Positions 1 through 64,000 of a stretch of 64,000 nucleotides of DNA are shown piece after piece. The position numbers and the translations under genes are program-made. Position 1 is the stretch's first letter; each line of letters starts with the position of its first letter. The stretch spans positions 310,001 to 374,000 of the forward strand of contig JAJNBL010000001.1 of the NCBI GenBank assembly GCA_021156175.1. The letters are read 5' to 3'. The notes beneath the pieces are model-generated. The model worked only from the letters and a program-made list of their open reading frames with translations, was not told the DNA's origin and did no database searches. Source of the DNA: Rickettsiales bacterium. GTDB lineage: Bacteria > Pseudomonadota > Alphaproteobacteria > Rickettsiales > JAJNBL01.

Positions 1-507
1 AAAAGGTGATACTCGGGCCGCCACCCCCCGACTCGATTCGAGCGAAGATTGCAGCAACGCCTCCCGTAATTCATAAAGGGTTTTACCCCCAAATAAACAG
101 GCCAGGAATAGTCCTTTTTTCTTTAATATACGCTGGATTTGGATCAACGCCCCCGGCAGGTCATTCACCGCATGAAGATTGAGCAAGCTGACCACTATAT
201 CAAAGGATTCGTCTTTAAATGGGAGGAATTCTTCATCCGCCACTACAAAGCTCCCCTTAAGAGGACGCATTGCCGGTGATAAATCAGAAAAGAACCACTG
301 CTCAACCCCTCCTCGTACCCCCAAGGTCTCGCGCATAATTCCGCCCCGGCAACCAAGATCCAATCCCACCGGAAAACGGCGTGTCGTATCCTCCAATCGT
401 TCGGATAAACGTTCTGCCACCTCCCGAAAAAGGAAGTCATGGGAAGGGAGAGTCAAGGCCGCTTTGGATCGGCGTTTGGCAAGGAGTTGACGGTCAAAGA
501 TATACAT
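1..507 (-). CDS. SAM-dependent methyltransferase, NDUFAF5/BioC-like (C-terminus cut by window edge)
   Basis: Translating the minus strand from the ATG at 505-507 gives an open frame that runs off the window. It begins MYIFDRQLLAKRRSKAAL, the DRxLLxxRRxRAA opening typical of NDUFAF5-type methyltransferases. Residues about 45-55 read VGLDLGCRGG, the SAM-binding glycine loop (motif I), and later SFDIVVSLLNLHAVNDLPGA is the post-II/motif III region of class I methyltransferases. In mitochondria NDUFAF5 modifies an arginine of a complex I subunit; the bacterial relatives are usually annotated only as methyltransferases. The gene diverges from comF, a neighbourhood common in alphaproteobacteria. 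About 168 residues are visible and the C-terminal third is missing. The substrate cannot be told from sequence. Confidence 0.85.
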   Translation of the reverse strand, partial: MYIFDRQLLAKRRSKAALTLPSHDFLFREVAERLSERLEDTTRRFPVGLDLGCRGGIMRETLGVRGGVEQWFFSDLSPAMRPLKGSFVVADEEFLPFKDESFDIVVSLLNLHAVNDLPGALIQIQRILKKKGLFLACLFGGKTLYELREALLQSSLESSRGVAARVSPF

Positions 508-554
508 AATGCTTTGTCTATACTATATTACCTCCAATTCTCAAAGGGAAAACG

Positions 555-1295
555 ATGCAACTCACCACCCAACTCCGCGAACTCATCAGGACCGCGCTCA
601 ACCTCCTTTTCCCACCCCGCTGTCTCGCCTGCCGCGGCTTCGTCCATGACCATGGAGGACTCTGTTCCGTATGCTGGAATAGCATCAACTTCATCAACGA
701 CCCGCTGTGCGGCGTATGTGGCCAACCGCTTGAATATGGCGGCGGAGAACACACACTGTGCGGGGAATGCATTGCCCATACCCCACCTTACCGCCGCGCC
801 CGTTCGGTATTTCATTATACGGAACTTAGCAAGCAACTTGTCTTTCATTTTAAATATTATGACAATACCGCACTCGCCCCTTACCTTGCCAAATGGATGT
901 CGCGCGCCGGCACCGTTTGCCTCGAAGAAACTGACTTTCTAATCCCCGTCCCCTTGCATCGGCGGCGTTTATTCTCCAGGCGCTATAACCAATCCGCCAT
1001 CCTCTGCCATGCACTTTCCAAGGAGACCCATATTCCGGTACTTGCTGAAGGCTTAGTTCGCCGGAAACACACCCCGCCACAAGCCGGACTCACCCGCAAC
1101 CAACGTCTCCATAATGTGGCAGGCGCCTTCGCGCCCCATCCCCGTTATAAAGCTCAGTGGAAGGGCAAACGGGTTACACTCGTTGATGACGTAATGACCA
1201 CCGGAGCCACCATTCACCATTGCACGAAAGCTTTGCTTAAATCCGGTGCCCGAAGTGTCGATGTCCTCACCTTGGGACGGACGGTGGCGGAGTAA
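555..1295 (+). CDS. comF: ComF family phosphoribosyltransferase-like protein
   Basis: This 246-residue protein has the two-part ComF layout. The N-terminal 80 residues carry four CxxC pairs (PRCLACRG, LCSVC, CGVCG, LCGEC) that would form zinc fingers. The C-terminal half is a type I phosphoribosyltransferase fold with the PRPP-binding loop VTLVDDVMTTGATI near residues 209-222. ComF proteins are needed for DNA uptake in naturally competent bacteria, but many non-competent species keep one, and the biochemical role is unsettled. The start ATG at 555 lies 48 bases from the divergent methyltransferase start, so the two genes share a short promoter region. The length is normal for the family. Confidence 0.9.
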   Translation: MQLTTQLRELIRTALNLLFPPRCLACRGFVHDHGGLCSVCWNSINFINDPLCGVCGQPLEYGGGEHTLCGECIAHTPPYRRARSVFHYTELSKQLVFHFKYYDNTALAPYLAKWMSRAGTVCLEETDFLIPVPLHRRRLFSRRYNQSAILCHALSKETHIPVLAEGLVRRKHTPPQAGLTRNQRLHNVAGAFAPHPRYKAQWKGKRVTLVDDVMTTGATIHHCTKALLKSGARSVDVLTLGRTVAE

Positions 1296-1414
1296 GGCTG
1301 AGGGTTTGCTACTTTCCTTGACGGATTGGGATTTGTCGATTATGATTCCCACCCAATGTGGCGCATCTCCATGTAGGTGCTTTTTCATAACATAACGCTA
1401 ATAAAAGCAAAACA

Positions 1415-3760
1415 ATGAGCGCAAAACCCATGACAGAATTACGCATCGTACCAGAGAAGAAAAACGAACAGGCACCTAATGAGCCGTTAAAAATCACCCG
1501 TCAAGATGCGCTTGATTTTCACTCTAAGGGCAAGAAAGGAAAGGTCGAAATCAACCCGACCAAGCCACTCCGTACCCAACTAGAACTATCGCTGGCATAT
1601 TCTCCTGGTGTTGCGGTTCCTTGTGAAGAGATCGTAAAAGATCCGGATAAAGCCTATGATTATACCGCAAAAGGCAATTTCGTTGCAGTAATCTCCAATG
1701 GTACGGCAGTTCTTGGTTTAGGTGATCTCGGTGCATTGGCCTCTAAGCCAGTGATGGAAGGGAAAGCAGTATTATTCAAACGCTTCGCTGATATCGATGC
1801 GGTGGATATTGAAGTTGATACCAAAGACCCAGAAGAATTTATCAATGCGATCAAATACTTAGGCCCAACATGGGGCGGCATTAATCTGGAAGACATCCGC
1901 GCTCCAGAATGTTTTATCATCGAGCAAAAACTTAAAGAACTCATGGATATCCCGGTATTCCATGATGACCAACACGGCACTGCGATCATTACCGCAGCCG
2001 GTATGATCAACGCTGCATATCTCACTGGCCGTGATTTCAAAGACATGAAAGTCGTGATGAATGGCGCAGGAGCTGCAGGCATTGCGTGCCTGGAACTTTT
2101 GAAATCGATGGGGCTCCGCCATGAAAATGCGATTCTGTGCGATTCTCAAGGTGTAATCTACCAAGGCCGTGAAAAGGGGATGAACCAGTGGAAATCCGCA
2201 CATGCCGTCGATACAAAAGCTAGAACTCTGGGCGAAGCACTCGTAGGCGCAGATGTCTTTATCGGTCTTTCTGCCAAAGGCGCGGTGACCCAAGATATGG
2301 TCCGCAACATGGCGGATAAACCGATTATTTTTGCAATGGCAAATCCTGATCCTGAAATTACGCCTGCAGAAGCACGTGAGGTCTGCCCGAACGCAATTAT
2401 CGCAACCGGCCGCTCGGATTACCCGAATCAGGTGAACAACGTGATGGGCTTCCCCTATATTTTCCGCGGAGCACTGGATGTTCGCGCAACCACCATCAAC
2501 GAAGAAATGAAAATTGCCTGTGCGCATGCGCTTGCTGATCTTGCACGCGAGCCTGTCCCAGAAGAAGTATCTCAAGCCTATGGCGGCCGAAAAATGGGCT
2601 TTGGGCCGGAATACATCATTCCTGTACCATTCGATCCGCGTTTGATTTCCATTATTCCTGCTGCCGTTGCAAAAGCTGCAATGGAAAGCGGTGTGGCGAA
2701 AAAACCTGTGTTGGATATGAATGCGTACCGCCAATCTTTGGCAGCACGGCTTGACCCAACAGCGAACATGATGAACTTCATTTTCGAACGCATTCAGACA
2801 CATCCGCAACGCATCGTATTCTCCGAAGGGGAAGAAGAGCAAGTAATCCACGCAGCGGTACTCTGGCGCGACAATAAATACGGCACACCGATCCTCGTTG
2901 GCCGCGAAAAACACATTCTCGCACAGATGAAAATTATGGATATCGATCCGAAAGGAATTGAGATCAATAACGCCGCGATTACGACACGCAACGATGCCTA
3001 CATTGATTTCATGTATGAGCGCTTGCAGCGTAAAGGCGTACTTTACCGTGACTGTGCCCGCCTCGTGAAAAACGATCGAAATATTTTTGCAGCCTGCATG
3101 GTACAATGCGGCGACGGTGATGCGATGGTGACGGGCTTAACCCGGAACTACAACGATTCGCTTGAAAATATTAGCAATATCATCAACACCGAAGAAGGCA
3201 AAATCCTGATGGGAATTTCGGTATTGATCGCTAAAGGCCGGACGGTCTTTATTGCAGATACCACCGTGAATGAACGTCCAACGGCAGAACAACTTGCCGA
3301 TATCGCAATCCAAGCAGCACAACAGGCGCACGAACTTGGGCACGAACCGCGCGTAGCGCTACTGTCCTTCTCAAACTTTGGGAACCCAATGCACGATACC
3401 GCAGACCGTATACGGCAAGCCGTGAAGGTACTGGATAGTCGCAATGTCGATTTCGAATATGATGGAGAAATGTCTGCCGATGTTGCACTAAATCCTGATT
3501 TGATGAAACTTTACCCGTTCTGCCGCCTATCAGGCCCAGCAAACGTACTCGTCATGCCAGCACTTCATTCTGCAAACATCGCATCTAAACTCCTCCAGGA
3601 ATTAGGCGGCGGTTCAATGATTGGGCCAATGTTGGTAGGACTCGAAAAACCTGCACAGATCGCTGCTATAGGCTCAACCGTATCCGAACTGCTCAACTTC
3701 GCAGCACTCGGTGCCGTAAAAGCCATCAGTGATCAGAAGAGCAAAAAGAAATACCAATAA
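1415..3760 (+). CDS. maeB: NADP-dependent malic enzyme with C-terminal phosphotransacetylase-like domain
   Basis: The 781-residue product oxidatively decarboxylates malate to pyruvate, feeding acetyl-CoA and NADPH supply in the cytoplasm. Residues about 30-430 are the malic enzyme part, with LAYSPGVAVPCEEI, HDDQHGTAII and the nucleotide-binding GAGAAGIACLELL. Residues about 445-775 resemble phosphotransacetylase (PTA); in this family that domain is usually regulatory and lacks full activity. The length fits MaeB/Dme enzymes (about 760 residues). Translation may start at the ATG at 1415 or at the in-frame ATG at 1430; neither has a strong ribosome site. A clear hairpin terminator follows at 3774, so the gene is probably monocistronic. 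Confidence 0.95.
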   Translation: MSAKPMTELRIVPEKKNEQAPNEPLKITRQDALDFHSKGKKGKVEINPTKPLRTQLELSLAYSPGVAVPCEEIVKDPDKAYDYTAKGNFVAVISNGTAVLGLGDLGALASKPVMEGKAVLFKRFADIDAVDIEVDTKDPEEFINAIKYLGPTWGGINLEDIRAPECFIIEQKLKELMDIPVFHDDQHGTAIITAAGMINAAYLTGRDFKDMKVVMNGAGAAGIACLELLKSMGLRHENAILCDSQGVIYQGREKGMNQWKSAHAVDTKARTLGEALVGADVFIGLSAKGAVTQDMVRNMADKPIIFAMANPDPEITPAEAREVCPNAIIATGRSDYPNQVNNVMGFPYIFRGALDVRATTINEEMKIACAHALADLAREPVPEEVSQAYGGRKMGFGPEYIIPVPFDPRLISIIPAAVAKAAMESGVAKKPVLDMNAYRQSLAARLDPTANMMNFIFERIQTHPQRIVFSEGEEEQVIHAAVLWRDNKYGTPILVGREKHILAQMKIMDIDPKGIEINNAAITTRNDAYIDFMYERLQRKGVLYRDCARLVKNDRNIFAACMVQCGDGDAMVTGLTRNYNDSLENISNIINTEEGKILMGISVLIAKGRTVFIADTTVNERPTAEQLADIAIQAAQQAHELGHEPRVALLSFSNFGNPMHDTADRIRQAVKVLDSRNVDFEYDGEMSADVALNPDLMKLYPFCRLSGPANVLVMPALHSANIASKLLQELGGGSMIGPMLVGLEKPAQIAAIGSTVSELLNFAALGAVKAISDQKSKKKYQ

Positions 3761-3773
3761 CTGTATATAAAAT

Positions 3774-3811
3774 AAAAAAAAGGCCCCGTATTACTACGGG
3801 GCCTTTTTTTA
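3774..3811. terminator. Bidirectional intrinsic terminator between maeB and the HNH gene
   Basis: A perfect 9-bp stem (GGCCCCGTA / TACGGGGCC) with a 4-base TTAC loop is flanked by eight A residues on the left and seven T residues on the right. Because both flanks are homopolymer tracts it can act on both strands, ending maeB on the plus strand and the convergent HNH gene on the minus strand. Confidence 0.9.
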
Positions 3812-3837
3812 TTTTTCTTACATTTGAGACTCTGACT

Positions 3838-4998
3838 TTAGTGAGTGTGCCGCCTCAAAAATGGCTGCAACCTTGTGAATACATATTCTGTAAATTCTTG
3901 TACATTATCCGACGTTAATATTTGCTCTTCCTGCCGCAACTGCATCTGTTCAAAAGCATAGCTAATTGCATCATCAATTGCTATGTTAGAGGCTTTCTGA
4001 AAATCATTTTTAATTGCAACACCCATCAATATATCAAGTGCTTGCTCCATTGAACCCGGTGGAATCTTTTTATAATCATAAACAAGCTCTATATCTGACC
4101 TTGTTAATGGGATATTAAATTCCAGAGACATTTCTTTTCCTGTCACCGGATCAATTGCATAAATATCGCATATCTCATCACCGCTATATTCGTCAGATAG
4201 ACAAACCACCATTCTTTGTGCAGAAAAAAATTCTACATACCCAAGCAAAACACCGGCCTGCACATCTCCCGAGATTGCAACACAGTGAAGAACCTTATCT
4301 TTAGGGCGATTCAGAATTACGTCATGCTCGTAATAATAACCAAAACAAGTCTCTCCCTTTATATTTCTTAGGTAGTTTATTGCATTCTTGCATGACTTTG
4401 GATCAATGCCATTTTTAACAGCTAATGCTAATGCAGATTTGACTACACTCCTTCCAACATCACTACCACCAAAGGAAAAGCCTATATGCAAAGGATCATC
4501 TAAATAGGATGTATTCTCTTTGGCATTTTCTAGTACAGCATTGACATCTAAGTCTGGATGCTTTCTTTTAATGCCTGACACAATTTGCTTTAATTCTGCA
4601 ACAGAACGCGCCTGAATTTTTAACTCAACTAAACTACCCTTTTGCTCCCTTTCAACGATAGGTTTAGGTAAATTTATGCTACCGTCATGGTGCAATCGAA
4701 CTCGCTTACCGGAAATAGTCGCAAATTCCTGTGCTGGGCTATTACCTCTATCTCTTTTGATCCCAAGAAGAAGAGACAAAGGATTTAGTTGTCTTGCTAG
4801 TTCCTTATCCCATGTCTCACCACACTGACTATTACACGTTTGACAGATAAATCCTCCAATCTTTTCCCATCCACCAATTGAATTGGGAATGATATGCTCT
4901 TCAGAGTTATTGTGATTAGTCAGCGCCACATCACATAACGCACATAATGTTACAATTGGATTATTTTCTATCTCTTTGTTTGCAGTATTGCTACTCAT
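3838..4998 (-). CDS. HNH endonuclease-domain protein, large uncharacterised C-terminal region
   Basis: The 386-residue product starts with an HNH-type zinc/nuclease core: C19-x2-C22, E34-H35 in EEHIIPNSIGGW, and C52-x2-C55-N56. This resembles the HNH_5 group, whose members range from mobile-element and defence nucleases to proteins of unknown role. The remaining 320 residues have no motif I recognise. They contain a glycine-rich stretch GFSFGGSDVG and a YYYEHDVI segment. The gene is visibly more A/T-rich than maeB and dapF on either side and stands alone between them, which suggests horizontal acquisition. No good ribosome site precedes the ATG at 4998. Nuclease activity is plausible but unproved; the target is unknown. 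Confidence 0.7.
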   Translation of the reverse strand: MSSNTANKEIENNPIVTLCALCDVALTNHNNSEEHIIPNSIGGWEKIGGFICQTCNSQCGETWDKELARQLNPLSLLLGIKRDRGNSPAQEFATISGKRVRLHHDGSINLPKPIVEREQKGSLVELKIQARSVAELKQIVSGIKRKHPDLDVNAVLENAKENTSYLDDPLHIGFSFGGSDVGRSVVKSALALAVKNGIDPKSCKNAINYLRNIKGETCFGYYYEHDVILNRPKDKVLHCVAISGDVQAGVLLGYVEFFSAQRMVVCLSDEYSGDEICDIYAIDPVTGKEMSLEFNIPLTRSDIELVYDYKKIPPGSMEQALDILMGVAIKNDFQKASNIAIDDAISYAFEQMQLRQEEQILTSDNVQEFTEYVFTRLQPFLRRHTH

Positions 4999-5042
4999 GA
5001 TACGTGCCTAAATCTAAAACTAAACGTTATAATCTTAAGAAT

Positions 5043-5855
5043 TTAAACCGTCACCACACCACTAAAGCTCATCGCCACCGGCCCACGCATCACCACATGA
5101 TCCTGCTCATTCCAGAGGATAGAAAGGGTTCCACCGGGTAGATGTATCTTGGCATTGCGCCCCACCAATCCACGCCGACTTGCCGCTACCAAACACGCAC
5201 AAGCAGCACTTCCACAGGCAAGCGTCTCACCGACCCCGCGCTCCCACACACGAAGCGTGATATCTTCTTTTCCATCAATGGAGGCAATACTAATATTCCC
5301 ACGCTCCGGCAATAACGGATGATGCTCGAGTATTGGCCCCAAACGTGCTAAATCCACCGCTTTAGTATCCTTCACAAAGAACACAAGATGCGGATTTCCC
5401 ATACTCACCCCCACCGGATCGCGCAATGCTTCGAGTTCAATCGGCACATGCAGCGTTTCGCATTCTTTCGCTAAAGGAATATCTTTCCAATCACGCTTTG
5501 GGGTTCCCATATCGACCGACACATCCCCATCAGCGACACGCGTAGCTGCAAGCATTCCGCCCGCGGTTTCAATTGTCACCGCATCGCTACCCGTCTCTTC
5601 CATCAGGAGCCATGCCACACAACGCGTCGCATTCCCACAGGTCTTGGAGGTACTCCCATCGGCATTATAAATAACCATCTGTACATCGGCTTGAGTCGAA
5701 TTCTTAACCAGAATCAATTGGTCGCAGCCCACGCCCCTATGGCGATCCGATATCTGCGCCACCTGCTCCGGACTTAACGTTATGACACGTTCCCGCCCGT
5801 CAAGAATGACGAAATCGTTCCCCGCCCCGTGCATTTTAAGGAAAGTAATCTCCAT
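5043..5855 (-). CDS. dapF: Diaminopimelate epimerase
   Basis: This 270-residue enzyme interconverts LL- and meso-diaminopimelate for lysine and peptidoglycan synthesis. The N-terminal signature KMHGAGNDFVILDG is intact. The two catalytic cysteines are present: Cys73 in SKTCGNATRC and the second in GVGETLACGSAACA near residue 215. Length is normal. The ATG at 5853-5855 directly abuts the TAA of the upstream nuclease-like gene (TAAATG), so translation is probably coupled to it. Confidence 0.96.
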   Translation of the reverse strand: MEITFLKMHGAGNDFVILDGRERVITLSPEQVAQISDRHRGVGCDQLILVKNSTQADVQMVIYNADGSTSKTCGNATRCVAWLLMEETGSDAVTIETAGGMLAATRVADGDVSVDMGTPKRDWKDIPLAKECETLHVPIELEALRDPVGVSMGNPHLVFFVKDTKAVDLARLGPILEHHPLLPERGNISIASIDGKEDITLRVWERGVGETLACGSAACACLVAASRRGLVGRNAKIHLPGGTLSILWNEQDHVVMRGPVAMSFSGVVTV

Positions 5856-6653
5856 TTAGCGTCCTTTTGCTACTGTTTGTGCGACGTTTCCCACTATTTC
5901 CCATTGTGCAGGATGTGTCAACCGGATCGCGGGGCCATTGTAATTCTCCAGCCATCCACGAACCCTCACCTTCCGCCCTTTCCAAAGTTCAACCTCCCCT
6001 TCCTTTCCTCCTAAGCCAAACCGTTTTTGGTATTCTGTCGGTAGGGTTAGGGTAAAATCCGTTTTCCAATCGTGACCAAAATTAAGAAAAATTCGGGCCC
6101 GTGTCGTATATACACTAGAAATCGTTCCCTCCACCACCACAAACCGCCCAAGATACTGACGATAATCCTCTAGTATGGTATCGGCCGCGAGCAGCGGGAT
6201 ATCCGCCCATAACCCTTGATGTTTCGTTTCTGCCTCCCGCTCCGCGTTGCGCCAGCCAGAAGGGATAGACAAATCTTCCTTCTCTGGCACATAAAGCACC
6301 ACCAAGCCCGCTCGCAAGAAAGAAGTAACAATCGCATCGATCTTCGCATCGTGCGGCATCAATAACGCCGCATTGTGACGATCCTTTGCGTCAAGCACAA
6401 CATAAGACGATAACGCCCGCTCATCGATACGGTTTTTAAGCAACGCGATCGTTTTCTCTTCCAGCGCCGTATTACCCAAATCTTTGCCCGAAATCAGTCC
6501 CGGAAAACGCAGTAACGCCTCATTATCCGCCCTCAATACGGTAGCAGCAACCACTCCCGTTATGCAGCACGATTCAGCTCTATCCACCTCCTGGGTACGC
6601 CCCATCACCGGAACCAGACAGAAAAACATACAAACGAAAATGATGAACTTCAT
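5856..6653 (-). CDS. Secreted SNase-fold (thermonuclease-like) protein, probably catalytically inactive
   Basis: The 265-residue product has a signal peptide (MKFIIFVCMFFCLVPVMG, cleavage near residue 20), so it should act in the periplasm. Residues about 30-150 follow the staphylococcal-nuclease fold and finish with the family motif AEREAETKHQGLWA. The catalytic surface looks lost: the usual GIDAPE segment reads GLISGKD and the DRYGR loop reads DRHNA, removing the expected metal ligand and catalytic arginine. A C-terminal OB-like domain (about 165-250, VVVEGTISSVYTTRARIFLNF) follows. It is the first gene of a two-gene unit with dapF. The role may be nucleic-acid or ligand binding; this is inference. 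Confidence 0.65.
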   Translation of the reverse strand: MKFIIFVCMFFCLVPVMGRTQEVDRAESCCITGVVAATVLRADNEALLRFPGLISGKDLGNTALEEKTIALLKNRIDERALSSYVVLDAKDRHNAALLMPHDAKIDAIVTSFLRAGLVVLYVPEKEDLSIPSGWRNAEREAETKHQGLWADIPLLAADTILEDYRQYLGRFVVVEGTISSVYTTRARIFLNFGHDWKTDFTLTLPTEYQKRFGLGGKEGEVELWKGRKVRVRGWLENYNGPAIRLTHPAQWEIVGNVAQTVAKGR

Positions 6654-6750
6654 GAGAACTAATGCCTAAACCCCTTGCCATACGCGATGGTTCTGTTATA
6701 ACTCGACCACTTTCTGCTGTACAGGATTAGGTGAAAATCCCCCCTGACAG

Positions 6751-6762
6751 CCCCCCCCCCCC
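6751..6762. repeat. Homopolymer run of 12 C
   Basis: Twelve consecutive C residues lie 6 bases before the tRNA-Val 5' end. Such tracts slip in replication and in sequencing, so the exact length may vary or be an artefact. Confidence 0.8.
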
Positions 6763-6768
6763 AGAATC

Positions 6769-6845
6769 GGGCGGTTAGCTCAGTTGGTTAGAGCGCTACG
6801 TTGACATCGTAGAGGTCGGAAGTTCGAGTCTTCTACCGCCCACCA
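6769..6845 (+). tRNA. tRNA-Val (GAC)
   Basis: A complete 77-base cloverleaf with encoded CCA. The acceptor stem is GGGCGGT/ACCGCCC, the D-arm contains TAGCTCAGTTGGTTAGAGC, the anticodon stem CTACG/CGTAG encloses TTGACAT with anticodon GAC (valine), and the T-arm contains GTTCGAGTC. The tRNA 3' end is followed within 260 bases by a decayed tyrosine recombinase, so this gene was probably an integration site. Confidence 0.97.
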
Positions 6846-6928
6846 TTTGTTTTTAATAGGTTACCCAAGAATTGAGGCTTCAGAGAATTTTGGTTAGATA
6901 CCCAACAGGTACTACCTACAAGTTCCGT

Positions 6929-7084
6929 CTACTCTACTCCCAAAAATTCCCTTTCTTGTCTTGAAAGTTTTTGCACAACGTCTTTTCCGAGTACTTCAGT
7001 AAGGATATCATTTGCTGCTTTAGCCTTTACTGCTTCTAACCTTCCAATTAAGCAGTCAAAGTTTTTAGCCTCCTTATAATACAT
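6929..7084 (-). CDS. Possible small protein (51 aa), unknown
   Basis: A 51-codon minus-strand frame from ATG 7084 to TAG 6929 encodes MYYKEAKNFDCLIGRLEAVK followed by a charged, helix-prone segment that ends REFLGVE. It is not a recognised family. The composition looks protein-like (amphipathic helices), but there is no convincing ribosome site, and it lies among decayed sequence, so it may be the remnant of a larger gene. Confidence 0.25.
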   Translation of the reverse strand: MYYKEAKNFDCLIGRLEAVKAKAANDILTEVLGKDVVQKLSRQEREFLGVE

Positions 7085-7099
7085 ACTGTATTGCAGGAG

Positions 7100-7243
7100 A
7101 CGAAGGCTTTACTATCCTCAAACCCTACTATTACAGATCTTTATAAAGCCATGAATAAGCTAGCTTCTTAAAAAAATGTAGAAATACCTGTAGGTTTGAT
7201 AGATGTCCGTATCCATGATTTGCGGGGGACTTCAGGAAGTTGA
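7100..7243 (+). pseudogene. Tyrosine recombinase (phage integrase) fragment
   Basis: Plus-strand translation gives TITDLYKAMNKLAS followed by a stop. A shift of frame then gives NVEIPVGLIDVRIHDLRGTSGS followed by TGA. The phrase VRIHDLRGT matches the conserved HxLRHT box of tyrosine recombinases (consensus IHDLRHTFAS), and LYKAMNKLA matches the LxxAWxRI segment that precedes it. Only the middle of the catalytic domain is left; the final tyrosine segment is absent. Its position just downstream of tRNA-Val fits a relic of tRNA-targeted integration. Confidence 0.6.
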
Positions 7244-7286
7244 AAACCAGGAATCAAGAGTTAAAGTAAAGGCTAAACACTAAGCC

Positions 7287-7664
7287 TTAGTGCTTAAGTG
7301 CCGTTGCAAAACACGCCTCGAGACTAATTTCATCAAAAGGCTTCAAAAGCAGCCCATCAAATCCATGTTGTATCGCACCTTCAATTTCACTTTTTTCTGA
7401 CATTGCCGTGCAAAGAATAACTGGCGGGTGGGAAGGCATGCGACGATTCATTTCATCTAAGGTTTCAACTCCATCTAGCCCGGGCATTTTCCAATCCATC
7501 AGGATAACATCAGGCTTATGTTGGGAAAGGTACTCCAATGCCTTGTGGCCGCTATCAAGACACACGGCTTCCATCCCGAAATACACAGGCAAAAAATATT
7601 CCATCGCCATTAAGTTGTCGTGATTATCATCGACTACCAGGCATGTTTTCCCAATATTCTTCAT
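7287..7664 (-). CDS. Single-domain CheY-like response regulator
   Basis: The 125-residue product is a bare receiver domain: acidic pair D12-D13 (LVVDDN), phospho-acceptor D57 in ILMDWKMPGLDG, T86 in LCTAMS and K108 in LLLKPF. There is no output domain, so it must signal by protein contact or in a phosphorelay. The start is placed at the ATG at 7662-7664 because AGGGAG sits six bases before it; frames further upstream lack such a site. It lies 122 bases downstream of the histidine kinase on the same strand and is its most likely partner. The paralogous kinase at 16471-18063 has no adjacent regulator and might use this one too. Confidence 0.88.
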   Translation of the reverse strand: MKNIGKTCLVVDDNHDNLMAMEYFLPVYFGMEAVCLDSGHKALEYLSQHKPDVILMDWKMPGLDGVETLDEMNRRMPSHPPVILCTAMSEKSEIEGAIQHGFDGLLLKPFDEISLEACFATALKH

Positions 7665-7786
7665 ATCCATCTCCCTTGGAAGCAGTGGTTCTGCTAGTAA
7701 ATATTTTACCAATAATTTGTTAATGTATAGTTAATAAATAGAAATAGAGTTAATATATAAACAAATAAAGGATTACAATTACAGGT

Positions 7787-9388
7787 TCACGCATTAGGCT
7801 CGTTAGCCAGGGATAACGGCACTTTGGCCACCCAAAACAAGAAAGTACATCCGGGTTCGCCTTCTGGGTTATTATAAGCCTTAACCTCCCCATTATGGGC
7901 GCGGATGATTTCCCGAGAGATCGAAAGCCCAAGGCCGGTGCCACCGCTTCCGTCATACGTTTTGGACGATTGTACAAACGTCTCGAAAATTTTCTCTTCT
8001 TCGCCCGCCGGAATACCCATTCCCTGGTCTGTGATAGAGACATCAATGGCGTCGATATTGCCATTAAAGAACTTGTGTACTTTCTCCGTCACCCGAATGG
8101 TGATTTGTCCGTTTTCAGGAGAAAATTTGATGGCATTACCCAACAGGTTTGTCACCACCTGAATCATTTTATTCTTGTCGCACGTAATACGAAAGTCAGG
8201 CATATCTCCAGGCTCAAACTTTACCGTAATATTTTTGGGTAACCATTTATGCTGGAGTTCATCGTGGGAGATGCGAAGGATATCGTAGATAAGGCATTCT
8301 TCGTAGTGGAAGTTCATTTTCCCTGCGTTCATTTTACTTAAGTCAAGGATACCTTCGATCAGGTAGTTCAAACGATTTGCAGCCTGATGACATTTTTCAA
8401 AGAAACTGGAATATTGTTTGAGATCGGCTTCTTTTTCCCCTTTAATAGCCCATCCCAGTGCATCTACGCCGAATTTAGAAAACATCTTCATCCCATGAAT
8501 GGGTGTGCGGATTTCATGTGTCATGTTCGAAATCCAGAGATTTTTATCGTCGTTTGCCTTTTCCAGGCGTTCAATGGTGAATTGGAGATCGCGGGTGCGG
8601 TCAGAGACTAAACGTTCCAGGTTTGTGTTGGTATGTCGTAATTGGTTAGTCATTTCTTCAAGTTGTCCCTGTGAGATATCAATCTCATTCATCATGAAAT
8701 TAAAGGAATCAGCAAGTTGTCCTATTTCATCTGTGTATAAGACTTGTGCCCTTGCGGAATAATCACTGTTCTGGGTGATCGAATGTACGGTATTTATCAG
8801 GTTATTGACGGGGCCTGAGATAATTTTCTGGAGTTGTTGGGTTAACGCAAACGCAATCAGGAGGATGACAATCATGAGTATGAAGGTGCCGATAATAATC
8901 TGAATGACATGTTTATTCACCTCCCTCATATCGGCCTTAACGAAGATAGAACCGACTGTTTTTCCATTCACTGCCGTTATTAGCTGATGGACGATAAGAT
9001 AGTCACCTTCCGTATAAATGCCCAGAGTAGGTAAGGTATTAGCGCATGCTATAGAGTCATTCGGGATATAGCTTGCCAAAACACCTCCTGCTTCTTTGTA
9101 AATACAAGCGAGAATGACAGAGGTCTTGCTTTGTAAATCGCGTAAATTTTCTTCCGCCTTTTCTTTATTTTCAGCTCCAATAAACTGCATTCCGGGCGCA
9201 GTTCGTTTTCCAATAATTTCTCCCACCAGCTCGAGCTCATCAATCATTCCTTGCTTCGTTGATTCTATATCGTATTTGAGGAAAGCGATGCAGGCTAATA
9301 TTACAGACATCGAGGTAATAAGCATAACCATCATGGTTAGCTTGAATTTTACAGGCTTATTCAGAAATGCGGTAAGCAGCTTTTTCAT
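7787..9388 (-). CDS. Membrane histidine kinase with CHASE8-like periplasmic domain (module 1)
   Basis: With the start at ATG 9386-9388 the protein has 533 residues. Order: TM1 about 17-38, a roughly 120-residue periplasmic domain resembling the CHASE8/YfiN-type sensor, TM2 about 161-182, HAMP about 183-236, coiled coil, then HisKA with H291 in NMTHEIRTPIHG, and an ATPase domain with N box NLLGNAIKFSP, DQGMGIP and GGTGLGLSI. It has no receiver domain. The kinase half is almost the same as that of the kinase at 16471-18063, while the periplasmic halves differ strongly, so the two probably respond to different inputs. It diverges from a TonB receptor. Alternative in-frame starts up to 9448 (TTG) exist and are less likely. 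Confidence 0.88.
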   Translation of the reverse strand: MKKLLTAFLNKPVKFKLTMMVMLITSMSVILACIAFLKYDIESTKQGMIDELELVGEIIGKRTAPGMQFIGAENKEKAEENLRDLQSKTSVILACIYKEAGGVLASYIPNDSIACANTLPTLGIYTEGDYLIVHQLITAVNGKTVGSIFVKADMREVNKHVIQIIIGTFILMIVILLIAFALTQQLQKIISGPVNNLINTVHSITQNSDYSARAQVLYTDEIGQLADSFNFMMNEIDISQGQLEEMTNQLRHTNTNLERLVSDRTRDLQFTIERLEKANDDKNLWISNMTHEIRTPIHGMKMFSKFGVDALGWAIKGEKEADLKQYSSFFEKCHQAANRLNYLIEGILDLSKMNAGKMNFHYEECLIYDILRISHDELQHKWLPKNITVKFEPGDMPDFRITCDKNKMIQVVTNLLGNAIKFSPENGQITIRVTEKVHKFFNGNIDAIDVSITDQGMGIPAGEEEKIFETFVQSSKTYDGSGGTGLGLSISREIIRAHNGEVKAYNNPEGEPGCTFLFWVAKVPLSLANEPNA

Positions 9389-9477
9389 AAGCATCCATAA
9401 TTCATACATATGGGAACACAATCCCATGTTTTGATTATACCAAAACAAATTAACATCCTGTAAAAGTTAGGTTTTTG

Positions 9478-9496
9478 TTTACGATTATTACGTAAA
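9478..9496. promoter_or_regulatory. Inverted repeat in the divergent kinase/receptor promoter region
   Basis: TTTACG, seven bases, then CGTAAA: a perfect 6-bp inverted repeat in the intergenic space between the module 1 kinase and TonB receptor. A related TTACGT palindrome lies upstream of the module 2 operon (22658) and a half-site upstream of yfiR-like gene 1 (13960). This suggests a common regulator; it was seen by eye only. Confidence 0.35.
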
Positions 9497-9561
9497 GTAT
9501 TCTGTGCCTCAAAGATTTGGTTGATCCAGAAACGTATTAGAAACGGGAAAGGTGTTGTGTT

Positions 9562-11538
9562 ATGAGAGTTCTAGAGAGAATCGCAGCGGTTACCACCATT
9601 CTGACTCTCATATATCCCTCAGCTTCAGTGGCTGCGGAAAGAAAAAAAGACCTATCCCGCCTGCAAGAACTTGCAGATATCAAAGTCACCAGCGTTTCCA
9701 AAAAACCAGAAGATCCTTTTACTGCGGCTGCTGCAGTCTATGTGATTACGCGGGAAGATATAAAACGTTCCGGGGCTACTAGTATTGATGAAGTCCTCCG
9801 GTTGGTTCCGGGAATGGATGTAGCCGTTGCGGGAGCTAACTGGAAAGCTGTATCGGCACGTGGTTTTAATGACAATATTGCTAATAAGCTACTCGTTCTG
9901 ATAGATGGAAGAACCGTTTATAACACCCTCTTTTCCGGTGTCTGGTGGGATGAACAGAACATCTTGATGGAAGATATAAAGCAAATTGAAGTTATTCGAG
10001 GCCCTGGAGCGGCCTTGTGGGGATCGAACGCGGTAAATGGTATTATCAACATCATTACTGAGGATGCAGTAAACACCCTTGATAAGTTAGTCACTATCAC
10101 AGCAGGGAATGAGATGAAAAGTGCTGCAACCCGAGTTGGAGGAAGCCTTTCAGATAATGCGCATTATCGTGTTTATGCCAAATTTACAGATATTGATGAT
10201 TTGAGGGCAATAGGAGGAGGTAGTGCTAAAGATGGCTGGGATACAGGATTATTTGGATTTAGGGTGGATTGGGATAAATCCAGTCAGGATTCCATAACCA
10301 TTCAAGGAAATGGGTACAACAATAACATTAATAGAACAGCAACACTGCCTATTCTTACAGCTCCTTTTGAGCAGGAAATTAATGATGATAGTAATGTCCT
10401 AGGAGGGAATGTCCTATCGCGCTGGACTCATAATCTTTCCGAAGGAGGCAGTACAACATTACAGAGCTATATCGACCATACCGAACGTAATTTCTCTGTT
10501 TCGCGTGAACATAGAAGTATTTTCGATCTCGATTTCCAACATGCACTTGCACCTATTGGTCGTAATGAATTTACATGGGGTGCCGGTTATCGGTTTGTAA
10601 AAGATGAGGAATTATTTAGGCCGTATTTTGCCTATCAACCTGAAAGACGTGAAGACCATCTTTGGAGCTCCTTCCTGCAAAACAAGATTACTCTAGTTCC
10701 AGAAAAATTGTACTTTACCCTTGGTTCAAAGTTTGAATACAATGAATACACGGACTTTGAGGTGCAGCCTAACGCGCGCGCATCATGGCTTATAACTCCA
10801 GATAATACAGTATGGGCATCTGTATCGAAAGCAGTCAGAACACCTAGCAGGGGAGAGCAGGATGTTCAACAGATAGTTGGAGTAGTGCCTATCAGTACTC
10901 CAGGATACGTATCTTTACTCGGTAATAAAAATCAGGACTCCGAAAAGGTTGTAAGTTATGAGATGGGGTATCGTACTCGTCCGCTAAATAAAGTTACCCT
11001 TGATGTAACTACTTTCTATAACGATTATAAAGACCTAAAAACTCTTGAGGCAGAAGCGCCGTTCTCTACGGCTAGCACATTAGTCCCCCTCCGTGCAGCA
11101 AATAATGGAAATGCCTATAGTTATGGTGTAGAAGTTGCTGCTGAATATGCTGTGACCGATTGGTGGAAGCTGTCTGGGGCTTATAGCTTTATCAATCTGG
11201 ATACTGGTTTAGAGCCCAATAGTAGAGATACGTCGCTGGTAGCGGAAGAAACAAAGGCTCCTACGTATCAATTTAATATCCGTTCGCATATGACCTTGTT
11301 AGAGAATATAGAATTTGATAACATGCTATATTATGTCGATGACCTTGAAGTACTAAATATACCGGAATATTATCGGTTTGATTCAAGAATTGCTTGGAAA
11401 CCTCTAAATGGGATTGAATTAAGTCTTGTCGGCCAAAATTTACTCGATGACCATCACCAGGAATTTACGGCCATTCCTATTTTGCCATCGGTAGAAATCG
11501 GGAGAACGGTGTACGGAAAAATTAGTTGGAGGTTCTAA
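9562..11538 (+). CDS. TonB-dependent outer-membrane receptor (module 1)
   Basis: This 658-residue receptor has a signal peptide (cleavage after SVAA, about residue 25), a plug domain (about 45-160) and a 22-strand-type barrel ending in the terminal phenylalanine WRF needed for outer-membrane assembly. The plug carries the subfamily phrases VTSVSKKPEDPF, VYVITREDIKRSGA, LRLVPGMDVA, LLVLIDGRTVYNTLFSGVWWD and IEVIRGPGAALWGSNAVNGIINIIT. In my knowledge of the family this plug type is often found next to YfiR-like proteins and CHASE8 sensors. The ligand is unknown. It is transcribed away from the histidine kinase and is followed directly, without a gap, by an acyltransferase gene. Confidence 0.93.
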   Translation: MRVLERIAAVTTILTLIYPSASVAAERKKDLSRLQELADIKVTSVSKKPEDPFTAAAAVYVITREDIKRSGATSIDEVLRLVPGMDVAVAGANWKAVSARGFNDNIANKLLVLIDGRTVYNTLFSGVWWDEQNILMEDIKQIEVIRGPGAALWGSNAVNGIINIITEDAVNTLDKLVTITAGNEMKSAATRVGGSLSDNAHYRVYAKFTDIDDLRAIGGGSAKDGWDTGLFGFRVDWDKSSQDSITIQGNGYNNNINRTATLPILTAPFEQEINDDSNVLGGNVLSRWTHNLSEGGSTTLQSYIDHTERNFSVSREHRSIFDLDFQHALAPIGRNEFTWGAGYRFVKDEELFRPYFAYQPERREDHLWSSFLQNKITLVPEKLYFTLGSKFEYNEYTDFEVQPNARASWLITPDNTVWASVSKAVRTPSRGEQDVQQIVGVVPISTPGYVSLLGNKNQDSEKVVSYEMGYRTRPLNKVTLDVTTFYNDYKDLKTLEAEAPFSTASTLVPLRAANNGNAYSYGVEVAAEYAVTDWWKLSGAYSFINLDTGLEPNSRDTSLVAEETKAPTYQFNIRSHMTLLENIEFDNMLYYVDDLEVLNIPEYYRFDSRIAWKPLNGIELSLVGQNLLDDHHQEFTAIPILPSVEIGRTVYGKISWRF

Positions 11539-12192
11539 GTGTTGATATCCCCCAACAGTACTGAGCCCGTGCTCCAATACACCTTCACATGTGATCATGT
11601 GCTGCTACGTGAGTATTTTGATATTCGTAAGAGAGTTTATACGGAAACTTTCAATATAGCTGATTTTTCTACCCATGACGATAAGTATGATGATCCTCAA
11701 TACACGGATTTCCTGATTGTTCAGGCTGGGGAAAAGGTTGTAGGAGGTTCCCGCCTTACTTATCACTACAAGGATACCGATATGCGGCTCCCGATGGAGG
11801 ACGATAATTTTATTTTGGAAGATATTTTTCCTTCCATGAGTCTCCGGGACAAAACTTACACAGAAATAACACGAATAGCTGTTTTGCCAGATTATCGAAT
11901 AGGTAGGGAAGTCGGTAAGAAAATGATTGAGTTACAGCTTGTCCAGTCTGTTCAAAAAGGTGCGGAGTATATGTTTGCGGTTACACCGTTAGTGCAAGGA
12001 AGAAACAACCGCATACACTTCCAGCAGCTTGGGTATAAAATGAAAACATGCAATGATGTGGTTGTTCCCGATAAGCCTGCGTACGATGGAAAGAAAATGT
12101 ATTTGGCTATGGCCGATATACACAATAAGTTTCCCGTCGGCTATGAGAAAAATCAACACGATCACAATGCAGCGTCAGCAAACCGCGCGTGA
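11539..12192 (+). CDS. LuxI-fold GNAT acyltransferase (autoinducer-synthase-like)
   Basis: The 217-residue protein starts with GTG directly after the receptor's TAA. A GGAGG lies seven bases upstream inside the receptor gene, so the two are translationally coupled. Its residues line up with the autoinducer synthase pattern: R30-x2-V-Y (LRxxVF), D48-x-Y-D51, R72 in GGSRL, a following phenylalanine, and E109-x2-R112 in EITRIAV. LuxI enzymes use acyl-ACP to acylate S-adenosylmethionine, but related GNATs (PEP-CTERM-associated acyltransferases, N-acyl amino acid synthases) share the pattern. I infer that it makes an N-acylated small molecule. The substrate cannot be called from sequence. Its tight link to the receptor suggests that product and receptor belong together. 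Confidence 0.72.
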   Translation: MLISPNSTEPVLQYTFTCDHVLLREYFDIRKRVYTETFNIADFSTHDDKYDDPQYTDFLIVQAGEKVVGGSRLTYHYKDTDMRLPMEDDNFILEDIFPSMSLRDKTYTEITRIAVLPDYRIGREVGKKMIELQLVQSVQKGAEYMFAVTPLVQGRNNRIHFQQLGYKMKTCNDVVVPDKPAYDGKKMYLAMADIHNKFPVGYEKNQHDHNAASANRA

Positions 12193-12193
12193 G

Positions 12194-13867
12194 CTACGCA
12201 GCTTCCGGTTCTTTCTGTTTCTCGTGCAATAAAAATTCCTTGTTCTCCGCAATAGCATAGCTTCCTGCAAGTCCAGATATCCCATAATGTCCTGGAGATA
12301 GGATATTGTTAGGGTCAATGGCAAGCTTCAGCCGTTGAAGGAAATCTCTATATTCCTCTGAGTCGGAATACACTTTATCCATGGATTGTATTCCCAAACG
12401 GTAGGGCATATAGCCCTCTGCGGCCAATGCTTTGTTCATGGCGTTATAACATTCCATGGCGCGTTGATCCTCGCCCGGTTCTTCGCGGTCATAGATAATT
12501 GCAGACGTGCAGGCGATATTGCGGTCAGACATCATGTTAAAGCCCATATTGGGTTCAAACTGGTACTCTTTGTATGCTGTCTCCAGTATCTCAAGCACTT
12601 TCTTTATGTGTGCCCCTTCAAACGGTATGGAAGGCGAGCACCATATGACTCCACATTTATCCCTATCCAAATCGATCTGGGTGGGTGCCGGTGTTTTTTT
12701 TCTCCAGTAGCAGATATTAAGCTGCTTCTCCATTGGAATACCGAGATAGAGTGAGTTCTGGAAGAAGTAGGCAAGCTCCAGCATATTAACGCCTGTAAGC
12801 CACTGGACGGGCTTGTGGAATATGCGTGCCAAGCGAACGAAATTATTGTCGATAATCACCAGCCTATCTACGGCTTTGCCCAATACTTGTTTCACCCGTT
12901 TTGCACGCGCTTTGCCTTGCGCCTTAGTAGGGGCAATAATGGCGTCATCTCCTACCCATGAGTTGCCCATAAGCGCTCGGTTGCGGAATGCTTCAATATA
13001 CCCTTCTGGCAGCTCATTCTTCCCTTTTTCCCAAGGGAATTGCTGCTTCATAGCCAGAACCCGATAATCATTCGATAGGGTCGAGGTCGTGTTCAATGTG
13101 CCTTCCAAGCGTAGCTGCCTTAATGCCTCTATGGTTTTCTCCAATTGGGCATTATCCTTGACCGTATAGAAGAATATTTGGAAATACTTTGGTTTTGGGA
13201 CAAGCCAGAAGGTCATTTTAGTGACGATTCCGTAGTTGGATTGGGTAAAGATGCCATCAATACTCGGGCCTACTCCCCATCGATATACATGCTGGGAGTG
13301 GCAATTGTCATTACCCCCAAACCCTGTCCGGATACATTCACCCGTCGGTAATATGATCTCCATATTGCAGGAGTGCTGGAAACGATCTCCGTAGATGCCT
13401 TTCCCGATGCCGCGTTCAAGCGCATTACCGACAAGGCTGGCCTGGGGAGTTGAGCCTATAGAGGGAGGGGTGAGGCTGGATTGCTTCTCATTCAGGAAAT
13501 CATAAACCTGCTGGAAACTAACGCCTGGCTCAACGGTAATATAAGCCAATTTTTCGTTATATTCGAGGATGGCATTCATCCGTTCCAGAGAGATTATTGC
13601 GCATTGGTCTGACGCTGGAACGCGAGAACCATAGCCCCAGTTTTTCCCCTTACTTATCGGATAAATAGGGACTTTATAACGGTTGGCAACCCGAAGACAG
13701 GCCTGGATTTGCGTTTTATTTTGGGGGAATAATACGGCTATGACACGGTTCGATGTGTTAAAGGTAGCATTTTCACATTGGGAAAGGGTCGTACCATCCG
13801 TGGATACTCCTTTCGATCCAAGCACGTCTTGCCAGGCATTGAGAGCTTCTGATATGTGTAATGCCAT
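12194..13867 (-). CDS. VAO/PCMH-type FAD-linked oxidase (4-cresol dehydrogenase-like)
   Basis: With the ATG at 13865-13867 the protein has 557 residues. The N-terminal FAD_binding_4 domain (about 45-260) contains PISKGKNWGYGSRVP, LERMNAILEYNEKLAYITVEPGVSFQQVYDFL and YGDRFQHSCNMEIILPTGE. The C-terminal half matches the substrate domain of the vanillyl-alcohol oxidase/p-cresol methylhydroxylase group and ends near IDPNNILSPGHYG. These enzymes oxidise para-substituted phenols or similar alcohols. No cytochrome partner is adjacent, so it may use oxygen. Its TAG lies one base from the TGA of the LuxI-like gene, a convergent arrangement. A GTG at 13891 is an alternative start. A role in tailoring a module 1 compound is speculative. 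Confidence 0.82.
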   Translation of the reverse strand: MALHISEALNAWQDVLGSKGVSTDGTTLSQCENATFNTSNRVIAVLFPQNKTQIQACLRVANRYKVPIYPISKGKNWGYGSRVPASDQCAIISLERMNAILEYNEKLAYITVEPGVSFQQVYDFLNEKQSSLTPPSIGSTPQASLVGNALERGIGKGIYGDRFQHSCNMEIILPTGECIRTGFGGNDNCHSQHVYRWGVGPSIDGIFTQSNYGIVTKMTFWLVPKPKYFQIFFYTVKDNAQLEKTIEALRQLRLEGTLNTTSTLSNDYRVLAMKQQFPWEKGKNELPEGYIEAFRNRALMGNSWVGDDAIIAPTKAQGKARAKRVKQVLGKAVDRLVIIDNNFVRLARIFHKPVQWLTGVNMLELAYFFQNSLYLGIPMEKQLNICYWRKKTPAPTQIDLDRDKCGVIWCSPSIPFEGAHIKKVLEILETAYKEYQFEPNMGFNMMSDRNIACTSAIIYDREEPGEDQRAMECYNAMNKALAAEGYMPYRLGIQSMDKVYSDSEEYRDFLQRLKLAIDPNNILSPGHYGISGLAGSYAIAENKEFLLHEKQKEPEAA

Positions 13868-14085
13868 TGTAACTCGTGAATTTAAACCCACAGGTGATAC
13901 TTAAAGTATCGTATTTTGATCTACTAAGCTATTGCTACTTTACAGTTATATTAATCATGTTACGTAGAATAAATATGTTAATTAGTAAAGAGAAATCTTA
14001 GAAAGAAGTGGAAATTCTGGATATTAGGGGGCTTGCTAATTCAATTTTTAGAAGAATATTAATCCTTCCAGTCCAGTATGTCGGT

Positions 14086-14655
14086 ATGGAGAAATTCAGG
14101 CTAAATAGCGTTTTACTGACGTTAACGTTAGGGTGCATAACGTACCTATTTGCCTGGAATACTGTCTACGGACAAGTAGATGAAAGTGTAGTGAAAGCCC
14201 AGTGGATTAACGATCTGATCCCGTACATGAAGTGGAAAGGCAAAAGAGATAGCGCATTAACTATTTGTACGGTCGGTCGTGAGCCTGTCCATATCCACCT
14301 GAAAGATATTATCCAGAAAGACGAACAAGAAGCTAAAAGCAAAGGGGAGCCCTTATCTCCTTTATATGTTGTACGTAAAAATGCGAATGACCCCGATAAT
14401 TTTAGCGAGTGTAACGTGCTTTATATCAGCGCTTCAGAACAGAAGGCCAATATCGATGATATGCTTAAGAAAGTGAAGGGAAAGCAGATTTTGACGATTA
14501 GCAACCTCACAGATTTTGCAGAAAATGGAGGGATTGTAGGCTTCGTCATCAAAAATGGTGGCGTGAAAATTCACATCAACGAGAAATCCGCTGCGGAATC
14601 AAATATCATTATCGATAGCGATTTACTTGGGTTTGCCAAGACGTTTTATAAGTAA
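14086..14655 (+). CDS. YfiR/DUF4154 family periplasmic protein (module 1)
   Basis: Starting at ATG 14086 the protein has 189 residues with a signal peptide (LLTLTLGCITYLFAWNTVYG). The mature part follows the YfiR pattern: VVKAQWINDLIPYMKWKG, ALTICTVGREP, CNVLYISASEQ, ILTISNLTDFAENGGIVGFVIKNGGVKIHIN and the final segment with SNIIIDSDLL. YfiR (DUF4154) proteins are periplasmic and, in the YfiBNR system, hold the CHASE8-containing enzyme YfiN inactive. Here the likely partner is the module 1 kinase. The gene is separated from the receptor by the oppositely oriented oxidase, unlike module 2 where the order is compact. A GTG start at 14008 would put extra residues before the signal peptide, so I rejected it. 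Confidence 0.82.
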   Translation: MEKFRLNSVLLTLTLGCITYLFAWNTVYGQVDESVVKAQWINDLIPYMKWKGKRDSALTICTVGREPVHIHLKDIIQKDEQEAKSKGEPLSPLYVVRKNANDPDNFSECNVLYISASEQKANIDDMLKKVKGKQILTISNLTDFAENGGIVGFVIKNGGVKIHINEKSAAESNIIIDSDLLGFAKTFYK

Positions 14656-15117
14656 TAGGTTTGTTTTATCTCAAAAACAAGATTCGTCGCATTGAATTTC
14701 TCATTTCTTTATTTCCCCTCGATCTTCTCAATCAACTGTTCTACGCATTGATCGGCGGCCGTCTAAGGATTCTTTGATTAATTGTCCGTCATTGGCAATA
14801 AGTTTTTGTAGGTCAAATGCGTAGCAAGCTCGTTAGGGTATGTTATAGAGCAACGCATCTTCAGTATCATTCCTCAGGGTCGAGACGCCCAAATCGGTGG
14901 TGTATTTCAGGCCTGTTACGCCTGAAAAAACACCAACAGGCCAGCGTTTAAATGATTACATTCTAATCTGGATAAGCATAATCCCTGGTTTGCTGGTTAA
15001 GGGACAATCTTAAACATCACTTCTATAGCCCTCTCAACAGCTAACAGGATTAATAATCACCCTTCATAAACTACTGTCGACACCAATAAATCTTAAAGCT
15101 AAAAAAGATGTAAATAC
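14656..15117. other. Gene-poor stretch with a possible decayed gene
   Basis: About 460 bases without an intact gene. The minus strand over roughly 14710-14910 translates in pieces such as LKYTTDLGVSTLRNDTEDALL and VEQLIEKIEGK, broken by stops and shifts, which looks like a decayed coding sequence of unknown family. It also contains the inverted repeat listed at 14899-14934. I see nothing else before the iron-permease promoter. Confidence 0.35.
14899..14934. repeat. Inverted repeat / hairpin
   Basis: GGTGT-A-TTTCAGGC, a 7-base loop, then GCCTGAAA-AA-ACACC: two matched arm segments (8 bp and 5 bp) with a small bulge. It has no T tract directly after it on either strand, so it is not a standard terminator. 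It might be a remnant of a mobile-element end. Confidence 0.45.
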
Positions 15118-15151
15118 TTGACACCAAGGTCGCGAATGATTATTAATATCG
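15118..15151 (+). promoter_or_regulatory. Promoter with overlapping Fur-like box for the FTR1 iron permease
   Basis: A consensus -35 TTGACA (15118-15123), a 17-base spacer and TATTAA (15141-15146) form a strong sigma-70-type promoter. Overlapping the -10, TGATTATTAATATCG (15137-15151) matches 11 of 14 defined positions of the 7-1-7 Fur box TGATAATnATTATCA. Iron-dependent repression of the permease is the natural inference. Confidence 0.6.
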
Positions 15152-15256
15152 ATAGTATATTGAAAATAACTCATAACTGTTTCCATCCTAAAGGGAATTC
15201 TGCATCACCAGGTCACGTCAGGATTAAAATACGAAATCTTTTTCTAGGAGCTTATT

Positions 15257-16096
15257 ATGCTTGCAACACTAATTATCGTATTTCGTGAGATGATTGAAGC
15301 TGGGTTAATTATCGGCATTGTCCTAGCGGCTACTCGTGGTGTTCCTAAGCGTAGTCTTTGGGTGGGATATGGTATTCTGGGAGGGATCGCAGGTGCTTGT
15401 ACAGTCGCTGCTTTCGCCAGTTCAATTAACGCGGCAATGGAAGGAGTTGGGCAGGAATTATTCAATGTGGGTATATTGCTGATCGCTGTGTTAATGCTTA
15501 CGTGGCATAATGTTTGGATGGCACGGCATGGGCGTGAGATGGCAGCTGAAATGAAAGCCGTAGGCGAGGCTGTTGCGACAGGTCGCCGCTCCCTGTTGGC
15601 GCTCTCGATTGTCGTAGGTATTGCCGTTTTACGCGAAGGTGCGGAAATCGTACTATTTCTTTACGGCATTGCCATATCAGGAGGTGACTCGACCACAGCG
15701 ATGGCAATGGGTGGCGCACTCGGTCTCGCACTTGGTGGTATCGGTGCGGCTTTAATCTATTTTGGGCTGTTACGCATTCCAACACGTTATTTATTTAGGA
15801 CAACAAGCTGGCTTATTGCATTATTGGCCGCAGGTATGGCAGCACAAGCTATTGCCCTTCTCCAACAGGCGCAAGTTATAACAATGCTCACTCAGGTGAT
15901 GTGGGATTCGTCAGATTTCATAGCCAATGGCAGTGTTACCGGAAAAGCGCTACGTACGTTGATTGGCTATACCGCCAGACCAACCGCAATCCAGTTAATG
16001 GTTTATGCTGCAACACTGGCGATCATCTTTACCCTTATGAAATTATTCGGCCATACACCGGCTGGGCAAAAGGTCGCCGTATTAAGTAAAGCATAA
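15257..16096 (+). CDS. FTR1 family iron permease
   Basis: The 279-residue, seven-helix membrane protein carries both REXXE iron-binding motifs of the FTR1/EfeU family: REMIE in the first helix (residues 10-14) and REGAE in the fourth (LREGAEIVLFLYGIA). FTR1 proteins move ferric ions, or ferrous ions after coupled oxidation, across the inner membrane. AGGAG lies eight bases before the ATG. There is no efeO or efeB partner next to it. It lies between two TonB-receptor modules and has a Fur-like box, suggesting that the surrounding block is concerned with iron or responds to it. Confidence 0.92.
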   Translation: MLATLIIVFREMIEAGLIIGIVLAATRGVPKRSLWVGYGILGGIAGACTVAAFASSINAAMEGVGQELFNVGILLIAVLMLTWHNVWMARHGREMAAEMKAVGEAVATGRRSLLALSIVVGIAVLREGAEIVLFLYGIAISGGDSTTAMAMGGALGLALGGIGAALIYFGLLRIPTRYLFRTTSWLIALLAAGMAAQAIALLQQAQVITMLTQVMWDSSDFIANGSVTGKALRTLIGYTARPTAIQLMVYAATLAIIFTLMKLFGHTPAGQKVAVLSKA

Positions 16097-16177
16097 ACCG
16101 ATAGGGAAGAATGGCTGTATAAATAGCAAAAGCACATGGCTTATGATTCGTTTTCCTTTAATTGATAGGAGGGAAAT

Positions 16178-16441
16178 GTGACCTGGATGGTTTATATCCT
16201 AGAATGCTCAGACGGCAGTTTATACACGGGAATTACCAATAGTATAGAACGCCGAATTTCAGAGCATGAGGCAGGGCTTGGCGCTAAATACACCCGAGGG
16301 CGTGCTCCTTTTACGCTTGTGTATCAGGAATCGTTAGAGAATCGATCACAGGCTTCTAAACGGGAGATAGAAATCAAATCTTATTCCCGAAAAGATAAAA
16401 TGTTCCTTATAGAAGCAGGGAAGAACGTACTAGCGGTATAA
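16178..16441 (+). CDS. GIY-YIG nuclease-domain protein, YhbQ/UPF0213-like
   Basis: The 87-residue product is a stand-alone GIY-YIG domain: VYILECSDGSLYTGIT supplies the GIY...YIG-like strands, RRISEHEAG the catalytic arginine region, YTRGRAPFTLVY the family centre, and E in SKREIEIK is the metal-binding glutamate. Such small proteins are common and their function is unclear, perhaps DNA repair or RNA processing. The start is GTG at 16178, preceded by AGGAGGG. Confidence 0.88.
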   Translation: MTWMVYILECSDGSLYTGITNSIERRISEHEAGLGAKYTRGRAPFTLVYQESLENRSQASKREIEIKSYSRKDKMFLIEAGKNVLAV

Positions 16442-16470
16442 GTTACCCATCTGACAGGGGGAAATTTTGC

Positions 16471-18063
16471 TTACGCTGCATCACCGATGCTATCACCTTC
16501 CTGCCCCTTTGAAAATGATGCTTTCGCCACCCAGAACATAAACGTACATCCTGGCTCTCCATTTGGGTTATTCTGCGCCTTAATTTCTCCGTTATGCGCA
16601 CGCACAATTTCCCGGGCAATCGAAAGCCCCAAACCTGTTCCACCGCTTCCATCATACGTAGTGGATGACTGCACAAACGTATCGAAAATCTTTTCTTCTT
16701 CCCCTGGTGGAATGCCAGGTCCCCGGTCTTTAATCGAGACATCCACACTTTCCACAACACCATTAAAATACCGGTGGGCTTTTTCTTCTACATGAATCGT
16801 AATAACACTATTATTTGGAGTGAATTTGATGGCGTTACACAACACATTCGTTACCACCTGGATCAGCTTATTCTTATCGCAGGTCAGCTCTATTTCTGGC
16901 GGGTTCTCAGGTTCAAATTTCACGGTAATATTCTTAGGTTCCCACTTATGCTGCAGCTCATCATGTGAAATCCGAAGAATATCGAGCATCGAACATTGCT
17001 GATAACGAAAATTCATTTTCCCTGCATTCATTTTGCTCAAATCCAAAATACCTTCAATCAGGTAGTTGAGGCGGTTCGCAGCCTGTTGGCAACGCTCAAA
17101 GAAACTGACATATTGCTGGAGGTCCACCTCTTTTTTCCCTTCAATCGCCGCCTTCACTGAATCGACACCAAATTTGGAAAATGATTTCATTCCATGAATT
17201 GGTGTCCGGATTTCGTGGGTCATGTTCGAAATCCAGATATTCTTATCCTCATTCGCTTTCTCGAGCCGCTGGATCGTAAATTTCAGATCACGGGTGCGCT
17301 CAGAGACAAGCCGCTCAAGATTCGCGTTCGTATGACGTAACTGATCCGTAATTTTTTCAAGTTGCCGATGGGAAGCATCGATTTCTTCCATCATGAAGTT
17401 AAAGGAATCCGCCAGCTGCCCGATTTCGTCATCTAAAAACTTCTGAGCACGCGCACTAAAATCATCATCCTCAATGATTCTCTCTGTCGCTTTTACAAGA
17501 CTGGTAATGGGTAAGATAATATTGCGCTGATATTTGGAGGATACCAAAAACGCCAACACTACGCTTGGCAATAAGAGAAGAAAAGCGAACAAAAGATAGG
17601 TTGGTATGGAATCCGCGATATCCCTTAAATCCGATTCAATATAAATATACCCCTCGGTTTCGTCCTGGAAGGTAATGTCTTGGTAAATAGTAACTTTAAG
17701 GATCCCTACAATCTCTTTTAAGGTGACGGGGCACTCACTATGCGTATTGGTTTTATATTTGGCATAAATCTCTTTGTTTTTATTGTAAATACAAGCAAGC
17801 GATATCGAAGATTTCACTTTCAAATCATCCAGACTTTCTTGTGCCATTTCGTGATCTTCCCAGGATAAAGCAGGAGCAACCCGGTTGGCGATGATATTGG
17901 ATACAAGCGTAAGTTCTTTGATTAAAGAGGCACGGGAAGAATAGGCGCCGTAAATGAAGAATACACAAAGTGACATCACGAGTATGGCGCAACTGGTCAC
18001 CATCCCCATCGCCATAAGCTGTTTTTTGACAGAATATTTCATCGTCCTGTCATTCATTGCCAT
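16471..18063 (-). CDS. Membrane histidine kinase with CHASE8-like periplasmic domain (module 2)
   Basis: This 530-residue kinase is last in the module 2 operon. Order: TM1 about 19-40, periplasmic domain about 42-153, TM2 about 154-174, HAMP, coiled coil, HisKA with H283 in NMTHEIRTPIHG, and an ATPase domain with NVLCNAIKFTP, DRGPGIP and GGTGLGLSI. From HAMP onward it is nearly the same as the kinase at 7787-9388; the periplasmic parts share only the pattern. Its ATG overlaps the stop of the yfiR-like gene by one base (TAATG), so the sensor and YfiR are made together. There is no receiver or regulator beside it. Confidence 0.92.
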   Translation of the reverse strand: MAMNDRTMKYSVKKQLMAMGMVTSCAILVMSLCVFFIYGAYSSRASLIKELTLVSNIIANRVAPALSWEDHEMAQESLDDLKVKSSISLACIYNKNKEIYAKYKTNTHSECPVTLKEIVGILKVTIYQDITFQDETEGYIYIESDLRDIADSIPTYLLFAFLLLLPSVVLAFLVSSKYQRNIILPITSLVKATERIIEDDDFSARAQKFLDDEIGQLADSFNFMMEEIDASHRQLEKITDQLRHTNANLERLVSERTRDLKFTIQRLEKANEDKNIWISNMTHEIRTPIHGMKSFSKFGVDSVKAAIEGKKEVDLQQYVSFFERCQQAANRLNYLIEGILDLSKMNAGKMNFRYQQCSMLDILRISHDELQHKWEPKNITVKFEPENPPEIELTCDKNKLIQVVTNVLCNAIKFTPNNSVITIHVEEKAHRYFNGVVESVDVSIKDRGPGIPPGEEEKIFDTFVQSSTTYDGSGGTGLGLSIAREIVRAHNGEIKAQNNPNGEPGCTFMFWVAKASFSKGQEGDSIGDAA

Positions 18064-18593
18064 TACTCAACCACTTTAATCATTTCCAACAGGGCAGAAT
18101 TAATATTGATATTGCTCGCTCGTGCATTAGTATAATTCAGTTCAACACTTACCTTATTGCCCGATTTTATAGAAAATTGGAACATCCCACCTCTTCGCAA
18201 GAAACCTTCTATATCACTGACCGTAACAATAGAACGTTGCTGAGAAACAGCCAGAATATCTTCAAGGTTCGCCTTTGCACCATTTGCCAAAAAAAGCATA
18301 TGGCATGATTTTACGTCATTAACGCTCACATTACGCAAAACACGATATTTCTCTTGGTTCCCTTTCGCAAGATCCTCCAGGTACTTTCCCACCGTAGTCG
18401 TAGGATCTTTGTTAGATTCCCCCATCGAGCATAATACCAATTTCCCCTGCGTTTCCCAACGGATAAATTTGGCTATTTTGTAAAAGAAAACGGCCTTTAC
18501 CTCATTCTCCGAGAATTCTTGAGAGAATCCATTGGAAGGAATGAGCAAAAGCATCATGATGCCAAGAATGAGACGTATTTTGATATAACGCAT
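18063..18593 (-). CDS. YfiR/DUF4154 family periplasmic protein (module 2)
   Basis: The 176-residue product has a signal peptide (LILGIMMLLLIPSNGFSQ) and a complete YfiR-like domain: NEVKAVFFYKIAKFIRWE, KLVLCSMGES, SCHMLFLANGAKANLEDIL, IVTVSDIEGFLRRGGMFQF and NINSALLEMIKVV. It lies two bases after the receptor stop and overlaps the kinase start. In the known YfiBNR system the homologue binds the periplasmic domain of YfiN and blocks it; here the only candidate target is the kinase encoded next. Confidence 0.9.
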   Translation of the reverse strand: MRYIKIRLILGIMMLLLIPSNGFSQEFSENEVKAVFFYKIAKFIRWETQGKLVLCSMGESNKDPTTTVGKYLEDLAKGNQEKYRVLRNVSVNDVKSCHMLFLANGAKANLEDILAVSQQRSIVTVSDIEGFLRRGGMFQFSIKSGNKVSVELNYTNARASNININSALLEMIKVVE

Positions 18594-18595
18594 GG

Positions 18596-20548
18596 TTAGA
18601 ATCGTACCGTAACCATACCATAAACGTTACGCTCTATCTCATTGCGTACTCCATGTAGCGCTTGAGAAAACTCGGGGTGAGCACTATCAAAAAGATTTTG
18701 CCCAACAAGACTAAGCTCAAGCCCCTGCTTCGGTTTCCAGGCAACCCTGGTATCAAAGCGTAAATAGGCCGGGATATCGACAAGCGGTGCCGAGAGGTTA
18801 TCCACATAATAAAGGCTGTTGCTCCACTCTATATCGTAAGGGAGATAGAGCAATGAACGTATATTAAACTGATTCTTCGGTGAATTACCTTCAATCTGTT
18901 CTACCACGCTATCAGTACTATTATCCATTTTATCCACATCCATTTGCAAGAATGTGTACGCAGCTTTAAGCGTCCAATAGTCAGTAACACTCCAATCGGA
19001 AGCTATTTCAAATCCATAGCTTTGTGCTTTCGCTTTATTATCAAACTCTAACCCCACAATCGTATCTGCCGGAACAGATCGAGCACTTAACTCATTTGTG
19101 CGCAAATCATTATAGTCATTCACGAAAAAGGTGGTATCAAACACCACGCTTTTCGTTGGCTTAAGCCGATAACCCAGCTCATAGGCCATCAGTTTTTCGG
19201 ATTCAAAATCCCGATTTCCTAACCATCGTATATAACCAGGCAAGATGACAAGGGAGAGATCATCTTCAGAACGGTTAGGAGTACGCACAGAACGCGATAC
19301 CGAAGCCCATACTGTTTGGTTCTGCGTCGGATACCACCCAACACGGGCAGATGGTTGATATTCAAATCCGGTAAAATCATTATGCTCAAACTTTGAGCCC
19401 AAGGTGATATGGAGTTTGTCCGGCACAAGCTTATAAGTATCTTGCGCAAACATACTATAAAGGCTGCGCTCCCGGCTGGTAGGCGCATAGGAAATCAGGT
19501 CAGAACCACGCAATTCATCGGTAATATACCGGTAACCTGCCCCAACGACCGCAATATGACGATCGCCTAACGGCTGGGTATATTGATAATCAGCATCCAT
19601 AGTATAATTGTCTTGCGCTAACAGGCTGTAATGCGAAGACGCCGCATCATAATAAAGCTTAGTAACGCTTTGCCCGTCATTTTCATGGTTATGTTCCCAT
19701 TTTGTCAGGAAATTCCCACCAAATGCGCGCAAATCATCATCCTGAGCTGTCGCATTGGGCAAGTAAAGACTTAAATTCTGATGGTTTTCGTAAAGGTCTC
19801 CCTGGAATGTAAGGTTGTCCTCATCGACAGGCTTCCAGTCAACCCTAAATCCGGTGCGGTTCGCATCCCAATCATTTCCGCCATCTGTACCGAATACCGT
19901 TTTGCTGGAATCCATGTCAGAGCGCTTCCCGTACATACGGTAATACATATTATTGTTAATGGTGCCACCGTAGCGCGCTTCCCCAAAAGCTTTTGTTTCC
20001 TTACCAACACCAACGCTTGCTACCGTTGTTTGAGTATCTTTTGCACTTTTGGTAATGATGTTGATCACACCATTAACGGCATTCGCCCCCCAAAGTGATG
20101 CACCCGGACCACGTATCACCTCGATACGCTCAATATCCTCCAGCATTACATCCTGGACATCCCAATACACGCCCGAGAATAATGGGGTATAGACAGTTCT
20201 TCCGTCAATCAACACCAACAGCTTGTTTCCAAAACCATCGCTGTTAAAACCACGGGACGTATTTGCCCATACTTTAGGGTCCGATTGAGCAATTTGCAAT
20301 CCAGGAACCATGCGTAAGAGCTCTGGAATAGAACGCATCCCGGAATGTCTTATATCCTCCTGGGAGATCACATAAATTGCACCCGGCGCTTGGAATGCCT
20401 GTTCCGGCCGCTTTGATACGGACGTGACCACATCCCCTAAATCTTCGAAAGATAGGTTGGAGAGTTCCTTGAGATTATCGCTTGCAAACGCTTGGGAACT
20501 TAATGCACAGAGGCACAATAGCCCATATGCAATAGGATTATATTTCAT
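18596..20548 (-). CDS. TonB-dependent outer-membrane receptor (module 2)
   Basis: With the ATG at 20546-20548 (GGAGGGG seven bases upstream) the receptor has 650 residues. It has a signal peptide ending AFA, a plug with VTSVSKRPEQAFQAPGAIYVISQEDIRHSGM, LLVLIDGRTVYTPLFSGVYWD and IEVIRGPGASLWGANAVNGVINIIT, and a barrel that ends in VRF. It is a paralogue of the module 1 receptor with a diverged barrel, so a different but related ligand is likely. It is the second gene of the operon, 24 bases after the GNAT/decarboxylase fusion. Confidence 0.93.
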   Translation of the reverse strand: MKYNPIAYGLLCLCALSSQAFASDNLKELSNLSFEDLGDVVTSVSKRPEQAFQAPGAIYVISQEDIRHSGMRSIPELLRMVPGLQIAQSDPKVWANTSRGFNSDGFGNKLLVLIDGRTVYTPLFSGVYWDVQDVMLEDIERIEVIRGPGASLWGANAVNGVINIITKSAKDTQTTVASVGVGKETKAFGEARYGGTINNNMYYRMYGKRSDMDSSKTVFGTDGGNDWDANRTGFRVDWKPVDEDNLTFQGDLYENHQNLSLYLPNATAQDDDLRAFGGNFLTKWEHNHENDGQSVTKLYYDAASSHYSLLAQDNYTMDADYQYTQPLGDRHIAVVGAGYRYITDELRGSDLISYAPTSRERSLYSMFAQDTYKLVPDKLHITLGSKFEHNDFTGFEYQPSARVGWYPTQNQTVWASVSRSVRTPNRSEDDLSLVILPGYIRWLGNRDFESEKLMAYELGYRLKPTKSVVFDTTFFVNDYNDLRTNELSARSVPADTIVGLEFDNKAKAQSYGFEIASDWSVTDYWTLKAAYTFLQMDVDKMDNSTDSVVEQIEGNSPKNQFNIRSLLYLPYDIEWSNSLYYVDNLSAPLVDIPAYLRFDTRVAWKPKQGLELSLVGQNLFDSAHPEFSQALHGVRNEIERNVYGMVTVRF

Positions 20549-20572
20549 TCTGGACCCCTCCATTTAGAAAAC

Positions 20573-22591
20573 TCAGTCTACCCGTTCTAAGGCTCTCTGG
20601 TGTAGCGATACTTGTTCTGCTAACGCCTGCTGAAGATCACAGATAAATGCATCGACAACATCTTTCGTAACATGCGGCATTGTAATGATATGCGCCAAGT
20701 CTCGATTTACTGAGAGCTGCCATTTTTTATAAACGCTAGCAGGAGGAGTAGCAAGCACTACAACATTAGAATACGGATTTCGGAGTACCTTCGGGTAATC
20801 CATCGCTTTTAGGCGCATAACGGTATATTCCGCAACCTCCATACAATCGGCGGCCAGTCGGCTTAATCCTCTTTCTCCACCTAATGCTAGAAGACGTTTA
20901 TACGCAAATAACGCCGAGTGCCCATTCCGGGAGCAGGAGAGCGTATGGGTCTTTGTTCCATTATAATGCGTTTTCACAAGATTATCCGGAAGCGCATCAA
21001 GGCCTGCCTTTCTTCCTAAAAACACCGCCGAAGGGAACGGCACGCCCAAAAACTTATGAAGGCTGATGGAAACGGAATGAATTGGAAGATCAAATCCACT
21101 ATGGGATGCACCTGTTAAAAAGGGCAAGAAACCACCATGCAAGGCAGCATCGCAGTGAATATAAAAATCTTTCTTTCCTAGTTTATTAAGGATATCAACA
21201 ACCGTCCTCACACTATCGATCGCCCCTTTCATAGTGGTTCCGATATTAAGTACAATCACAGCAGGAGTATCTGTTTGCGCAATTTTCTGCTCAAATACCG
21301 CGTAATCAATCTCCCCATGAGCAAGCGAAGGGATTTCGCACAACGGCATCTTCAATTTATCCGCACATACCCTCACTGAATAATGACTATCGGTGGATGC
21401 ATAAAGTGTGGCAGAAGGATAATTCGTTCGTCCCAGATACAAGCCCATTTCATTAGCTTCCGTACCGCCCGAGGCGATATATCCCCACACTTCTTTCAAA
21501 GGGAGAGAGTAGTGGTTTGCAAAAAAATTGAGTACTGCTTTTTCCTGCTCACGCGCATGAATCTGGTAGTTTGAATGATTTTCTGGATCACCCGCATTAT
21601 TAATGTGGAAATCCAGATAGTTACCCCACTGACTATACTGAAAATCCAGATTATGGGGGAAGCCCAATTGCATTTGCGATGATTCTGTATAATGGGAGGT
21701 ATCATCAACGGATAGCGGAGGGAAAGTCGCCCCTACCCGTTGAATTGCACCCGAAAGAGCATTTCCAATACCCGGCAAAGCATTCTGCTTAAAGTCAATA
21801 TGTGCGAATCGTGGGTCGCTATTATAGGGAACAACAATCTCATGAATAGTCCAACCGGATGCAGCAAAAAGCTTTTGGCTTCCAGGATTGGTCGCTTCTC
21901 CATAAAAATAGCGGAAGCCCCTGCCCTTAAGGTATTCCTCAAATTGCCTAAAACTAAACTGGGCCACCCCAATCCCGTCTTCATTTTTAAGGGTCAGGTA
22001 TTTTCCCATGAAACCGATGAAGAAGCCCCGATAGACATAACCCGGTTCAAGCGGGCACTGTTCTTTACGTAAAATATCGAGCAACTTTTCTTTCGACTGG
22101 TCCAGGAAATCAAACACTGGTTGGAATTTTTGTCGGTTCGGGAGGTGCTCAAACGCATCTTCCGCATTATCTTTAATAAAATCCCTGCCAATGATGCCGC
22201 CAATCACCTGGCCTGTTTCCTCATTAATCAGCACAAGGGAAACATCGTCTTTCCGGGCATATTCTAAATACAGTACGATTTCGTCGTAAAACTCTTCTTC
22301 CGTTAAATTCACGGCTTTGGTCGTAGGCTCACGATCTACAAATGTTTTGGCCATGACCCTCGCAAGGGCCTGGTGTTCCTCGCGATTTTCCGTGTCAAGC
22401 TTACGGATATGAATACGTACCATTTTGCCATTTGTCGTCATTCCATTAAAAGAGGCTGGCAACGGAGTGGCTAACGCGCTTGAAGGGGAACCAAGTGGAG
22501 ACGATAATATGCATTCCTTTTTGCCCAACCTAGAAATGGTTGTATCGTTCGACGCATTACTTTCTGGACAGATATTGGAAATTGTATACAT
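20573..22591 (-). CDS. Fusion of GNAT acyltransferase and histidine-decarboxylase-type PLP enzyme
   Basis: This 672-residue protein joins two enzymes. Residues about 57-265 are a GNAT-like acyltransferase (VSLVLINEETGQVIGGIIG, then GEATNPGSQKLFAASGW). Residues about 290-650 match bacterial PLP histidine decarboxylases: GGTEAN (375-380), H403 stacking on PLP, NIGTTMKGAIDS, D481 in HCDAALHGG, the PLP lysine K513 in SLHKFLG, and SRNGHSALF. The first 50 residues are a Ser-rich extension with no known domain. A decarboxylase fused to an acyltransferase would turn an amino acid into an amine and acylate it, for example to an N-acyl histamine; the real substrate is unknown. It is first in the module 2 operon. 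The start has a strong AGGGAGAG site. Confidence 0.85.
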   Translation of the reverse strand: MYTISNICPESNASNDTTISRLGKKECILSSPLGSPSSALATPLPASFNGMTTNGKMVRIHIRKLDTENREEHQALARVMAKTFVDREPTTKAVNLTEEEFYDEIVLYLEYARKDDVSLVLINEETGQVIGGIIGRDFIKDNAEDAFEHLPNRQKFQPVFDFLDQSKEKLLDILRKEQCPLEPGYVYRGFFIGFMGKYLTLKNEDGIGVAQFSFRQFEEYLKGRGFRYFYGEATNPGSQKLFAASGWTIHEIVVPYNSDPRFAHIDFKQNALPGIGNALSGAIQRVGATFPPLSVDDTSHYTESSQMQLGFPHNLDFQYSQWGNYLDFHINNAGDPENHSNYQIHAREQEKAVLNFFANHYSLPLKEVWGYIASGGTEANEMGLYLGRTNYPSATLYASTDSHYSVRVCADKLKMPLCEIPSLAHGEIDYAVFEQKIAQTDTPAVIVLNIGTTMKGAIDSVRTVVDILNKLGKKDFYIHCDAALHGGFLPFLTGASHSGFDLPIHSVSISLHKFLGVPFPSAVFLGRKAGLDALPDNLVKTHYNGTKTHTLSCSRNGHSALFAYKRLLALGGERGLSRLAADCMEVAEYTVMRLKAMDYPKVLRNPYSNVVVLATPPASVYKKWQLSVNRDLAHIITMPHVTKDVVDAFICDLQQALAEQVSLHQRALERVD

Positions 22592-22927
22592 AAGCTCTCC
22601 CTTGTATTCCTTTTTAACCTCATATACTAAAGTGTGTAAAGAAGTTTTCCAAGCATTTTACGTGTACGTAACAAAATAATACAATCGTAAGGACCCGTTA
22701 GACGGAAAAGTTAAGGAATAAACGAAAATAACGTGCTGTTAACGCATAACGTTGCCATGACATTTCCCGCTCCGAGTTAACGTCTACAAGCAGGTATACT
22801 AACCCCTCGATAGGCACCAAAAACTTATGTTTTCCTGTATAGACAATGAAGTTTCAAAAATACCTTAGAAATTTTAGTATGTTGTGGGTGTATAGATTTT
22901 TCGCAAAGCCGTATAGATTCTGTATAG
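22592..22927. other. Divergent regulatory region between module 2 and yejBE
   Basis: This gene-free stretch holds a candidate promoter and palindrome for the GNAT/decarboxylase operon on the minus strand and three phased repeats before yejB on the plus strand, listed separately. I see no small gene in it. Confidence 0.6.
22624..22671 (-). promoter_or_regulatory. Candidate promoter and palindromic operator of the module 2 operon
   Basis: Reading the minus strand: TTGGAA (22652-22647), a 17-base spacer and TAGTAT (22629-22624) form a plausible -35/-10 pair. Just upstream lies TTACGTGTACGTAA (22658-22671 on the plus strand), 6-bp inverted arms around two bases, centred about 47 bases before the expected transcript start, a usual place for an activator. 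The TTACGT half-site recurs near the module 1 genes. Confidence 0.4.
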
Positions 22928-22929
22928 AT
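22890..22929. repeat. Three direct GTATAGAT repeats in helical phase
   Basis: GTATAGAT occurs at 22890, 22911 and 22922. The spacings of 21 and 11 bases place all three on the same face of the helix, as expected for a cooperative operator or activator array upstream of yejB. Confidence 0.5.
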
Positions 22930-23035
22930 GCCCTATGATACGGGACTTATAGCTAGTCCAACAATAAAGCCATTTACCTATTGTTGTGATCCGATATACT
23001 CCCTGCTTAAGACAGCTTTAGGTTCTGTAAAAGAT

Positions 23036-24145
23036 ATGACCGCATACCTTATCCGCCGTTTACTCCTCATGATCCCCACACTCTTTGGGATTATGGTGAT
23101 TAACTTTGCGATTGTCCAAGCCGCACCTGGAGGCCCAGTCGAACAACTGATTGCCCAACTTTCCGGCAATGCCGTGAATGCGACGGCACGCTTTTCTTCC
23201 GGTGGCGGGGAAGTAATCGGCACAAGTAACACGCCAATGCAACAGCAAGGAGAGGGAGGCTCTTCCCAATATCGTGGCAGCCAAGGGCTGGATCCGGATT
23301 TGATTAAGGATATTGAGAAACTTTATGGCTTTGATAAGCCCCCGACAGAACGTTTCTTCCAGATGATTTGGCAATATGTACATTTTGATTTTGGGACAAG
23401 CTTCTTCCGGGATGCTACCGTGATTGATCTGATTGCGGAAAAACTTCCTGTTTCGATCTCACTGGGATTATGGACAACCCTCTTCGTCTATTTGCTCTCA
23501 ATTCCTTTGGGCATCCGCAAAGCTGTGCGCGATGGATCTGCCTTTGATACCTGGACAAGCACCATCATTATTGTGGGATATGCCATCCCAAGCTTCCTCT
23601 TTGCCGTTCTCTTAATTATCGTGTTTGCAGGTGGAAGCTATTGGAATATTTTCCCGATGCGAGGCTTAGTATCACCGGAATGGTCAAGCATGTCATGGCC
23701 TGATAAAATTATCGATTATTTCTGGCATCTCACACTTCCGGTCATCTCCATGATTATTGGAGGATTTGCAAGCCTCACGATGCTCTGCAAAAACTCCTTC
23801 CTGGATGAAATCCATAAGCAATATGTACTCACCGCACGCGCAAAAGGCCTTTCGGAACATAAAGTCCTTTATGGTCATGTATTCCGTAACGCGATGTTGA
23901 TTGTGATTGCAGGATTCCCCGGCGCGTTGCTGCATATTCTCTTTACCAGCTCGCTACTCATTGAAGTCATTTTCTCCCTCGATGGGCTTGGGCTTTTAGG
24001 CTTTGAATCCGCTGTACACCGCGATTATCCGGTGATTTTTGGCACACTCTTTATCTTCACTCTGCTTGGACTTATTATGCATTTAGTGAGTGACCTGGTG
24101 TATACCTGGGTTGATCCCCGTATTGACTTTGAGAGAAGAGGATAG
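23036..24145 (+). CDS. yejB: ABC peptide transporter permease, YejB-like
   Basis: From ATG 23036 the product has 369 residues. It opens [20 protein letters not shown], the usual start of YejB/DppB permeases, with six membrane helices and the EAA loop [22 protein letters not shown] that contacts the ATPase. The large periplasmic loop (residues about 35-110) and the sequence fit YejB, part of the YejABEF oligopeptide/microcin C importer, better than DppB. The open frame extends upstream to 22928, but those residues would precede the first helix and have no ribosome site. yejE follows; neither the binding protein nor the ATPase gene is present here. Confidence 0.88.
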
Positions 24146-24149
24146 TTCC

Positions 24150-25175
24150 ATGACCTTGACCCTCTCCCCCCTCACACGCCGCCGGTTAGCCAGTTTTAAA
24201 GCCCATAAACGCGGCTATTATTCATTGTGGATTTTCCTCGTGTTATTTGGCTTAAGCCTCTTTGCCGAACTCCTCGCAAACAACAAACCGATACTCGTAT
24301 CCTACGAAGGAAATCTCTACAGCCCTGTATTTACGCGTTATACCGAAAAAGCTTTCGGTGGAGACTTCGATACCGAAGCGGATTTCCGAGATAAATATTT
24401 GAGTGAAATCATCGAATCCAAAGGCTGGATGATTTGGCCACCGGTGCGTTACGACTACCAAGCGATTAACTACGAACTCCCAGCCCCGGCACCGTCCTTT
24501 CCTAGCACTGAAAACTGGCTCGGCACCGATGACCAGGGACGCGATGTATTCGCGCGTCTTATCTATGGCTTCCGTATTTCCGTATTATTTGGGCTAACGC
24601 TGACATTATTTAGCTCCGTTATTGGCGTTACTGCCGGCGCGGTGCAGGGCTATTTCGGCGGTTGGATAGATTTAACGTTCCAGCGCTTTATCGAGATATG
24701 GTCGGGCCTTCCGATCCTCTTCCTTCTTATTATTCTCGCAAGCCTGATTGAACCCAATTTCTGGTGGCTTTTAGGGCTTATGCTCTGCTTTAGCTGGATG
24801 TCGCTCGTATCGGTCGTGCGTGCAGAATTCTTGCGCACAAGGAATTTTGATTACGTCAAAGCCGCGCGAGTGCTGGGCGTACGCGAACCGGTAATTATTT
24901 TCCGTCATATTCTCCCAAACGCGATGGTGGCCACCCTCACCTTCCTGCCGTTTATCTTAAACGCTTCACTGACAACCCTCACATCACTCGATTTCCTCGG
25001 ATTCGGGCTTCCAGCGGGCTCACCTTCGCTCGGTGAAGTTCTCGCGCAAGGGAAGAATAATCCGCAAGCACCATGGCTTGGCATCAGTGGCTTCGTGGTG
25101 CTGGCATTGACACTTTCATTGCTGGTGTTTATCGGAGAAGCGGTGCGGGATGCGTTTACCCCGGAGCGTGGATAA
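24150..25175 (+). CDS. yejE: ABC peptide transporter permease, YejE-like
   Basis: The 341-residue product starts at ATG 24150, four bases after the yejB stop, with GAGAAGAGG upstream. LTRRRLASFKAHKRGYYSLW is the conserved YejE N terminus. The large periplasmic segment (about 45-130, including PPVRYDYQAIN and WLGTDDQGRDVFARLIYG) and the EAA loop AARVLGVREPVIIFRHILPNA identify it. It forms the inner-membrane channel with YejB. The expected ATPase gene yejF is not next; the following gene is convergent and two bases away. Confidence 0.92.
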   Translation: MTLTLSPLTRRRLASFKAHKRGYYSLWIFLVLFGLSLFAELLANNKPILVSYEGNLYSPVFTRYTEKAFGGDFDTEADFRDKYLSEIIESKGWMIWPPVRYDYQAINYELPAPAPSFPSTENWLGTDDQGRDVFARLIYGFRISVLFGLTLTLFSSVIGVTAGAVQGYFGGWIDLTFQRFIEIWSGLPILFLLIILASLIEPNFWWLLGLMLCFSWMSLVSVVRAEFLRTRNFDYVKAARVLGVREPVIIFRHILPNAMVATLTFLPFILNASLTTLTSLDFLGFGLPAGSPSLGEVLAQGKNNPQAPWLGISGFVVLALTLSLLVFIGEAVRDAFTPERG

Positions 25176-25177
25176 AC

Positions 25178-26017
25178 TTATTTAATGCACCGGATTTGAA
25201 CTGTGAACTGATTCGCATACTGCTCCAGATTTGCATCCGGCAAATACCCGGCTTCGCGAAGCGAAAGATAATAACGTATCTTGTAGTAATCCAAAAATGC
25301 GCGAAGCCTAGCAAGATGCACCGCTGAACCATTGGTGAAATGTTCGGTTGCCACGACCTCCGTTTTTCCATCCAGCTCGGCTAAGGTGGTTTCCTCGATT
25401 TCTCGGAACCCCTCAATCACGCCAATCACATTCCCATATTCATCGAGCAAGGGTCCGCCACTATTGCCTTTTCGCACCGTATCGGTAAGTACAATCTTCC
25501 GTTCTGTGAAAGGTTGGTCAAGCTCCGGAGGTCCATGATCCGTACGCTCATCCGGATTAAGCACACTTCCCTTCTTAAACGCATACGCACCGCCCGGATA
25601 CCCAATCACAGAGACAGGCGCACCTGCTTTCACCCCTTCCATATGCGCACGCAATACCGCGATATTTTTCGGAGGATGTTCGGAAACGAGGACTGCCAGA
25701 TCGTTATATTTATCGGTCGCAAGAACGTTCAACGTCGTGCGCAAATTTTTAGGCTCTACCACCGTGAAAGACTTACAGTCCTGCACCACATGCTGATTCG
25801 TGATGACATGTTTTTCATTCACAAAAAACCCGGTGCCGAACCCCAAATTAATAACGCGGCCTGTATCGGAAACAACGTCTGGAGAAGTCGGACTTAAGGG
25901 AGTAATAGGAGTCAGCGGAGAAAGAAACTTTTCTTGTATGGACTGCCGTTCCTGCCAAAAAAGGAATGAAAGTACCAGGACCACAAAGAACGGGATAAGA
26001 CGTGTAAGGAACTGCAT
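25178..26017 (-). CDS. Secreted or membrane-anchored trypsin-like serine protease (copy A)
   Basis: The 279-residue protein has an N-terminal hydrophobic segment (about 6-21, signal anchor), a Pro-rich linker (LSPLTPITPLSPTSP) and a chymotrypsin-fold protease with an intact triad: H76 in ITNQHVV, D106 in YNDLAVL and S186 in KGNSGGPL. It has no PDZ domain, so it is not a full DegP. It would act in the periplasm. It is the second of two adjacent homologues, three bases after copy B, in one operon. Confidence 0.88.
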   Translation of the reverse strand: MQFLTRLIPFFVVLVLSFLFWQERQSIQEKFLSPLTPITPLSPTSPDVVSDTGRVINLGFGTGFFVNEKHVITNQHVVQDCKSFTVVEPKNLRTTLNVLATDKYNDLAVLVSEHPPKNIAVLRAHMEGVKAGAPVSVIGYPGGAYAFKKGSVLNPDERTDHGPPELDQPFTERKIVLTDTVRKGNSGGPLLDEYGNVIGVIEGFREIEETTLAELDGKTEVVATEHFTNGSAVHLARLRAFLDYYKIRYYLSLREAGYLPDANLEQYANQFTVQIRCIK

Positions 26018-26020
26018 TCT

Positions 26021-26815
26021 TTACTCCGCCTGCGTTTCAACAACATCCTCATCCGCATGGACACAATGGACATTTACAATGATATATCGCCCATTGCTCT
26101 CTAAGCGCTCGTCAGGGATCTTACCAAATGTCGTATTAAGGCGGTAGAAAATATTACTACTTTTCAAGAATTTTTTGAGCTCCGCCAGACTGATCGCAAC
26201 ACTCGTGCGCTTAAAGGGCTCATCGCTGTTCATTGCATCCACCGAATGATAGTAGGAGAGCATCCCCACAATCACACCAATGATATTGCCATTCCCATCA
26301 AGTAATGGCCCACCGCTATTCCCTTTTTGTACAGAATCCGTGAACTCCACCCTTTTTTCGTTATTAAACTCACCGTCTACTGCCGTAATATTGCTCTTCT
26401 CCACATGATAATCCCCGGTTCTTCCATGTTCCAGAGGATATCCCATCACCAGCACCGGATCGCCCTTCTTAATCCCACTATTCGCACGTAACACGCCAAT
26501 ATGCGGCGCCGTCGCATTAGTCTCAAGCAGTGCCAGATCCTTTTCCTTATCAACCTTGACAATGCGCGCCGAGGTAGGAGGGATCGTATTTGGTAAATTT
26601 ACATCCCCACGTATGGAAATACTTTGGCAGTTCTGCACTACATGTTCATTCGTGATAATATAGTGATGCGATATAAAGAACCCCGTACCACTGGATACGA
26701 GCGCATATCCACCCGCGAGCTGCGCAGGCGATTCTTTTGCTTCCGCCGATACCGCATCCTTCACGCTCAACAGCGCAATAAGCAACAAGAGACATACCGC
26801 AATGATGCGAGGCAT
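26021..26815 (-). CDS. Secreted trypsin-like serine protease (copy B)
   Basis: The 264-residue product has a cleavable signal peptide (IIAVCLLLLIALLSVKDAVSA) and a trypsin-like domain with H58 in ITNEHVV, D93 in EKDLALL and S167 in KGNSGGPL. It is a tandem paralogue of the downstream gene: catalytic motifs and the C-terminal layout are shared, but the N terminus differs, with a cleaved signal here and a signal anchor with Pro-rich linker there. No PDZ domain is visible. The substrate is unknown. Confidence 0.88.
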   Translation of the reverse strand: MPRIIAVCLLLLIALLSVKDAVSAEAKESPAQLAGGYALVSSGTGFFISHHYIITNEHVVQNCQSISIRGDVNLPNTIPPTSARIVKVDKEKDLALLETNATAPHIGVLRANSGIKKGDPVLVMGYPLEHGRTGDYHVEKSNITAVDGEFNNEKRVEFTDSVQKGNSGGPLLDGNGNIIGVIVGMLSYYHSVDAMNSDEPFKRTSVAISLAELKKFLKSSNIFYRLNTTFGKIPDERLESNGRYIIVNVHCVHADEDVVETQAE

Positions 26816-26885
26816 TCTTAAAATCCACTTCAGTTAGTTCGGAACAATCCTACAGAATTCCGCCTAAAAAGCGGTTAATGTGGTT

Positions 26886-26901
26886 TGGCATGAATTTTGC
26901 T
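26886..26901 (+). promoter_or_regulatory. Sigma-54 (-24/-12) promoter upstream of rpoN
   Basis: TGGCAT, five bases, TTGCT: the GG and GC are at the exact -24/-12 spacing of sigma-54 promoters (consensus TGGCAC-N5-TTGC), with one mismatch. It points to rpoN, whose start is about 64 bases downstream, suggesting autoregulation. Confidence 0.6.
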
Positions 26902-26964
26902 GGGAATCAACCAATTCTTAATTACTTTTATTGTATGCTGTTCTAAGAAGGACAGGAAAACCGA

Positions 26965-28524
26965 ATGGTACAGCACCGGCTTGATCTAAAACAACTACAA
27001 ACGCAGACGTTAGCGATGACGCCGCAATTGCAGCAATCCATCAAGATGCTGCAACTCTCACTCGCGGATATCCAATCCTTAATCGCAGAGCAACTGGAGA
27101 ATAACCCACTGCTTGAAGCCTCGGACAGCAGCTTGCTCGATGGTGACGAATCCCATAGCCCCGAAATGCTTGCACTTGGTGAACCCGTGGAGGCTCCCGC
27201 ATCAACGAATGCGGATATTTCCGATATTACCGGTGAGCGTGGACTTGGAGAATATGACAGCATGCTCGATGAAAACTACGCCGGCATGTGGGAAGGCGAA
27301 GGTGCCGTATCCTCAGCAGTATATCAATCCGAGAACCAGGCCTATATACAAGGTGCACGATCCGGCCGAGCGGATTTTGAAGACAAAGATTTCAACTTCG
27401 AGAACACGACCTCCGAAGAAATAACTCTCCAGGAGCATATACTAAGCCAAATCCAGATGGATATTACGGATCCCGCGGATCGGCTGATTGCGGTGCATCT
27501 CACGGGGCTTATTGATGATTCGGGCTATTTTACCGAAGATCTTTCCGCCATTGCACAAAATTTGAAATGCTCGTTACGAGAAGTGGAGACCGTTCTCTTG
27601 ATGCTCCAGGAATGCGAGCCTGTGGGCGTATTTGCGCGGACACTGTCCGAATGCCTGATGCTCCAATTGCGCGATCGGAATCATCTTGATCCTGCAATCT
27701 TAAAAATATTGGACCGCCTGGATCTGGTTGCAACCCAAGACATCAAACAGCTACAATCCATCAGTGGCCTGAATGAAGAAGACATACGGGACGTATTCCG
27801 TGAGCTAAAAAGCCTGAATCCTCGCCCCGGCAGCCTCTTTACGCATGAACGGGTTGAGACCATCCAACCTGATGTATTCTTACGCAAAACCACGCACGGT
27901 AAATGGAGTGTTGAGCTTAATAGTGATGCGCTCCCCAAATTGCTTCTGAATCGCCGTTACTATAAAGAAGTCAGCAACCATACCCATACGGACGCCGAGA
28001 AACGTTATATTTCAGATCAATGGAACCATGCAAGCTGGCTGATCAAAGCGCTCGATCAACGTGCCCAAACGATTCTCAAAGTCGCCTCTGAAATCGTGGC
28101 ACAGCAGCAGGAGTTCCTCTCCCAAGGCATCCGTCACCTAAAACCATTAGTATTAAGTGATATTGCACAAGCCGTAGGCGTGCATGAAAGCACGGTGAGC
28201 CGCGTTACGCATAATAAATATATGGCAACACCGATGGGGCTCTATGAGCTGAAATATTTCTTCTCCTCAAGCCTTTCATGCGCCAATGGAGAGAATGATA
28301 TTTCCAGCCGCAGCGTGCAACACATGATCCAAGAACTCGTGGATAAAGAAGTCGATCGCAGCGATAATATTAAGAAAATAAAAATACTTTCCGATGATGA
28401 TATAGCAGGTATCCTGAAAAGCCGTGGTATTGACGTAGCACGGCGTACGGTCGCAAAATACCGCGAAGCGTTGGGGATTCCGTCATCAGTGGAACGTAGA
28501 CGCATCAAGCGACTAAATGCTTGA
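26965..28524 (+). CDS. rpoN: RNA polymerase sigma-54 factor
   Basis: The 519-residue product has all three RpoN regions. Region I is the Gln/Leu-rich activator-interacting segment (QLQQSIKMLQLSLADIQSLI, about 20-45, with QLENNPLLE). An acidic linker follows, then the core-binding domain (about 130-330), the HTH (AQAVGVHESTVSRVTHNKYM) and the RpoN box ARRTVAKYRE near residue 495, which reads the -24 element. It needs ATP-driven enhancer-binding activators; none is encoded in this window. The gene order rpoN-hpf is widespread. Confidence 0.97.
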   Translation: MVQHRLDLKQLQTQTLAMTPQLQQSIKMLQLSLADIQSLIAEQLENNPLLEASDSSLLDGDESHSPEMLALGEPVEAPASTNADISDITGERGLGEYDSMLDENYAGMWEGEGAVSSAVYQSENQAYIQGARSGRADFEDKDFNFENTTSEEITLQEHILSQIQMDITDPADRLIAVHLTGLIDDSGYFTEDLSAIAQNLKCSLREVETVLLMLQECEPVGVFARTLSECLMLQLRDRNHLDPAILKILDRLDLVATQDIKQLQSISGLNEEDIRDVFRELKSLNPRPGSLFTHERVETIQPDVFLRKTTHGKWSVELNSDALPKLLLNRRYYKEVSNHTHTDAEKRYISDQWNHASWLIKALDQRAQTILKVASEIVAQQQEFLSQGIRHLKPLVLSDIAQAVGVHESTVSRVTHNKYMATPMGLYELKYFFSSSLSCANGENDISSRSVQHMIQELVDKEVDRSDNIKKIKILSDDDIAGILKSRGIDVARRTVAKYREALGIPSSVERRRIKRLNA

Positions 28525-28646
28525 CGTTCTTTTTCTCTCCAGCGTAAACTAGAGAGAGTTTCTACAGTAGGTTGTAAAGGTTATAAATACCCCGACACTA
28601 CAGCCGATAATATACAAGGGGCGTAAAAATATAAGGAACTTGTGCC

Positions 28647-29225
28647 ATGCAAATCCACATAACCGGCCACCACATCGATGTAGGCGGTGCATTACATGAT
28701 TATGTTCAAGAACGGCTCGAGAAAGCAGTCACTAAATATTTTGAACATGCAATCAATGGCGATGTTGTTTTCACTAAACAACGCGCGATCTTCCATGTGA
28801 AAATCCACGTGAACCAAGGCACCGGCACTGGAATTGAGATCAACAGCGATGGTGAATCCGACGATGCGCACGCGGCGTTTGATACGGCTTTAACACGCAT
28901 CGAAAAGCAGCTCCAGCGTTATAAAAGCCGGATTAAAGACCATCACAAGCGCAAAAGTATGGGCGAAGTGCTGGATGCAACGAAATATATTCTCTCTTCT
29001 GATCAAGAGAAAGAAGTCGAGCAGGATGCTCCTGTAATCGTTGCTGAGCAACAAGCAAGGATTGAAACACTCACAGTGGGTGAAGCGGTGATGAAAATGG
29101 AGTTGGCATCGCTGACTGCATTGATGTTCATCAACAGCGCAAATGGCCGGTTTAATATAGTCTATAAACGTGCCGATGGTAACGTTTCCTGGGTTGACCC
29201 ACGGCAGCAGCAAAAAACTGCGTAA
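28647..29225 (+). CDS. hpf: Ribosome hibernation promoting factor, long form
   Basis: The 192-residue protein has the N-terminal ribosome-binding domain (MQIHITGHHIDVGGALHDYV to about residue 105, ending ALTRIEKQLQRYKSRIKDHHKR) and a C-terminal dimerisation domain (about 130-190, VGEAVMKMELASLTALMFINSANGRFNIVYKRADGNVSWVDP shown here only in outline). Long HPFs join two 70S ribosomes into inactive 100S pairs in stationary phase. AAGGAAC precedes the ATG. The gene sits after rpoN as in many proteobacteria. Confidence 0.95.
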   Translation: MQIHITGHHIDVGGALHDYVQERLEKAVTKYFEHAINGDVVFTKQRAIFHVKIHVNQGTGTGIEINSDGESDDAHAAFDTALTRIEKQLQRYKSRIKDHHKRKSMGEVLDATKYILSSDQEKEVEQDAPVIVAEQQARIETLTVGEAVMKMELASLTALMFINSANGRFNIVYKRADGNVSWVDPRQQQKTA

Positions 29226-29256
29226 TTCATCTATTTCTAGATTTCCTTACGAGCGT

Positions 29257-32187
29257 CTATCCCAATAGGCGCTCGTAATGCATTTTAACAACCTGTTGTG
29301 CTTCCAACAGATGCGTCTCAAGCGTTGCAAAATCTTCCTCTGGACGCAAACGCACCAGCTCCTCTTTAATCCCAGGAGAAAGTGTCGGATGATGCGAAAC
29401 ATCACCGCTGGTTAAGCGTAAAATTGATTGGGCATCGAGCAGCAGTAAATGTGCATGAACCAGCGCCTGGGTATCTTCCGCGGAAAGAATTCCCGCCTCT
29501 CCCAACTTCCCAAGTGCAATACCGGTATTCGTTGCCAACATCTCAGGCCGATCTTTAGCATGAAGCAATGATAAATACTGAACGATAAACTCCACATCAA
29601 TCAACCCACCGCGAACATACTTGATCGCCCAGGGCTCGGATGTTGGATATTGTTGGGCAATTTTCTCACGAATTTCCCGTATATCTTTTGCGAGTGTTGT
29701 AGAATCCCATGATTTTGAGAGCGTCTGCTGCAAAATCGCATCGATTTTCTTCATCAATCCCGGCTGCCCTGCAATCACTTTGGCTTTGGTCAAAGCCATA
29801 AATTCCCAAGTCCAGGCGGTTTCTTGATAATATTGCTCGAACGCGCGAAGACTTGAGGCCACCGGCCCATCATTTCCCGAGGGCCGCAAACGCGTATCGA
29901 TATCGTATAATTTTCCTTCGGAAGTGAGTGACGAAAATGCGCTAATAAACCGGCGGATTAAGCGTGTGTAATATTCCCCGGTAATAAGCGGCTTTTCACC
30001 ATCCGACATCGCTTGCATCGAGGGTGCATCATAAATGAAGATAAGATCAACATCCGACCCAAAAGAAAGTTCGCGACTACCGAGTTTCCCCATCGCAATC
30101 ACGGCAAAGGCTCCCCCTTCGATTTTTCCATGCCTTGAAGTAAATTCTTCTTTCACATGACGCAACAGAACAGAAAGCACCGCCTCCGCAATATCCGATA
30201 AACCTTCCCGCGCTTCCTTAGGCGTGATCAGTTTTTTAATCAACTGCACACCGATACGAAATTGCCGGTCATGCGCCCAGTGGCGAGTGATATTTAAAAT
30301 ATCTTCGTATTCATGCCCGTCTTGGAGCACATAATCCAAGCGGCCTTTTAAGCCCTCCACATCCGTCAAAGGATCAAGGAAATCTTGTGAAAACACATAT
30401 TCAAGCAGTACCGGTTTACGACTTAAATTTTCTGCCAGATATGGATAGCTTCCCATAATTTCCGCGATCAACTCAAGCAGCTCCGTGCTTTGCGCCAGCA
30501 AGGAAAATATCTGCGCACCCGCAGGTAATCTTCCCAGAAACGCATCAAATTTTACAAAGGCTTCATACGGATTCGCCGTGCGAGAGAAAGCCTCCAGAAG
30601 CCCCGGAGTAAGCTCCGTCAAGAGTTCTCGTGCCCGCTTATTGCGCGTCGCACGGGTTCTTCCATGATGCCAACCGCGAATAAGTTCCGCCACCGCATCG
30701 CCGCTCGAAAAACCCATATCCGTAATATTTTTAACGGTCTCAGGATCATTCTCCGTACCGGTAAATACAAGGCTTCCCGTCGAAGTCCCAAGCGGTTGGG
30801 ATTCTTCGCACAATTCAGAATAATGTTTCTGCACACACAGAAGCCGGATTTTTACCTCTTCCACAAAATGCTCAACCGTATCATACCCCATAAAGGAAGA
30901 AATCTGCTCCAAACCTTCCGGCGTTGTGGGCAAGCTATGGGTCTGCTCGTCTTCTACCATCTGCAATCGATGTTCAAGCTTTCGAAAATAATAATAAATC
31001 GCAATTAATTCTTCCGCCGCTTGCTTTGTCACTTTCTGACAATCGCACAGCGCCGCCAGCGCTTTACAGGTTGGTGCAATGCGGGTATCTAGCTCCCTTC
31101 CACCCCAAATAAGTTGCTGGATCGCTGCAAAAAATTCGATCTCCCGAATCCCTCCCCGACCCAATTTGATATTGTACCCAAAGAGGTTATCTGGCACGAG
31201 GGTTTGCGTACTTTCAATCTGACGCTTGATGGAGTGGATATCGTCGATCATCGCAAAATCGAGATGCTTTCTCCAAATAAAAGGACGAATTTCTCGCAAG
31301 AATTCTTCCGCTGCGTGTTTATCCCCGGCCACAGGACGCGCTTTAATCAGCGCCATACGCTCCCAGTTTTGGCCAACGCTTTCGTAATAGGTCATTGCTG
31401 CTTCAATCGAAATCACAAGCGGTGTGGAAGCGGGATCGGGCCGGAGTCGCAAATCCATCCGGAACACATACCCATCCGCCGTCCGGTCTTGCATCAAGGA
31501 AACCAAGTCACGCGCAAGGCCGATCATGTAATGCTGTGGCGTTTGACGACCGCGATAATTAACTTTCTCGAAATCCGCAAAAATGATGAGGTCAACATCT
31601 GAGGAATAATTGAGCTCATACCCACCAAGCTTCCCCATCCCAAGAATAATAAGACCGCTATCTTTGGAAGGCATTTCGGGATGAGGCAACATAATCTCCC
31701 CCCGCTCCATCCCAGTTTTGAGCAAAAAATCCACACTGAGGGAAAGCGTATGCTCCGCAAAACGCGTCAATGTCTGGGTCACCTGAGTAACATCCCACAC
31801 AGCGGCCATATCAGCAATCGCAGTCAGTAATGCCACTTGTTGCTTCGCAATCCGAAGCGATTGCATCACATCTGCCTTTGAGGTAAAGGCCTTTGCTTCT
31901 TCATCCATCCGGCCTAATACGCCGTAAAACGCCGCTTCTGCCCCGCCGATGAGAAGATGTGAGAAGAATGTCCATTGTTTCGTGAGTAATTTCGTGAGAA
32001 ACGGACTATGCCCACAGAGGGAAAGAAGCAGCGCACGTCCCACAGGATGCTGGGCAATACTATTGGCATTTTCCTGGTCTTCTACAGCCAATTGCGCCAA
32101 AACACGAGCAAGCCGCTCTTCGGCTTCTGCATGATTTTTGGGAGGAAGAAGTGCATTAGAAGCACCAAACGTGTCAAGCCACTGCAT
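29257..32187 (-). CDS. glnE: Bifunctional glutamine synthetase adenylyltransferase/deadenylase
   Basis: Started at ATG 32185-32187 the protein has 976 residues, near the family norm (946 in E. coli). It has two nucleotidyltransferase halves. The first motif, GMGKLGGYELNYSSDVDLIIF, belongs to the N-terminal deadenylase; the second, MGKLGSRELSFGSDVDLIFIYD, to the C-terminal adenylylase, each followed by a helical domain (RGGIREIEFF; RGGLIDVEFIVQY). The enzyme adjusts glutamine synthetase activity under PII control. The open frame continues upstream to a TTG at 32262, but this would run into the divergent promoter. Confidence 0.95.
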   Translation of the reverse strand: MQWLDTFGASNALLPPKNHAEAEERLARVLAQLAVEDQENANSIAQHPVGRALLLSLCGHSPFLTKLLTKQWTFFSHLLIGGAEAAFYGVLGRMDEEAKAFTSKADVMQSLRIAKQQVALLTAIADMAAVWDVTQVTQTLTRFAEHTLSLSVDFLLKTGMERGEIMLPHPEMPSKDSGLIILGMGKLGGYELNYSSDVDLIIFADFEKVNYRGRQTPQHYMIGLARDLVSLMQDRTADGYVFRMDLRLRPDPASTPLVISIEAAMTYYESVGQNWERMALIKARPVAGDKHAAEEFLREIRPFIWRKHLDFAMIDDIHSIKRQIESTQTLVPDNLFGYNIKLGRGGIREIEFFAAIQQLIWGGRELDTRIAPTCKALAALCDCQKVTKQAAEELIAIYYYFRKLEHRLQMVEDEQTHSLPTTPEGLEQISSFMGYDTVEHFVEEVKIRLLCVQKHYSELCEESQPLGTSTGSLVFTGTENDPETVKNITDMGFSSGDAVAELIRGWHHGRTRATRNKRARELLTELTPGLLEAFSRTANPYEAFVKFDAFLGRLPAGAQIFSLLAQSTELLELIAEIMGSYPYLAENLSRKPVLLEYVFSQDFLDPLTDVEGLKGRLDYVLQDGHEYEDILNITRHWAHDRQFRIGVQLIKKLITPKEAREGLSDIAEAVLSVLLRHVKEEFTSRHGKIEGGAFAVIAMGKLGSRELSFGSDVDLIFIYDAPSMQAMSDGEKPLITGEYYTRLIRRFISAFSSLTSEGKLYDIDTRLRPSGNDGPVASSLRAFEQYYQETAWTWEFMALTKAKVIAGQPGLMKKIDAILQQTLSKSWDSTTLAKDIREIREKIAQQYPTSEPWAIKYVRGGLIDVEFIVQYLSLLHAKDRPEMLATNTGIALGKLGEAGILSAEDTQALVHAHLLLLDAQSILRLTSGDVSHHPTLSPGIKEELVRLRPEEDFATLETHLLEAQQVVKMHYERLLG

Positions 32188-32252
32188 TTTACTTGCTGAT
32201 ACCGTGTTTTTTTGGCTATGGTGGGTATTATCTTTATATACACTGAAAGGCA

Positions 32253-35200
32253 ATGAAAACAACCCTTCATATCACATTCAGGCATGTCTGGCATATCAGC
32301 GTCATGCTGGTCATCCTATTTGCCCTACTCGCAGGAGCCGCAACCATCTGGGTTGCGACAGGGGAGCGCAGCATTCCTTTCTTAAATAGTTATCTTGAGG
32401 CCGTACTACAAAGTCGGGCTCCCGGAATGCGCGTCGAGATCGGAAGCCATACGGTCAGCTGGCCCAAGCGCGAAGATCCATTAACGATCCAAGCCTCTCA
32501 TGTGCGCGTATTAGATGAAAATGGCGATACACTTGCCTTTATCCCAAAATTCTCGCTCGGGCTCGACGTCAAACAACTGGTTCGATTAAAACCGGTACTG
32601 CGCGGGTTCTCGATTGTAGATCCGGTCATTTATATCCCCTCTCCTGCCAGCGCACCCAAACCGCTGACGAAGGCTGATGCCGCGACATTGCCTTCCGCAG
32701 AAACACATGTCGAGACCCTAACAAAACAGCCCGTTACAGAGGAGACCACAAGCTTAGGCGAGTTGGCAGAAGAAATCATTACCCTCAACGACGAACCTGC
32801 TCCCGCCGTATCCTCCCGCGAATACATGCGTTACCTTTTCAATTACTATGAGTACCTCATGGACATGCTGACGGTACTCTCCGACACACAGCATCAAAAT
32901 ATGCGGCTCCAATATATCAGCCTCACAAACGGTAAGATTATTCTTCCTCAACCCGATGGGAAATGGCTGGTCTGGTACATCAAGGAAATTGGCGGCAGCA
33001 CCCTCACCAATGACGAAGCAACCCGGCTTACCGCATCGCTTTCCTCGACCTTAGGCACGGAAGAATTACCGCTTAAACTACAGTTAGCGATCGAAGATGA
33101 AGATGTGCTTTCCATCCGCATCAATTTTAAAGACCTTACTTTACAGCAGATTACACAACGCTTCCCGGCCTCGCTGTATGACTCATTCAAATTCTTGAAG
33201 GATACCACCCTCACCGCCGATGGATGGGTAAGCTTGCGTTACGACGAAAGTGAGGCAACTAACAGCATTTCACTCCATCTTGAAAATGCCAGCGGCGTGT
33301 TTGTGGATGACTCGTTATTTCCCGAACCCGTACCGTTTAACCAACTGGAAGCGAATATCGATATTGCGGAGAATTTCTCACTTATCCATATTCGGAATAC
33401 CTCCGTCTATTTTGACAAATCCCGTCTAACCGCCGAGGGAACATTCAATTTCGGAGAAGATGCAATCGAACTCGATACACTTCTCACCGCTTACGATGTT
33501 CCCGTTGACCGCGTCAAAGTACTTTGGCCAAAACCGGTGGAACCTGCGGTGCGAGAATGGGTTACGACTCATATTTATAATGGATTTGTGCCCAAAGCCC
33601 ATGTCCACATTTCCTTGCATGCACCAAACGAGGAGGGCAAAAAAGCAACCCTGCGTACACTCGATTCTGACGTGCATTTTGAAGATGCGACGCTGAATTA
33701 TTTTTCCGAACTCCCAACCGTCGATCATCTCTATGGCACTGCCCATTTTGATTCTAAAATCATGCGCGTTACCTTCGATAAAGGCAGTATGCTTGGAACC
33801 CAGATTGCGGAAGGACAAGTCCTCATTCCCGATTTCTACCAGATGCCCCACTCCATACTTGAAGTTAGCGGAAAAATTAAAGGCCCTTTAAATGACCTCA
33901 CCCATTTTTATGAACCCGGCATTAAAAAGAAAACGCCGGTATTGCAAGCCGATTTACAAAAAACACGCGGTCATGCCGCAACGACACTCAATCTTTCCTT
34001 CCCGATTAAACCGGAGCATGAACATTATAGCTTGGATGATTTTAGCTATAACCTTTCTTCCTCGGTTCGCGATGCCGCACTTCCGGGAATTTTAGGACGA
34101 TTGGATGGAGAACAAGGAACGTTTGATCTCTCCGTAACCCCCGAAAATGTAACGCTTGACGGGCGTGCGATGCTCGGCAGCATCCCTACTACTTTTCGCC
34201 TGGAAAAAACCTTAGGAACTGAAGAGGGCGAAAAGAAACAACAAGGCCACTCGGCGAAATATTTGTTTAAATCCCACATCGCAGGCAAAGAACTTGCGAC
34301 CTTCGGCTTCCCAGCCATGCCGTTTATACAAGATCGCTTCCTGATCGGTGTTGCAGTCACAGAAGATGCTGAGAAAACGGATATTCTCGTCACCGCAGAT
34401 CTTACCGATACCGCCGTTAATTGGGAGACACTGCATTGGTCAAAAGCGAAAGGGGAACCATTATTAGCAGAAGCGGATTTATTCTACCTCCCGAAATCGC
34501 CGGTTAAAATTCGGAACTTCACGGTAAACTCAAAAGATTTCAGTGCCCAAGGCGAAGCCATGTTATCCGAAGGATTTAGCAGCCTTCAGTATCTCATGCT
34601 TGACCCCATACGCGTGGGAAGAACGGACTTACGGGCACGTTTTGTGGAAGAAGAAGGACGTTACCAACTCTTGCTCTCGGGCAAAAGCCTTGATCTAGCT
34701 AATGTATCTTTTAACAACCTTTTACATGGTCAAGTAACCGAAAATGCAGCCGACCAAACGGCAACGGATCAAGCCTCCTCGCCCGATACTGCACGCCATA
34801 TGGATATACGCGCCAATATCGACAAGATTTATATGAAAGAAGACGAGGCGTTCTATAAACTCACCGGGAATCTCTTCTGCGCCTTTTCAGGCTGCGTTGC
34901 CGCCTCACTCGATGCAGAATTACCTGATAGCCACTATGTATCGATTACTTACCAACCAATGGGTACGAACAAACATAGCTTGGTTGTGGAGTCCAATAAT
35001 GGTGGGGCCGTGCTTCGTGCGCTCGGTATCTTCAATAATGCCCAAGGAGGCGCGTTACGGATTGATGCCCAAACCCGCATCGTTGCAAAATCCAAGAAAC
35101 ATATGTTAGAAGGGGAAGGTATTTTGCGGGACTTTGTCGCCATCAAAACACCCGTTTTAACCAAAGTGCTCTCGCTCGTATCCTTCACCGGAATACGTGA

Positions 35201-35564
35201 TCTAGTTCAGCAAAAGGGGATACCTTTCCAACGCTTTAGCGTACCATTCGCCGCTGAGGATGGCATTGTCACCATTCGCGATGCCAGTGGGCATGGGGAA
35301 TCGTTAGGGATTACCGTTGCAGGAAAAATTAATACCAACGAGGGAAACCTTGATCTTGAAGGAACGCTGGTTCCTGCATCTTCGGTCAACCGCGCGATTC
35401 AACAGGTTCCTGTCATCGGTAACGTACTAACGGGAGGAAAAGGCGAAGGAGTTATCGCGGCACGGTATAAGGTGTCCGGAAGCTATCTCGACCCAAGCGT
35501 ATTCGTGAATCCACTATCGATTGTTACACCGGGTGTGTTGCGGAAGATATTTGATGTGTTCTAA
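32253..35564 (+). CDS. YhdP/AsmA-like envelope protein (DUF3971)
   Basis: This 1103-residue protein has one N-terminal membrane helix (about 15-34) and a very long periplasmic beta-rich region, the layout of the YhdP/TamB/AsmA bridge-like family thought to carry phospholipids between inner and outer membranes. Characteristic parts are the start (WVATGERSIPFLNSYLEAVL), a central DUF3971 region (YDVPVDRVKVLWPKPVEPAVREWVTTHIYNG-type segment around 410-440) and the C-terminal AsmA-like end (NPLSIVTPGVLRKIF). GAAAGG precedes the ATG. It diverges from glnE. The specific cargo is not known. Confidence 0.85.
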   Translation: MKTTLHITFRHVWHISVMLVILFALLAGAATIWVATGERSIPFLNSYLEAVLQSRAPGMRVEIGSHTVSWPKREDPLTIQASHVRVLDENGDTLAFIPKFSLGLDVKQLVRLKPVLRGFSIVDPVIYIPSPASAPKPLTKADAATLPSAETHVETLTKQPVTEETTSLGELAEEIITLNDEPAPAVSSREYMRYLFNYYEYLMDMLTVLSDTQHQNMRLQYISLTNGKIILPQPDGKWLVWYIKEIGGSTLTNDEATRLTASLSSTLGTEELPLKLQLAIEDEDVLSIRINFKDLTLQQITQRFPASLYDSFKFLKDTTLTADGWVSLRYDESEATNSISLHLENASGVFVDDSLFPEPVPFNQLEANIDIAENFSLIHIRNTSVYFDKSRLTAEGTFNFGEDAIELDTLLTAYDVPVDRVKVLWPKPVEPAVREWVTTHIYNGFVPKAHVHISLHAPNEEGKKATLRTLDSDVHFEDATLNYFSELPTVDHLYGTAHFDSKIMRVTFDKGSMLGTQIAEGQVLIPDFYQMPHSILEVSGKIKGPLNDLTHFYEPGIKKKTPVLQADLQKTRGHAATTLNLSFPIKPEHEHYSLDDFSYNLSSSVRDAALPGILGRLDGEQGTFDLSVTPENVTLDGRAMLGSIPTTFRLEKTLGTEEGEKKQQGHSAKYLFKSHIAGKELATFGFPAMPFIQDRFLIGVAVTEDAEKTDILVTADLTDTAVNWETLHWSKAKGEPLLAEADLFYLPKSPVKIRNFTVNSKDFSAQGEAMLSEGFSSLQYLMLDPIRVGRTDLRARFVEEEGRYQLLLSGKSLDLANVSFNNLLHGQVTENAADQTATDQASSPDTARHMDIRANIDKIYMKEDEAFYKLTGNLFCAFSGCVAASLDAELPDSHYVSITYQPMGTNKHSLVVESNNGGAVLRALGIFNNAQGGALRIDAQTRIVAKSKKHMLEGEGILRDFVAIKTPVLTKVLSLVSFTGIRDLVQQKGIPFQRFSVPFAAEDGIVTIRDASGHGESLGITVAGKINTNEGNLDLEGTLVPASSVNRAIQQVPVIGNVLTGGKGEGVIAARYKVSGSYLDPSVFVNPLSIVTPGVLRKIFDVF

Positions 35565-35611
35565 CGGCGTATTGCGTAGTGCTCGTTTCTCAACGATACA
35601 CAAACAAACCC

Positions 35612-36160
35612 TTAGTTAGCTTTATCATCATCGGAGTTTTGAGCAGCTACAGCAGCTTTTCGTCTCTGGTAGAGCGCAGCAAAATCAATTGGCTCCAACA
35701 TCAACGGCAAAAAACCTCCATCGCGGCTAACATCGCCGATAACGCGACGTGCAAATGGGAAAAGCATATTCGGGCAATAAATCATGAGCAGCGGCTCACG
35801 CTCCTGCAAAGGAATATTGTTGAGTGTAAATACACCCGCATACGAAAGCTCTACCAAGAAAATCACGGCCTTTTCATCCGCCAGTGCTTTAACCGTAAAG
35901 TTAAGCGCCACCTCATAGACATTTTCTTGTAGCCCCTTCGCCTGGATATCAATTGCCACATCAATCCGCGGTTTAGTTTTTGGTGCACCCAAACTCATCG
36001 GCGCATTCGGACTTTCAAACGAAAGATCTTTCACGTATTGCGCATTCACCTGCAACAACGGGAGTTGCTGAGAGTCTTGAGGATTCTTTGGAGCCTCAGC
36101 TGTGTTCTTTTTGGTATCCTTGGCATCTTTATCCGATGTATGTTTTTTATGATCAGGCAT
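35612..36160 (-). CDS. secB: Protein-export chaperone SecB
   Basis: The 182-residue protein has a 30-residue Lys-rich N-terminal extension followed by the SecB core: LLQVNAQYVKDLSFESPNAP, YEVALNFTVKA, ELSYAGVFTL, LMIYCPNMLFPFARRVIGDV and GGFLPLMLEPIDFAALYQ. SecB keeps pre-proteins unfolded and hands them to SecA. CGGAG lies eight bases before the ATG. Confidence 0.96.
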   Translation of the reverse strand: MPDHKKHTSDKDAKDTKKNTAEAPKNPQDSQQLPLLQVNAQYVKDLSFESPNAPMSLGAPKTKPRIDVAIDIQAKGLQENVYEVALNFTVKALADEKAVIFLVELSYAGVFTLNNIPLQEREPLLMIYCPNMLFPFARRVIGDVSRDGGFLPLMLEPIDFAALYQRRKAAVAAQNSDDDKAN

Positions 36161-36245
36161 GAGGTGTACTCCGTAAAAATTTGTTCATACTGCAGGTGCA
36201 TTATATCGCGCCAAAAGGATTTGTCAGCTGATATAAATCATCAGT

Positions 36246-37124
36246 CTAAGCATCTATATCTGTCTTTGCTATCTGCGGCCGTCGAAGTGTCACAATCCCC
36301 ACACCCGCCAGCATGAGGCCCGTACCCATCATAATGGTGAAAGAAAGCGGTTCATCCATGAGTACCACTCCACCGATCACACCAAATAGCGGAACAAGCA
36401 ATATCAGTGGCGCGAGTAGATTAACCGGGTTTTTTGTCAAGAGATAAAACCAAAGACCGTGGGAAACAATCGATCCTCCAATCGCGATATACAACAATGC
36501 ACCCAGGTTTGGCAGCGTCATCGTGAGAAGCTGGTTGACTTGCCCCTCTTCCACCGCGAAGGAAATCACTCCCATAGGGATCACCGCAAGCAGCGATATC
36601 CATGCCACCAGCGGCAACACGGCAACAGGGGGTAAGCGCTTCAGGCCTATGCTGTAAAATGCCCAGGAAACAGCACTTCCCACCATGAACAAAAAGGCCA
36701 TTGGATGCTCAATACTATTGGGGGCGCCCATCAAGACAAAGGTTCCGCTGATCGCAAGCAACACGCCCATAATGCTCCGCCAGCCAATTTTTTCTTTAAA
36801 CAACACCACACCAAGCAGCAGCACCGACGGAATTGCCAGCTGCTGCACGACCGCGCCAATAGACGATGCCAAGCCAAAATAGAGTGATGCGTACATAAAT
36901 CCCAAATGCAATACCGCAAAGGAAAACATCACCCGTGCTATCACAGGGATAGGCAGCGGCGGCCTCCGATAAAAAGGAATCAGCAGCACGCTCACCAACA
37001 CCATACGCAATACCAGCAGGAAAAATGGCGAAAAATGCCCCAGCGCTGCCTTCGAGAAAACAAAATTTAACCCCCACAGCAAGGTAACGACCAATGCCAG
37101 AATGAGATGGGGTAATGAAAGCAT
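36246..37124 (-). CDS. EamA/DMT-family exporter
   Basis: The 292-residue protein has about ten hydrophobic helices arranged as two EamA repeats: the first around LLWGLNFVFSKAALGHFSPF, the second around GSAVSWAFYSIGLKRLP and GLWFYLLTKNPVNLLAPLILLVPLFGVIGG. Members export amino acids or other metabolites; the sequence gives no substrate. The start has GGGAG upstream and lies five bases after the tadA stop, so the two form an operon. Confidence 0.88.
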   Translation of the reverse strand: MLSLPHLILALVVTLLWGLNFVFSKAALGHFSPFFLLVLRMVLVSVLLIPFYRRPPLPIPVIARVMFSFAVLHLGFMYASLYFGLASSIGAVVQQLAIPSVLLLGVVLFKEKIGWRSIMGVLLAISGTFVLMGAPNSIEHPMAFLFMVGSAVSWAFYSIGLKRLPPVAVLPLVAWISLLAVIPMGVISFAVEEGQVNQLLTMTLPNLGALLYIAIGGSIVSHGLWFYLLTKNPVNLLAPLILLVPLFGVIGGVVLMDEPLSFTIMMGTGLMLAGVGIVTLRRPQIAKTDIDA

Positions 37125-37129
37125 CGACT

Positions 37130-37588
37130 CTACTCCCGGCGTTCTTTAAAAAAATTCTGCAGCATTACCGCCGCCTGCTTCTCTCGGATACCACCGTAAA
37201 TTTCGGGCTTATGATGGCACGAAGCCGCCTCAAATATCCGGGCGCCATGGTCCACTCCACCGCCTTTGACATCATACGCGGCAAAATATACTCTTTCTAT
37301 ACGTGCAAAACTGATAGCTTGCGCACACATGGGACAAGGCTCTAACGTCACATAAAGATCGCACCCCAGCAGCCTCGGAGAGGAAAATGCTTTACAAGCC
37401 TCACGCAGCGCAAGTATTTCAGCATGCGCGGTTGGGTCAAAGGTGGTTTCGGTAAGATTATAAGTTGATGCCACAATACGACCAGTGGCGCGTTCTACGA
37501 CCACCGCGCCGACAGGCACTTCACCGAGCTTTTCCGCCATTTGTGCCAATGCAAAAGCCTCTTCCATATAATCCTGAGATGACGACAT
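37130..37588 (-). CDS. tadA: tRNA-specific adenosine deaminase
   Basis: The 152-residue zinc enzyme converts A34 to inosine in tRNA-Arg(ACG). The zinc and catalytic motifs are intact: HAE (TAHAEILALREA) and PCPMC (TLEPCPMCAQAISFARI). Length is normal. The start at 37588 has AAAGG upstream; an internal ATG at 37567 is possible. Confidence 0.95.
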   Translation of the reverse strand: MSSSQDYMEEAFALAQMAEKLGEVPVGAVVVERATGRIVASTYNLTETTFDPTAHAEILALREACKAFSSPRLLGCDLYVTLEPCPMCAQAISFARIERVYFAAYDVKGGGVDHGARIFEAASCHHKPEIYGGIREKQAAVMLQNFFKERRE

Positions 37589-37685
37589 CTAAAAAGACCT
37601 TTATGCGCTTTAGTAATTGATTAACACTCTGTCGCTACTACTATAACAAACTGGAATTAAGAAACAGCAAAACCTTAAAACACGC

Positions 37686-39140
37686 ATGTTTACATTTATC
37701 CGATACCTTGTTCTAACTATATTTGCAGGCGTGATTGCAGCTTCGTTGCTTTCGGGCACCTATACTCGCAACATCGTAGAAGATAAAATTTTGGCCCCCT
37801 TGCTGCTGGAACGCGCAGAAGCTCTGGCCGATGCGTTTGACACGTTAATCTGGAAGAAACATGCGACAGCGATTCATGAACTTGAAGGAAAACCACCAAG
37901 CGCGTGGGAAAGCAGCGAAGATCTGATACTCCTCAAGAAACGTACTTCGGTCATTATTTCCGCCGTTCAGCTCACTCAATTTACGCTCTACACACCAAGC
38001 CAAGTAACAATATACACCAACACCCAATGGAGCCTCCCTTTCTTCGATGATGCAAGCAAAGTGGATTTCCGAAATGCTGTCTCTGGCACGATGAGCTATC
38101 ACATCATCCAAAATGTAAGCTTCAAGAATAAACAAAACGAAGACAAGGAAGGCAACCTCCTGCATATCCTGATTCCGCTAAAAAACGATGCTGGCGCCAC
38201 GGAAGCAGTGCTTCGTATAGTGTATGATATCTCAGTGGTTGATGCCAATCTCTCCCACTATCACTACCTCTTCGTCGGAATTGTCAGCGCAATCAGCATT
38301 ATTTGCTATTTCCTGATCCATATCCTTGTTTCCCGTGCGCAAGCGATGATCGCAAAGCAAAGCGAGATTAACAAAGAGCTTCAAGAAGCCAAAGCGCGTG
38401 CGGAACATGAAAGCCGTGAGAAATCAAAATTCCTGGCCAATGTGAGCCACGAGCTTAGGACTCCGCTCAATGCAATCATTGGCTTCTCCGACATCATCAA
38501 AGATGAAGTCATGGGTCCGATCGGCAACCAGCAATACAAGGATTACATCCTGGATATCAACAACTCTGGGGTGCATCTCTTGAGCCTTATTAACGACATC
38601 CTCGATTACTCCAAAGCCGAGGCCGGCAAGCTTGAAGTGGATGTAGTCGATGTAGATTTAACCAAGATCATCAAAAACAGTATGCGCCTGGTGCTGCCTC
38701 GTGCAAAAGAAGCGCAAGTGAAGCTGATCGAAAATATTCCTGACAAACATATCATCATGACCGCCGATCCAAAGCGGATTAAACAGGTGCTGCTAAATTT
38801 GCTCTCGAATTCCGTTAAATTCACACCAGAACAAGGCGAGGTGAAGCTCTCCGCCTGGGAGCGTGATGGAAAAATCACGATTGAAGTGGCCGATACCGGT
38901 ATTGGGATTTCTGCCAAAGATATCGCCAAAGCTATGTCTACCTTTGGCCAAGTGGATAGCTCGCTTTCCCGCCGTTATGAAGGAACAGGCTTAGGCTTAC
39001 CTTTTAGCAAAAAACTCGTGGAAATGATGAATGGCGAATTCCATTTGAAGAGTGAAGAAGGTTTAGGAACAACCGTGACGCTGACCTTCCCTTCACGCCA
39101 GGAATCAGGGCTCAGCACTGCACCGGCGGTGAGAATGTAA
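37686..39140 (+). CDS. Membrane histidine kinase, PleC/DivJ-like catalytic domain
   Basis: The 484-residue protein has TM1 about 6-24, a roughly 165-residue periplasmic domain, TM2 about 195-215, a coiled coil and HisKA with H255 in ANVSHELRTPLNAIIGFSDII, then LINDILDYSKAEAGK, N box LLNLLSNSVKFTP and GTGLGLPFSKKLVEMMNG. The wording GPIGNQQYKDYILDINNSG and GLGLP is typical of the alphaproteobacterial PleC/DivJ/PdhS kinases that act on DivK/PleD and so on CtrA. No PAS domain or receiver is present. No regulator is adjacent, so the partner is unknown. Confidence 0.88.
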   Translation: MFTFIRYLVLTIFAGVIAASLLSGTYTRNIVEDKILAPLLLERAEALADAFDTLIWKKHATAIHELEGKPPSAWESSEDLILLKKRTSVIISAVQLTQFTLYTPSQVTIYTNTQWSLPFFDDASKVDFRNAVSGTMSYHIIQNVSFKNKQNEDKEGNLLHILIPLKNDAGATEAVLRIVYDISVVDANLSHYHYLFVGIVSAISIICYFLIHILVSRAQAMIAKQSEINKELQEAKARAEHESREKSKFLANVSHELRTPLNAIIGFSDIIKDEVMGPIGNQQYKDYILDINNSGVHLLSLINDILDYSKAEAGKLEVDVVDVDLTKIIKNSMRLVLPRAKEAQVKLIENIPDKHIIMTADPKRIKQVLLNLLSNSVKFTPEQGEVKLSAWERDGKITIEVADTGIGISAKDIAKAMSTFGQVDSSLSRRYEGTGLGLPFSKKLVEMMNGEFHLKSEEGLGTTVTLTFPSRQESGLSTAPAVRM

Positions 39141-39142
39141 CT

Positions 39143-39484
39143 TCAGACACCAGCGCTTTCTTTCGCCGCCAGCTTCATAATCGACGTCAACAATCCCGGC
39201 AGCCTTTCCTCTATATCCTCCGCGCGGATGACATTCCGGTGCTCAACGCCCTGCTTGGTGGTTCGGACAAGGCCAGACTCCCGCAATATCCTAAAATGAT
39301 GTGATAATGTAGATTTTGGAACACTCGGGCATGGCGATGCCTCTGAACAAGATGTACAACCGCCCTTGTTGATCATCGTTTGCACAATACGTAGCCGCAC
39401 CGGATCACCCAGTGCACTCAGCACTCCGGCAAGGGTAATATCGTCTTTGGATGGGTGAACAAACTGGGTCATAAAAAGCATCAT
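39143..39484 (-). CDS. ArsR-family transcriptional regulator with a Cys cluster
   Basis: From the ATG at 39482-39484 (AGAGG seven bases upstream) the protein has 113 residues. It is a winged-helix ArsR/SmtB repressor: LGDPVRLRIVQTMI, recognition helix KSTLSHHFRILRESGLV, wing KQGVEHRNVIR. Between helices it carries C43-x2-C46-x5-C52 (CTSCSEASPC), which could sense thiol-reactive compounds or bind metal. It diverges from an old yellow enzyme gene, and a strong palindrome lies between them. Confidence 0.9.
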   Translation of the reverse strand: MMLFMTQFVHPSKDDITLAGVLSALGDPVRLRIVQTMINKGGCTSCSEASPCPSVPKSTLSHHFRILRESGLVRTTKQGVEHRNVIRAEDIEERLPGLLTSIMKLAAKESAGV

Positions 39485-39494
39485 AACATACCTC

Positions 39495-39535
39495 TTGACA
39501 TACTTCAATAGTTCGATAATATTGAATTATTGAAC
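39495..39535. promoter_or_regulatory. Promoter and ArsR-type operator for the old yellow enzyme gene
   Basis: TTGACA (39495-39500) and a weak -10 TAATAT (39517-39522, 16-base spacer) form a promoter for the plus-strand gene. Overlapping it, the arms GTTCGATAAT (39511-39520) and ATTATTGAAC (39526-39535) form an inverted repeat with one mismatch around a 5-base centre. Binding of the divergent ArsR protein here would block both genes. Confidence 0.6.
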
Positions 39536-39555
39536 TTATGCTAAGGAGCAACCAA

Positions 39556-40626
39556 ATGACCAGTCTATTTGATCCTCTTAAAATCGGCGCAATTACCCTT
39601 CCTAATCGCATTATCATGTCTCCGCTCACCCGTAGCCGAGCTGGCAACATTCGCGTCCCTAATGAGCTAATGCAGGAATATTATACCCAACGCGCCTCCG
39701 CTGGCCTGATCCTGAGCGAAGCCACTTCCGTCACTCCAATGGGTGTAGGCTACGCAGATACGCCAGGAATTTGGTCGCAAGAACAGGTCGCAGGATGGAA
39801 AATGATTACCGATGCCGTTCATAAAGCAGGCGGACGAATGTTCCTTCAACTATGGCATGTGGGACGCATTTCCGACCCCATTTTCTTAAATGGACAAACA
39901 CCTGTTGCACCGAGCGCCATCCAACCTAAAGGCCATGTGAGCTTAGTACGCCCACAAAAACCGTATGTCACTCCACGGGCACTTGAAACACATGAAATCC
40001 CAGAGGTTATTGAAGCATTCCGCAAGGGTGCAGAAAATGCGAAAGCGGCAGGATTTGATGGCGTAGAAGTCCACGGAGCCAATGGCTATCTGCTCGATCA
40101 ATTCTTGCAAGACAGTACCAATACGCGCACCGATCAATATGGCGGTTCTTTAGAGAATCGTGCACGGCTAATGCTTGAAGTAACCGATGCCGTCATTTCA
40201 GTATGGGGAGCGGATCGCGTGGGTATGCACTTAGCACCCCGCGGCGATGCGCACGATATGGGCGATTCCGATCTACTTAGCACCTTTACCTATGTAGCTG
40301 AACAGTTAGGCAAACGAAAAATCGCTTTTATCTGCGCCCGTGAAGGACAAAGGGATGACTGGTTCGCGCCCAAACTGAAAGCAGCATTTGGTGGTGTGTA
40401 TATTGTGAATGAAGGCTTTACGCAGGACACCGCAGCACAAGCAATCGCAGAAGGAAAAGTAGATGCCGTTGCCTTTGGTAAATCATTTATTGCAAATCCC
40501 GATCTGCCCCATCGGTTTAAGACCGGCGCAAGCTTAAACACGCCTGATGCTGGAACATTCTATGCACCAACACGGGAGGGATATGTAGACTATCCTTTTT
40601 TTGAACAAGCAGCAAAAGCAAGTTAG
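39556..40626 (+). CDS. Old yellow enzyme family NADH:flavin oxidoreductase
   Basis: The 356-residue TIM-barrel flavoenzyme reduces activated C=C bonds or nitro groups with NAD(P)H. Motifs: LFDPLKIGAITLPNRIIMSPLTRSRA, QLWHVGRISDP, the substrate-binding pair in GVEVHGANGYLLDQFLQ, and QYGGSLENRARL. It resembles NemA-type N-ethylmaleimide reductases. The ATG at 39556 has AAGGAG eight bases upstream; the earlier ATG at 39538 does not. The ArsR-like gene and palindrome in front suggest induction by electrophiles. Confidence 0.94.
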   Translation: MTSLFDPLKIGAITLPNRIIMSPLTRSRAGNIRVPNELMQEYYTQRASAGLILSEATSVTPMGVGYADTPGIWSQEQVAGWKMITDAVHKAGGRMFLQLWHVGRISDPIFLNGQTPVAPSAIQPKGHVSLVRPQKPYVTPRALETHEIPEVIEAFRKGAENAKAAGFDGVEVHGANGYLLDQFLQDSTNTRTDQYGGSLENRARLMLEVTDAVISVWGADRVGMHLAPRGDAHDMGDSDLLSTFTYVAEQLGKRKIAFICAREGQRDDWFAPKLKAAFGGVYIVNEGFTQDTAAQAIAEGKVDAVAFGKSFIANPDLPHRFKTGASLNTPDAGTFYAPTREGYVDYPFFEQAAKAS

Positions 40627-41549
40627 ATAGTCCGTCCCCGGGATGGACTATCCTTTTCCTGTTCATGCTGTTGAACAAATGTCGCAGCTTTAGAAGGTGC
40701 ATCAATCTTTGCGATATTTTGCTCCGTAATTTTCCCGCGAGGACCAATCAGCTCCACGAAGAAATCCTTATACCCTTCCGGACATCCCATTTCATATAGC
40801 TTTTTATAGGAAGCAATGTAATGGGTATACTCCGGCGGGATAGATACAAGCGGTTGGCTAGTGGGATCTTTCACAGTGCCATCTTCATTGAGTGAACCTT
40901 CAGAATAAACCGCCATCGGCCCTTCCATGAACAACCGGCCTTCAGCATGAGGTTTGCAAAGTTTCTTCGCAAACCTAATGGCATTATAGTCGATTTCTGG
41001 TCCACACGCATCAAGCGCATTTTGCGCATCCGCGATGATTCTATCTGCAGATTTTTTAATATTGTGAACAACTCTTTTTACATCGTAAGCACAGATTTCC
41101 ATATTTTTGAGAATCGCCTCAACATCAATATCAAGCGCCCGGGATTCAGCGAGGAGGAGGAGGAGAGATGGATTATTCACTCGAGGGTATAACGCTAAAA
41201 GGTGATCTACACCTATTTGTAACGCAGTCCGCTTTTCTTCCAATGTGGGTAAAGCATCATAGATCAGCTTTACCATCGACGGATTACCACCCATAATTGC
41301 AGCAATCACATGGTCTTCGTATAGAATCACCTTCTCTGGAAACACATTAAGGAAAAACTTCATCACATCAACATGCCCAGCAAGTATTGCATCCGGAATG
41401 GCAATATACCTGCTCGAAGCTTCTTCATTAGCTTCAGTTTTTTCCTCAAGTATCTCTTCTATCGTTGTAAAACTTGCTTGGTAAAGAATATCAAGGATTT
41501 TTTGCTCATCCTCATCACCCAAAGCGTCAAAAAACCGTTCTTTGCTCAT
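40623..41549 (-). CDS. Ankyrin-repeat-like hypothetical protein
   Basis: The 308-residue protein has a helix-rich N-terminal half with degenerate ankyrin-like units (PDAILAGHVDVMKFFLNVFPEK, IAAIMGGNPSMVKLIYDALP) and a C-terminal half of no known family. There is no signal peptide, so it is probably cytoplasmic, possibly a protein-protein adaptor. Its stop lies within the last four bases of the convergent oxidoreductase gene. Confidence 0.6.
   Translation of the reverse strand: MSKERFFDALGDEDEQKILDILYQASFTTIEEILEEKTEANEEASSRYIAIPDAILAGHVDVMKFFLNVFPEKVILYEDHVIAAIMGGNPSMVKLIYDALPTLEEKRTALQIGVDHLLALYPRVNNPSLLLLLAESRALDIDVEAILKNMEICAYDVKRVVHNIKKSADRIIADAQNALDACGPEIDYNAIRFAKKLCKPHAEGRLFMEGPMAVYSEGSLNEDGTVKDPTSQPLVSIPPEYTHYIASYKKLYEMGCPEGYKDFFVELIGPRGKITEQNIAKIDAPSKAATFVQQHEQEKDSPSRGRTI
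40626..40657 (+). terminator. Intrinsic terminator of the old yellow enzyme gene
   Basis: GATAGTCC (40626-40633) pairs with GGACTATC (40645-40652), extended by four inner pairs to a 12-bp stem with a 3-base loop, followed by CTTTT. It overlaps the 3' coding end of the convergent ankyrin-like gene. Confidence 0.7.
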
Positions 41550-41665
41550 GACAATATTTCTTGTTGTTAAGAAATAAATGTTATCACATTAAGCAAACCT
41601 TCTCAAGGAGAAAATTTAGGAAAAATAGATCCTTATCCTATCAGCATCCTATCAGGAAATAAAAA

Positions 41666-41995
41666 CTAAAACGGCAACATAAACGGCGTGCTAGCCACAC
41701 GGAGGATGCTGATGGCAAGAAAGCCATCCTGGACATTTTTCTCGAATTCAGTGGGCTCATAGCCTGGCGGGATGAGCTCTTTGGCCGATGGATTCGCGCG
41801 GGAGGCCGAAATAATATCTTTCGCTGAAGGACGTCCAGGAGCAGCAGAGGGAATCCGGTTCTGTACAATCGAAGGCGGCGGTGGGGCATCTTCCCCGTGC
41901 AGGACAGGAGCAGAGGCAGGATTACAGCCCATCAGCATGCCCAAGCATAGGCAAGCACAAACGCATAATCCTAATTGAAAACATTTCCCTATCAT
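41666..41995 (-). CDS. Small lipoprotein, unknown function
   Basis: The 109-residue product has a lipoprotein signal: hydrophobic, unusually Cys-rich LCVCACLCLGMLMGC with the lipobox LMGC (lipidated Cys24), then a Pro-rich linker (EDAPPPPSIV). It is not a family I recognise. It stands between an ankyrin-like gene and an RcdA-like gene, all on the minus strand. Confidence 0.6.
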   Translation of the reverse strand: MIGKCFQLGLCVCACLCLGMLMGCNPASAPVLHGEDAPPPPSIVQNRIPSAAPGRPSAKDIISASRANPSAKELIPPGYEPTEFEKNVQDGFLAISILRVASTPFMLPF

Positions 41996-42035
41996 ACTTC
42001 CAATCTACCTTATAACCATTGAAAAACCGTTACGG

Positions 42036-42494
42036 TTAGTGAAATGTAGTACATGCGGATGGGGTTTTAGAAAGCTTTTCCTGTATCCGCCCATCCAAGC
42101 GCCTGATTCGTTCATAGATCTCAGTGCTTTCTTCTAATAAATGCCGGACCGGAAGCGGAATAACCGTCACGAATTTAGTATCATCTTCAGGATGTCCTGT
42201 CACATCAAGCAGCTGAAATAATTCCAATTTTGCCTCATCAAATGCGATCTCTTCTTGATGTACCGCCTTCCACAGCATAAGCCATGCGGCAACATTCCCC
42301 AGCCGGGTCGTAATAGTTGACATAACCAGGGTGTAATACAACTTATCATTATCGCTTAGCCGGATCTTATCGCGCGCTCCCTGTGTTTGAAAATAATCTC
42401 TCGCACGGACTAAAAGCTGCACCGTTGTTTTATAATCACGTTCTAGGAAGCGGAATCCATCCCTGCTCCCGTACAGTTCTGTGAGCACGCTCAT
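42036..42494 (-). CDS. DUF1465/RcdA-like protein
   Basis: The 152-residue helical protein contains STITTRLGNVAAWLMLWKAV followed by HQEEIAFDEAK, which matches the conserved centre of DUF1465 proteins (TTRLMQ-ASWLL-QRAV-EGEM). The best known member, RcdA of Caulobacter, is an adaptor that helps ClpXP degrade the cell-cycle regulator CtrA. If right, this gene and the PleC/DivJ-like kinase nearby indicate a CtrA circuit. The assignment rests on motif memory. Confidence 0.6.
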   Translation of the reverse strand: MSVLTELYGSRDGFRFLERDYKTTVQLLVRARDYFQTQGARDKIRLSDNDKLYYTLVMSTITTRLGNVAAWLMLWKAVHQEEIAFDEAKLELFQLLDVTGHPEDDTKFVTVIPLPVRHLLEESTEIYERIRRLDGRIQEKLSKTPSACTTFH

Positions 42495-42684
42495 AATAAC
42501 TATTATATTAATTTATTATTAATTTCTTGTTAATGTATAATATATTGACTTAATTATGTAAAGAGTAGCCAGACCGAAATAAAGAAAAAATGCTTTATGT
42601 GCTCCACGCTGTAATATATGATTAATATATCTAAGGTAGACTAAGCCTTAAGTAGAGATAATCACCTAAAAAGGGATCTTATCG

Positions 42685-43689
42685 TTGCCGGAGGCATCTG
42701 TTTATATAACCTTTGAGAAAAACGCCCTTCTCCCGCTTCTATTCGGGCCACAGGACGCACATCTTACTCGCATCGAAAAATCCTTTCAGGTATCAACCCA
42801 CTCGCGGGGAAATATCCTTTCAGTTACCGGAGAAGAAAGCACAGCAACACTTGCCAAAGCGGTGCTCGAATCGTTATATCATCAACTTGAACGTGGACAG
42901 GAGCTTTCTATGGGTGACGTAGACGCAGCAATTCGCATGGTGGGCAATCCTGCAAACGCTTCCGGGCTAAACGGCGAAAAGGCCGAACCATTTCAGGATG
43001 ATGACATCATCATCAAAACTAAACGCAAACATATCCGCCCCTATACCCATAACCAAAAAAATTATATCAAATCGCTTTATAAAAATGAGCTGGTGTTTGG
43101 TGTTGGCCCAGCAGGAACCGGTAAAACGTATATTGCCGTGGCCGTGGCCGTATCAATGTTCTTAAACCGTCAGGTCGAAAAAATTATTCTCTCCCGTCCC
43201 GCGGTGGAAGCAGGTGAAAAACTTGGTTTCTTACCTGGGGATATGCGGGAGAAAGTGGATCCATACCTCCAACCGCTTTATGATGCGCTCCATGATATGC
43301 TGCCCGCCGATCAAGTGGCAAAGCATTTGGAAGCCAAAGAGATTGAGATTGCACCGCTTGCCTTCATGCGCGGACGCACACTCACTAATGCGTACATTAT
43401 TCTCGATGAGGCACAAAACGCGACCTCTGTTCAAATGAAAATGTTCCTTACCCGTCTTGGCGAAGGAAGCCGGATGGTCGTGGCGGGGGATCTCACCCAA
43501 ACGGATTTGCCCCGTCAGGTAAAATCCGGTTTGCGCGATGCGATTGAGAAACTCCACGATATCCCAGAAATTGGTCGCGTACATTTCGATGCCGAAGATG
43601 TGGTGCGCCATCCGCTTACTGCGAAAATCGTGAAGGCCTATAATCGTTACAGCAGTAACGAAGCCTGGGGAGAAACACCTAGTGCCTGA
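42685..43689 (+). CDS. phoH: PhoH-like ATPase
   Basis: The 334-residue protein has an N-terminal KH-like region and a PhoH ATPase domain with Walker A GPAGTGKTY, Walker B IILDEAQNAT and RSRPAVEAGEKLGFLPGD-type PhoH signature (SRPAVEAGEKLGFLPGDMR). PhoH proteins are RNA-linked ATPases that co-occur with YbeY. The start appears to be TTG at 42685 after AAGGGA. It is first in phoH-ybeY-corC. Confidence 0.93.
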   Translation: MPEASVYITFEKNALLPLLFGPQDAHLTRIEKSFQVSTHSRGNILSVTGEESTATLAKAVLESLYHQLERGQELSMGDVDAAIRMVGNPANASGLNGEKAEPFQDDDIIIKTKRKHIRPYTHNQKNYIKSLYKNELVFGVGPAGTGKTYIAVAVAVSMFLNRQVEKIILSRPAVEAGEKLGFLPGDMREKVDPYLQPLYDALHDMLPADQVAKHLEAKEIEIAPLAFMRGRTLTNAYIILDEAQNATSVQMKMFLTRLGEGSRMVVAGDLTQTDLPRQVKSGLRDAIEKLHDIPEIGRVHFDAEDVVRHPLTAKIVKAYNRYSSNEAWGETPSA

Positions 43690-44227
43690 CCGACCGCAAC
43701 CATCTCGTAATATGATAGCCTGCGATACCCTAATCACTCTTGAAGACGAAGCCTGGGAATCGCTTTTCCCGGATTTAGAAACCTATGCTCTTACCTGCTG
43801 CCAGGCAGCCATCGAAGCAACATCGTTGGGATCGGTCGTTGCATCCTGCGAAATTTCTCTGCTCTTCACAAACGATACCCATATCCAAGAACTTAATCGT
43901 GATTATCGAAAAAAAGACAAACCCACCGATGTACTCTCTTTCCCAAGCTATGAGCTAAAGGTCGGGAAATATAATGAGCTTTCCCGCGAACCCGAACCCG
44001 TCATGCTCGGCGATGTAATTGTTTCACGTGAAACACTGATGCGTGATGCAGAAGACGAAGGGAAAACCCCGAGAACGCATCTTGCACATTTGCTCATTCA
44101 TGGAGTGTTGCACCTGTTAGGGTACGATCACGAAGAAGAATCCGAGGCGGAAACAATGGAAAAACTGGAAATTGCAATTTTAGGTGCAATGGGTATAAAG
44201 AATCCCTATAATGCAACAGAGTATTAG
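43682..44227 (+). CDS. ybeY: Endoribonuclease YbeY (16S rRNA maturation)
   Basis: The 181-residue protein carries the zinc motif HLLIHGVLHLLGYDHE (H-x3-H-x5-H) and the family phrase NRDYRKKDKPTDVLSFP. YbeY acts in 16S rRNA 3' end processing and ribosome quality control. The GTG at 43682 overlaps the phoH stop; an ATG at 43712 is the alternative but has no ribosome site. Confidence 0.94.
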   Translation: MPDRPQPSRNMIACDTLITLEDEAWESLFPDLETYALTCCQAAIEATSLGSVVASCEISLLFTNDTHIQELNRDYRKKDKPTDVLSFPSYELKVGKYNELSREPEPVMLGDVIVSRETLMRDAEDEGKTPRTHLAHLLIHGVLHLLGYDHEEESEAETMEKLEIAILGAMGIKNPYNATEY

Positions 44228-44256
44228 CTGTTAATTAATACAATAGACACTGGTTT

Positions 44257-45222
44257 ATGAAAGTAAATTATCTTGAGGACACAGAAAATAATATGCACAT
44301 GTCGGATGACGACCCCGAAGCCGATTCGGGTACGCCTCGTTTAGCAACCAATAACACGGCTAACGAGGCCAGACCACAAAATTCCTTGCTCAAATCTTTG
44401 CGCCATTCGCTTTCGCGCCTGCTTTTAAAACAAGGCGGTACGCTCGAAGAATCTTTGGTCGAGTTGATCGAAGACCATGGGCCGGAAGGCACGCAGTTGG
44501 GAGCCGAAGAAAAAACACTCCTTCATAACTTCTTAAGTTTTCATAACAAAAAGGTTGACGATGTGATGGTGCCGCGTATGGATATTATCGCTGCAGAAGA
44601 CACCGCTTCTTTGGAAGAATTACGTGCGTTGGTGGCGGAACATGAGCACACTCGCATGCCGATTTATCACGAGAATCTGGATAACATCCGGGGCTTCCTT
44701 CACATTAAGGATTTAATCCCGTATTTCGGGAAAACCGGCGAATTCCAGATGGATGAAATTATTCGCAAAGCCCTTTTTGTTCCTCATTCCATGCATATTA
44801 CCGATCTACTAGCACAAATGCGTTCTTCCCGCGTACATATGGCTCTGGTGATGGATGAATATGGCGGCACAGACGGACTTGTTACGATTGAAGACTTGGT
44901 GGAAGAACTCGTTGGCGACATCAAAGACGAACATGATACGATCGAAGAAGCCGATCTTGTAGCCATCAACGAAAATACGCTGGAAGCCAGTGGCAGACTT
45001 CCCATTGAGAAACTCGAAGAGCGGCTGAATGTTGCCTTCTCAAAAGAAGCTGAAGAAGACGATTTTGATACACTTGGCGGCCTGATTTTTGACTTGTTTG
45101 GCTATGTTCCCAAAAAAGGCGAACGGATCATGCATCCATCCGGTATTGAATTTGAGGTACTGGAAGCCGATCCACGGCGCGTCAAGCGAGCATTGATCCA
45201 TTACTCTCGCCAAAGTGAATAA
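44257..45222 (+). CDS. corC: CorC/HlyC-type CBS-domain protein
   Basis: The 321-residue product has an acidic N-terminal 60 residues, two CBS domains (VDDVMVPRMDIIAAEDTASLEELRAL start at about residue 105; VPHSMHITDLLAQMRSSRVHMALVMDEYGG) and a C-terminal CorC_HlyC domain (DTLGGLIFDLFGYVPKKGE). Such proteins influence magnesium/cobalt handling. It lacks the DUF21 membrane part, so it is the soluble short form. Confidence 0.92.
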   Translation: MKVNYLEDTENNMHMSDDDPEADSGTPRLATNNTANEARPQNSLLKSLRHSLSRLLLKQGGTLEESLVELIEDHGPEGTQLGAEEKTLLHNFLSFHNKKVDDVMVPRMDIIAAEDTASLEELRALVAEHEHTRMPIYHENLDNIRGFLHIKDLIPYFGKTGEFQMDEIIRKALFVPHSMHITDLLAQMRSSRVHMALVMDEYGGTDGLVTIEDLVEELVGDIKDEHDTIEEADLVAINENTLEASGRLPIEKLEERLNVAFSKEAEEDDFDTLGGLIFDLFGYVPKKGERIMHPSGIEFEVLEADPRRVKRALIHYSRQSE

Positions 45223-45294
45223 AGAACTCATAGCTTCTTCTGGTCAAATGCCTTTTTTTCCTGTTATATTAGAACAGGAGAGTTAACCATTATC

Positions 45295-47454
45295 ATGCTT
45301 ACCCCACAAACGCTTATTACGCAAATAGCTGACTATAATCCTGACTGCGACCGGGATTACCTTGCGCGTGCCTGCGATTTTGCCGAAAAAGCACATAGCC
45401 ACCAAAAGCGTGCCTCGGGTGAACCCTATTTCCAACATCCGCTGGAGGTTGCAGGGATTTTGGCGGGAATGAAGCTAGATACCTCGACCATTGTTACTGC
45501 ATTGCTCCATGATACGGTTGAAGATACTGACGCTACATTAGAACAAATCGCAGAACTGTTTGGAGAAGACGTAAGCCGCCTAGTCGATGGCGTCACCAAA
45601 TTAACAAAAATTGAATACCAGCCCGATTCCGTCCGCCAGGCCGAAAACTTCCGAAAACTCTTGATTGCGATGTCCGAGGATATCCGTGTATTGCTGGTAA
45701 AACTCGCCGATCGCCTGCATAACATGCGCACCCTACATTATGTTGGCTCACTCGAAAAACGCCAACGCATTTCTCATGAAACTATGGAAATTTATGCTCC
45801 TTTGGCTGAGCGTATGGGAATGCAGCAACTCAAAATCGAGTTGCAGGATATCGCCTTTGCGGAGCTTCATCCCGATGTGCGCCAATCCATCATCAAACGT
45901 CTGGAATTTTTGCACGAAGAAGATAATACGTTGATTGAACGGATCATCGACCATCTCGCCGCAACGATTGAAAAAGAAGGCATCCGTGCAACGATTCAAG
46001 GCCGGGAAAAAACACCCTGTTCCATTTGGAAAAAAATGGAGAACAAAAATCTCGGTTTTGAACAACTGGCCGATATCATTGCCTTCCGCGTGATTGTCGA
46101 ATCCATTGAGGATTGTTACCACGTGCTTGGCGCTGTGCATGGCGCCTATAAGATGGTGCCTGATAGCTTCAAGGACTATATCAGCACACCGAAAAACAAC
46201 GGTTACCAATCACTCCATACCGTCGTCATCGGCCCAGAACAACAACGGATTGAAGTCCAAATTCGTACGCAAGAAATGCAGGATGTTGCCGAACACGGGG
46301 TTGCCGCGCATTGGAGTTATAAACAACGCGCCGATTACGGCCAGATGGAAGGCCGTCAATTCCGCTGGCTGCGCGAGTTACTCGAAATTTTGGAACATGA
46401 TGCCGCACCGGAAGAGTTCCTTGAGAATACCAAGCTGGAAATGTACTACGACCAAGTATTTTGCTTCACACCGCGCGGTGATTTGATTGCACTGCCCAAA
46501 GGCGCAACACCGGTGGATTTTGCCTATGCCGTGCATTCGGATATTGGCTCAACCTGCGTGGGTGCGAAGGTGAATGGTCGGATCGTGCCTTTACGCACGA
46601 TTCTTGTCAATGGCGACCAAGTCGAAATTATCCGTTCCAAAACCCAAGTCCCTTCCCCTGCGTGGGAAAAATTTGTGGTCACGGGAAAAGCACGTTCTGA
46701 AATTCGTAAGTACATACGTCTTCAACAACGGGTGGAGTATATTAATCTTGGACGGGCAATCCTAACCAAGGCGCTGCGTCAGGAAGGCCATGAACTTAAA
46801 GATAAGTTGCTCGAACCGTTACTCGAAGTTTATGGCAAAAAAGAGATTGAAGATATCTACGCTAGCTTGGGCGAAGGCACGCTCACGCGCGCAGAAATCA
46901 TAGGGATCTTATTTCCCAATAGCAAAACCAACGAAAAAAACAACAAAAAGAACCTTTTTGGCCTGTTTAGGAAACGCAAACACCAGTACGAACCCAACGA
47001 AGAAAACGCAATCCCAATCAAAGGCCTGGTTGCAGGCATGGCCGTGCATTTTGCAGGATGTTGCCATCCACTGCCTGGTGAGAAAATAGTAGGCATTGTG
47101 AACACCGGAAAAGGGATTACGATTCACTCCACCGATTGCGAAATGCTCTCCAATTACTCCGATACGCCCGAACGCTGGATCGATGTTTCCTGGGAAAAAG
47201 AAAGCCACGCAGGCACCCATGTTGGACGTTTAAAGGTTGTACTTTCACACGAAACGGGAGCCCTTGCAACGCTTACCAACACGATCGCCAAAGACTTAGG
47301 CAATATCAGCAACCTGAAAATCACCAACCGTTCCACGGATTTCTTTGAGATGCTGGTCGATGTGGAGGTGCGCGGCGTACGGCATTTGACGAATATTATC
47401 GCATCGCTACGTGCCGAGAGCTGTATCCACGCAGTCGAACGGATGAAATCCTAA
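45295..47454 (+). CDS. Bifunctional (p)ppGpp synthetase/hydrolase, RelA/SpoT family
   Basis: The 719-residue protein has the HD hydrolase domain (HPLEVAGILAGM; HDTVEDTDAT keeps the metal-binding HD and ED), the synthetase domain (FKDYISTPKNNGYQSLHT), TGS (TPRGDLIALPKGATPVDFAYAVHSDIG in part) and a C-terminal ACT domain. Both active sites look intact, as in the single Rsh of alphaproteobacteria. The leader contains a hairpin over AGGAG (45259-45279). Confidence 0.95.
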   Translation: MLTPQTLITQIADYNPDCDRDYLARACDFAEKAHSHQKRASGEPYFQHPLEVAGILAGMKLDTSTIVTALLHDTVEDTDATLEQIAELFGEDVSRLVDGVTKLTKIEYQPDSVRQAENFRKLLIAMSEDIRVLLVKLADRLHNMRTLHYVGSLEKRQRISHETMEIYAPLAERMGMQQLKIELQDIAFAELHPDVRQSIIKRLEFLHEEDNTLIERIIDHLAATIEKEGIRATIQGREKTPCSIWKKMENKNLGFEQLADIIAFRVIVESIEDCYHVLGAVHGAYKMVPDSFKDYISTPKNNGYQSLHTVVIGPEQQRIEVQIRTQEMQDVAEHGVAAHWSYKQRADYGQMEGRQFRWLRELLEILEHDAAPEEFLENTKLEMYYDQVFCFTPRGDLIALPKGATPVDFAYAVHSDIGSTCVGAKVNGRIVPLRTILVNGDQVEIIRSKTQVPSPAWEKFVVTGKARSEIRKYIRLQQRVEYINLGRAILTKALRQEGHELKDKLLEPLLEVYGKKEIEDIYASLGEGTLTRAEIIGILFPNSKTNEKNNKKNLFGLFRKRKHQYEPNEENAIPIKGLVAGMAVHFAGCCHPLPGEKIVGIVNTGKGITIHSTDCEMLSNYSDTPERWIDVSWEKESHAGTHVGRLKVVLSHETGALATLTNTIAKDLGNISNLKITNRSTDFFEMLVDVEVRGVRHLTNIIASLRAESCIHAVERMKS

Positions 47455-47473
47455 AACAGGGTTGAACGCTTCC

Positions 47474-48460
47474 ATGCTTACATTTTATGTCCTACAAAAT
47501 GAAGTGATAACCCCTATTCCTCGTGAAAATGTCAAAGCGTGCATTTCTCAATTGATATGGGTTGACCTTCTTTGCCCTACACATGAAGAAGAAGTATTTG
47601 TTGAAAACCTTCTTCCTACCAGCATCCCCACACGGGATGAAATGGTGGAAATTGAACTCTCCAACCGCTTATACAAGAAAAATGGCGCAGTATATGCTAC
47701 CGCTACAATGGTAACAAAAGCGGATACTCCTGAGCCTGAAACGCATGCCATTACTTTTGTGCTTTCAGGCGAACACCTAATTACTGTTCGCTATTCCGAC
47801 CCACAATCCTTTAGGACATTCCTTGGTCGGTCTTCCATCATTAGAGCGGAAACTTATCACGGGAACACCGTGCTCGCCGGGCTGATGGAAGCAATTATTG
47901 ATCGTATTGCAGATATACTCGAAAATGTTGGCCACCATCTAGATGATATGACCAAGAAAATCTTTCGTCCCCATCTTGAGGATGCAAAAGCCCGTTCGAA
48001 GAAAAAACCTCAACTTGAAGAAATGCTCCGGCAGGCTGGCATTAAGGGGGATTTGGTATCAAAAATACGAGAAAGCCTTGTTAGTATTAATCGGCTACTG
48101 GGGTTTATATCGCAAACATCCTACTTTAACGCAGGCTCAGAAGAACATAATCGCCTACAAACGGCAATGAAGGATATCCAAGCATTAAACGACCACGCCT
48201 CGTTCATTTCGAACAAAGTCAATTTCCTGCTCGATGCAACGCTTGGCATGATCAGTATTGAACAAAACGGGATCATCAAAATATTTTCTGTCGCCGCAGT
48301 GGTATTCCTTCCGCCCACGCTGGTTGCGAGTATCTACGGGATGAACTTCGATGCGATACCTGAATTGCACTGGCATTTTGGCTATCCTTTTGCCATAGGA
48401 ACAATGATTCTATCGGCACTGCTGCCTTATAAATTTTTCCGCTGGAAAGGGTGGTTATAA
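47474..48460 (+). CDS. corA: CorA-family magnesium/cobalt transporter
   Basis: From ATG 47474 the product has 328 residues: a soluble N-terminal alpha/beta and coiled-coil funnel, then two C-terminal helices with the selectivity motif GMN (SIYGMNFDAIPELHWHFGYP) and a basic end (FRWKGWL). An upstream TTG at 47462 is the other possible start. It follows rsh by a short gap and converges on rpe. Confidence 0.95.
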   Translation: MLTFYVLQNEVITPIPRENVKACISQLIWVDLLCPTHEEEVFVENLLPTSIPTRDEMVEIELSNRLYKKNGAVYATATMVTKADTPEPETHAITFVLSGEHLITVRYSDPQSFRTFLGRSSIIRAETYHGNTVLAGLMEAIIDRIADILENVGHHLDDMTKKIFRPHLEDAKARSKKKPQLEEMLRQAGIKGDLVSKIRESLVSINRLLGFISQTSYFNAGSEEHNRLQTAMKDIQALNDHASFISNKVNFLLDATLGMISIEQNGIIKIFSVAAVVFLPPTLVASIYGMNFDAIPELHWHFGYPFAIGTMILSALLPYKFFRWKGWL

Positions 48461-48461
48461 T

Positions 48462-49118
48462 CTAACGAAGTGCCGCAATGTTTGTGGCATAGAGCGATTG
48501 CCCGCCCTTGAATACCGCAGATCCCGCCACGATCACATCGGCACCGGCAGCAACCACTTGCTTGGCGATCTCAGGATTAATCCCGCCATCGACTTCCAGA
48601 TCAATCTTACGACCGGAAGCATCAATCATTTTGCGGATCGCAGTGATTTTCTGAAGCTGAGAAGGAATGAAGGCTTGTCCACCAAACCCCGGATTCACGG
48701 TCATCACAAGAATCAAATCCAGCTGGCTGATTACATATTCAAGTGCACTTTCATGCGTCGAAGGCACGAGCGACACGCCCGCTTTTTTCCCGAAGGATTT
48801 GATGAGTTGGATGGTACGATCCAAATGCGTAGTTGCCTCCGCATGCACCGTGATAATATCGGCTCCCGCTTTCGCAAAAGCTTCGATATAAAGATCAACC
48901 GGCTCTATCATCAAATGGACATCAAACACCTTATCCGTATGCGGGCGCAACGCCTTGACCACATCCGGGCCGATTGTGATATTCGGAACAAAATGCCCAT
49001 CCATCACATCGATATGGATATAATCCGCACCGCCTTTCACAATGGCACGGACTTCATCGCCGAGCATCGCAAAGTCGGCGGAAAGGATCGAAGGAGCAAT
49101 ACGGACAGGCTGTTGCAT
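48462..49118 (-). CDS. rpe: Ribulose-phosphate 3-epimerase
   Basis: The 218-residue TIM barrel interconverts ribulose-5-P and xylulose-5-P. Motifs: [53 protein letters not shown] and AGSAVFKG. All catalytic Asp and metal His residues are present. Length is normal. Confidence 0.97.
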
Positions 49119-49180
49119 AAAATAGCTTAAATTGGGTTATATACGGGTCGTAACAGAAACTTGAGTCCCGGTCAAGAACC

Positions 49181-49849
49181 CTAGAAATTACGAGTAGGCT
49201 GGGCACCTTCCAAGGTAATATCAAAATGATAAACCGTACCCGCATCCGGCGCACTGTAATCAATCGGCTGCGACTCTGCGGTAAGGAGCTTCGCCACCAC
49301 TTCCGTCAGATGTTTATGGTATTCCGTTGCACCTGGCATTTTATCAAAAAACAGGTCGGTTTCCACAATTCCAAACTCAGGGTGTTTTACCCGCAAATGC
49401 ACGACCGGCGGTCGTCCTTCTGCTTCTCCTGGCAATATTGTAATAAACTCATAATGCCCCATATTATCCGTCGTTGCAGTGCCTGAACCCGTAAAATTTG
49501 GATCGGCATCCGCATCGTGAACACCTTCGCTATCGGTGACATAATACCCTTTCGCATCGGCTTGCCATACCTGGACTCTCACGCCCGGAATCGGTACGCA
49601 TCTCTCATCCCGCACCACACCACGAATATAAATCGGCACCCCGTCCGCAAGCAACGGAGAAGCTGTCTTGCGTCGAAGGTTATTGGTCAGAGCAATCGCT
49701 TCTGGCATTGCAACCAAGGAAAGCACCGTCGGAGTAATCGTACAAGTCGTTACCACCTCATCGGATAAAGCTTGTGCGTTTTGAGGAAAAGCGGAACCGA
49801 TGAGGGTTATCCCAATAACCACCGTCTTAATCCATTGCCGATTAACCAT
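49181..49849 (-). CDS. Secreted intradiol-dioxygenase-fold protein with degenerate iron site
   Basis: From ATG 49847-49849 (AGG upstream) the product has 222 residues with a signal peptide (VVIGITLIGSAFPQNAQA). The core GVPIYIRGVVRDERCVPIPG, VQVWQADAKGYY and GHYEFITILPG matches intradiol ring-cleavage dioxygenases. The expected iron ligands are not all there: the PGxY tyrosine position reads PGEA, and the HxH pair reads VVH in RPPVVHLRV, so one Tyr and one His look lost. It may be a binding protein rather than a catechol dioxygenase. An upstream start at 49888 is less likely. Confidence 0.7.
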   Translation of the reverse strand: MVNRQWIKTVVIGITLIGSAFPQNAQALSDEVVTTCTITPTVLSLVAMPEAIALTNNLRRKTASPLLADGVPIYIRGVVRDERCVPIPGVRVQVWQADAKGYYVTDSEGVHDADADPNFTGSGTATTDNMGHYEFITILPGEAEGRPPVVHLRVKHPEFGIVETDLFFDKMPGATEYHKHLTEVVAKLLTAESQPIDYSAPDAGTVYHFDITLEGAQPTRNF

Positions 49850-49911
49850 AGCGTAACCTATCCTTGAAACGTAACTAAATATAAGCATACGTAGCGCGGC
49901 TTGACAAACCG

Positions 49912-50580
49912 TTAATGGCTTTTCTCTGCGATCGCAACAACCGTAGCAACAACCTTCTCAATCCCCGCAGCAACATCCGAAATGGTCGCATCCCCACGCA
50001 TATACGCTGAACAGCTGACAATCCCATGCTCTTCATCTAGCACAGCTTCATCGGTAGGACAATTCCGATGTTTTCCGCCTAAGCCCGCAATCAATCCATC
50101 CGCATCCTCTCCTAAGGTGACCGTTGGCACCAAATTTCCTTTAACTGCGGCAGTCAGAATGGCGGGCGAAATACAAATCGCCCCAATTGGTTTTTTCTGA
50201 TGAAGAAAATCCGTAATAAGTGTTTTAAGCTCAGGCAGCACCGTCGCATTTTTCCCCTTGGTAGCAACGTTCGATAAATTCTTCGCCGCTCCATACCCTC
50301 CCGGCAACACCAGCGCATCAAAATCTTTAGCGCTCGCTTTCGCCAATGGTGAAATTTTCCCACGCGCAATACGCGCAGCTTCCTCCAACACATTACGTGA
50401 TTCGCCCGGCATTTCTTTTCCGGTAAGATGATTCACCACATGCATCTGATTTACATCCGGTGCAAAGATCGAAACTTCAGCTCCTGCGCGATCAAGCGCA
50501 AGCAAGGTGATCACCGACTCACGAATTTCTGCCCCATCCAAATGCCCACATCCTGCCAACACCACTGCCACTTTCACCAT
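49912..50580 (-). CDS. elbB: Isoprenoid biosynthesis glyoxalase ElbB
   Basis: The 222-residue DJ-1/PfpI-fold protein matches ElbB: VVLAGCGHLDGAEIRESVITLLALDRAGA, LVLPGGYGAAKNLSN, GAICISPAIL with the nucleophilic cysteine, and GGKHRNCPTDEAVLDE. ElbB has weak glyoxalase activity and was linked to isoprenoid synthesis; its real role is unclear. Confidence 0.94.
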   Translation of the reverse strand: MVKVAVVLAGCGHLDGAEIRESVITLLALDRAGAEVSIFAPDVNQMHVVNHLTGKEMPGESRNVLEEAARIARGKISPLAKASAKDFDALVLPGGYGAAKNLSNVATKGKNATVLPELKTLITDFLHQKKPIGAICISPAILTAAVKGNLVPTVTLGEDADGLIAGLGGKHRNCPTDEAVLDEEHGIVSCSAYMRGDATISDVAAGIEKVVATVVAIAEKSH

Positions 50581-50733
50581 AATTCACGCCTCTTTTGTTA
50601 TCTGTGTTTGAGAATTTTTCATTATACGAGAACGCATCACTTCGACACAAGTATGAAATAAACTCTTGATTTCTCAAGCGAAGACTTTTACAACGAACAG
50701 TGGGGGGCCGTTTGGAAGCGATTCTCGGCAATT

Positions 50734-50747
50734 GTTACACCCGTAAC
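50734..50747. promoter_or_regulatory. Palindrome before the phasin gene
   Basis: GTTAC-ACCC-GTAAC, a perfect 5-bp inverted repeat about 30 bases before the phasin start. It could be an operator; no further support. Confidence 0.3.
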
Positions 50748-50774
50748 GGATGATCTTATCTGAAGGAGGAAATT

Positions 50775-51869
50775 ATGACTACGCAATTCCCGCAGGCGCC
50801 GGCACCTGAAAAAAATACGGCAAGCAATGTAAATCCAATTAAACCAGCTCTGAAGTCTGTGACCGATGGGTTGAATGCAGTTCCTGCAAATACCGATCAG
50901 CCAACGCCTGCAAGCTCGCAAAAGAAAGAAGGCATTAAGGCGCGCTTAGCGGCTTCTGCTAACAAAGGCAAATCAGCTGGTAAGTCTGGATCGAAAGCAA
51001 AATCAACTGCAGCGAAAGCTCCAAAATCAGATAAGAAAGCAGCGAAACCTGCGGCGAAAGATGCGAAAGAAAAATCGCAACAACAAAAAGCGCCCGTAGC
51101 TTCTCAAGCAAAAGCTAAAGCTTCATCTAAGCCGAAAGCATCTGCTAAGCCAAAAGCGAAAACAAAATCACAAAAATCTGAACAGAAGCCGCAACAAAAA
51201 GCGCAGAAAGCAGCTCCTGCAGCGAAAGCAAAAGCTCCTGCTAAGCCGAAAGCAAAAGTATCCTCTGCCGCTAAAAAATCTTTTGCTACTTCTCAGAAGA
51301 AACAAGCGAAGCAAACGACGGCGAAACAATCTCGAGATGACGCCAGGCAACCGCAAGGGAAAAAAACCGGCAAAGGCTCGAACCCAGTAGAAGGTCTCCA
51401 GAACGTTGTATTTGAAAACTGGACTCATGAGGCTCAAAAAGCGCAAGAAAAAATCTTCGCGCTTCAGCATGAATCTGCTGCATCTTTTGCAAAATTTGCA
51501 CAGAACGCTGCTGAGCTTTCCAACAACTCTATCAAATTGCTTCAAGAAAACATCAATGCCCTCCTCGAAACGGGCAATGCTGCAGCGAAGCAAGCAGATA
51601 CGTTAAGCAAGTCGGTTTCCTCTTTTTTCGAAAAGAGCGTAAACGAAGCAAACCGTACCTCTAAGGCGCTCAGCTCATGCAAAACGCCAAACGAAGCGGT
51701 TCGTATTCAAAACGAAGCGACCAGATCCGATGTAAAGCGTGCGATTGAAACTGCAATAGCAGTGACCAATAGCACCGCGGCTTTCACCAATGGTGTGATT
51801 GACCCGCTTAACCGCCGCGTACAAAAGTCACTCCGTACTTTGACGGAAGCGGTTCTTGCACAAGAATAG
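50775..51869 (+). CDS. Phasin with histone-H1-like Lys/Ala-rich N-terminal domain
   Basis: The 364-residue protein has two parts. Residues about 45-205 are a Lys/Ala/Ser/Pro-rich, low-complexity tail like histone H1 or AlgP (repeats such as AKAKASSKPKASAKPKAK). Residues about 210-364 are a Phasin_2 domain (VFENWTHEAQKAQEKIFALQ, then long amphipathic helices to VLAQE). Phasins coat polyhydroxyalkanoate granules. PhaF of Pseudomonas also joins a phasin to a DNA-binding KPAA tail, with the tail at the C terminus; here it is at the N terminus. The gene has a strong GGAGG site and its own terminator. A link between granule and nucleoid is a reasonable inference. Confidence 0.85.
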   Translation: MTTQFPQAPAPEKNTASNVNPIKPALKSVTDGLNAVPANTDQPTPASSQKKEGIKARLAASANKGKSAGKSGSKAKSTAAKAPKSDKKAAKPAAKDAKEKSQQQKAPVASQAKAKASSKPKASAKPKAKTKSQKSEQKPQQKAQKAAPAAKAKAPAKPKAKVSSAAKKSFATSQKKQAKQTTAKQSRDDARQPQGKKTGKGSNPVEGLQNVVFENWTHEAQKAQEKIFALQHESAASFAKFAQNAAELSNNSIKLLQENINALLETGNAAAKQADTLSKSVSSFFEKSVNEANRTSKALSSCKTPNEAVRIQNEATRSDVKRAIETAIAVTNSTAAFTNGVIDPLNRRVQKSLRTLTEAVLAQE

Positions 51870-51888
51870 TAGCCTTTAGGCTTACCAC

Positions 51889-51923
51889 AAAAATCCCTCC
51901 AGGGTTTTCCTGGAGGGATTTTT
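51889..51923 (+). terminator. Intrinsic terminator of the phasin gene
   Basis: Perfect 15-bp stem (AAAAATCCCTCCAGG / CCTGGAGGGATTTTT) with a 5-base loop, ending in a T tract. It lies 20 bases after the phasin stop. Confidence 0.93.
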
Positions 51924-51949
51924 GCATCTTAGGATACTTAATTTAAACC

Positions 51950-52828
51950 ATGCTTTCTTCCATCCAATCCACCCTCTTTCAAGCCAAACAACAGCTCCAA
52001 AAAGCAGGCATTCCGTCCTTTGCACTCGATGCTGAATTGTTGCTGGGAGCGGTACTAAAGGTTACCAGAGAATATATCCTGCTTCACAAGAAACAACCGC
52101 TTACACGCGATCAAACCCAAGCTTTCGAACAGCTGATCGCCCGCCGGATAGCCCGGGAACCGATGTCCCATTTGCTCGGCACACGAGAATTCTGGAGCAG
52201 AGATTTCATTGTGACACGGGATACGCTCGACCCACGGCCCGACAGCGAAACCGTGATTGACGCCGTCTTACGTACATGGAACGCCAAACACTCCGTCCAT
52301 CCCCCGCATTTACTGGATATGGGAACCGGCACAGGATGCCTCCTGCTGACGCTTTTGGCAGAGATTCCAGGCAGTACCGGCATCGGGATAGATCTTTCCC
52401 CTGCCGCCCTGCATATCGCCACGCAAAACGGCCTGGCGCTTGGATTAGAGGAACACGTGACATGGAGAGAAACAAGCTGGAATGATGCCTCTGCCCGCTT
52501 CCCTAACGATTTTTCCGATGAACGGTTTGATATCATCATCAGCAACCCGCCCTATATCCCCACAGAGGATATCAAAGGGCTGGAACCCGAAGTGCGTATC
52601 TATGAGCCGATGTTAGCACTTGATGGAGGGGAAGATGGGCTTGCATGCTATCGCAATCTTATTCCACTTGCAGCAGGTTGGCTAAAAAAAGGCGGCTTAC
52701 TTGCACTTGAAATTGGTCAGGGTCAAGAAATCGACGTGGAGGCCATTGGGGAGGCCGCAGGACTTAAACTCCCTCGCTTATACCCAGACCTGGCCGGAAT
52801 TATAAGATGTGTTCTTATGGAGCGCTAA
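51950..52828 (+). CDS. prmC: Peptide chain release factor N5-glutamine methyltransferase
   Basis: The 292-residue enzyme methylates the GGQ glutamine of release factors. It has the N-terminal helical domain (about 1-85), SAM motif LLDMGTGTGCLLLTLL, and the NPPY motif (ISNPPYIPTEDIKGLEPEV) that binds the target glutamine. It is not next to prfA here. Confidence 0.94.
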   Translation: MLSSIQSTLFQAKQQLQKAGIPSFALDAELLLGAVLKVTREYILLHKKQPLTRDQTQAFEQLIARRIAREPMSHLLGTREFWSRDFIVTRDTLDPRPDSETVIDAVLRTWNAKHSVHPPHLLDMGTGTGCLLLTLLAEIPGSTGIGIDLSPAALHIATQNGLALGLEEHVTWRETSWNDASARFPNDFSDERFDIIISNPPYIPTEDIKGLEPEVRIYEPMLALDGGEDGLACYRNLIPLAAGWLKKGGLLALEIGQGQEIDVEAIGEAAGLKLPRLYPDLAGIIRCVLMER

Positions 52829-52849
52829 GCGACTTACTTCGAGATTTAA

Positions 52850-53017
52850 GGTGATATCGGGGCAAAACGTCGGGGTTTTCGAACACCCGAATAAATGCAC
52901 AACGAAGCATGTGACAACCAACGCGCTGAAAATTCGATGTTTTCAGCCCGGTAGCGTTCAAATCCAGCACTCAAATACACAAGCAAAAAGCGGGGACGCT
53001 TGTCCCCGCTTTTTTGT
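52850..53017 (+). ncRNA. Candidate structured RNA or prmC 3' UTR
   Basis: Between prmC and the histone-like gene the plus strand folds into successive hairpins: TCGGG...CCCGA; a compound stem in which AACGC and GCGTT enclose GCTGAAAA...TTTTCAGC; and the terminator at 52985-53015. No frame of interest covers it. It could be a small RNA or an unusually structured 3' end. No known RNA family was recognised. Confidence 0.3.
52985..53015. terminator. Bidirectional terminator between prmC and the histone-like gene
   Basis: A 12-bp stem AAAAAGCGGGGA / TCCCCGCTTTTT with a 6-base loop. The A and T flanks let it work on both strands. Confidence 0.9.
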
Positions 53018-53063
53018 GTCTGATCAGCAATTTATTATAATATATATTATAACACTGTCGGGA

Positions 53064-53963
53064 TTAACCCTTCATTCCTGCTTTCAGACGTCGCTTTGCC
53101 GCTGTTCTGCTACGCTTCGCAGGGGCTTTGCGCATCATGATTGCTTTACCGGCAATCTTGATCGACATACGCTTCACCATTGGCTTAGCTGCTTTCTTAG
53201 CAACAAGTTTCAGGTGCTTTTTCGACTTATGTTTGCGCTTGAGCGACATACGACGTTTCGCGCTTGCCTTACGAGTTTTTGCCTTTTTCGAGGCTTTTTT
53301 CGCAGGCATTGCCTTTTTACGCTCTGCCAGTTGCATCGCAAGAATTGCTTTACGTTCAGCAAGGAGTTTCCTCATGTGTGAACGCAATTCCAAACGTTGC
53401 TTTCTGCCTAGCGATCGACGGGTCATGCTGCATTGCTTCATGAACCGTTTACGCTCCGCCAATTGACGGGAGAGCATAGTTCTACGTGCGATATGTTGCT
53501 TACCCAACAGTACACGAAGTACTTTAGCATGGGCACGCACCATTCCCTTACGGGATGCAAGATGCTTGCGAGCAAGCGCCTTACGGGCACGCAGGTGTTT
53601 CCGACCTAATAGACCGGCACGTTTTACTTTCGCTTTGGCTTTTTTGCCAGTAGCTTTTTTACGAGCAGCAGGCTTACGCTTTTTTGCCGCAGGTTTTTTC
53701 TTAGCTACTCTTTTCACTGTTTTTTTAACAGCTTTCTTAACTGTTTTCTTAACAGTTTTCTTAACAGTTTTCTTAACCGCTTTTTTCGCTGTTTTCAGCT
53801 TAATTACTTTAGCTGCAGCTTTTTTAACGGTCTTTCTTTTTTTAGCTACTACTTTTTTCGCAGCTTTTTTACCAGTCTTAATTGTAAGACGTTTCTTAGC
53901 AACCGGCTTTTTAGCTGCGGTTTTGCGCTTAGAAACGGCCTTTCTTTTAATAGAACCAGCCAT
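53064..53963 (-). CDS. Histone-H1-like Lys/Arg/Ala-rich protein
   Basis: From ATG 53961-53963 (AGGAG seven bases upstream) the 299-residue protein is extremely basic. The first half has tandem KKTVKKTVKK units and AAKK blocks like histone H1/Hc1 and AlgP. The second half has a different repeating pattern with leucine and histidine (LARKHLASRKGM, LSRQLAERKRFM, LAERKAILAMQLAERKKAM), which may form long basic helices. It would bind DNA or RNA and condense the nucleoid. No acidic or enzymatic domain is present. The frame extends upstream to 54053, but those residues have normal composition and no ribosome site. Confidence 0.75.
   Translation of the reverse strand: MAGSIKRKAVSKRKTAAKKPVAKKRLTIKTGKKAAKKVVAKKRKTVKKAAAKVIKLKTAKKAVKKTVKKTVKKTVKKAVKKTVKRVAKKKPAAKKRKPAARKKATGKKAKAKVKRAGLLGRKHLRARKALARKHLASRKGMVRAHAKVLRVLLGKQHIARRTMLSRQLAERKRFMKQCSMTRRSLGRKQRLELRSHMRKLLAERKAILAMQLAERKKAMPAKKASKKAKTRKASAKRRMSLKRKHKSKKHLKLVAKKAAKPMVKRMSIKIAGKAIMMRKAPAKRSRTAAKRRLKAGMKG
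53716..53783. repeat. 12-base tandem repeats inside the histone-like gene
   Basis: Several copies of a 12-base unit (TTAACAGTTTTC on the plus strand) with a few substitutions encode the KTVK units of the protein. Near-identical neighbouring copies suggest recent slippage, so the copy number may differ between strains. Confidence 0.75.
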
Positions 53964-54282
53964 GTGTAGTCTCCTACTTAGTTTACAACAATCCCCCCAG
54001 TAACCCACTTCCAGATCAAGATCTGAGAGTGCATATACTAAGGGTTTCCACAACTACACATTAGCCCATTACCTCTTAAGAGACCGTGAAATATTCCTTT
54101 ATATTCTATTAACATGCTATTTTATCACAATATTTTCTGTCCCATTATAATTCAACTTTTTGTAATACTCCTACAGCCCAGTAACGGCGCGGGTTCTAGA
54201 AATGTAGTGGAATACGACTTGCAATGTAGAAATCGCTTTCTTACTATAGAAAAACTAAAAAAAAATTTGTGAGGAAATAAAA

Positions 54283-55269
54283 ATGACAAAAAAATCTAAC
54301 GCTCCCGAAGTAAAAAACGAGACATCGGAAGGGGAAGAGTCGATCCCACAATTTTTTGCAGTGCTCGATGACCGCGCAGTCATCCGAATTTCCGGCCAGG
54401 ACGCACGGCCCTTCCTGCAAAATTTGCTGACAGCCAATATGGACAGCGTAAGCCCTACACGCACCGTCTATGCAGCCCTCCTCACGCCTCAAGGAAAATT
54501 TTTGTATGACTTCTTCATCTGCCAAGCAGATGACAGCTTCTTACTGGATTGCCAAGGATCGAAGCTTCGAGACATTATCGCGAAGCTTGAGGAATACAAA
54601 CTCCGTTCGCAAATCACCATTGAAGATGTCAGCAGTCAGTTCCGCGTGATTGTGTTCATGGGCGAGCAGGTAATTGAGGATATTAGTCCTGAGATGGAAG
54701 CAGGCGTTGCACAGACGTTTGACTTTGGTTATGTGTTCATTGACCCGCGCACCGTTGATATGCAAGGCCGCGGTATTTGCAAGGCAGACGCGGTGGATGC
54801 ACTGCTTGCTTATGGTTTTAAACCGATGGAGCGCGATCAATACGAGTTCCTACGTTTATGGATTGGCCTTCCTGATACAAGCCGCGATATGGAAAGCGGT
54901 GCCTCCTATCCGGTTGATTATGGATTTGTGGAAATGGGCGCGATTGACTTCACCAAAGGATGTTTCGTTGGGCAAGAAGTCACCGCACGCGTACAACATA
55001 AAGGCGCACGCCGTTATCAGCTTTATCCTGTAGCTGTGGAAGGCAATATACCTTCCGACGGGACAGAAGTATTAGTTGGGCAGAAAAAAATTGGAACCTT
55101 CTGTTCCGGTATCGATGGCGTCGGCTTAGCGCTTCTACGGATTGAAGATATCGAACGCATTGCACAATCGCCTAGCGATATTCTGCTTTACGCTGGCGAG
55201 TCTCTCTTACGCATTGATGAAGGCACGGAATTAAGCCTTGATGATGCGCTAGAAGATGAGGAAGTATAA
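54283..55269 (+). CDS. ygfZ: Folate-binding protein YgfZ (iron-sulfur protein maturation)
   Basis: The 328-residue product is related to the glycine-cleavage T protein: ISGQDARPFLQNLLTANMD at the start, and the YgfZ signature KGCFVGQEVTARVQHKGARR with its conserved cysteine. YgfZ/IBA57 helps build or repair [4Fe-4S] enzymes. GTGAGGAA precedes the ATG. Confidence 0.94.
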   Translation: MTKKSNAPEVKNETSEGEESIPQFFAVLDDRAVIRISGQDARPFLQNLLTANMDSVSPTRTVYAALLTPQGKFLYDFFICQADDSFLLDCQGSKLRDIIAKLEEYKLRSQITIEDVSSQFRVIVFMGEQVIEDISPEMEAGVAQTFDFGYVFIDPRTVDMQGRGICKADAVDALLAYGFKPMERDQYEFLRLWIGLPDTSRDMESGASYPVDYGFVEMGAIDFTKGCFVGQEVTARVQHKGARRYQLYPVAVEGNIPSDGTEVLVGQKKIGTFCSGIDGVGLALLRIEDIERIAQSPSDILLYAGESLLRIDEGTELSLDDALEDEEV

Positions 55270-55271
55270 TT

Positions 55272-55913
55272 TCAGTATTTCACCGGAACAGGATCAAGGC
55301 TCCGCCACAGATACCAGGTAGCCACGGTTCTCCACGGCTTCCACTGTTCGGCAACGTTCCTTGCCGTTTCTTTTATCGATTCTTTCGGCAAGCCATAACG
55401 TGCGGCGATGGCATTAAGCAGCCCTAAATCGCCGAGCGGCATGATATCTGGCGACATGAGATAGAATATCTGAAACATCTGGACCGTCCACGGTCCCACA
55501 CCTTTAATCGCCAAGAGCTCCTTGTTTATCTCCTCCAATGCCTTTCCTTCAAAATACCCCAGTCCCACCCCACGGGAATGAAAATGCGCCGCAATATTCC
55601 GCAAATAGGAAACCTTTTGCAATGAAAGTCCACATGCCCTCAAACGCTCTTCTTGTGCCGCTAACACTGTCTCTGGCGATACTATCGTCACTTCCTCTGT
55701 CAGACGCCTCCATACGCTATCTGCAGCACTCACGGATATCTGCTGGCCCACAATCGCACGCGCGAGCGTAAAATAGGGATCAGCCTTGCAGGTCAAGGTC
55801 TCGCCCTGATAAAGCGCGATAATCTCACCCATTACAGGATCAACCCTGGAAAGATGGGAAACCGCTTCTTCCCAATAAGGAGGGTGGATAAGAGAAGGAG
55901 CCTGTGAAGACAT
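55272..55913 (-). CDS. DNA-3-methyladenine glycosylase II (AlkA-like)
   Basis: Residues of this 213-residue HhH-GPD protein include FTLARAIVGQQISVSAADSVW, the helix-hairpin-helix LAIKGVGPWTVQMFQIF and the catalytic aspartate in MPLGDLGLLNA. It removes alkylated bases. The start is unsure: an upstream ATG at 55991 would add 26 residues, and neither has a good ribosome site. It converges on ygfZ. Confidence 0.9.
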   Translation of the reverse strand: MSSQAPSLIHPPYWEEAVSHLSRVDPVMGEIIALYQGETLTCKADPYFTLARAIVGQQISVSAADSVWRRLTEEVTIVSPETVLAAQEERLRACGLSLQKVSYLRNIAAHFHSRGVGLGYFEGKALEEINKELLAIKGVGPWTVQMFQIFYLMSPDIMPLGDLGLLNAIAARYGLPKESIKETARNVAEQWKPWRTVATWYLWRSLDPVPVKY

Positions 55914-56065
55914 AGGATAGTGGCCTATTTTATGAAGAACTGTCAGCAGTATGCACGGTTCCTTACCCAAAGCCAAGCATAGCCCTTCCATTTAGCTCTA
56001 TTTTAACCCTTTCTTGGTAAGGTAGGGGGCGTTGAGGACTTTTATTTGCGCATTACGAGGAAAAT

Positions 56066-58420
56066 TTGTCCACAGAGAAAGAAAGCTTTTTGAACCGGCC
56101 TACATCGACCTCTCCTTTAGCTAATAAGGGAGAGAAGACGATACTTTCTGACCTAAATCTCGATGATATCGAGCTCACTCCACTTGCTCCAACGCCTGTA
56201 ACTACGCCTTCTTCCGCTACGGATATCCCCTCAACAAACGAAGATCCCGCAATACCCGTACCACCACCCTCTTCTCCTTCTATAGCTGCCCCCCCAGGAA
56301 GTTTAATGGAGGGGTTGCTTGCTACCTTATTAGCTCCCGACGAACCTGCAGGGCACACACCACAAGCCGCACCCGCTGCCGCACCTATACCCCCAGCGCC
56401 TCTCCCGACACCAGCACCTGTGGTCAATGCTGCTCCTCCCGCCGTAGAAAGCACCGATCCTCCACCTGTCGCTGCCCCAACAGCAAGCACAGAAGAAATC
56501 ATAGCCGCTCCGTCACAGGAGTCTGTGTCTTATTATAACTATCCGGTCGATTGGAGCACGGATAGTCAGATTGTCGTAGATGATATTGACCAGGAATTCT
56601 TCCCGGAGCCTGTCGCCGTAGAAGCCAAAGCAGCTTCCAGCCCAACTCCGAAAGCAAAGGCGAAAGCCACAGAATCCAATACCGAAGAAGAAGAAGAAGT
56701 TGAGGTTAAAAAGACCGAAAACCGTCCCAAAATGCTCGGTGAACGGCTCGTAGAAAAAGGGCTGATTTCTCAAGACCAACTTGATATCGCACTCAAAGAA
56801 CAAACCCAACAAGCAAAAAACGGGGACCGTTCGATGTTGGGTGCGGTGCTCGTGAGTATGGGGTTCATCACGGAAAGCGCGTTAGGAGGCATTCTTGCTG
56901 AAACTACGGGCATTCAGCATATTGATATACTGTCCGGCGTGCTGGATCCCAACCTTGTTATTAAAATCCCCAAAGAAGTCGCAGCACGTCATAAAATTCT
57001 TCCTGTATCCCAGGATGGTGATACGATTTCAGTAGCAACACCCGATGTCTATAACATCCTCGCGATGGACCAGGCACACAAATATTTCCCAGCGCATTAT
57101 AAAATCATTCCCGTTTACACGTCCGAAGCAGACCTCATGGATGCGATCGAGCAATATTACGGCTATGAAATGTCTGTGGGCGGAATCCTAAAAGAAATCG
57201 AGACAGGACAAGCTGAGAAAGCGCAGCTAAGCGGTGAAGTGGAGGGTTACATCAACCCTACCGTACGGCTCGTGGATGCGCTACTTATTGACGCGATAAA
57301 ACGCGGTGCATCGGACATCCATTTTGAGCCAGAAAGTTTCTTCCTAAGGCTACGTTATCGGATTGATGGACAAATGATCCAGGTTCGTAGCTTCCATAAA
57401 GACTATTGGCCAGCGATCAGCGTACGGATCAAAATCGTCTCCGGCATGAATATCGCTGAAACCCGTGTGCCGCAGGATGGTCGTATTTCTTATAACGTAC
57501 TGGGTCGTGAGATCGACTTCCGGGTGGCAACCCAGCCTACCGTCCACGGCGAAAACATCGTAATGCGTATTTTGGATAAGAAAAAATCGCTCGTTCCGAT
57601 GGAAGACCTCGGTTATAGCGCAAATAATATCCGATTACTTAGAAAAATGCTGAAACGCCCTGAGGGAATTATTATCGTTACAGGACCAACCGGTAGCGGT
57701 AAGACCACCTCATTATACTCAATGCTCAATTACATTAACGATATCAGCGTCAACATTATGACGCTCGAAGATCCGGTGGAATATCAGCTCCCGCTCATTC
57801 GCCAATCCCAAGTGCGTGAAGGTACGGCAATGGACTTCGTGAATGGGATTAAATCGCTTATGCGGCAAGATCCGGATATCGTATTCATCGGGGAAATTCG
57901 CGATGAACCCACCGCCAACATGGCGATTCGTGCAGCGATGACGGGACACCAAGTATTCTCCACCCTACACACCAACGATGCGCTTGGCGCTATTCCGCGT
58001 TTGATTGATATTGGAATTCCTCCGCATCTGCTCTCTGGCGCACTGACTTGTATGATCGCCCAACGTCTTGCACGTACCTTGTGCAAGCACTGTAAGGAAG
58101 CCTATGCGCCATCACCTGAAGAATGCAAAATCCTTGGTATCCCTGCTGAGAATCCTCCGCAGATTTATCGGCATAAAGGCTGCGAGAAATGTTATGGCTG
58201 TGGATATAAGGGCCGAGTCTCGATCACGGAAATATTACCTATCGACCGCGAATTTGATGACCTCATTGCCATGGGCGCAACACGGCGAAGCATGTTTGAT
58301 CATGCGCTATCCAAAGGATTTGTCCCAATGGTCGATGATGGAATTGGAAAAATACTTGCCGGCGTCACTGATATTGCCGAACTGATTAACACGATCGATA
58401 TGACGAGTCGACTCGAGTAA
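56066..58420 (+). CDS. GspE/PilB-type secretion or pilus ATPase
   Basis: The 784-residue protein starts at TTG 56066 after GAGGAAAA. Residues 1-215 are Pro/Ala/Thr-rich and poorly conserved; an MshEN-like domain follows (MLGERLVEKGLISQDQLDIAL), then the T2SSE ATPase with Walker A GPTGSGKTTS, the Asp box ASDIHFEP, Walker B DPDIVFIGEIRD, and the tetracysteine zinc site (LCKHCKEAY ... CEKCYGCGYKGR). It powers a type II secretion or type IV pilus-like machine. Only the GspF partner is adjacent; no pilin or secretin genes are in this window. Confidence 0.92.
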   Translation: MSTEKESFLNRPTSTSPLANKGEKTILSDLNLDDIELTPLAPTPVTTPSSATDIPSTNEDPAIPVPPPSSPSIAAPPGSLMEGLLATLLAPDEPAGHTPQAAPAAAPIPPAPLPTPAPVVNAAPPAVESTDPPPVAAPTASTEEIIAAPSQESVSYYNYPVDWSTDSQIVVDDIDQEFFPEPVAVEAKAASSPTPKAKAKATESNTEEEEEVEVKKTENRPKMLGERLVEKGLISQDQLDIALKEQTQQAKNGDRSMLGAVLVSMGFITESALGGILAETTGIQHIDILSGVLDPNLVIKIPKEVAARHKILPVSQDGDTISVATPDVYNILAMDQAHKYFPAHYKIIPVYTSEADLMDAIEQYYGYEMSVGGILKEIETGQAEKAQLSGEVEGYINPTVRLVDALLIDAIKRGASDIHFEPESFFLRLRYRIDGQMIQVRSFHKDYWPAISVRIKIVSGMNIAETRVPQDGRISYNVLGREIDFRVATQPTVHGENIVMRILDKKKSLVPMEDLGYSANNIRLLRKMLKRPEGIIIVTGPTGSGKTTSLYSMLNYINDISVNIMTLEDPVEYQLPLIRQSQVREGTAMDFVNGIKSLMRQDPDIVFIGEIRDEPTANMAIRAAMTGHQVFSTLHTNDALGAIPRLIDIGIPPHLLSGALTCMIAQRLARTLCKHCKEAYAPSPEECKILGIPAENPPQIYRHKGCEKCYGCGYKGRVSITEILPIDREFDDLIAMGATRRSMFDHALSKGFVPMVDDGIGKILAGVTDIAELINTIDMTSRLE

Positions 58421-58447
58421 ACACTATTAACATAAGGAATTTGACTT

Positions 58448-59650
58448 ATGCCTGTGTATAATTATATCGCACTCAATGAGAAAGGTCGTCGCATTAAAGG
58501 AAGGCTGAATGCCGCCAATGAAATTGACTTAGAGGATCGGCTAAAAGACTTAGGAATCGCCCTGATCGAGGCAAAACCGATTAGCGAGAAACGTTCCCGT
58601 TTTGCAGGCTCCATTGGAATACAAGATCTCATCATGATGTGTATCCACTTAGAACAGCTCGAACGCGCCGGCGTACCTCTTCTCGAAACCCTTTCAGACC
58701 TCAGGGACTCTACCGATTCACTGAGTTTCAAAAACCTTCTCACCGATATTTATGAAGCCGTCAAAGGCGGTAAGATGCTCTCAGCCGCCATGGCAGAACA
58801 CCCCAATACGTTTAACAGCGTATTTACCGGACTGGTCGCAGCCGGCGAGAAAACGGGGAGCATGGCGGATGTCTTCGAACATCTTGCACATCACCTGAAA
58901 TGGGTTGCGGATATCCGCAGAAAAGTACGGAAAGCCACCTATTACCCTATGTTCCTCCTCGTTATCATGTTTGGCGTCGTAGCGCTGATGATGACCTTCG
59001 TAGTACCAAAACTTGCGGAATTCCTACTCCAACAAAATTTTGATCTCCCGATTTATACGATTGCACTCATTAAAACCTCGGGCATTTTTATGAACTATTG
59101 GTATTTGCTTATCGCACTACCTATCATCAGCTGGGTAACAATTCTTATTCTTTACCGAACGGTAGAGCCCTTTGCCTACGCGATGGATAAATTCAAGCTT
59201 ATGGTTCCTGTGATAGGAAACACGATACGAAAAATTGAATTGGCGCGCTTCTGCCACTTTTTTGCCATCACTTTTAGAAGCGGCATCAGTATCCTCGAAT
59301 GTTTGGAAATCGGAAATAACGTCGTGAAAAACCGCGTAATCCGAGAAAGCATCGCAGCCGTTCGTAAAGGCGTTTATGAAGGTAACTCACTCACTAACTC
59401 CTTGCGCGTTACCAACGAATTCCCTTCGATCGTCATCCGAATGTTCAAAGTGGGCGAAGAAACTGGGAACCTCGATACGTCACTCGATAACGTCAACTTC
59501 TTCTTCGATCGTGAAGTGAACGATTCGGTCAATAACATGGTCGGATTCGTACAGCCCGCCCTTACCATCGTGATGGGGGGAATTATGCTTTGGGTATCGG
59601 TTGCCGTGTTTGGGCCGCTCTATAATAGCTTCAGTAAGATGCAGTTCTAA
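58448..59650 (+). CDS. GspF/PilC-type inner-membrane platform protein
   Basis: The 400-residue protein has two T2SSF repeats (about 60-185, MCIHLEQLERAGVPLLETL; about 265-390, HFFAITFRSGISILECLE) and three membrane helices (about 165-190, 220-240, 370-395). It forms the platform for pilin assembly with the preceding ATPase. Its stop overlaps that of the convergent manganese exporter gene by four bases. Confidence 0.93.
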   Translation: MPVYNYIALNEKGRRIKGRLNAANEIDLEDRLKDLGIALIEAKPISEKRSRFAGSIGIQDLIMMCIHLEQLERAGVPLLETLSDLRDSTDSLSFKNLLTDIYEAVKGGKMLSAAMAEHPNTFNSVFTGLVAAGEKTGSMADVFEHLAHHLKWVADIRRKVRKATYYPMFLLVIMFGVVALMMTFVVPKLAEFLLQQNFDLPIYTIALIKTSGIFMNYWYLLIALPIISWVTILILYRTVEPFAYAMDKFKLMVPVIGNTIRKIELARFCHFFAITFRSGISILECLEIGNNVVKNRVIRESIAAVRKGVYEGNSLTNSLRVTNEFPSIVIRMFKVGEETGNLDTSLDNVNFFFDREVNDSVNNMVGFVQPALTIVMGGIMLWVSVAVFGPLYNSFSKMQF

Positions 59651-60216
59651 ATTGGCACGGCAAAGAGACCGTAGATCTTTACTATTCCAAAACCAATAAA
59701 AAGAACCGAAGCCGTATAGCGCACAAATTTCATCGGTATTCTTTCAAGCAATTTGTGTCCAAAAAACACCGCGGGAATATTAGCGAGAAGCATCCCGGTC
59801 GTCGTGCCAATCAGTACAGGAAGAAAGTCTTTATATTCTGCAGCAAGCGCAACGGTCGCAATCTGGGTTTTATCCCCTATCTCTGCAATAAAGAACGTGA
59901 CTACCGTTGTCAGAAATGCTCCAAAATCCCGTCCCGGCTTAGACTCTTCCATCGTATCTGGCTTCAACACCCAAAGTCCCACCACAATAAATAAGCCTGC
60001 CAGTGCCCACTCCAACGTTACAGAATTAGCCAAAGAACCAACATAATGCCCAACCCCTGCTGCAATGGCATGATTAAGCGTTGTCGCCACTAAAATTCCA
60101 AGAATGATAGGAGATACTTGACGGTATCGCACAGCTAAAATTATTGCTAATAATTGGGTTTTATCGCCAATTTCACCGATAGCAACTAACAATGCAGAAT
60201 GAAGGAAAATATCCAT
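59647..60216 (-). CDS. TMEM165/UPF0016 family manganese exporter
   Basis: From ATG 60214-60216 (GGAG upstream) the 189-residue protein has six helices in two halves, each with the family motif ExGD(K/R)(T/S): AIGEIGDKTQLLA near residue 14 and IAEIGDKTQIATV near residue 118. Bacterial members (Mnx, MneA) export manganese. The upstream yybP-ykoY riboswitch strongly supports manganese as the substrate. Confidence 0.94.
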   Translation of the reverse strand: MDIFLHSALLVAIGEIGDKTQLLAIILAVRYRQVSPIILGILVATTLNHAIAAGVGHYVGSLANSVTLEWALAGLFIVVGLWVLKPDTMEESKPGRDFGAFLTTVVTFFIAEIGDKTQIATVALAAEYKDFLPVLIGTTTGMLLANIPAVFFGHKLLERIPMKFVRYTASVLFIGFGIVKIYGLFAVPI

Positions 60217-60282
60217 AAAAACTCCAGTGGTCGGGCGGTGTTTGACATACGACATACACGTTCCGCCCAACCAAGAGCAAAC

Positions 60283-60400
60283 TGCATATCGTAGGTCTCA
60301 CCAAGCTTTAACTAAAGCTGAAAACGCCATGCCGATGTTCGGCAAGTGTGTTGACGTTTTCTTCCTTCTTTGACGAAGGAACGATTACTCCCCTAGGATG
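60283..60400 (-). promoter_or_regulatory. yybP-ykoY manganese riboswitch
   Basis: On the minus strand the leader carries the two conserved pieces of this class: CTAGGGGAGTAA at the 5' side and GGTGAGACCTACG at the 3' side, whose TAGG and CCTA close P1. Between them lie hairpins TTCCTTC/GAAGGAA, the long GAAAACG/CGTTTTC stem with CATGGC, and AGCTTT/AAAGCT. It lies between the promoter and the manganese exporter gene, so manganese should turn the exporter on. Confidence 0.85.
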
Positions 60401-60405
60401 AGCGA

Positions 60406-60433
60406 ATAATAGACTACGAATTTTAAGATTCAA
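60406..60433 (-). promoter_or_regulatory. Promoter of the riboswitch/exporter transcript
   Basis: Minus strand TTGAAT (60433-60428), 16 bases, TATTAT (60411-60406). The expected transcript start near 60399 coincides with the 5' edge of the riboswitch. Confidence 0.6.
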
Positions 60434-60571
60434 GAGATGAAGTAAAAATTTGTTTACGCCTTCCTGGATGAGCTTAAAATTAAGCTATAAAAAATGTCGA
60501 ACAACAACACGAACAACAACAGGCACCCCAGTCTTGGAATAGTGAAATACCTCCAGAGCCCTTGTAATACG

Positions 60572-60648
60572 TGGTCGGGACGACTGGACTCGAACCAGCG
60601 ACCCCCAGTCCCCCAGACTGGTGCGCTACCAGGCTGCGCTACGCCCCG
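60572..60648 (-). tRNA. tRNA-Pro (GGG)
   Basis: A full 77-base minus-strand cloverleaf with encoded CCA: acceptor CGGGGCG/CGTCCCG, D-arm TAGCGCAGCCTGGTAGCGC, anticodon stem CCAGT/ACTGG with loop CTGGGGG (anticodon GGG), T-arm GGTTCGAGTCC. Confidence 0.96.
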
Positions 60649-60687
60649 ACATGCTGGGCATCATACGGATAAACCCAGGAATGTAAA

Positions 60688-60710
60688 GCCTGGAAGGGGT
60701 ATATCCAGGC
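60688..60710 (-). terminator. Weak terminator after the HlyD gene
   Basis: A 7-bp stem GCCTGGA/TCCAGGC with a 9-base loop, followed on the minus strand by TTTACATT. Weak but well placed. Confidence 0.4.
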
Positions 60711-60728
60711 CAAAACACCTAGCCGATT

Positions 60729-62267
60729 CTATTGTTCCCGGAAGGATTTGTTAACCGCATCCGAAATTGGGCTAAAGAGATAGCCTAAGAAGGTCCGTTC
60801 CCCCGTCACAATCAGTACGTTTGCGGACATACCAGGATAGAGGGTTATTTCGTGGATTTCAGCGAGCGCTTCTTTATCAATACTAATTTTAGCCGTATAA
60901 TACGGAGGCTCATAACGGTTATCACTCTCCACGCGGTCTGCAGAAACATAGGTAACTTCGCCCAACAACGCAGGCACATTTCGGGATTTATACGCCGTTA
61001 ACATCACACGTGCCATTAATCCGGGATGCACGACATCAATATCCGTAACCGGTATTTTGGCTTCGACCACCAATTTATCATTTTTTGGAATAATGGACAT
61101 AATCGCAGCCCCAGGCTGAATAACACCGCCTACCGTATGAACCTTAAGATCGGTCACGGTACCCGCTTGAGGGGCAGTAACAATCACACGCTGCAAGACA
61201 TCTTGAGAGGCATTTATCCGCTCACGCAAGTCCGAAAGTCGGGCTTGAGTTTTTTGTAACTCTTCTACAACTTCATTGAGGCGCGTATTTTTAAGATTAA
61301 TCATTTCGAGTTCGGCCTCAGTAATACTTTGCTCCGCTTTCGCCATCAGAGCTATATATTCGCCCTGCTGCCCTTCTAATTCTGCTACTTTTCTTTGGAG
61401 CGCCAATAACCGCGGTCTTTGCGCATTTCCTTTCGCAAGCAATTCTTTGACTACCTTTGTTTCTTCTTGCGTTAATGCAAGCTGTTCTTGGGTTGATGTT
61501 TTTTGGGCTTGTAACCCCTGGATCTCATCCTTGAACTGATGCACTCGCTGAGCAAGCACATCAAGACGGCCAGCCACTGATTTTTTACGTGTCTCAAAGA
61601 GCCTCCGTTCACCATCTAGAATTCCTGCAATTTCTGGCTCTGCCGAACGTTTAAGCAATTTTTCTGGAAATGTAATCACATTCAAGGTATCACGTTCGGC
61701 AAGAAGACGAGCTTCCGCCGCTTCGGTTGAATCAATTTGGGTTTTTAAGAGCCCAAGACGCGCTTGCGCCATCGTTTCATCCATACGGATAAGTGGCTGC
61801 CCTGCTTCGACTTCATCCCCGGCTCTCACCATAATTTCAGAAACAATTCCACCTTCTAAATGCTGAATCGTCTTTTTATTGGAATCTACAACCACCGTCC
61901 CAATCGCAATAGCGGCACTATCAAGTGGCGCTAACGCCGCCCATAGACCAAACACTCCAAAGAATATAATACATATCCACATACCAAAACGTACAGGACC
62001 ACGGGTTACATCCCCCAATTCCCCGCGCTCCTGTGTTTTGTCACCGACAACAAACAGGGTGAAGCGATCCACCACACTCGCCACTTTCTCAACGGATTCA
62101 TCGCGCTTTTCACGAATCGCCTTATTTCCGGGAAAACTTTTTCTATTAGTCCGCACCGGCGTTTCCACCGATGAACGCACAACACGATTTTCTCCTAAAG
62201 AACTATTCTCTTGAGATGTTTTATCCTGAGGCATAGCAGGCTTTTCCTTAAGAAGAGGGTTACGCAT
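60729..62267 (-). CDS. Type I secretion membrane fusion protein, HlyD/PrtE family
   Basis: The 512-residue protein has a long cytoplasmic N terminus (about 95 residues), one membrane helix ([19 protein letters not shown]), a lipoyl-like domain ([29 protein letters not shown]), a coiled-coil hairpin (about 180-370) and the C-terminal HlyD signature region (VMLTAYKSR ... [26 protein letters not shown]). It links the inner-membrane ABC exporter to the outer-membrane TolC. Its ATG overlaps the ABC stop by one base (TAATG), with GGAG upstream. Confidence 0.95.
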
Positions 62268-64000
62268 TAAACAGCTCCACTACTCGCAGGTTTCGGAGAA
62301 GGATGAGCGCTAACAGGCGGTAAAGCACGGGCAGTAGGTTGAGGTGCGTGTGGTTGTGGTTTTGCTTGGGAAGCAGGCGGTTGAGGAATAAGTTGGCTCA
62401 ATATTTCATCCCGCGAACCAAAGGAAGCAATCGTTCCTGCTTTTAAGACCAGTATTTTGTCTACCACCGCAAGTACCGCAGGACGATGCGCAATAATAAT
62501 TGTCGTAATGTTGCGTTTCTTCGCGACTAACAATGCCTCTTGCAACGCCATCTCTCCTTCCTGATCCAGGTTAGAGTTCGGTTCATCCAACAAAATGAGC
62601 TTAGGATCGCCATAGAATGCCCTAGCCAGACCTATCCGCTGACGTTGACCGGCAGAAAGCCCCGATCCACCCGCACCGATTTCGGTCTCGTAGCCATTAG
62701 GCAAGCGCAGGATCATCTCATGCACTTGTGCAGCCTGCGCCGCGGCAACCACATCCTCAGCTTTCGCATCGGGATTAAGACGTGCAATATTCTCACGGAT
62801 AGTCCCCTCGAATAATTCAACACCTTGCGGTAAATACCCCACATACGAGCCAAATTCTCTACGGTTCCAAGTAAATACATCCGCCCCATCAAGACGCACC
62901 ACTCCGCCGGTAGGTTTCCATACTCCCATAATCAGTTTAGCAAGCGTTGATTTCCCCGCAGCACTTGGCCCCACAAGCCCAAGAATTTCACCCGCGTTCA
63001 AAGAAAATCGTATACCTGAAACAATCACTTTCTGCGTACCAGGAGGAGCATAAAGTACGTTTTCAAGCGAAAGATTACCCTTAGGAACAGGAAGGGACAT
63101 GCTATCTTTCCGATCAGGAGTTTGCTTTAAAAGAGTGCTTAACCGTTCATAGGATTTCCGCGCATCCACAAACATTTTCCACGAGCCCATCGCGGCCTCA
63201 AACGGAGCAAGCGCCCGGCCCGCAATAATAGAGCAGGCAATAATGCCTCCGGTCGTAATTTCATGCTTAAGCGCAAGATACGCACCCGCTCCAATCAGCG
63301 CAATCTGGAGAACCATCCGGAAGAAACGGGAGATATTGGTAATTACGCTCGCACGGTAGCTTGCGATATTCTGGAATTCGATTCCGCGCACTTCATTTTT
63401 TTGCCAGTTTTTAACAACCTGCTCCGTCATCCCCATCGCTTCAATGACCTCTGCGTTACGAGAAATCATCTCCACCGCTCGCATATTCGCAACGTTCCCT
63501 TCGTTAGCCTTGGAAAGTATGCTGGTGCCTAACCATTCGGTCAGCAACGCAAGGCCTATTATAACCACAACACTTGCCAAGGTGATCATTCCATTCACGG
63601 GATGGATCATGAAAATGACTGCTATAAAGATAAATGACCACGGCAAATCAAGAAACGCGAGCCCTCCTGAACCTGTCAGGAATGTACGGATTTGGGTAAC
63701 ATCCCGAAGCGACTGGCTACCCATAGGGGAATTTGTCAGCGCCGAACGCGAAATAGTTTTTTCAAGGAAAACCGGAGATAATTTCGTATTAAGCCAATCC
63801 GATACTCGAATCATAACAAAGCTTTTAGCCGTGCTAATCAGTGAAAGCACCACAAAACATACTATCATCACGAGACTAAGCATTAAAAGTGTCACCAGGT
63901 TACCACTGGAGATCACACGATCAAGCACTTGTAACGAATAAATAGGAAGGGCAAGGGTAAGGATGTTTGTTCCCAAACTAAAGCCTAGCAGTATCGCAAA
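62267..64000 (-). CDS. Type I secretion ABC exporter, PrtD-like (N-terminus beyond window)
   Basis: The frame is open to the window edge; the visible part reads FAILLGFSLGTNILTLALPIYS onward, so the true start is outside. About 577 residues are seen: five or more helices, then the ATPase with Walker A GPSAAGKSTL, signature LSAGQRQRIGLARAF, Walker B LILLDEPNSNLD and the H-loop IIAHRP. A Pro-rich tail (QPHAPQPTARALPP) follows. It drives export of RTX-type or protease substrates; no substrate gene is in the window. Confidence 0.95.
   Translation of the reverse strand, partial: FAILLGFSLGTNILTLALPIYSLQVLDRVISSGNLVTLLMLSLVMIVCFVVLSLISTAKSFVMIRVSDWLNTKLSPVFLEKTISRSALTNSPMGSQSLRDVTQIRTFLTGSGGLAFLDLPWSFIFIAVIFMIHPVNGMITLASVVVIIGLALLTEWLGTSILSKANEGNVANMRAVEMISRNAEVIEAMGMTEQVVKNWQKNEVRGIEFQNIASYRASVITNISRFFRMVLQIALIGAGAYLALKHEITTGGIIACSIIAGRALAPFEAAMGSWKMFVDARKSYERLSTLLKQTPDRKDSMSLPVPKGNLSLENVLYAPPGTQKVIVSGIRFSLNAGEILGLVGPSAAGKSTLAKLIMGVWKPTGGVVRLDGADVFTWNRREFGSYVGYLPQGVELFEGTIRENIARLNPDAKAEDVVAAAQAAQVHEMILRLPNGYETEIGAGGSGLSAGQRQRIGLARAFYGDPKLILLDEPNSNLDQEGEMALQEALLVAKKRNITTIIIAHRPAVLAVVDKILVLKAGTIASFGSRDEILSQLIPQPPASQAKPQPHAPQPTARALPPVSAHPSPKPASSGAV

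Follow-up and report, generated by a model that had tools for sequence, protein, structure and literature searches.

The window, a stretch of 64 kb from the 2.0-Mb genome of a Rickettsiales bacterium whose lineage branches deeply from that of Rickettsia, holds two sets of genes that each consist of a TonB-dependent receptor, a YfiR-like periplasmic protein, and a membrane histidine kinase (Table 1). Both sets had been recognized in a sequence-only reading of this DNA, and open reading frames and family scans confirm every gene of both. In module 1, kinase 1 and receptor 1 are divergently transcribed, and the gene for a putative N-acyltransferase starts at the next base after the stop codon of receptor 1, leaving a gap of 0 bp. 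Module 2 is a single four-gene operon on the minus strand, as that reading had also described, with 9 bp between the fusion gene and receptor 2, 2 bp between receptor 2 and YfiR 2, and a TAATG overlap joining the stop codon of YfiR 2 to the start of kinase 2. The whole genome encodes two proteins of the YfiR family (PF13689), both in the window, three plug-domain receptors, two of them in the window, and one TonB protein.

The response regulator next to kinase 1 is likely to be the output of the pathway, and the FAD-binding oxidase is a possible tailoring enzyme, while the FTR1 iron permease is probably not a member of the circuit. Elsewhere in the window, two trypsin-like protease genes are found in tandem (25178-26815), adjoining a gene for sigma-54 (26965-28524).

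Table 1. Genes of the two modules and their neighbors, with the evidence for each assignment
Feature	Position	Strand	Evidence and remarks
Response regulator, single-domain	7287-7712	-	Pfam Response_reg 90.3 bits; 74 bp downstream of kinase 1
Kinase 1: membrane histidine kinase with CHASE8-like sensor, HAMP, HisKA, HATPase	7787-9448	-	NF053592 163 bits, cut-off 194
Receptor 1: TonB-dependent receptor, TOL_0244 family	9562-11538	+	NF053590 648.7 bits, cut-off 645
FeeM/LuxI-fold N-acyltransferase, putative signal synthase	11539-12192	+	PF13444 22.9 vs 22.4 bits; fold; linkage
FAD-binding oxidase, GlcD-like	12194-13891	-	PF01565 86.9 bits; convergent with acyltransferase
YfiR 1: YfiR-like periplasmic protein	14008-14655	+	PF13689 93.2 bits, cut-off 24.9
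FTR1 iron permease, between modules 1 and 2	15257-16096	+	PF03239 114.5 bits
Kinase 2: CHASE8 histidine kinase	16471-18063	-	CHASE8 42.9 bits, cut-off 27
YfiR 2: YfiR-like periplasmic protein	18063-18593	-	PF13689 98.3 bits, cut-off 24.9
Receptor 2: TonB-dependent receptor, TOL_0244 family	18596-20563	-	NF053590 648.6 bits, cut-off 645
Fusion: probable GNAT (about residues 36-296) and PLP histidine-type decarboxylase (about 300-657)	20573-22591	-	PRK02769; weak PF00583

Fold and family of the acyltransferase

The acyltransferase encoded beside receptor 1 scores just above the cut-offs of the GNAT families PF13444 and PF00583, and just below that of the Pfam family FeeM (PF21926), with 22.7 bits against a gathering score of 27. 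Among 23 relatives, 10 match PF21926 at E <= 0.01, the best of them at 1.7e-10. The AF2 model built from these 23 relatives is confident (mean pLDDT 89.4), and its best structural match is FeeM (VIA Z 18.7 over 173 residues), with AHL synthases scoring about 15. AHL synthases are also returned by a profile search of the PDB, in an alignment that spans the conserved N-terminal R, D, and GG-R region, and the near-invariant positions of the acyltransferase include R30, D51, G69, G70, and E109. A marginal OlsB-type match is found in one of the 23 members. The LuxI fold first read into this protein holds, with FeeM as the closest structure, and the model points to a putative N-acyltransferase of the FeeM/LuxI fold. 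With FeeM-type N-acyl amino acid synthases it has fold and size in common, and the family matches of its relatives range from sub-threshold to clear. The products of FeeM-type enzymes also include surfactants and membrane lipids.

As in LuxI/LuxR quorum sensing, a LuxI-like fold is combined here with a synthase gene lying beside that of the presumed receptor. However, none of the 23 members matches the LuxI family of Pfam at E <= 0.01, and no LuxR autoinducer-binding protein (PF03472) was found in the window genome, two results on which a LuxI/LuxR system was rejected; sensing, moreover, would take place at the outer membrane. Synthases of N-acyl amino acids are also known to be linked to PEP-CTERM/exosortase genes, according to work cited in PMC7293339, whereas the partner in the present case is a TonB receptor-kinase set. 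This assignment was discarded because the window genome has no match to the exosortase family (PF09721) and TIGR03694 gives 29.3 bits against a cut-off of 111.95.

Linkage of receptor and acyltransferase in the order

Within this order, a FeeM/LuxI-fold synthase is genuinely paired with a TonB receptor-YfiR-kinase set. Across 263 genomes of the order of the window, the receptor (E <= 1e-60) is present in 62, the acyltransferase (E <= 1e-8) in 52, and both in 47 (odds ratio 123, p 6e-33), figures to be read with the facts that the Fisher test counts related genomes as independent and that the acyltransferase profile, built from receptor-linked copies, may favor detection in receptor-bearing genomes. 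Counting by genus, which eases the effect of kinship and does not remove it, gives 41, 32, and 30 of 122, respectively. When the sample is restricted to the 196 genomes with a completeness of 90% or more and a contamination of 5% or less, the numbers become 39, 33, and 32. The control, FTR1, occurs in 114 of the 263 genomes and is weakly associated with the receptor (odds ratio 2.6).

The two genes are also physically close. The acyltransferase, mostly present as a single copy per genome, lies within 10 kb of the receptor in 37 of the 47 genomes, where about 0.7 would be expected by random placement, and enzyme and receptor are apart in about 10. Among those 37, it is located upstream on the same strand in 28, and downstream in the others, on the same strand in five and on the other strand in four; the median gap is 215 bp. 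This arrangement exceeds chance, and the pairing is very probably maintained by selection in this order. The enzyme-receptor neighborhoods proposed from the single locus are thereby strongly supported for the acyltransferase. At a further locus (L263:7579-10400), an acyltransferase is accompanied by a kinase and a MarR gene; no receptor was found in that genome (G040, 86% complete).

Presence of the enzyme is predicted by receptor type. In a tree of 69 receptors, one clade of 12, with moderate support (81), has no linked acyltransferase. Five genomes (G005, G016, G042, G063, and G160) combine one receptor of this clade with one from elsewhere in the tree, and each of the five has its acyltransferase beside the latter. 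Genomes whose receptors fall mainly in the 12-receptor clade or the small f29 clade have the enzyme in 0 of 8 cases, against 47 of 54 among the rest (p 2e-6), in a grouping picked post hoc, after the tree had been seen. In agreement with the proposed pairing, the distances among receptors are correlated with those among enzymes in a set of 36 linked pairs (Mantel r 0.58, 0/2000 permutations), a correlation that could also arise from common species descent. In the f24 clade, made up of six genomes, receptor and enzyme occupy separate sites and the enzyme is kept in all six; its loci with the acyltransferase far from the receptor are L049, L056, L072, L079, L083, and L086.

Several kinds of modifying enzyme recur near the receptor or the acyltransferase. 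LCM-type carboxyl methyltransferases are found there in eight loci, mostly adjoining the acyltransferase, P450s in five, and fatty-acid desaturases in four. A homologue of the FAD-oxidase of the window adjoins the acyltransferase and receptor in one locus (L057), and one LCM methyltransferase locus (L257) has no receptor nearby. The recurrence of methyltransferase, P450, desaturase, and FAD-oxidase is in keeping with a small pathway that yields a modified fatty-acyl compound. N-acyl alanine methyl esters, for which no synthase or receptor is known, have been described from Roseovarius tolerans (PMC11580390), and their link to the present circuit is one that we infer.

The decarboxylase fusion, the kinases, and the receptor triad

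In module 2, the enzyme upstream of the receptor is of another kind. The decarboxylase half of the fusion scores 365.8 bits with PRK02769 (cut-off 305) and retains the S-x-x-HK motif, which includes the PLP lysine. It is closest to the histidine decarboxylases of Vibrio anguillarum siderophore plasmids and of Acinetobacter, the nearest structures being Ser/Ala and His decarboxylases, and histidine is a candidate substrate. The N-terminal half is probably a GNAT acyltransferase, with a sub-threshold match to PF00583 (14.4 bits, cut-off 20.7); the AF2 model of the fusion is of low confidence (pLDDT 59.9), and the matches of a fold search with it were taken up by decarboxylases.

Among the genomes searched, the GNAT half has one relative, a stand-alone protein that is 48% identical (G047, locus L080). 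Its gene stands in one group with those of an acyltransferase and a methyltransferase, immediately upstream of a receptor orthologous to receptor 2 (64% identical). No homologue of the GNAT half was found in 349 genomes of the phylum or in the plasmids searched, and decarboxylase homologues elsewhere in the order do not adjoin receptors. In the 69-receptor tree, all the receptors that group with receptor 2 are linked to the acyltransferase. Together with the single case of G047, this suggests that the fusion may have replaced, or joined, the usual enzyme in the window genome. The idea that each module is tied to an acyltransferase of its own is borne out for receptor 1 and holds less well for the pairing of the fusion with receptor 2, which has one relative, that of G047.

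The kinases, described at first as near-identical in their kinase domains, are 75% identical over the HAMP and kinase half and 30% over the sensor half. Since codon agreement at identical residues is as low as 48%, they are regarded as the product of an old duplication, and a recent one was ruled out. The similarity of the two has been preserved in the signaling half, which is consistent with, without proving, a response regulator common to both. As for the CHASE8 domain attributed to the two of them, it is found in kinase 2, whereas the score of kinase 1 (23.5 bits) stays under the cut-off of 27.

Receptors 1 and 2 match solely plug and barrel domains in Pfam, and the same scan gave no match to an N-terminal signaling (STN) domain in either. 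Both exceed the cut-off of NF053590. The YfiR proteins (64.8 and 67.5 bits) are under the NF053591 cut-off of 125, and the kinases (163 and 165.7 bits) under the NF053592 cut-off of 194, so that by their scores they are related to these curated equivalogs but stand outside them. The receptor-YfiR-kinase set by itself was known before, being already modeled in NCBIfam as the TOL_0244/TOL_0243 triad (NF053590-NF053592), with which the window shares the gene order receptor-YfiR-kinase and, below the cut-offs, the companion-model matches.

The same triad recurs in neighborhoods from other classes and phyla, among them Verrucomicrobia, Nitrospinota, Nitrospirota, Planctomycetota, Desulfobacterales, and Acidobacteria. 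No acyltransferase was found in the triad loci fetched from outside the order, the sole match (L184) belonging to a genome of the order itself (G023). The triad is thus ancient and widely distributed, and its combination with a synthase has the look of an innovation made in this order. That the triad works elsewhere without the enzyme implies a different ancestral ligand for the receptor family. We know of no signal for this triad in any of the many phyla that have it.

Some loci hold further genes beside the triad. A MarR-type regulator, which may be the transcriptional output in these relatives, follows the kinase in 11 receptor-YfiR-kinase loci (L086:13014-13472 and ten more). In the loci of family f15 (L093:8082-8438, L271, and others), YfiR is followed by an Hpt phosphotransfer protein, and a larger, divergent gene (about 950 aa) encodes the kinase.

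A proposed circuit and its alternatives

With slightly more confidence than doubt, we read receptor 1 and the acyltransferase as a synthase-receptor pair that senses a self-made acylated molecule, with YfiR relaying the signal to the kinase. The acyltransferase would couple an amine or amino acid to a fatty-acyl chain supplied by acyl-ACP or acyl-CoA, and the product would in some relatives probably be tailored by a carboxyl methyltransferase, P450, desaturase, or FAD-oxidase. The molecule would then exit the cell, and the TonB receptor would bind it at the outer membrane. The bound receptor would alter the state of periplasmic YfiR, which otherwise would restrain the CHASE8 kinase, and the freed kinase would phosphorylate a response regulator, with the one adjoining kinase 1 as the output. 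Module 2 would be a paralogous circuit in which the decarboxylase-GNAT fusion leads to an N-acylated amine, for example acyl-histamine, and both modules may feed one regulator, because their kinase halves are alike. Against this reading speak the occurrence of the triad elsewhere without the enzyme, the surfactants and membrane lipids that FeeM-type enzymes are also known to produce, the separation of enzyme and receptor in about 10 of the 47 genomes, and the single relative behind the module 2 pairing.

The relay is modeled on the YfiBNR system of Pseudomonas aeruginosa, in which YfiR holds a CHASE8 protein in check and is itself sequestered from the side of the outer membrane (PMC2837407, PMC4887326); in the same way, a TonB receptor that binds its ligand would release the kinase from YfiR. 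The two systems have in common a periplasmic protein of the YfiR type and a sensor protein with CHASE8 (PMC2837407, PMC3375315), but the lipoprotein YfiB is replaced here by a TonB receptor, and the diguanylate cyclase YfiN by a histidine kinase. Membership in YfiBNR was rejected on the output domain, since both kinases carry HisKA and HATPase and no GGDEF. The sensing of a self-made small molecule by a TonB receptor is known from FpvA-FpvR, where the molecule is pyoverdine (PMC4256889, PMC5733041). That receptor, in contrast to those of the window, has an N-terminal signaling domain, and its relay consists of an anti-sigma and a sigma factor instead of YfiR and a kinase. The circuit had been put forward as one not known as described: its self-made ligand read through a TonB receptor has a precedent in FpvA, but no description of a synthase combined with a TonB receptor-YfiR-kinase set was found in the literature searched, so that, to our knowledge, the parts are known and the combination is new.

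Other explanations have been weighed against the same data. The FTR1 permease between the modules, the likeness of the decarboxylase to those of Vibrio anguillarum siderophore plasmids and Acinetobacter, and the presence of one TonB protein in the genome would all suit enzymes that make a metallophore or scavenging lipid, imported by the receptor with its cargo, while YfiR and the kinase report uptake and no signal passes from cell to cell. This would be akin to siderophore self-regulation, and TonB receptors mostly import metal complexes. It is nevertheless a rather unlikely account: the locus showed no genes of the NRPS, hydroxamate, or catechol kind, the association of FTR1 with the receptor is weak, and a product of the FeeM type, with its one acyl chain, does not suggest itself as a chelator.

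A role of the acyltransferase in aminolipid synthesis or outer-membrane modification, with the triad sensing the envelope state or an external ligand and the enzyme being an output or a neighbor with a shared role, is improbable. OlsB-type lipid acyltransferases, which belong to PF13444, do have the same fold. A role in envelope-stress signaling is also known for YfiR in YfiBNR (PMC4887326). However, FeeM is the best structure match, the OlsB-type match is confined to that one marginal case, and dependence on receptor type is unexpected for a general lipid enzyme. An accident of rearrangement, or free-living lineages keeping more genes of all kinds, could also bring the genes together, and receptor-bearing genomes are often larger and the FTR1 association is slightly positive too. 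The contrast between odds ratios of 123 and 2.6, the 37 of 47 linked genomes against 0.7 expected, and the several different arrangements that keep receptor and acyltransferase together make this very improbable, and largely refute it for the acyltransferase only, not for the GNAT-decarboxylase.

Rickettsiales are best known for intracellular parasites, and the literature on their origins that was checked makes no mention of quorum sensing or TonB. It is quite possible, if a little short of probable, that the environmental members of this order have a further acyl-signal architecture, leading from a FeeM/LuxI-fold synthase to a dedicated TonB receptor, YfiR, and a kinase, in which tailoring enzymes and receptor lineages co-diversify. 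If the synthase-receptor reading is true, TonB receptors could detect acyl-type signals at the outer membrane, as opposed to intracellular detection by LuxR, and the receptor-YfiR-kinase triad of many phyla would gain its first ligand class. This ligand becomes testable because its maker is encoded beside the receptor.
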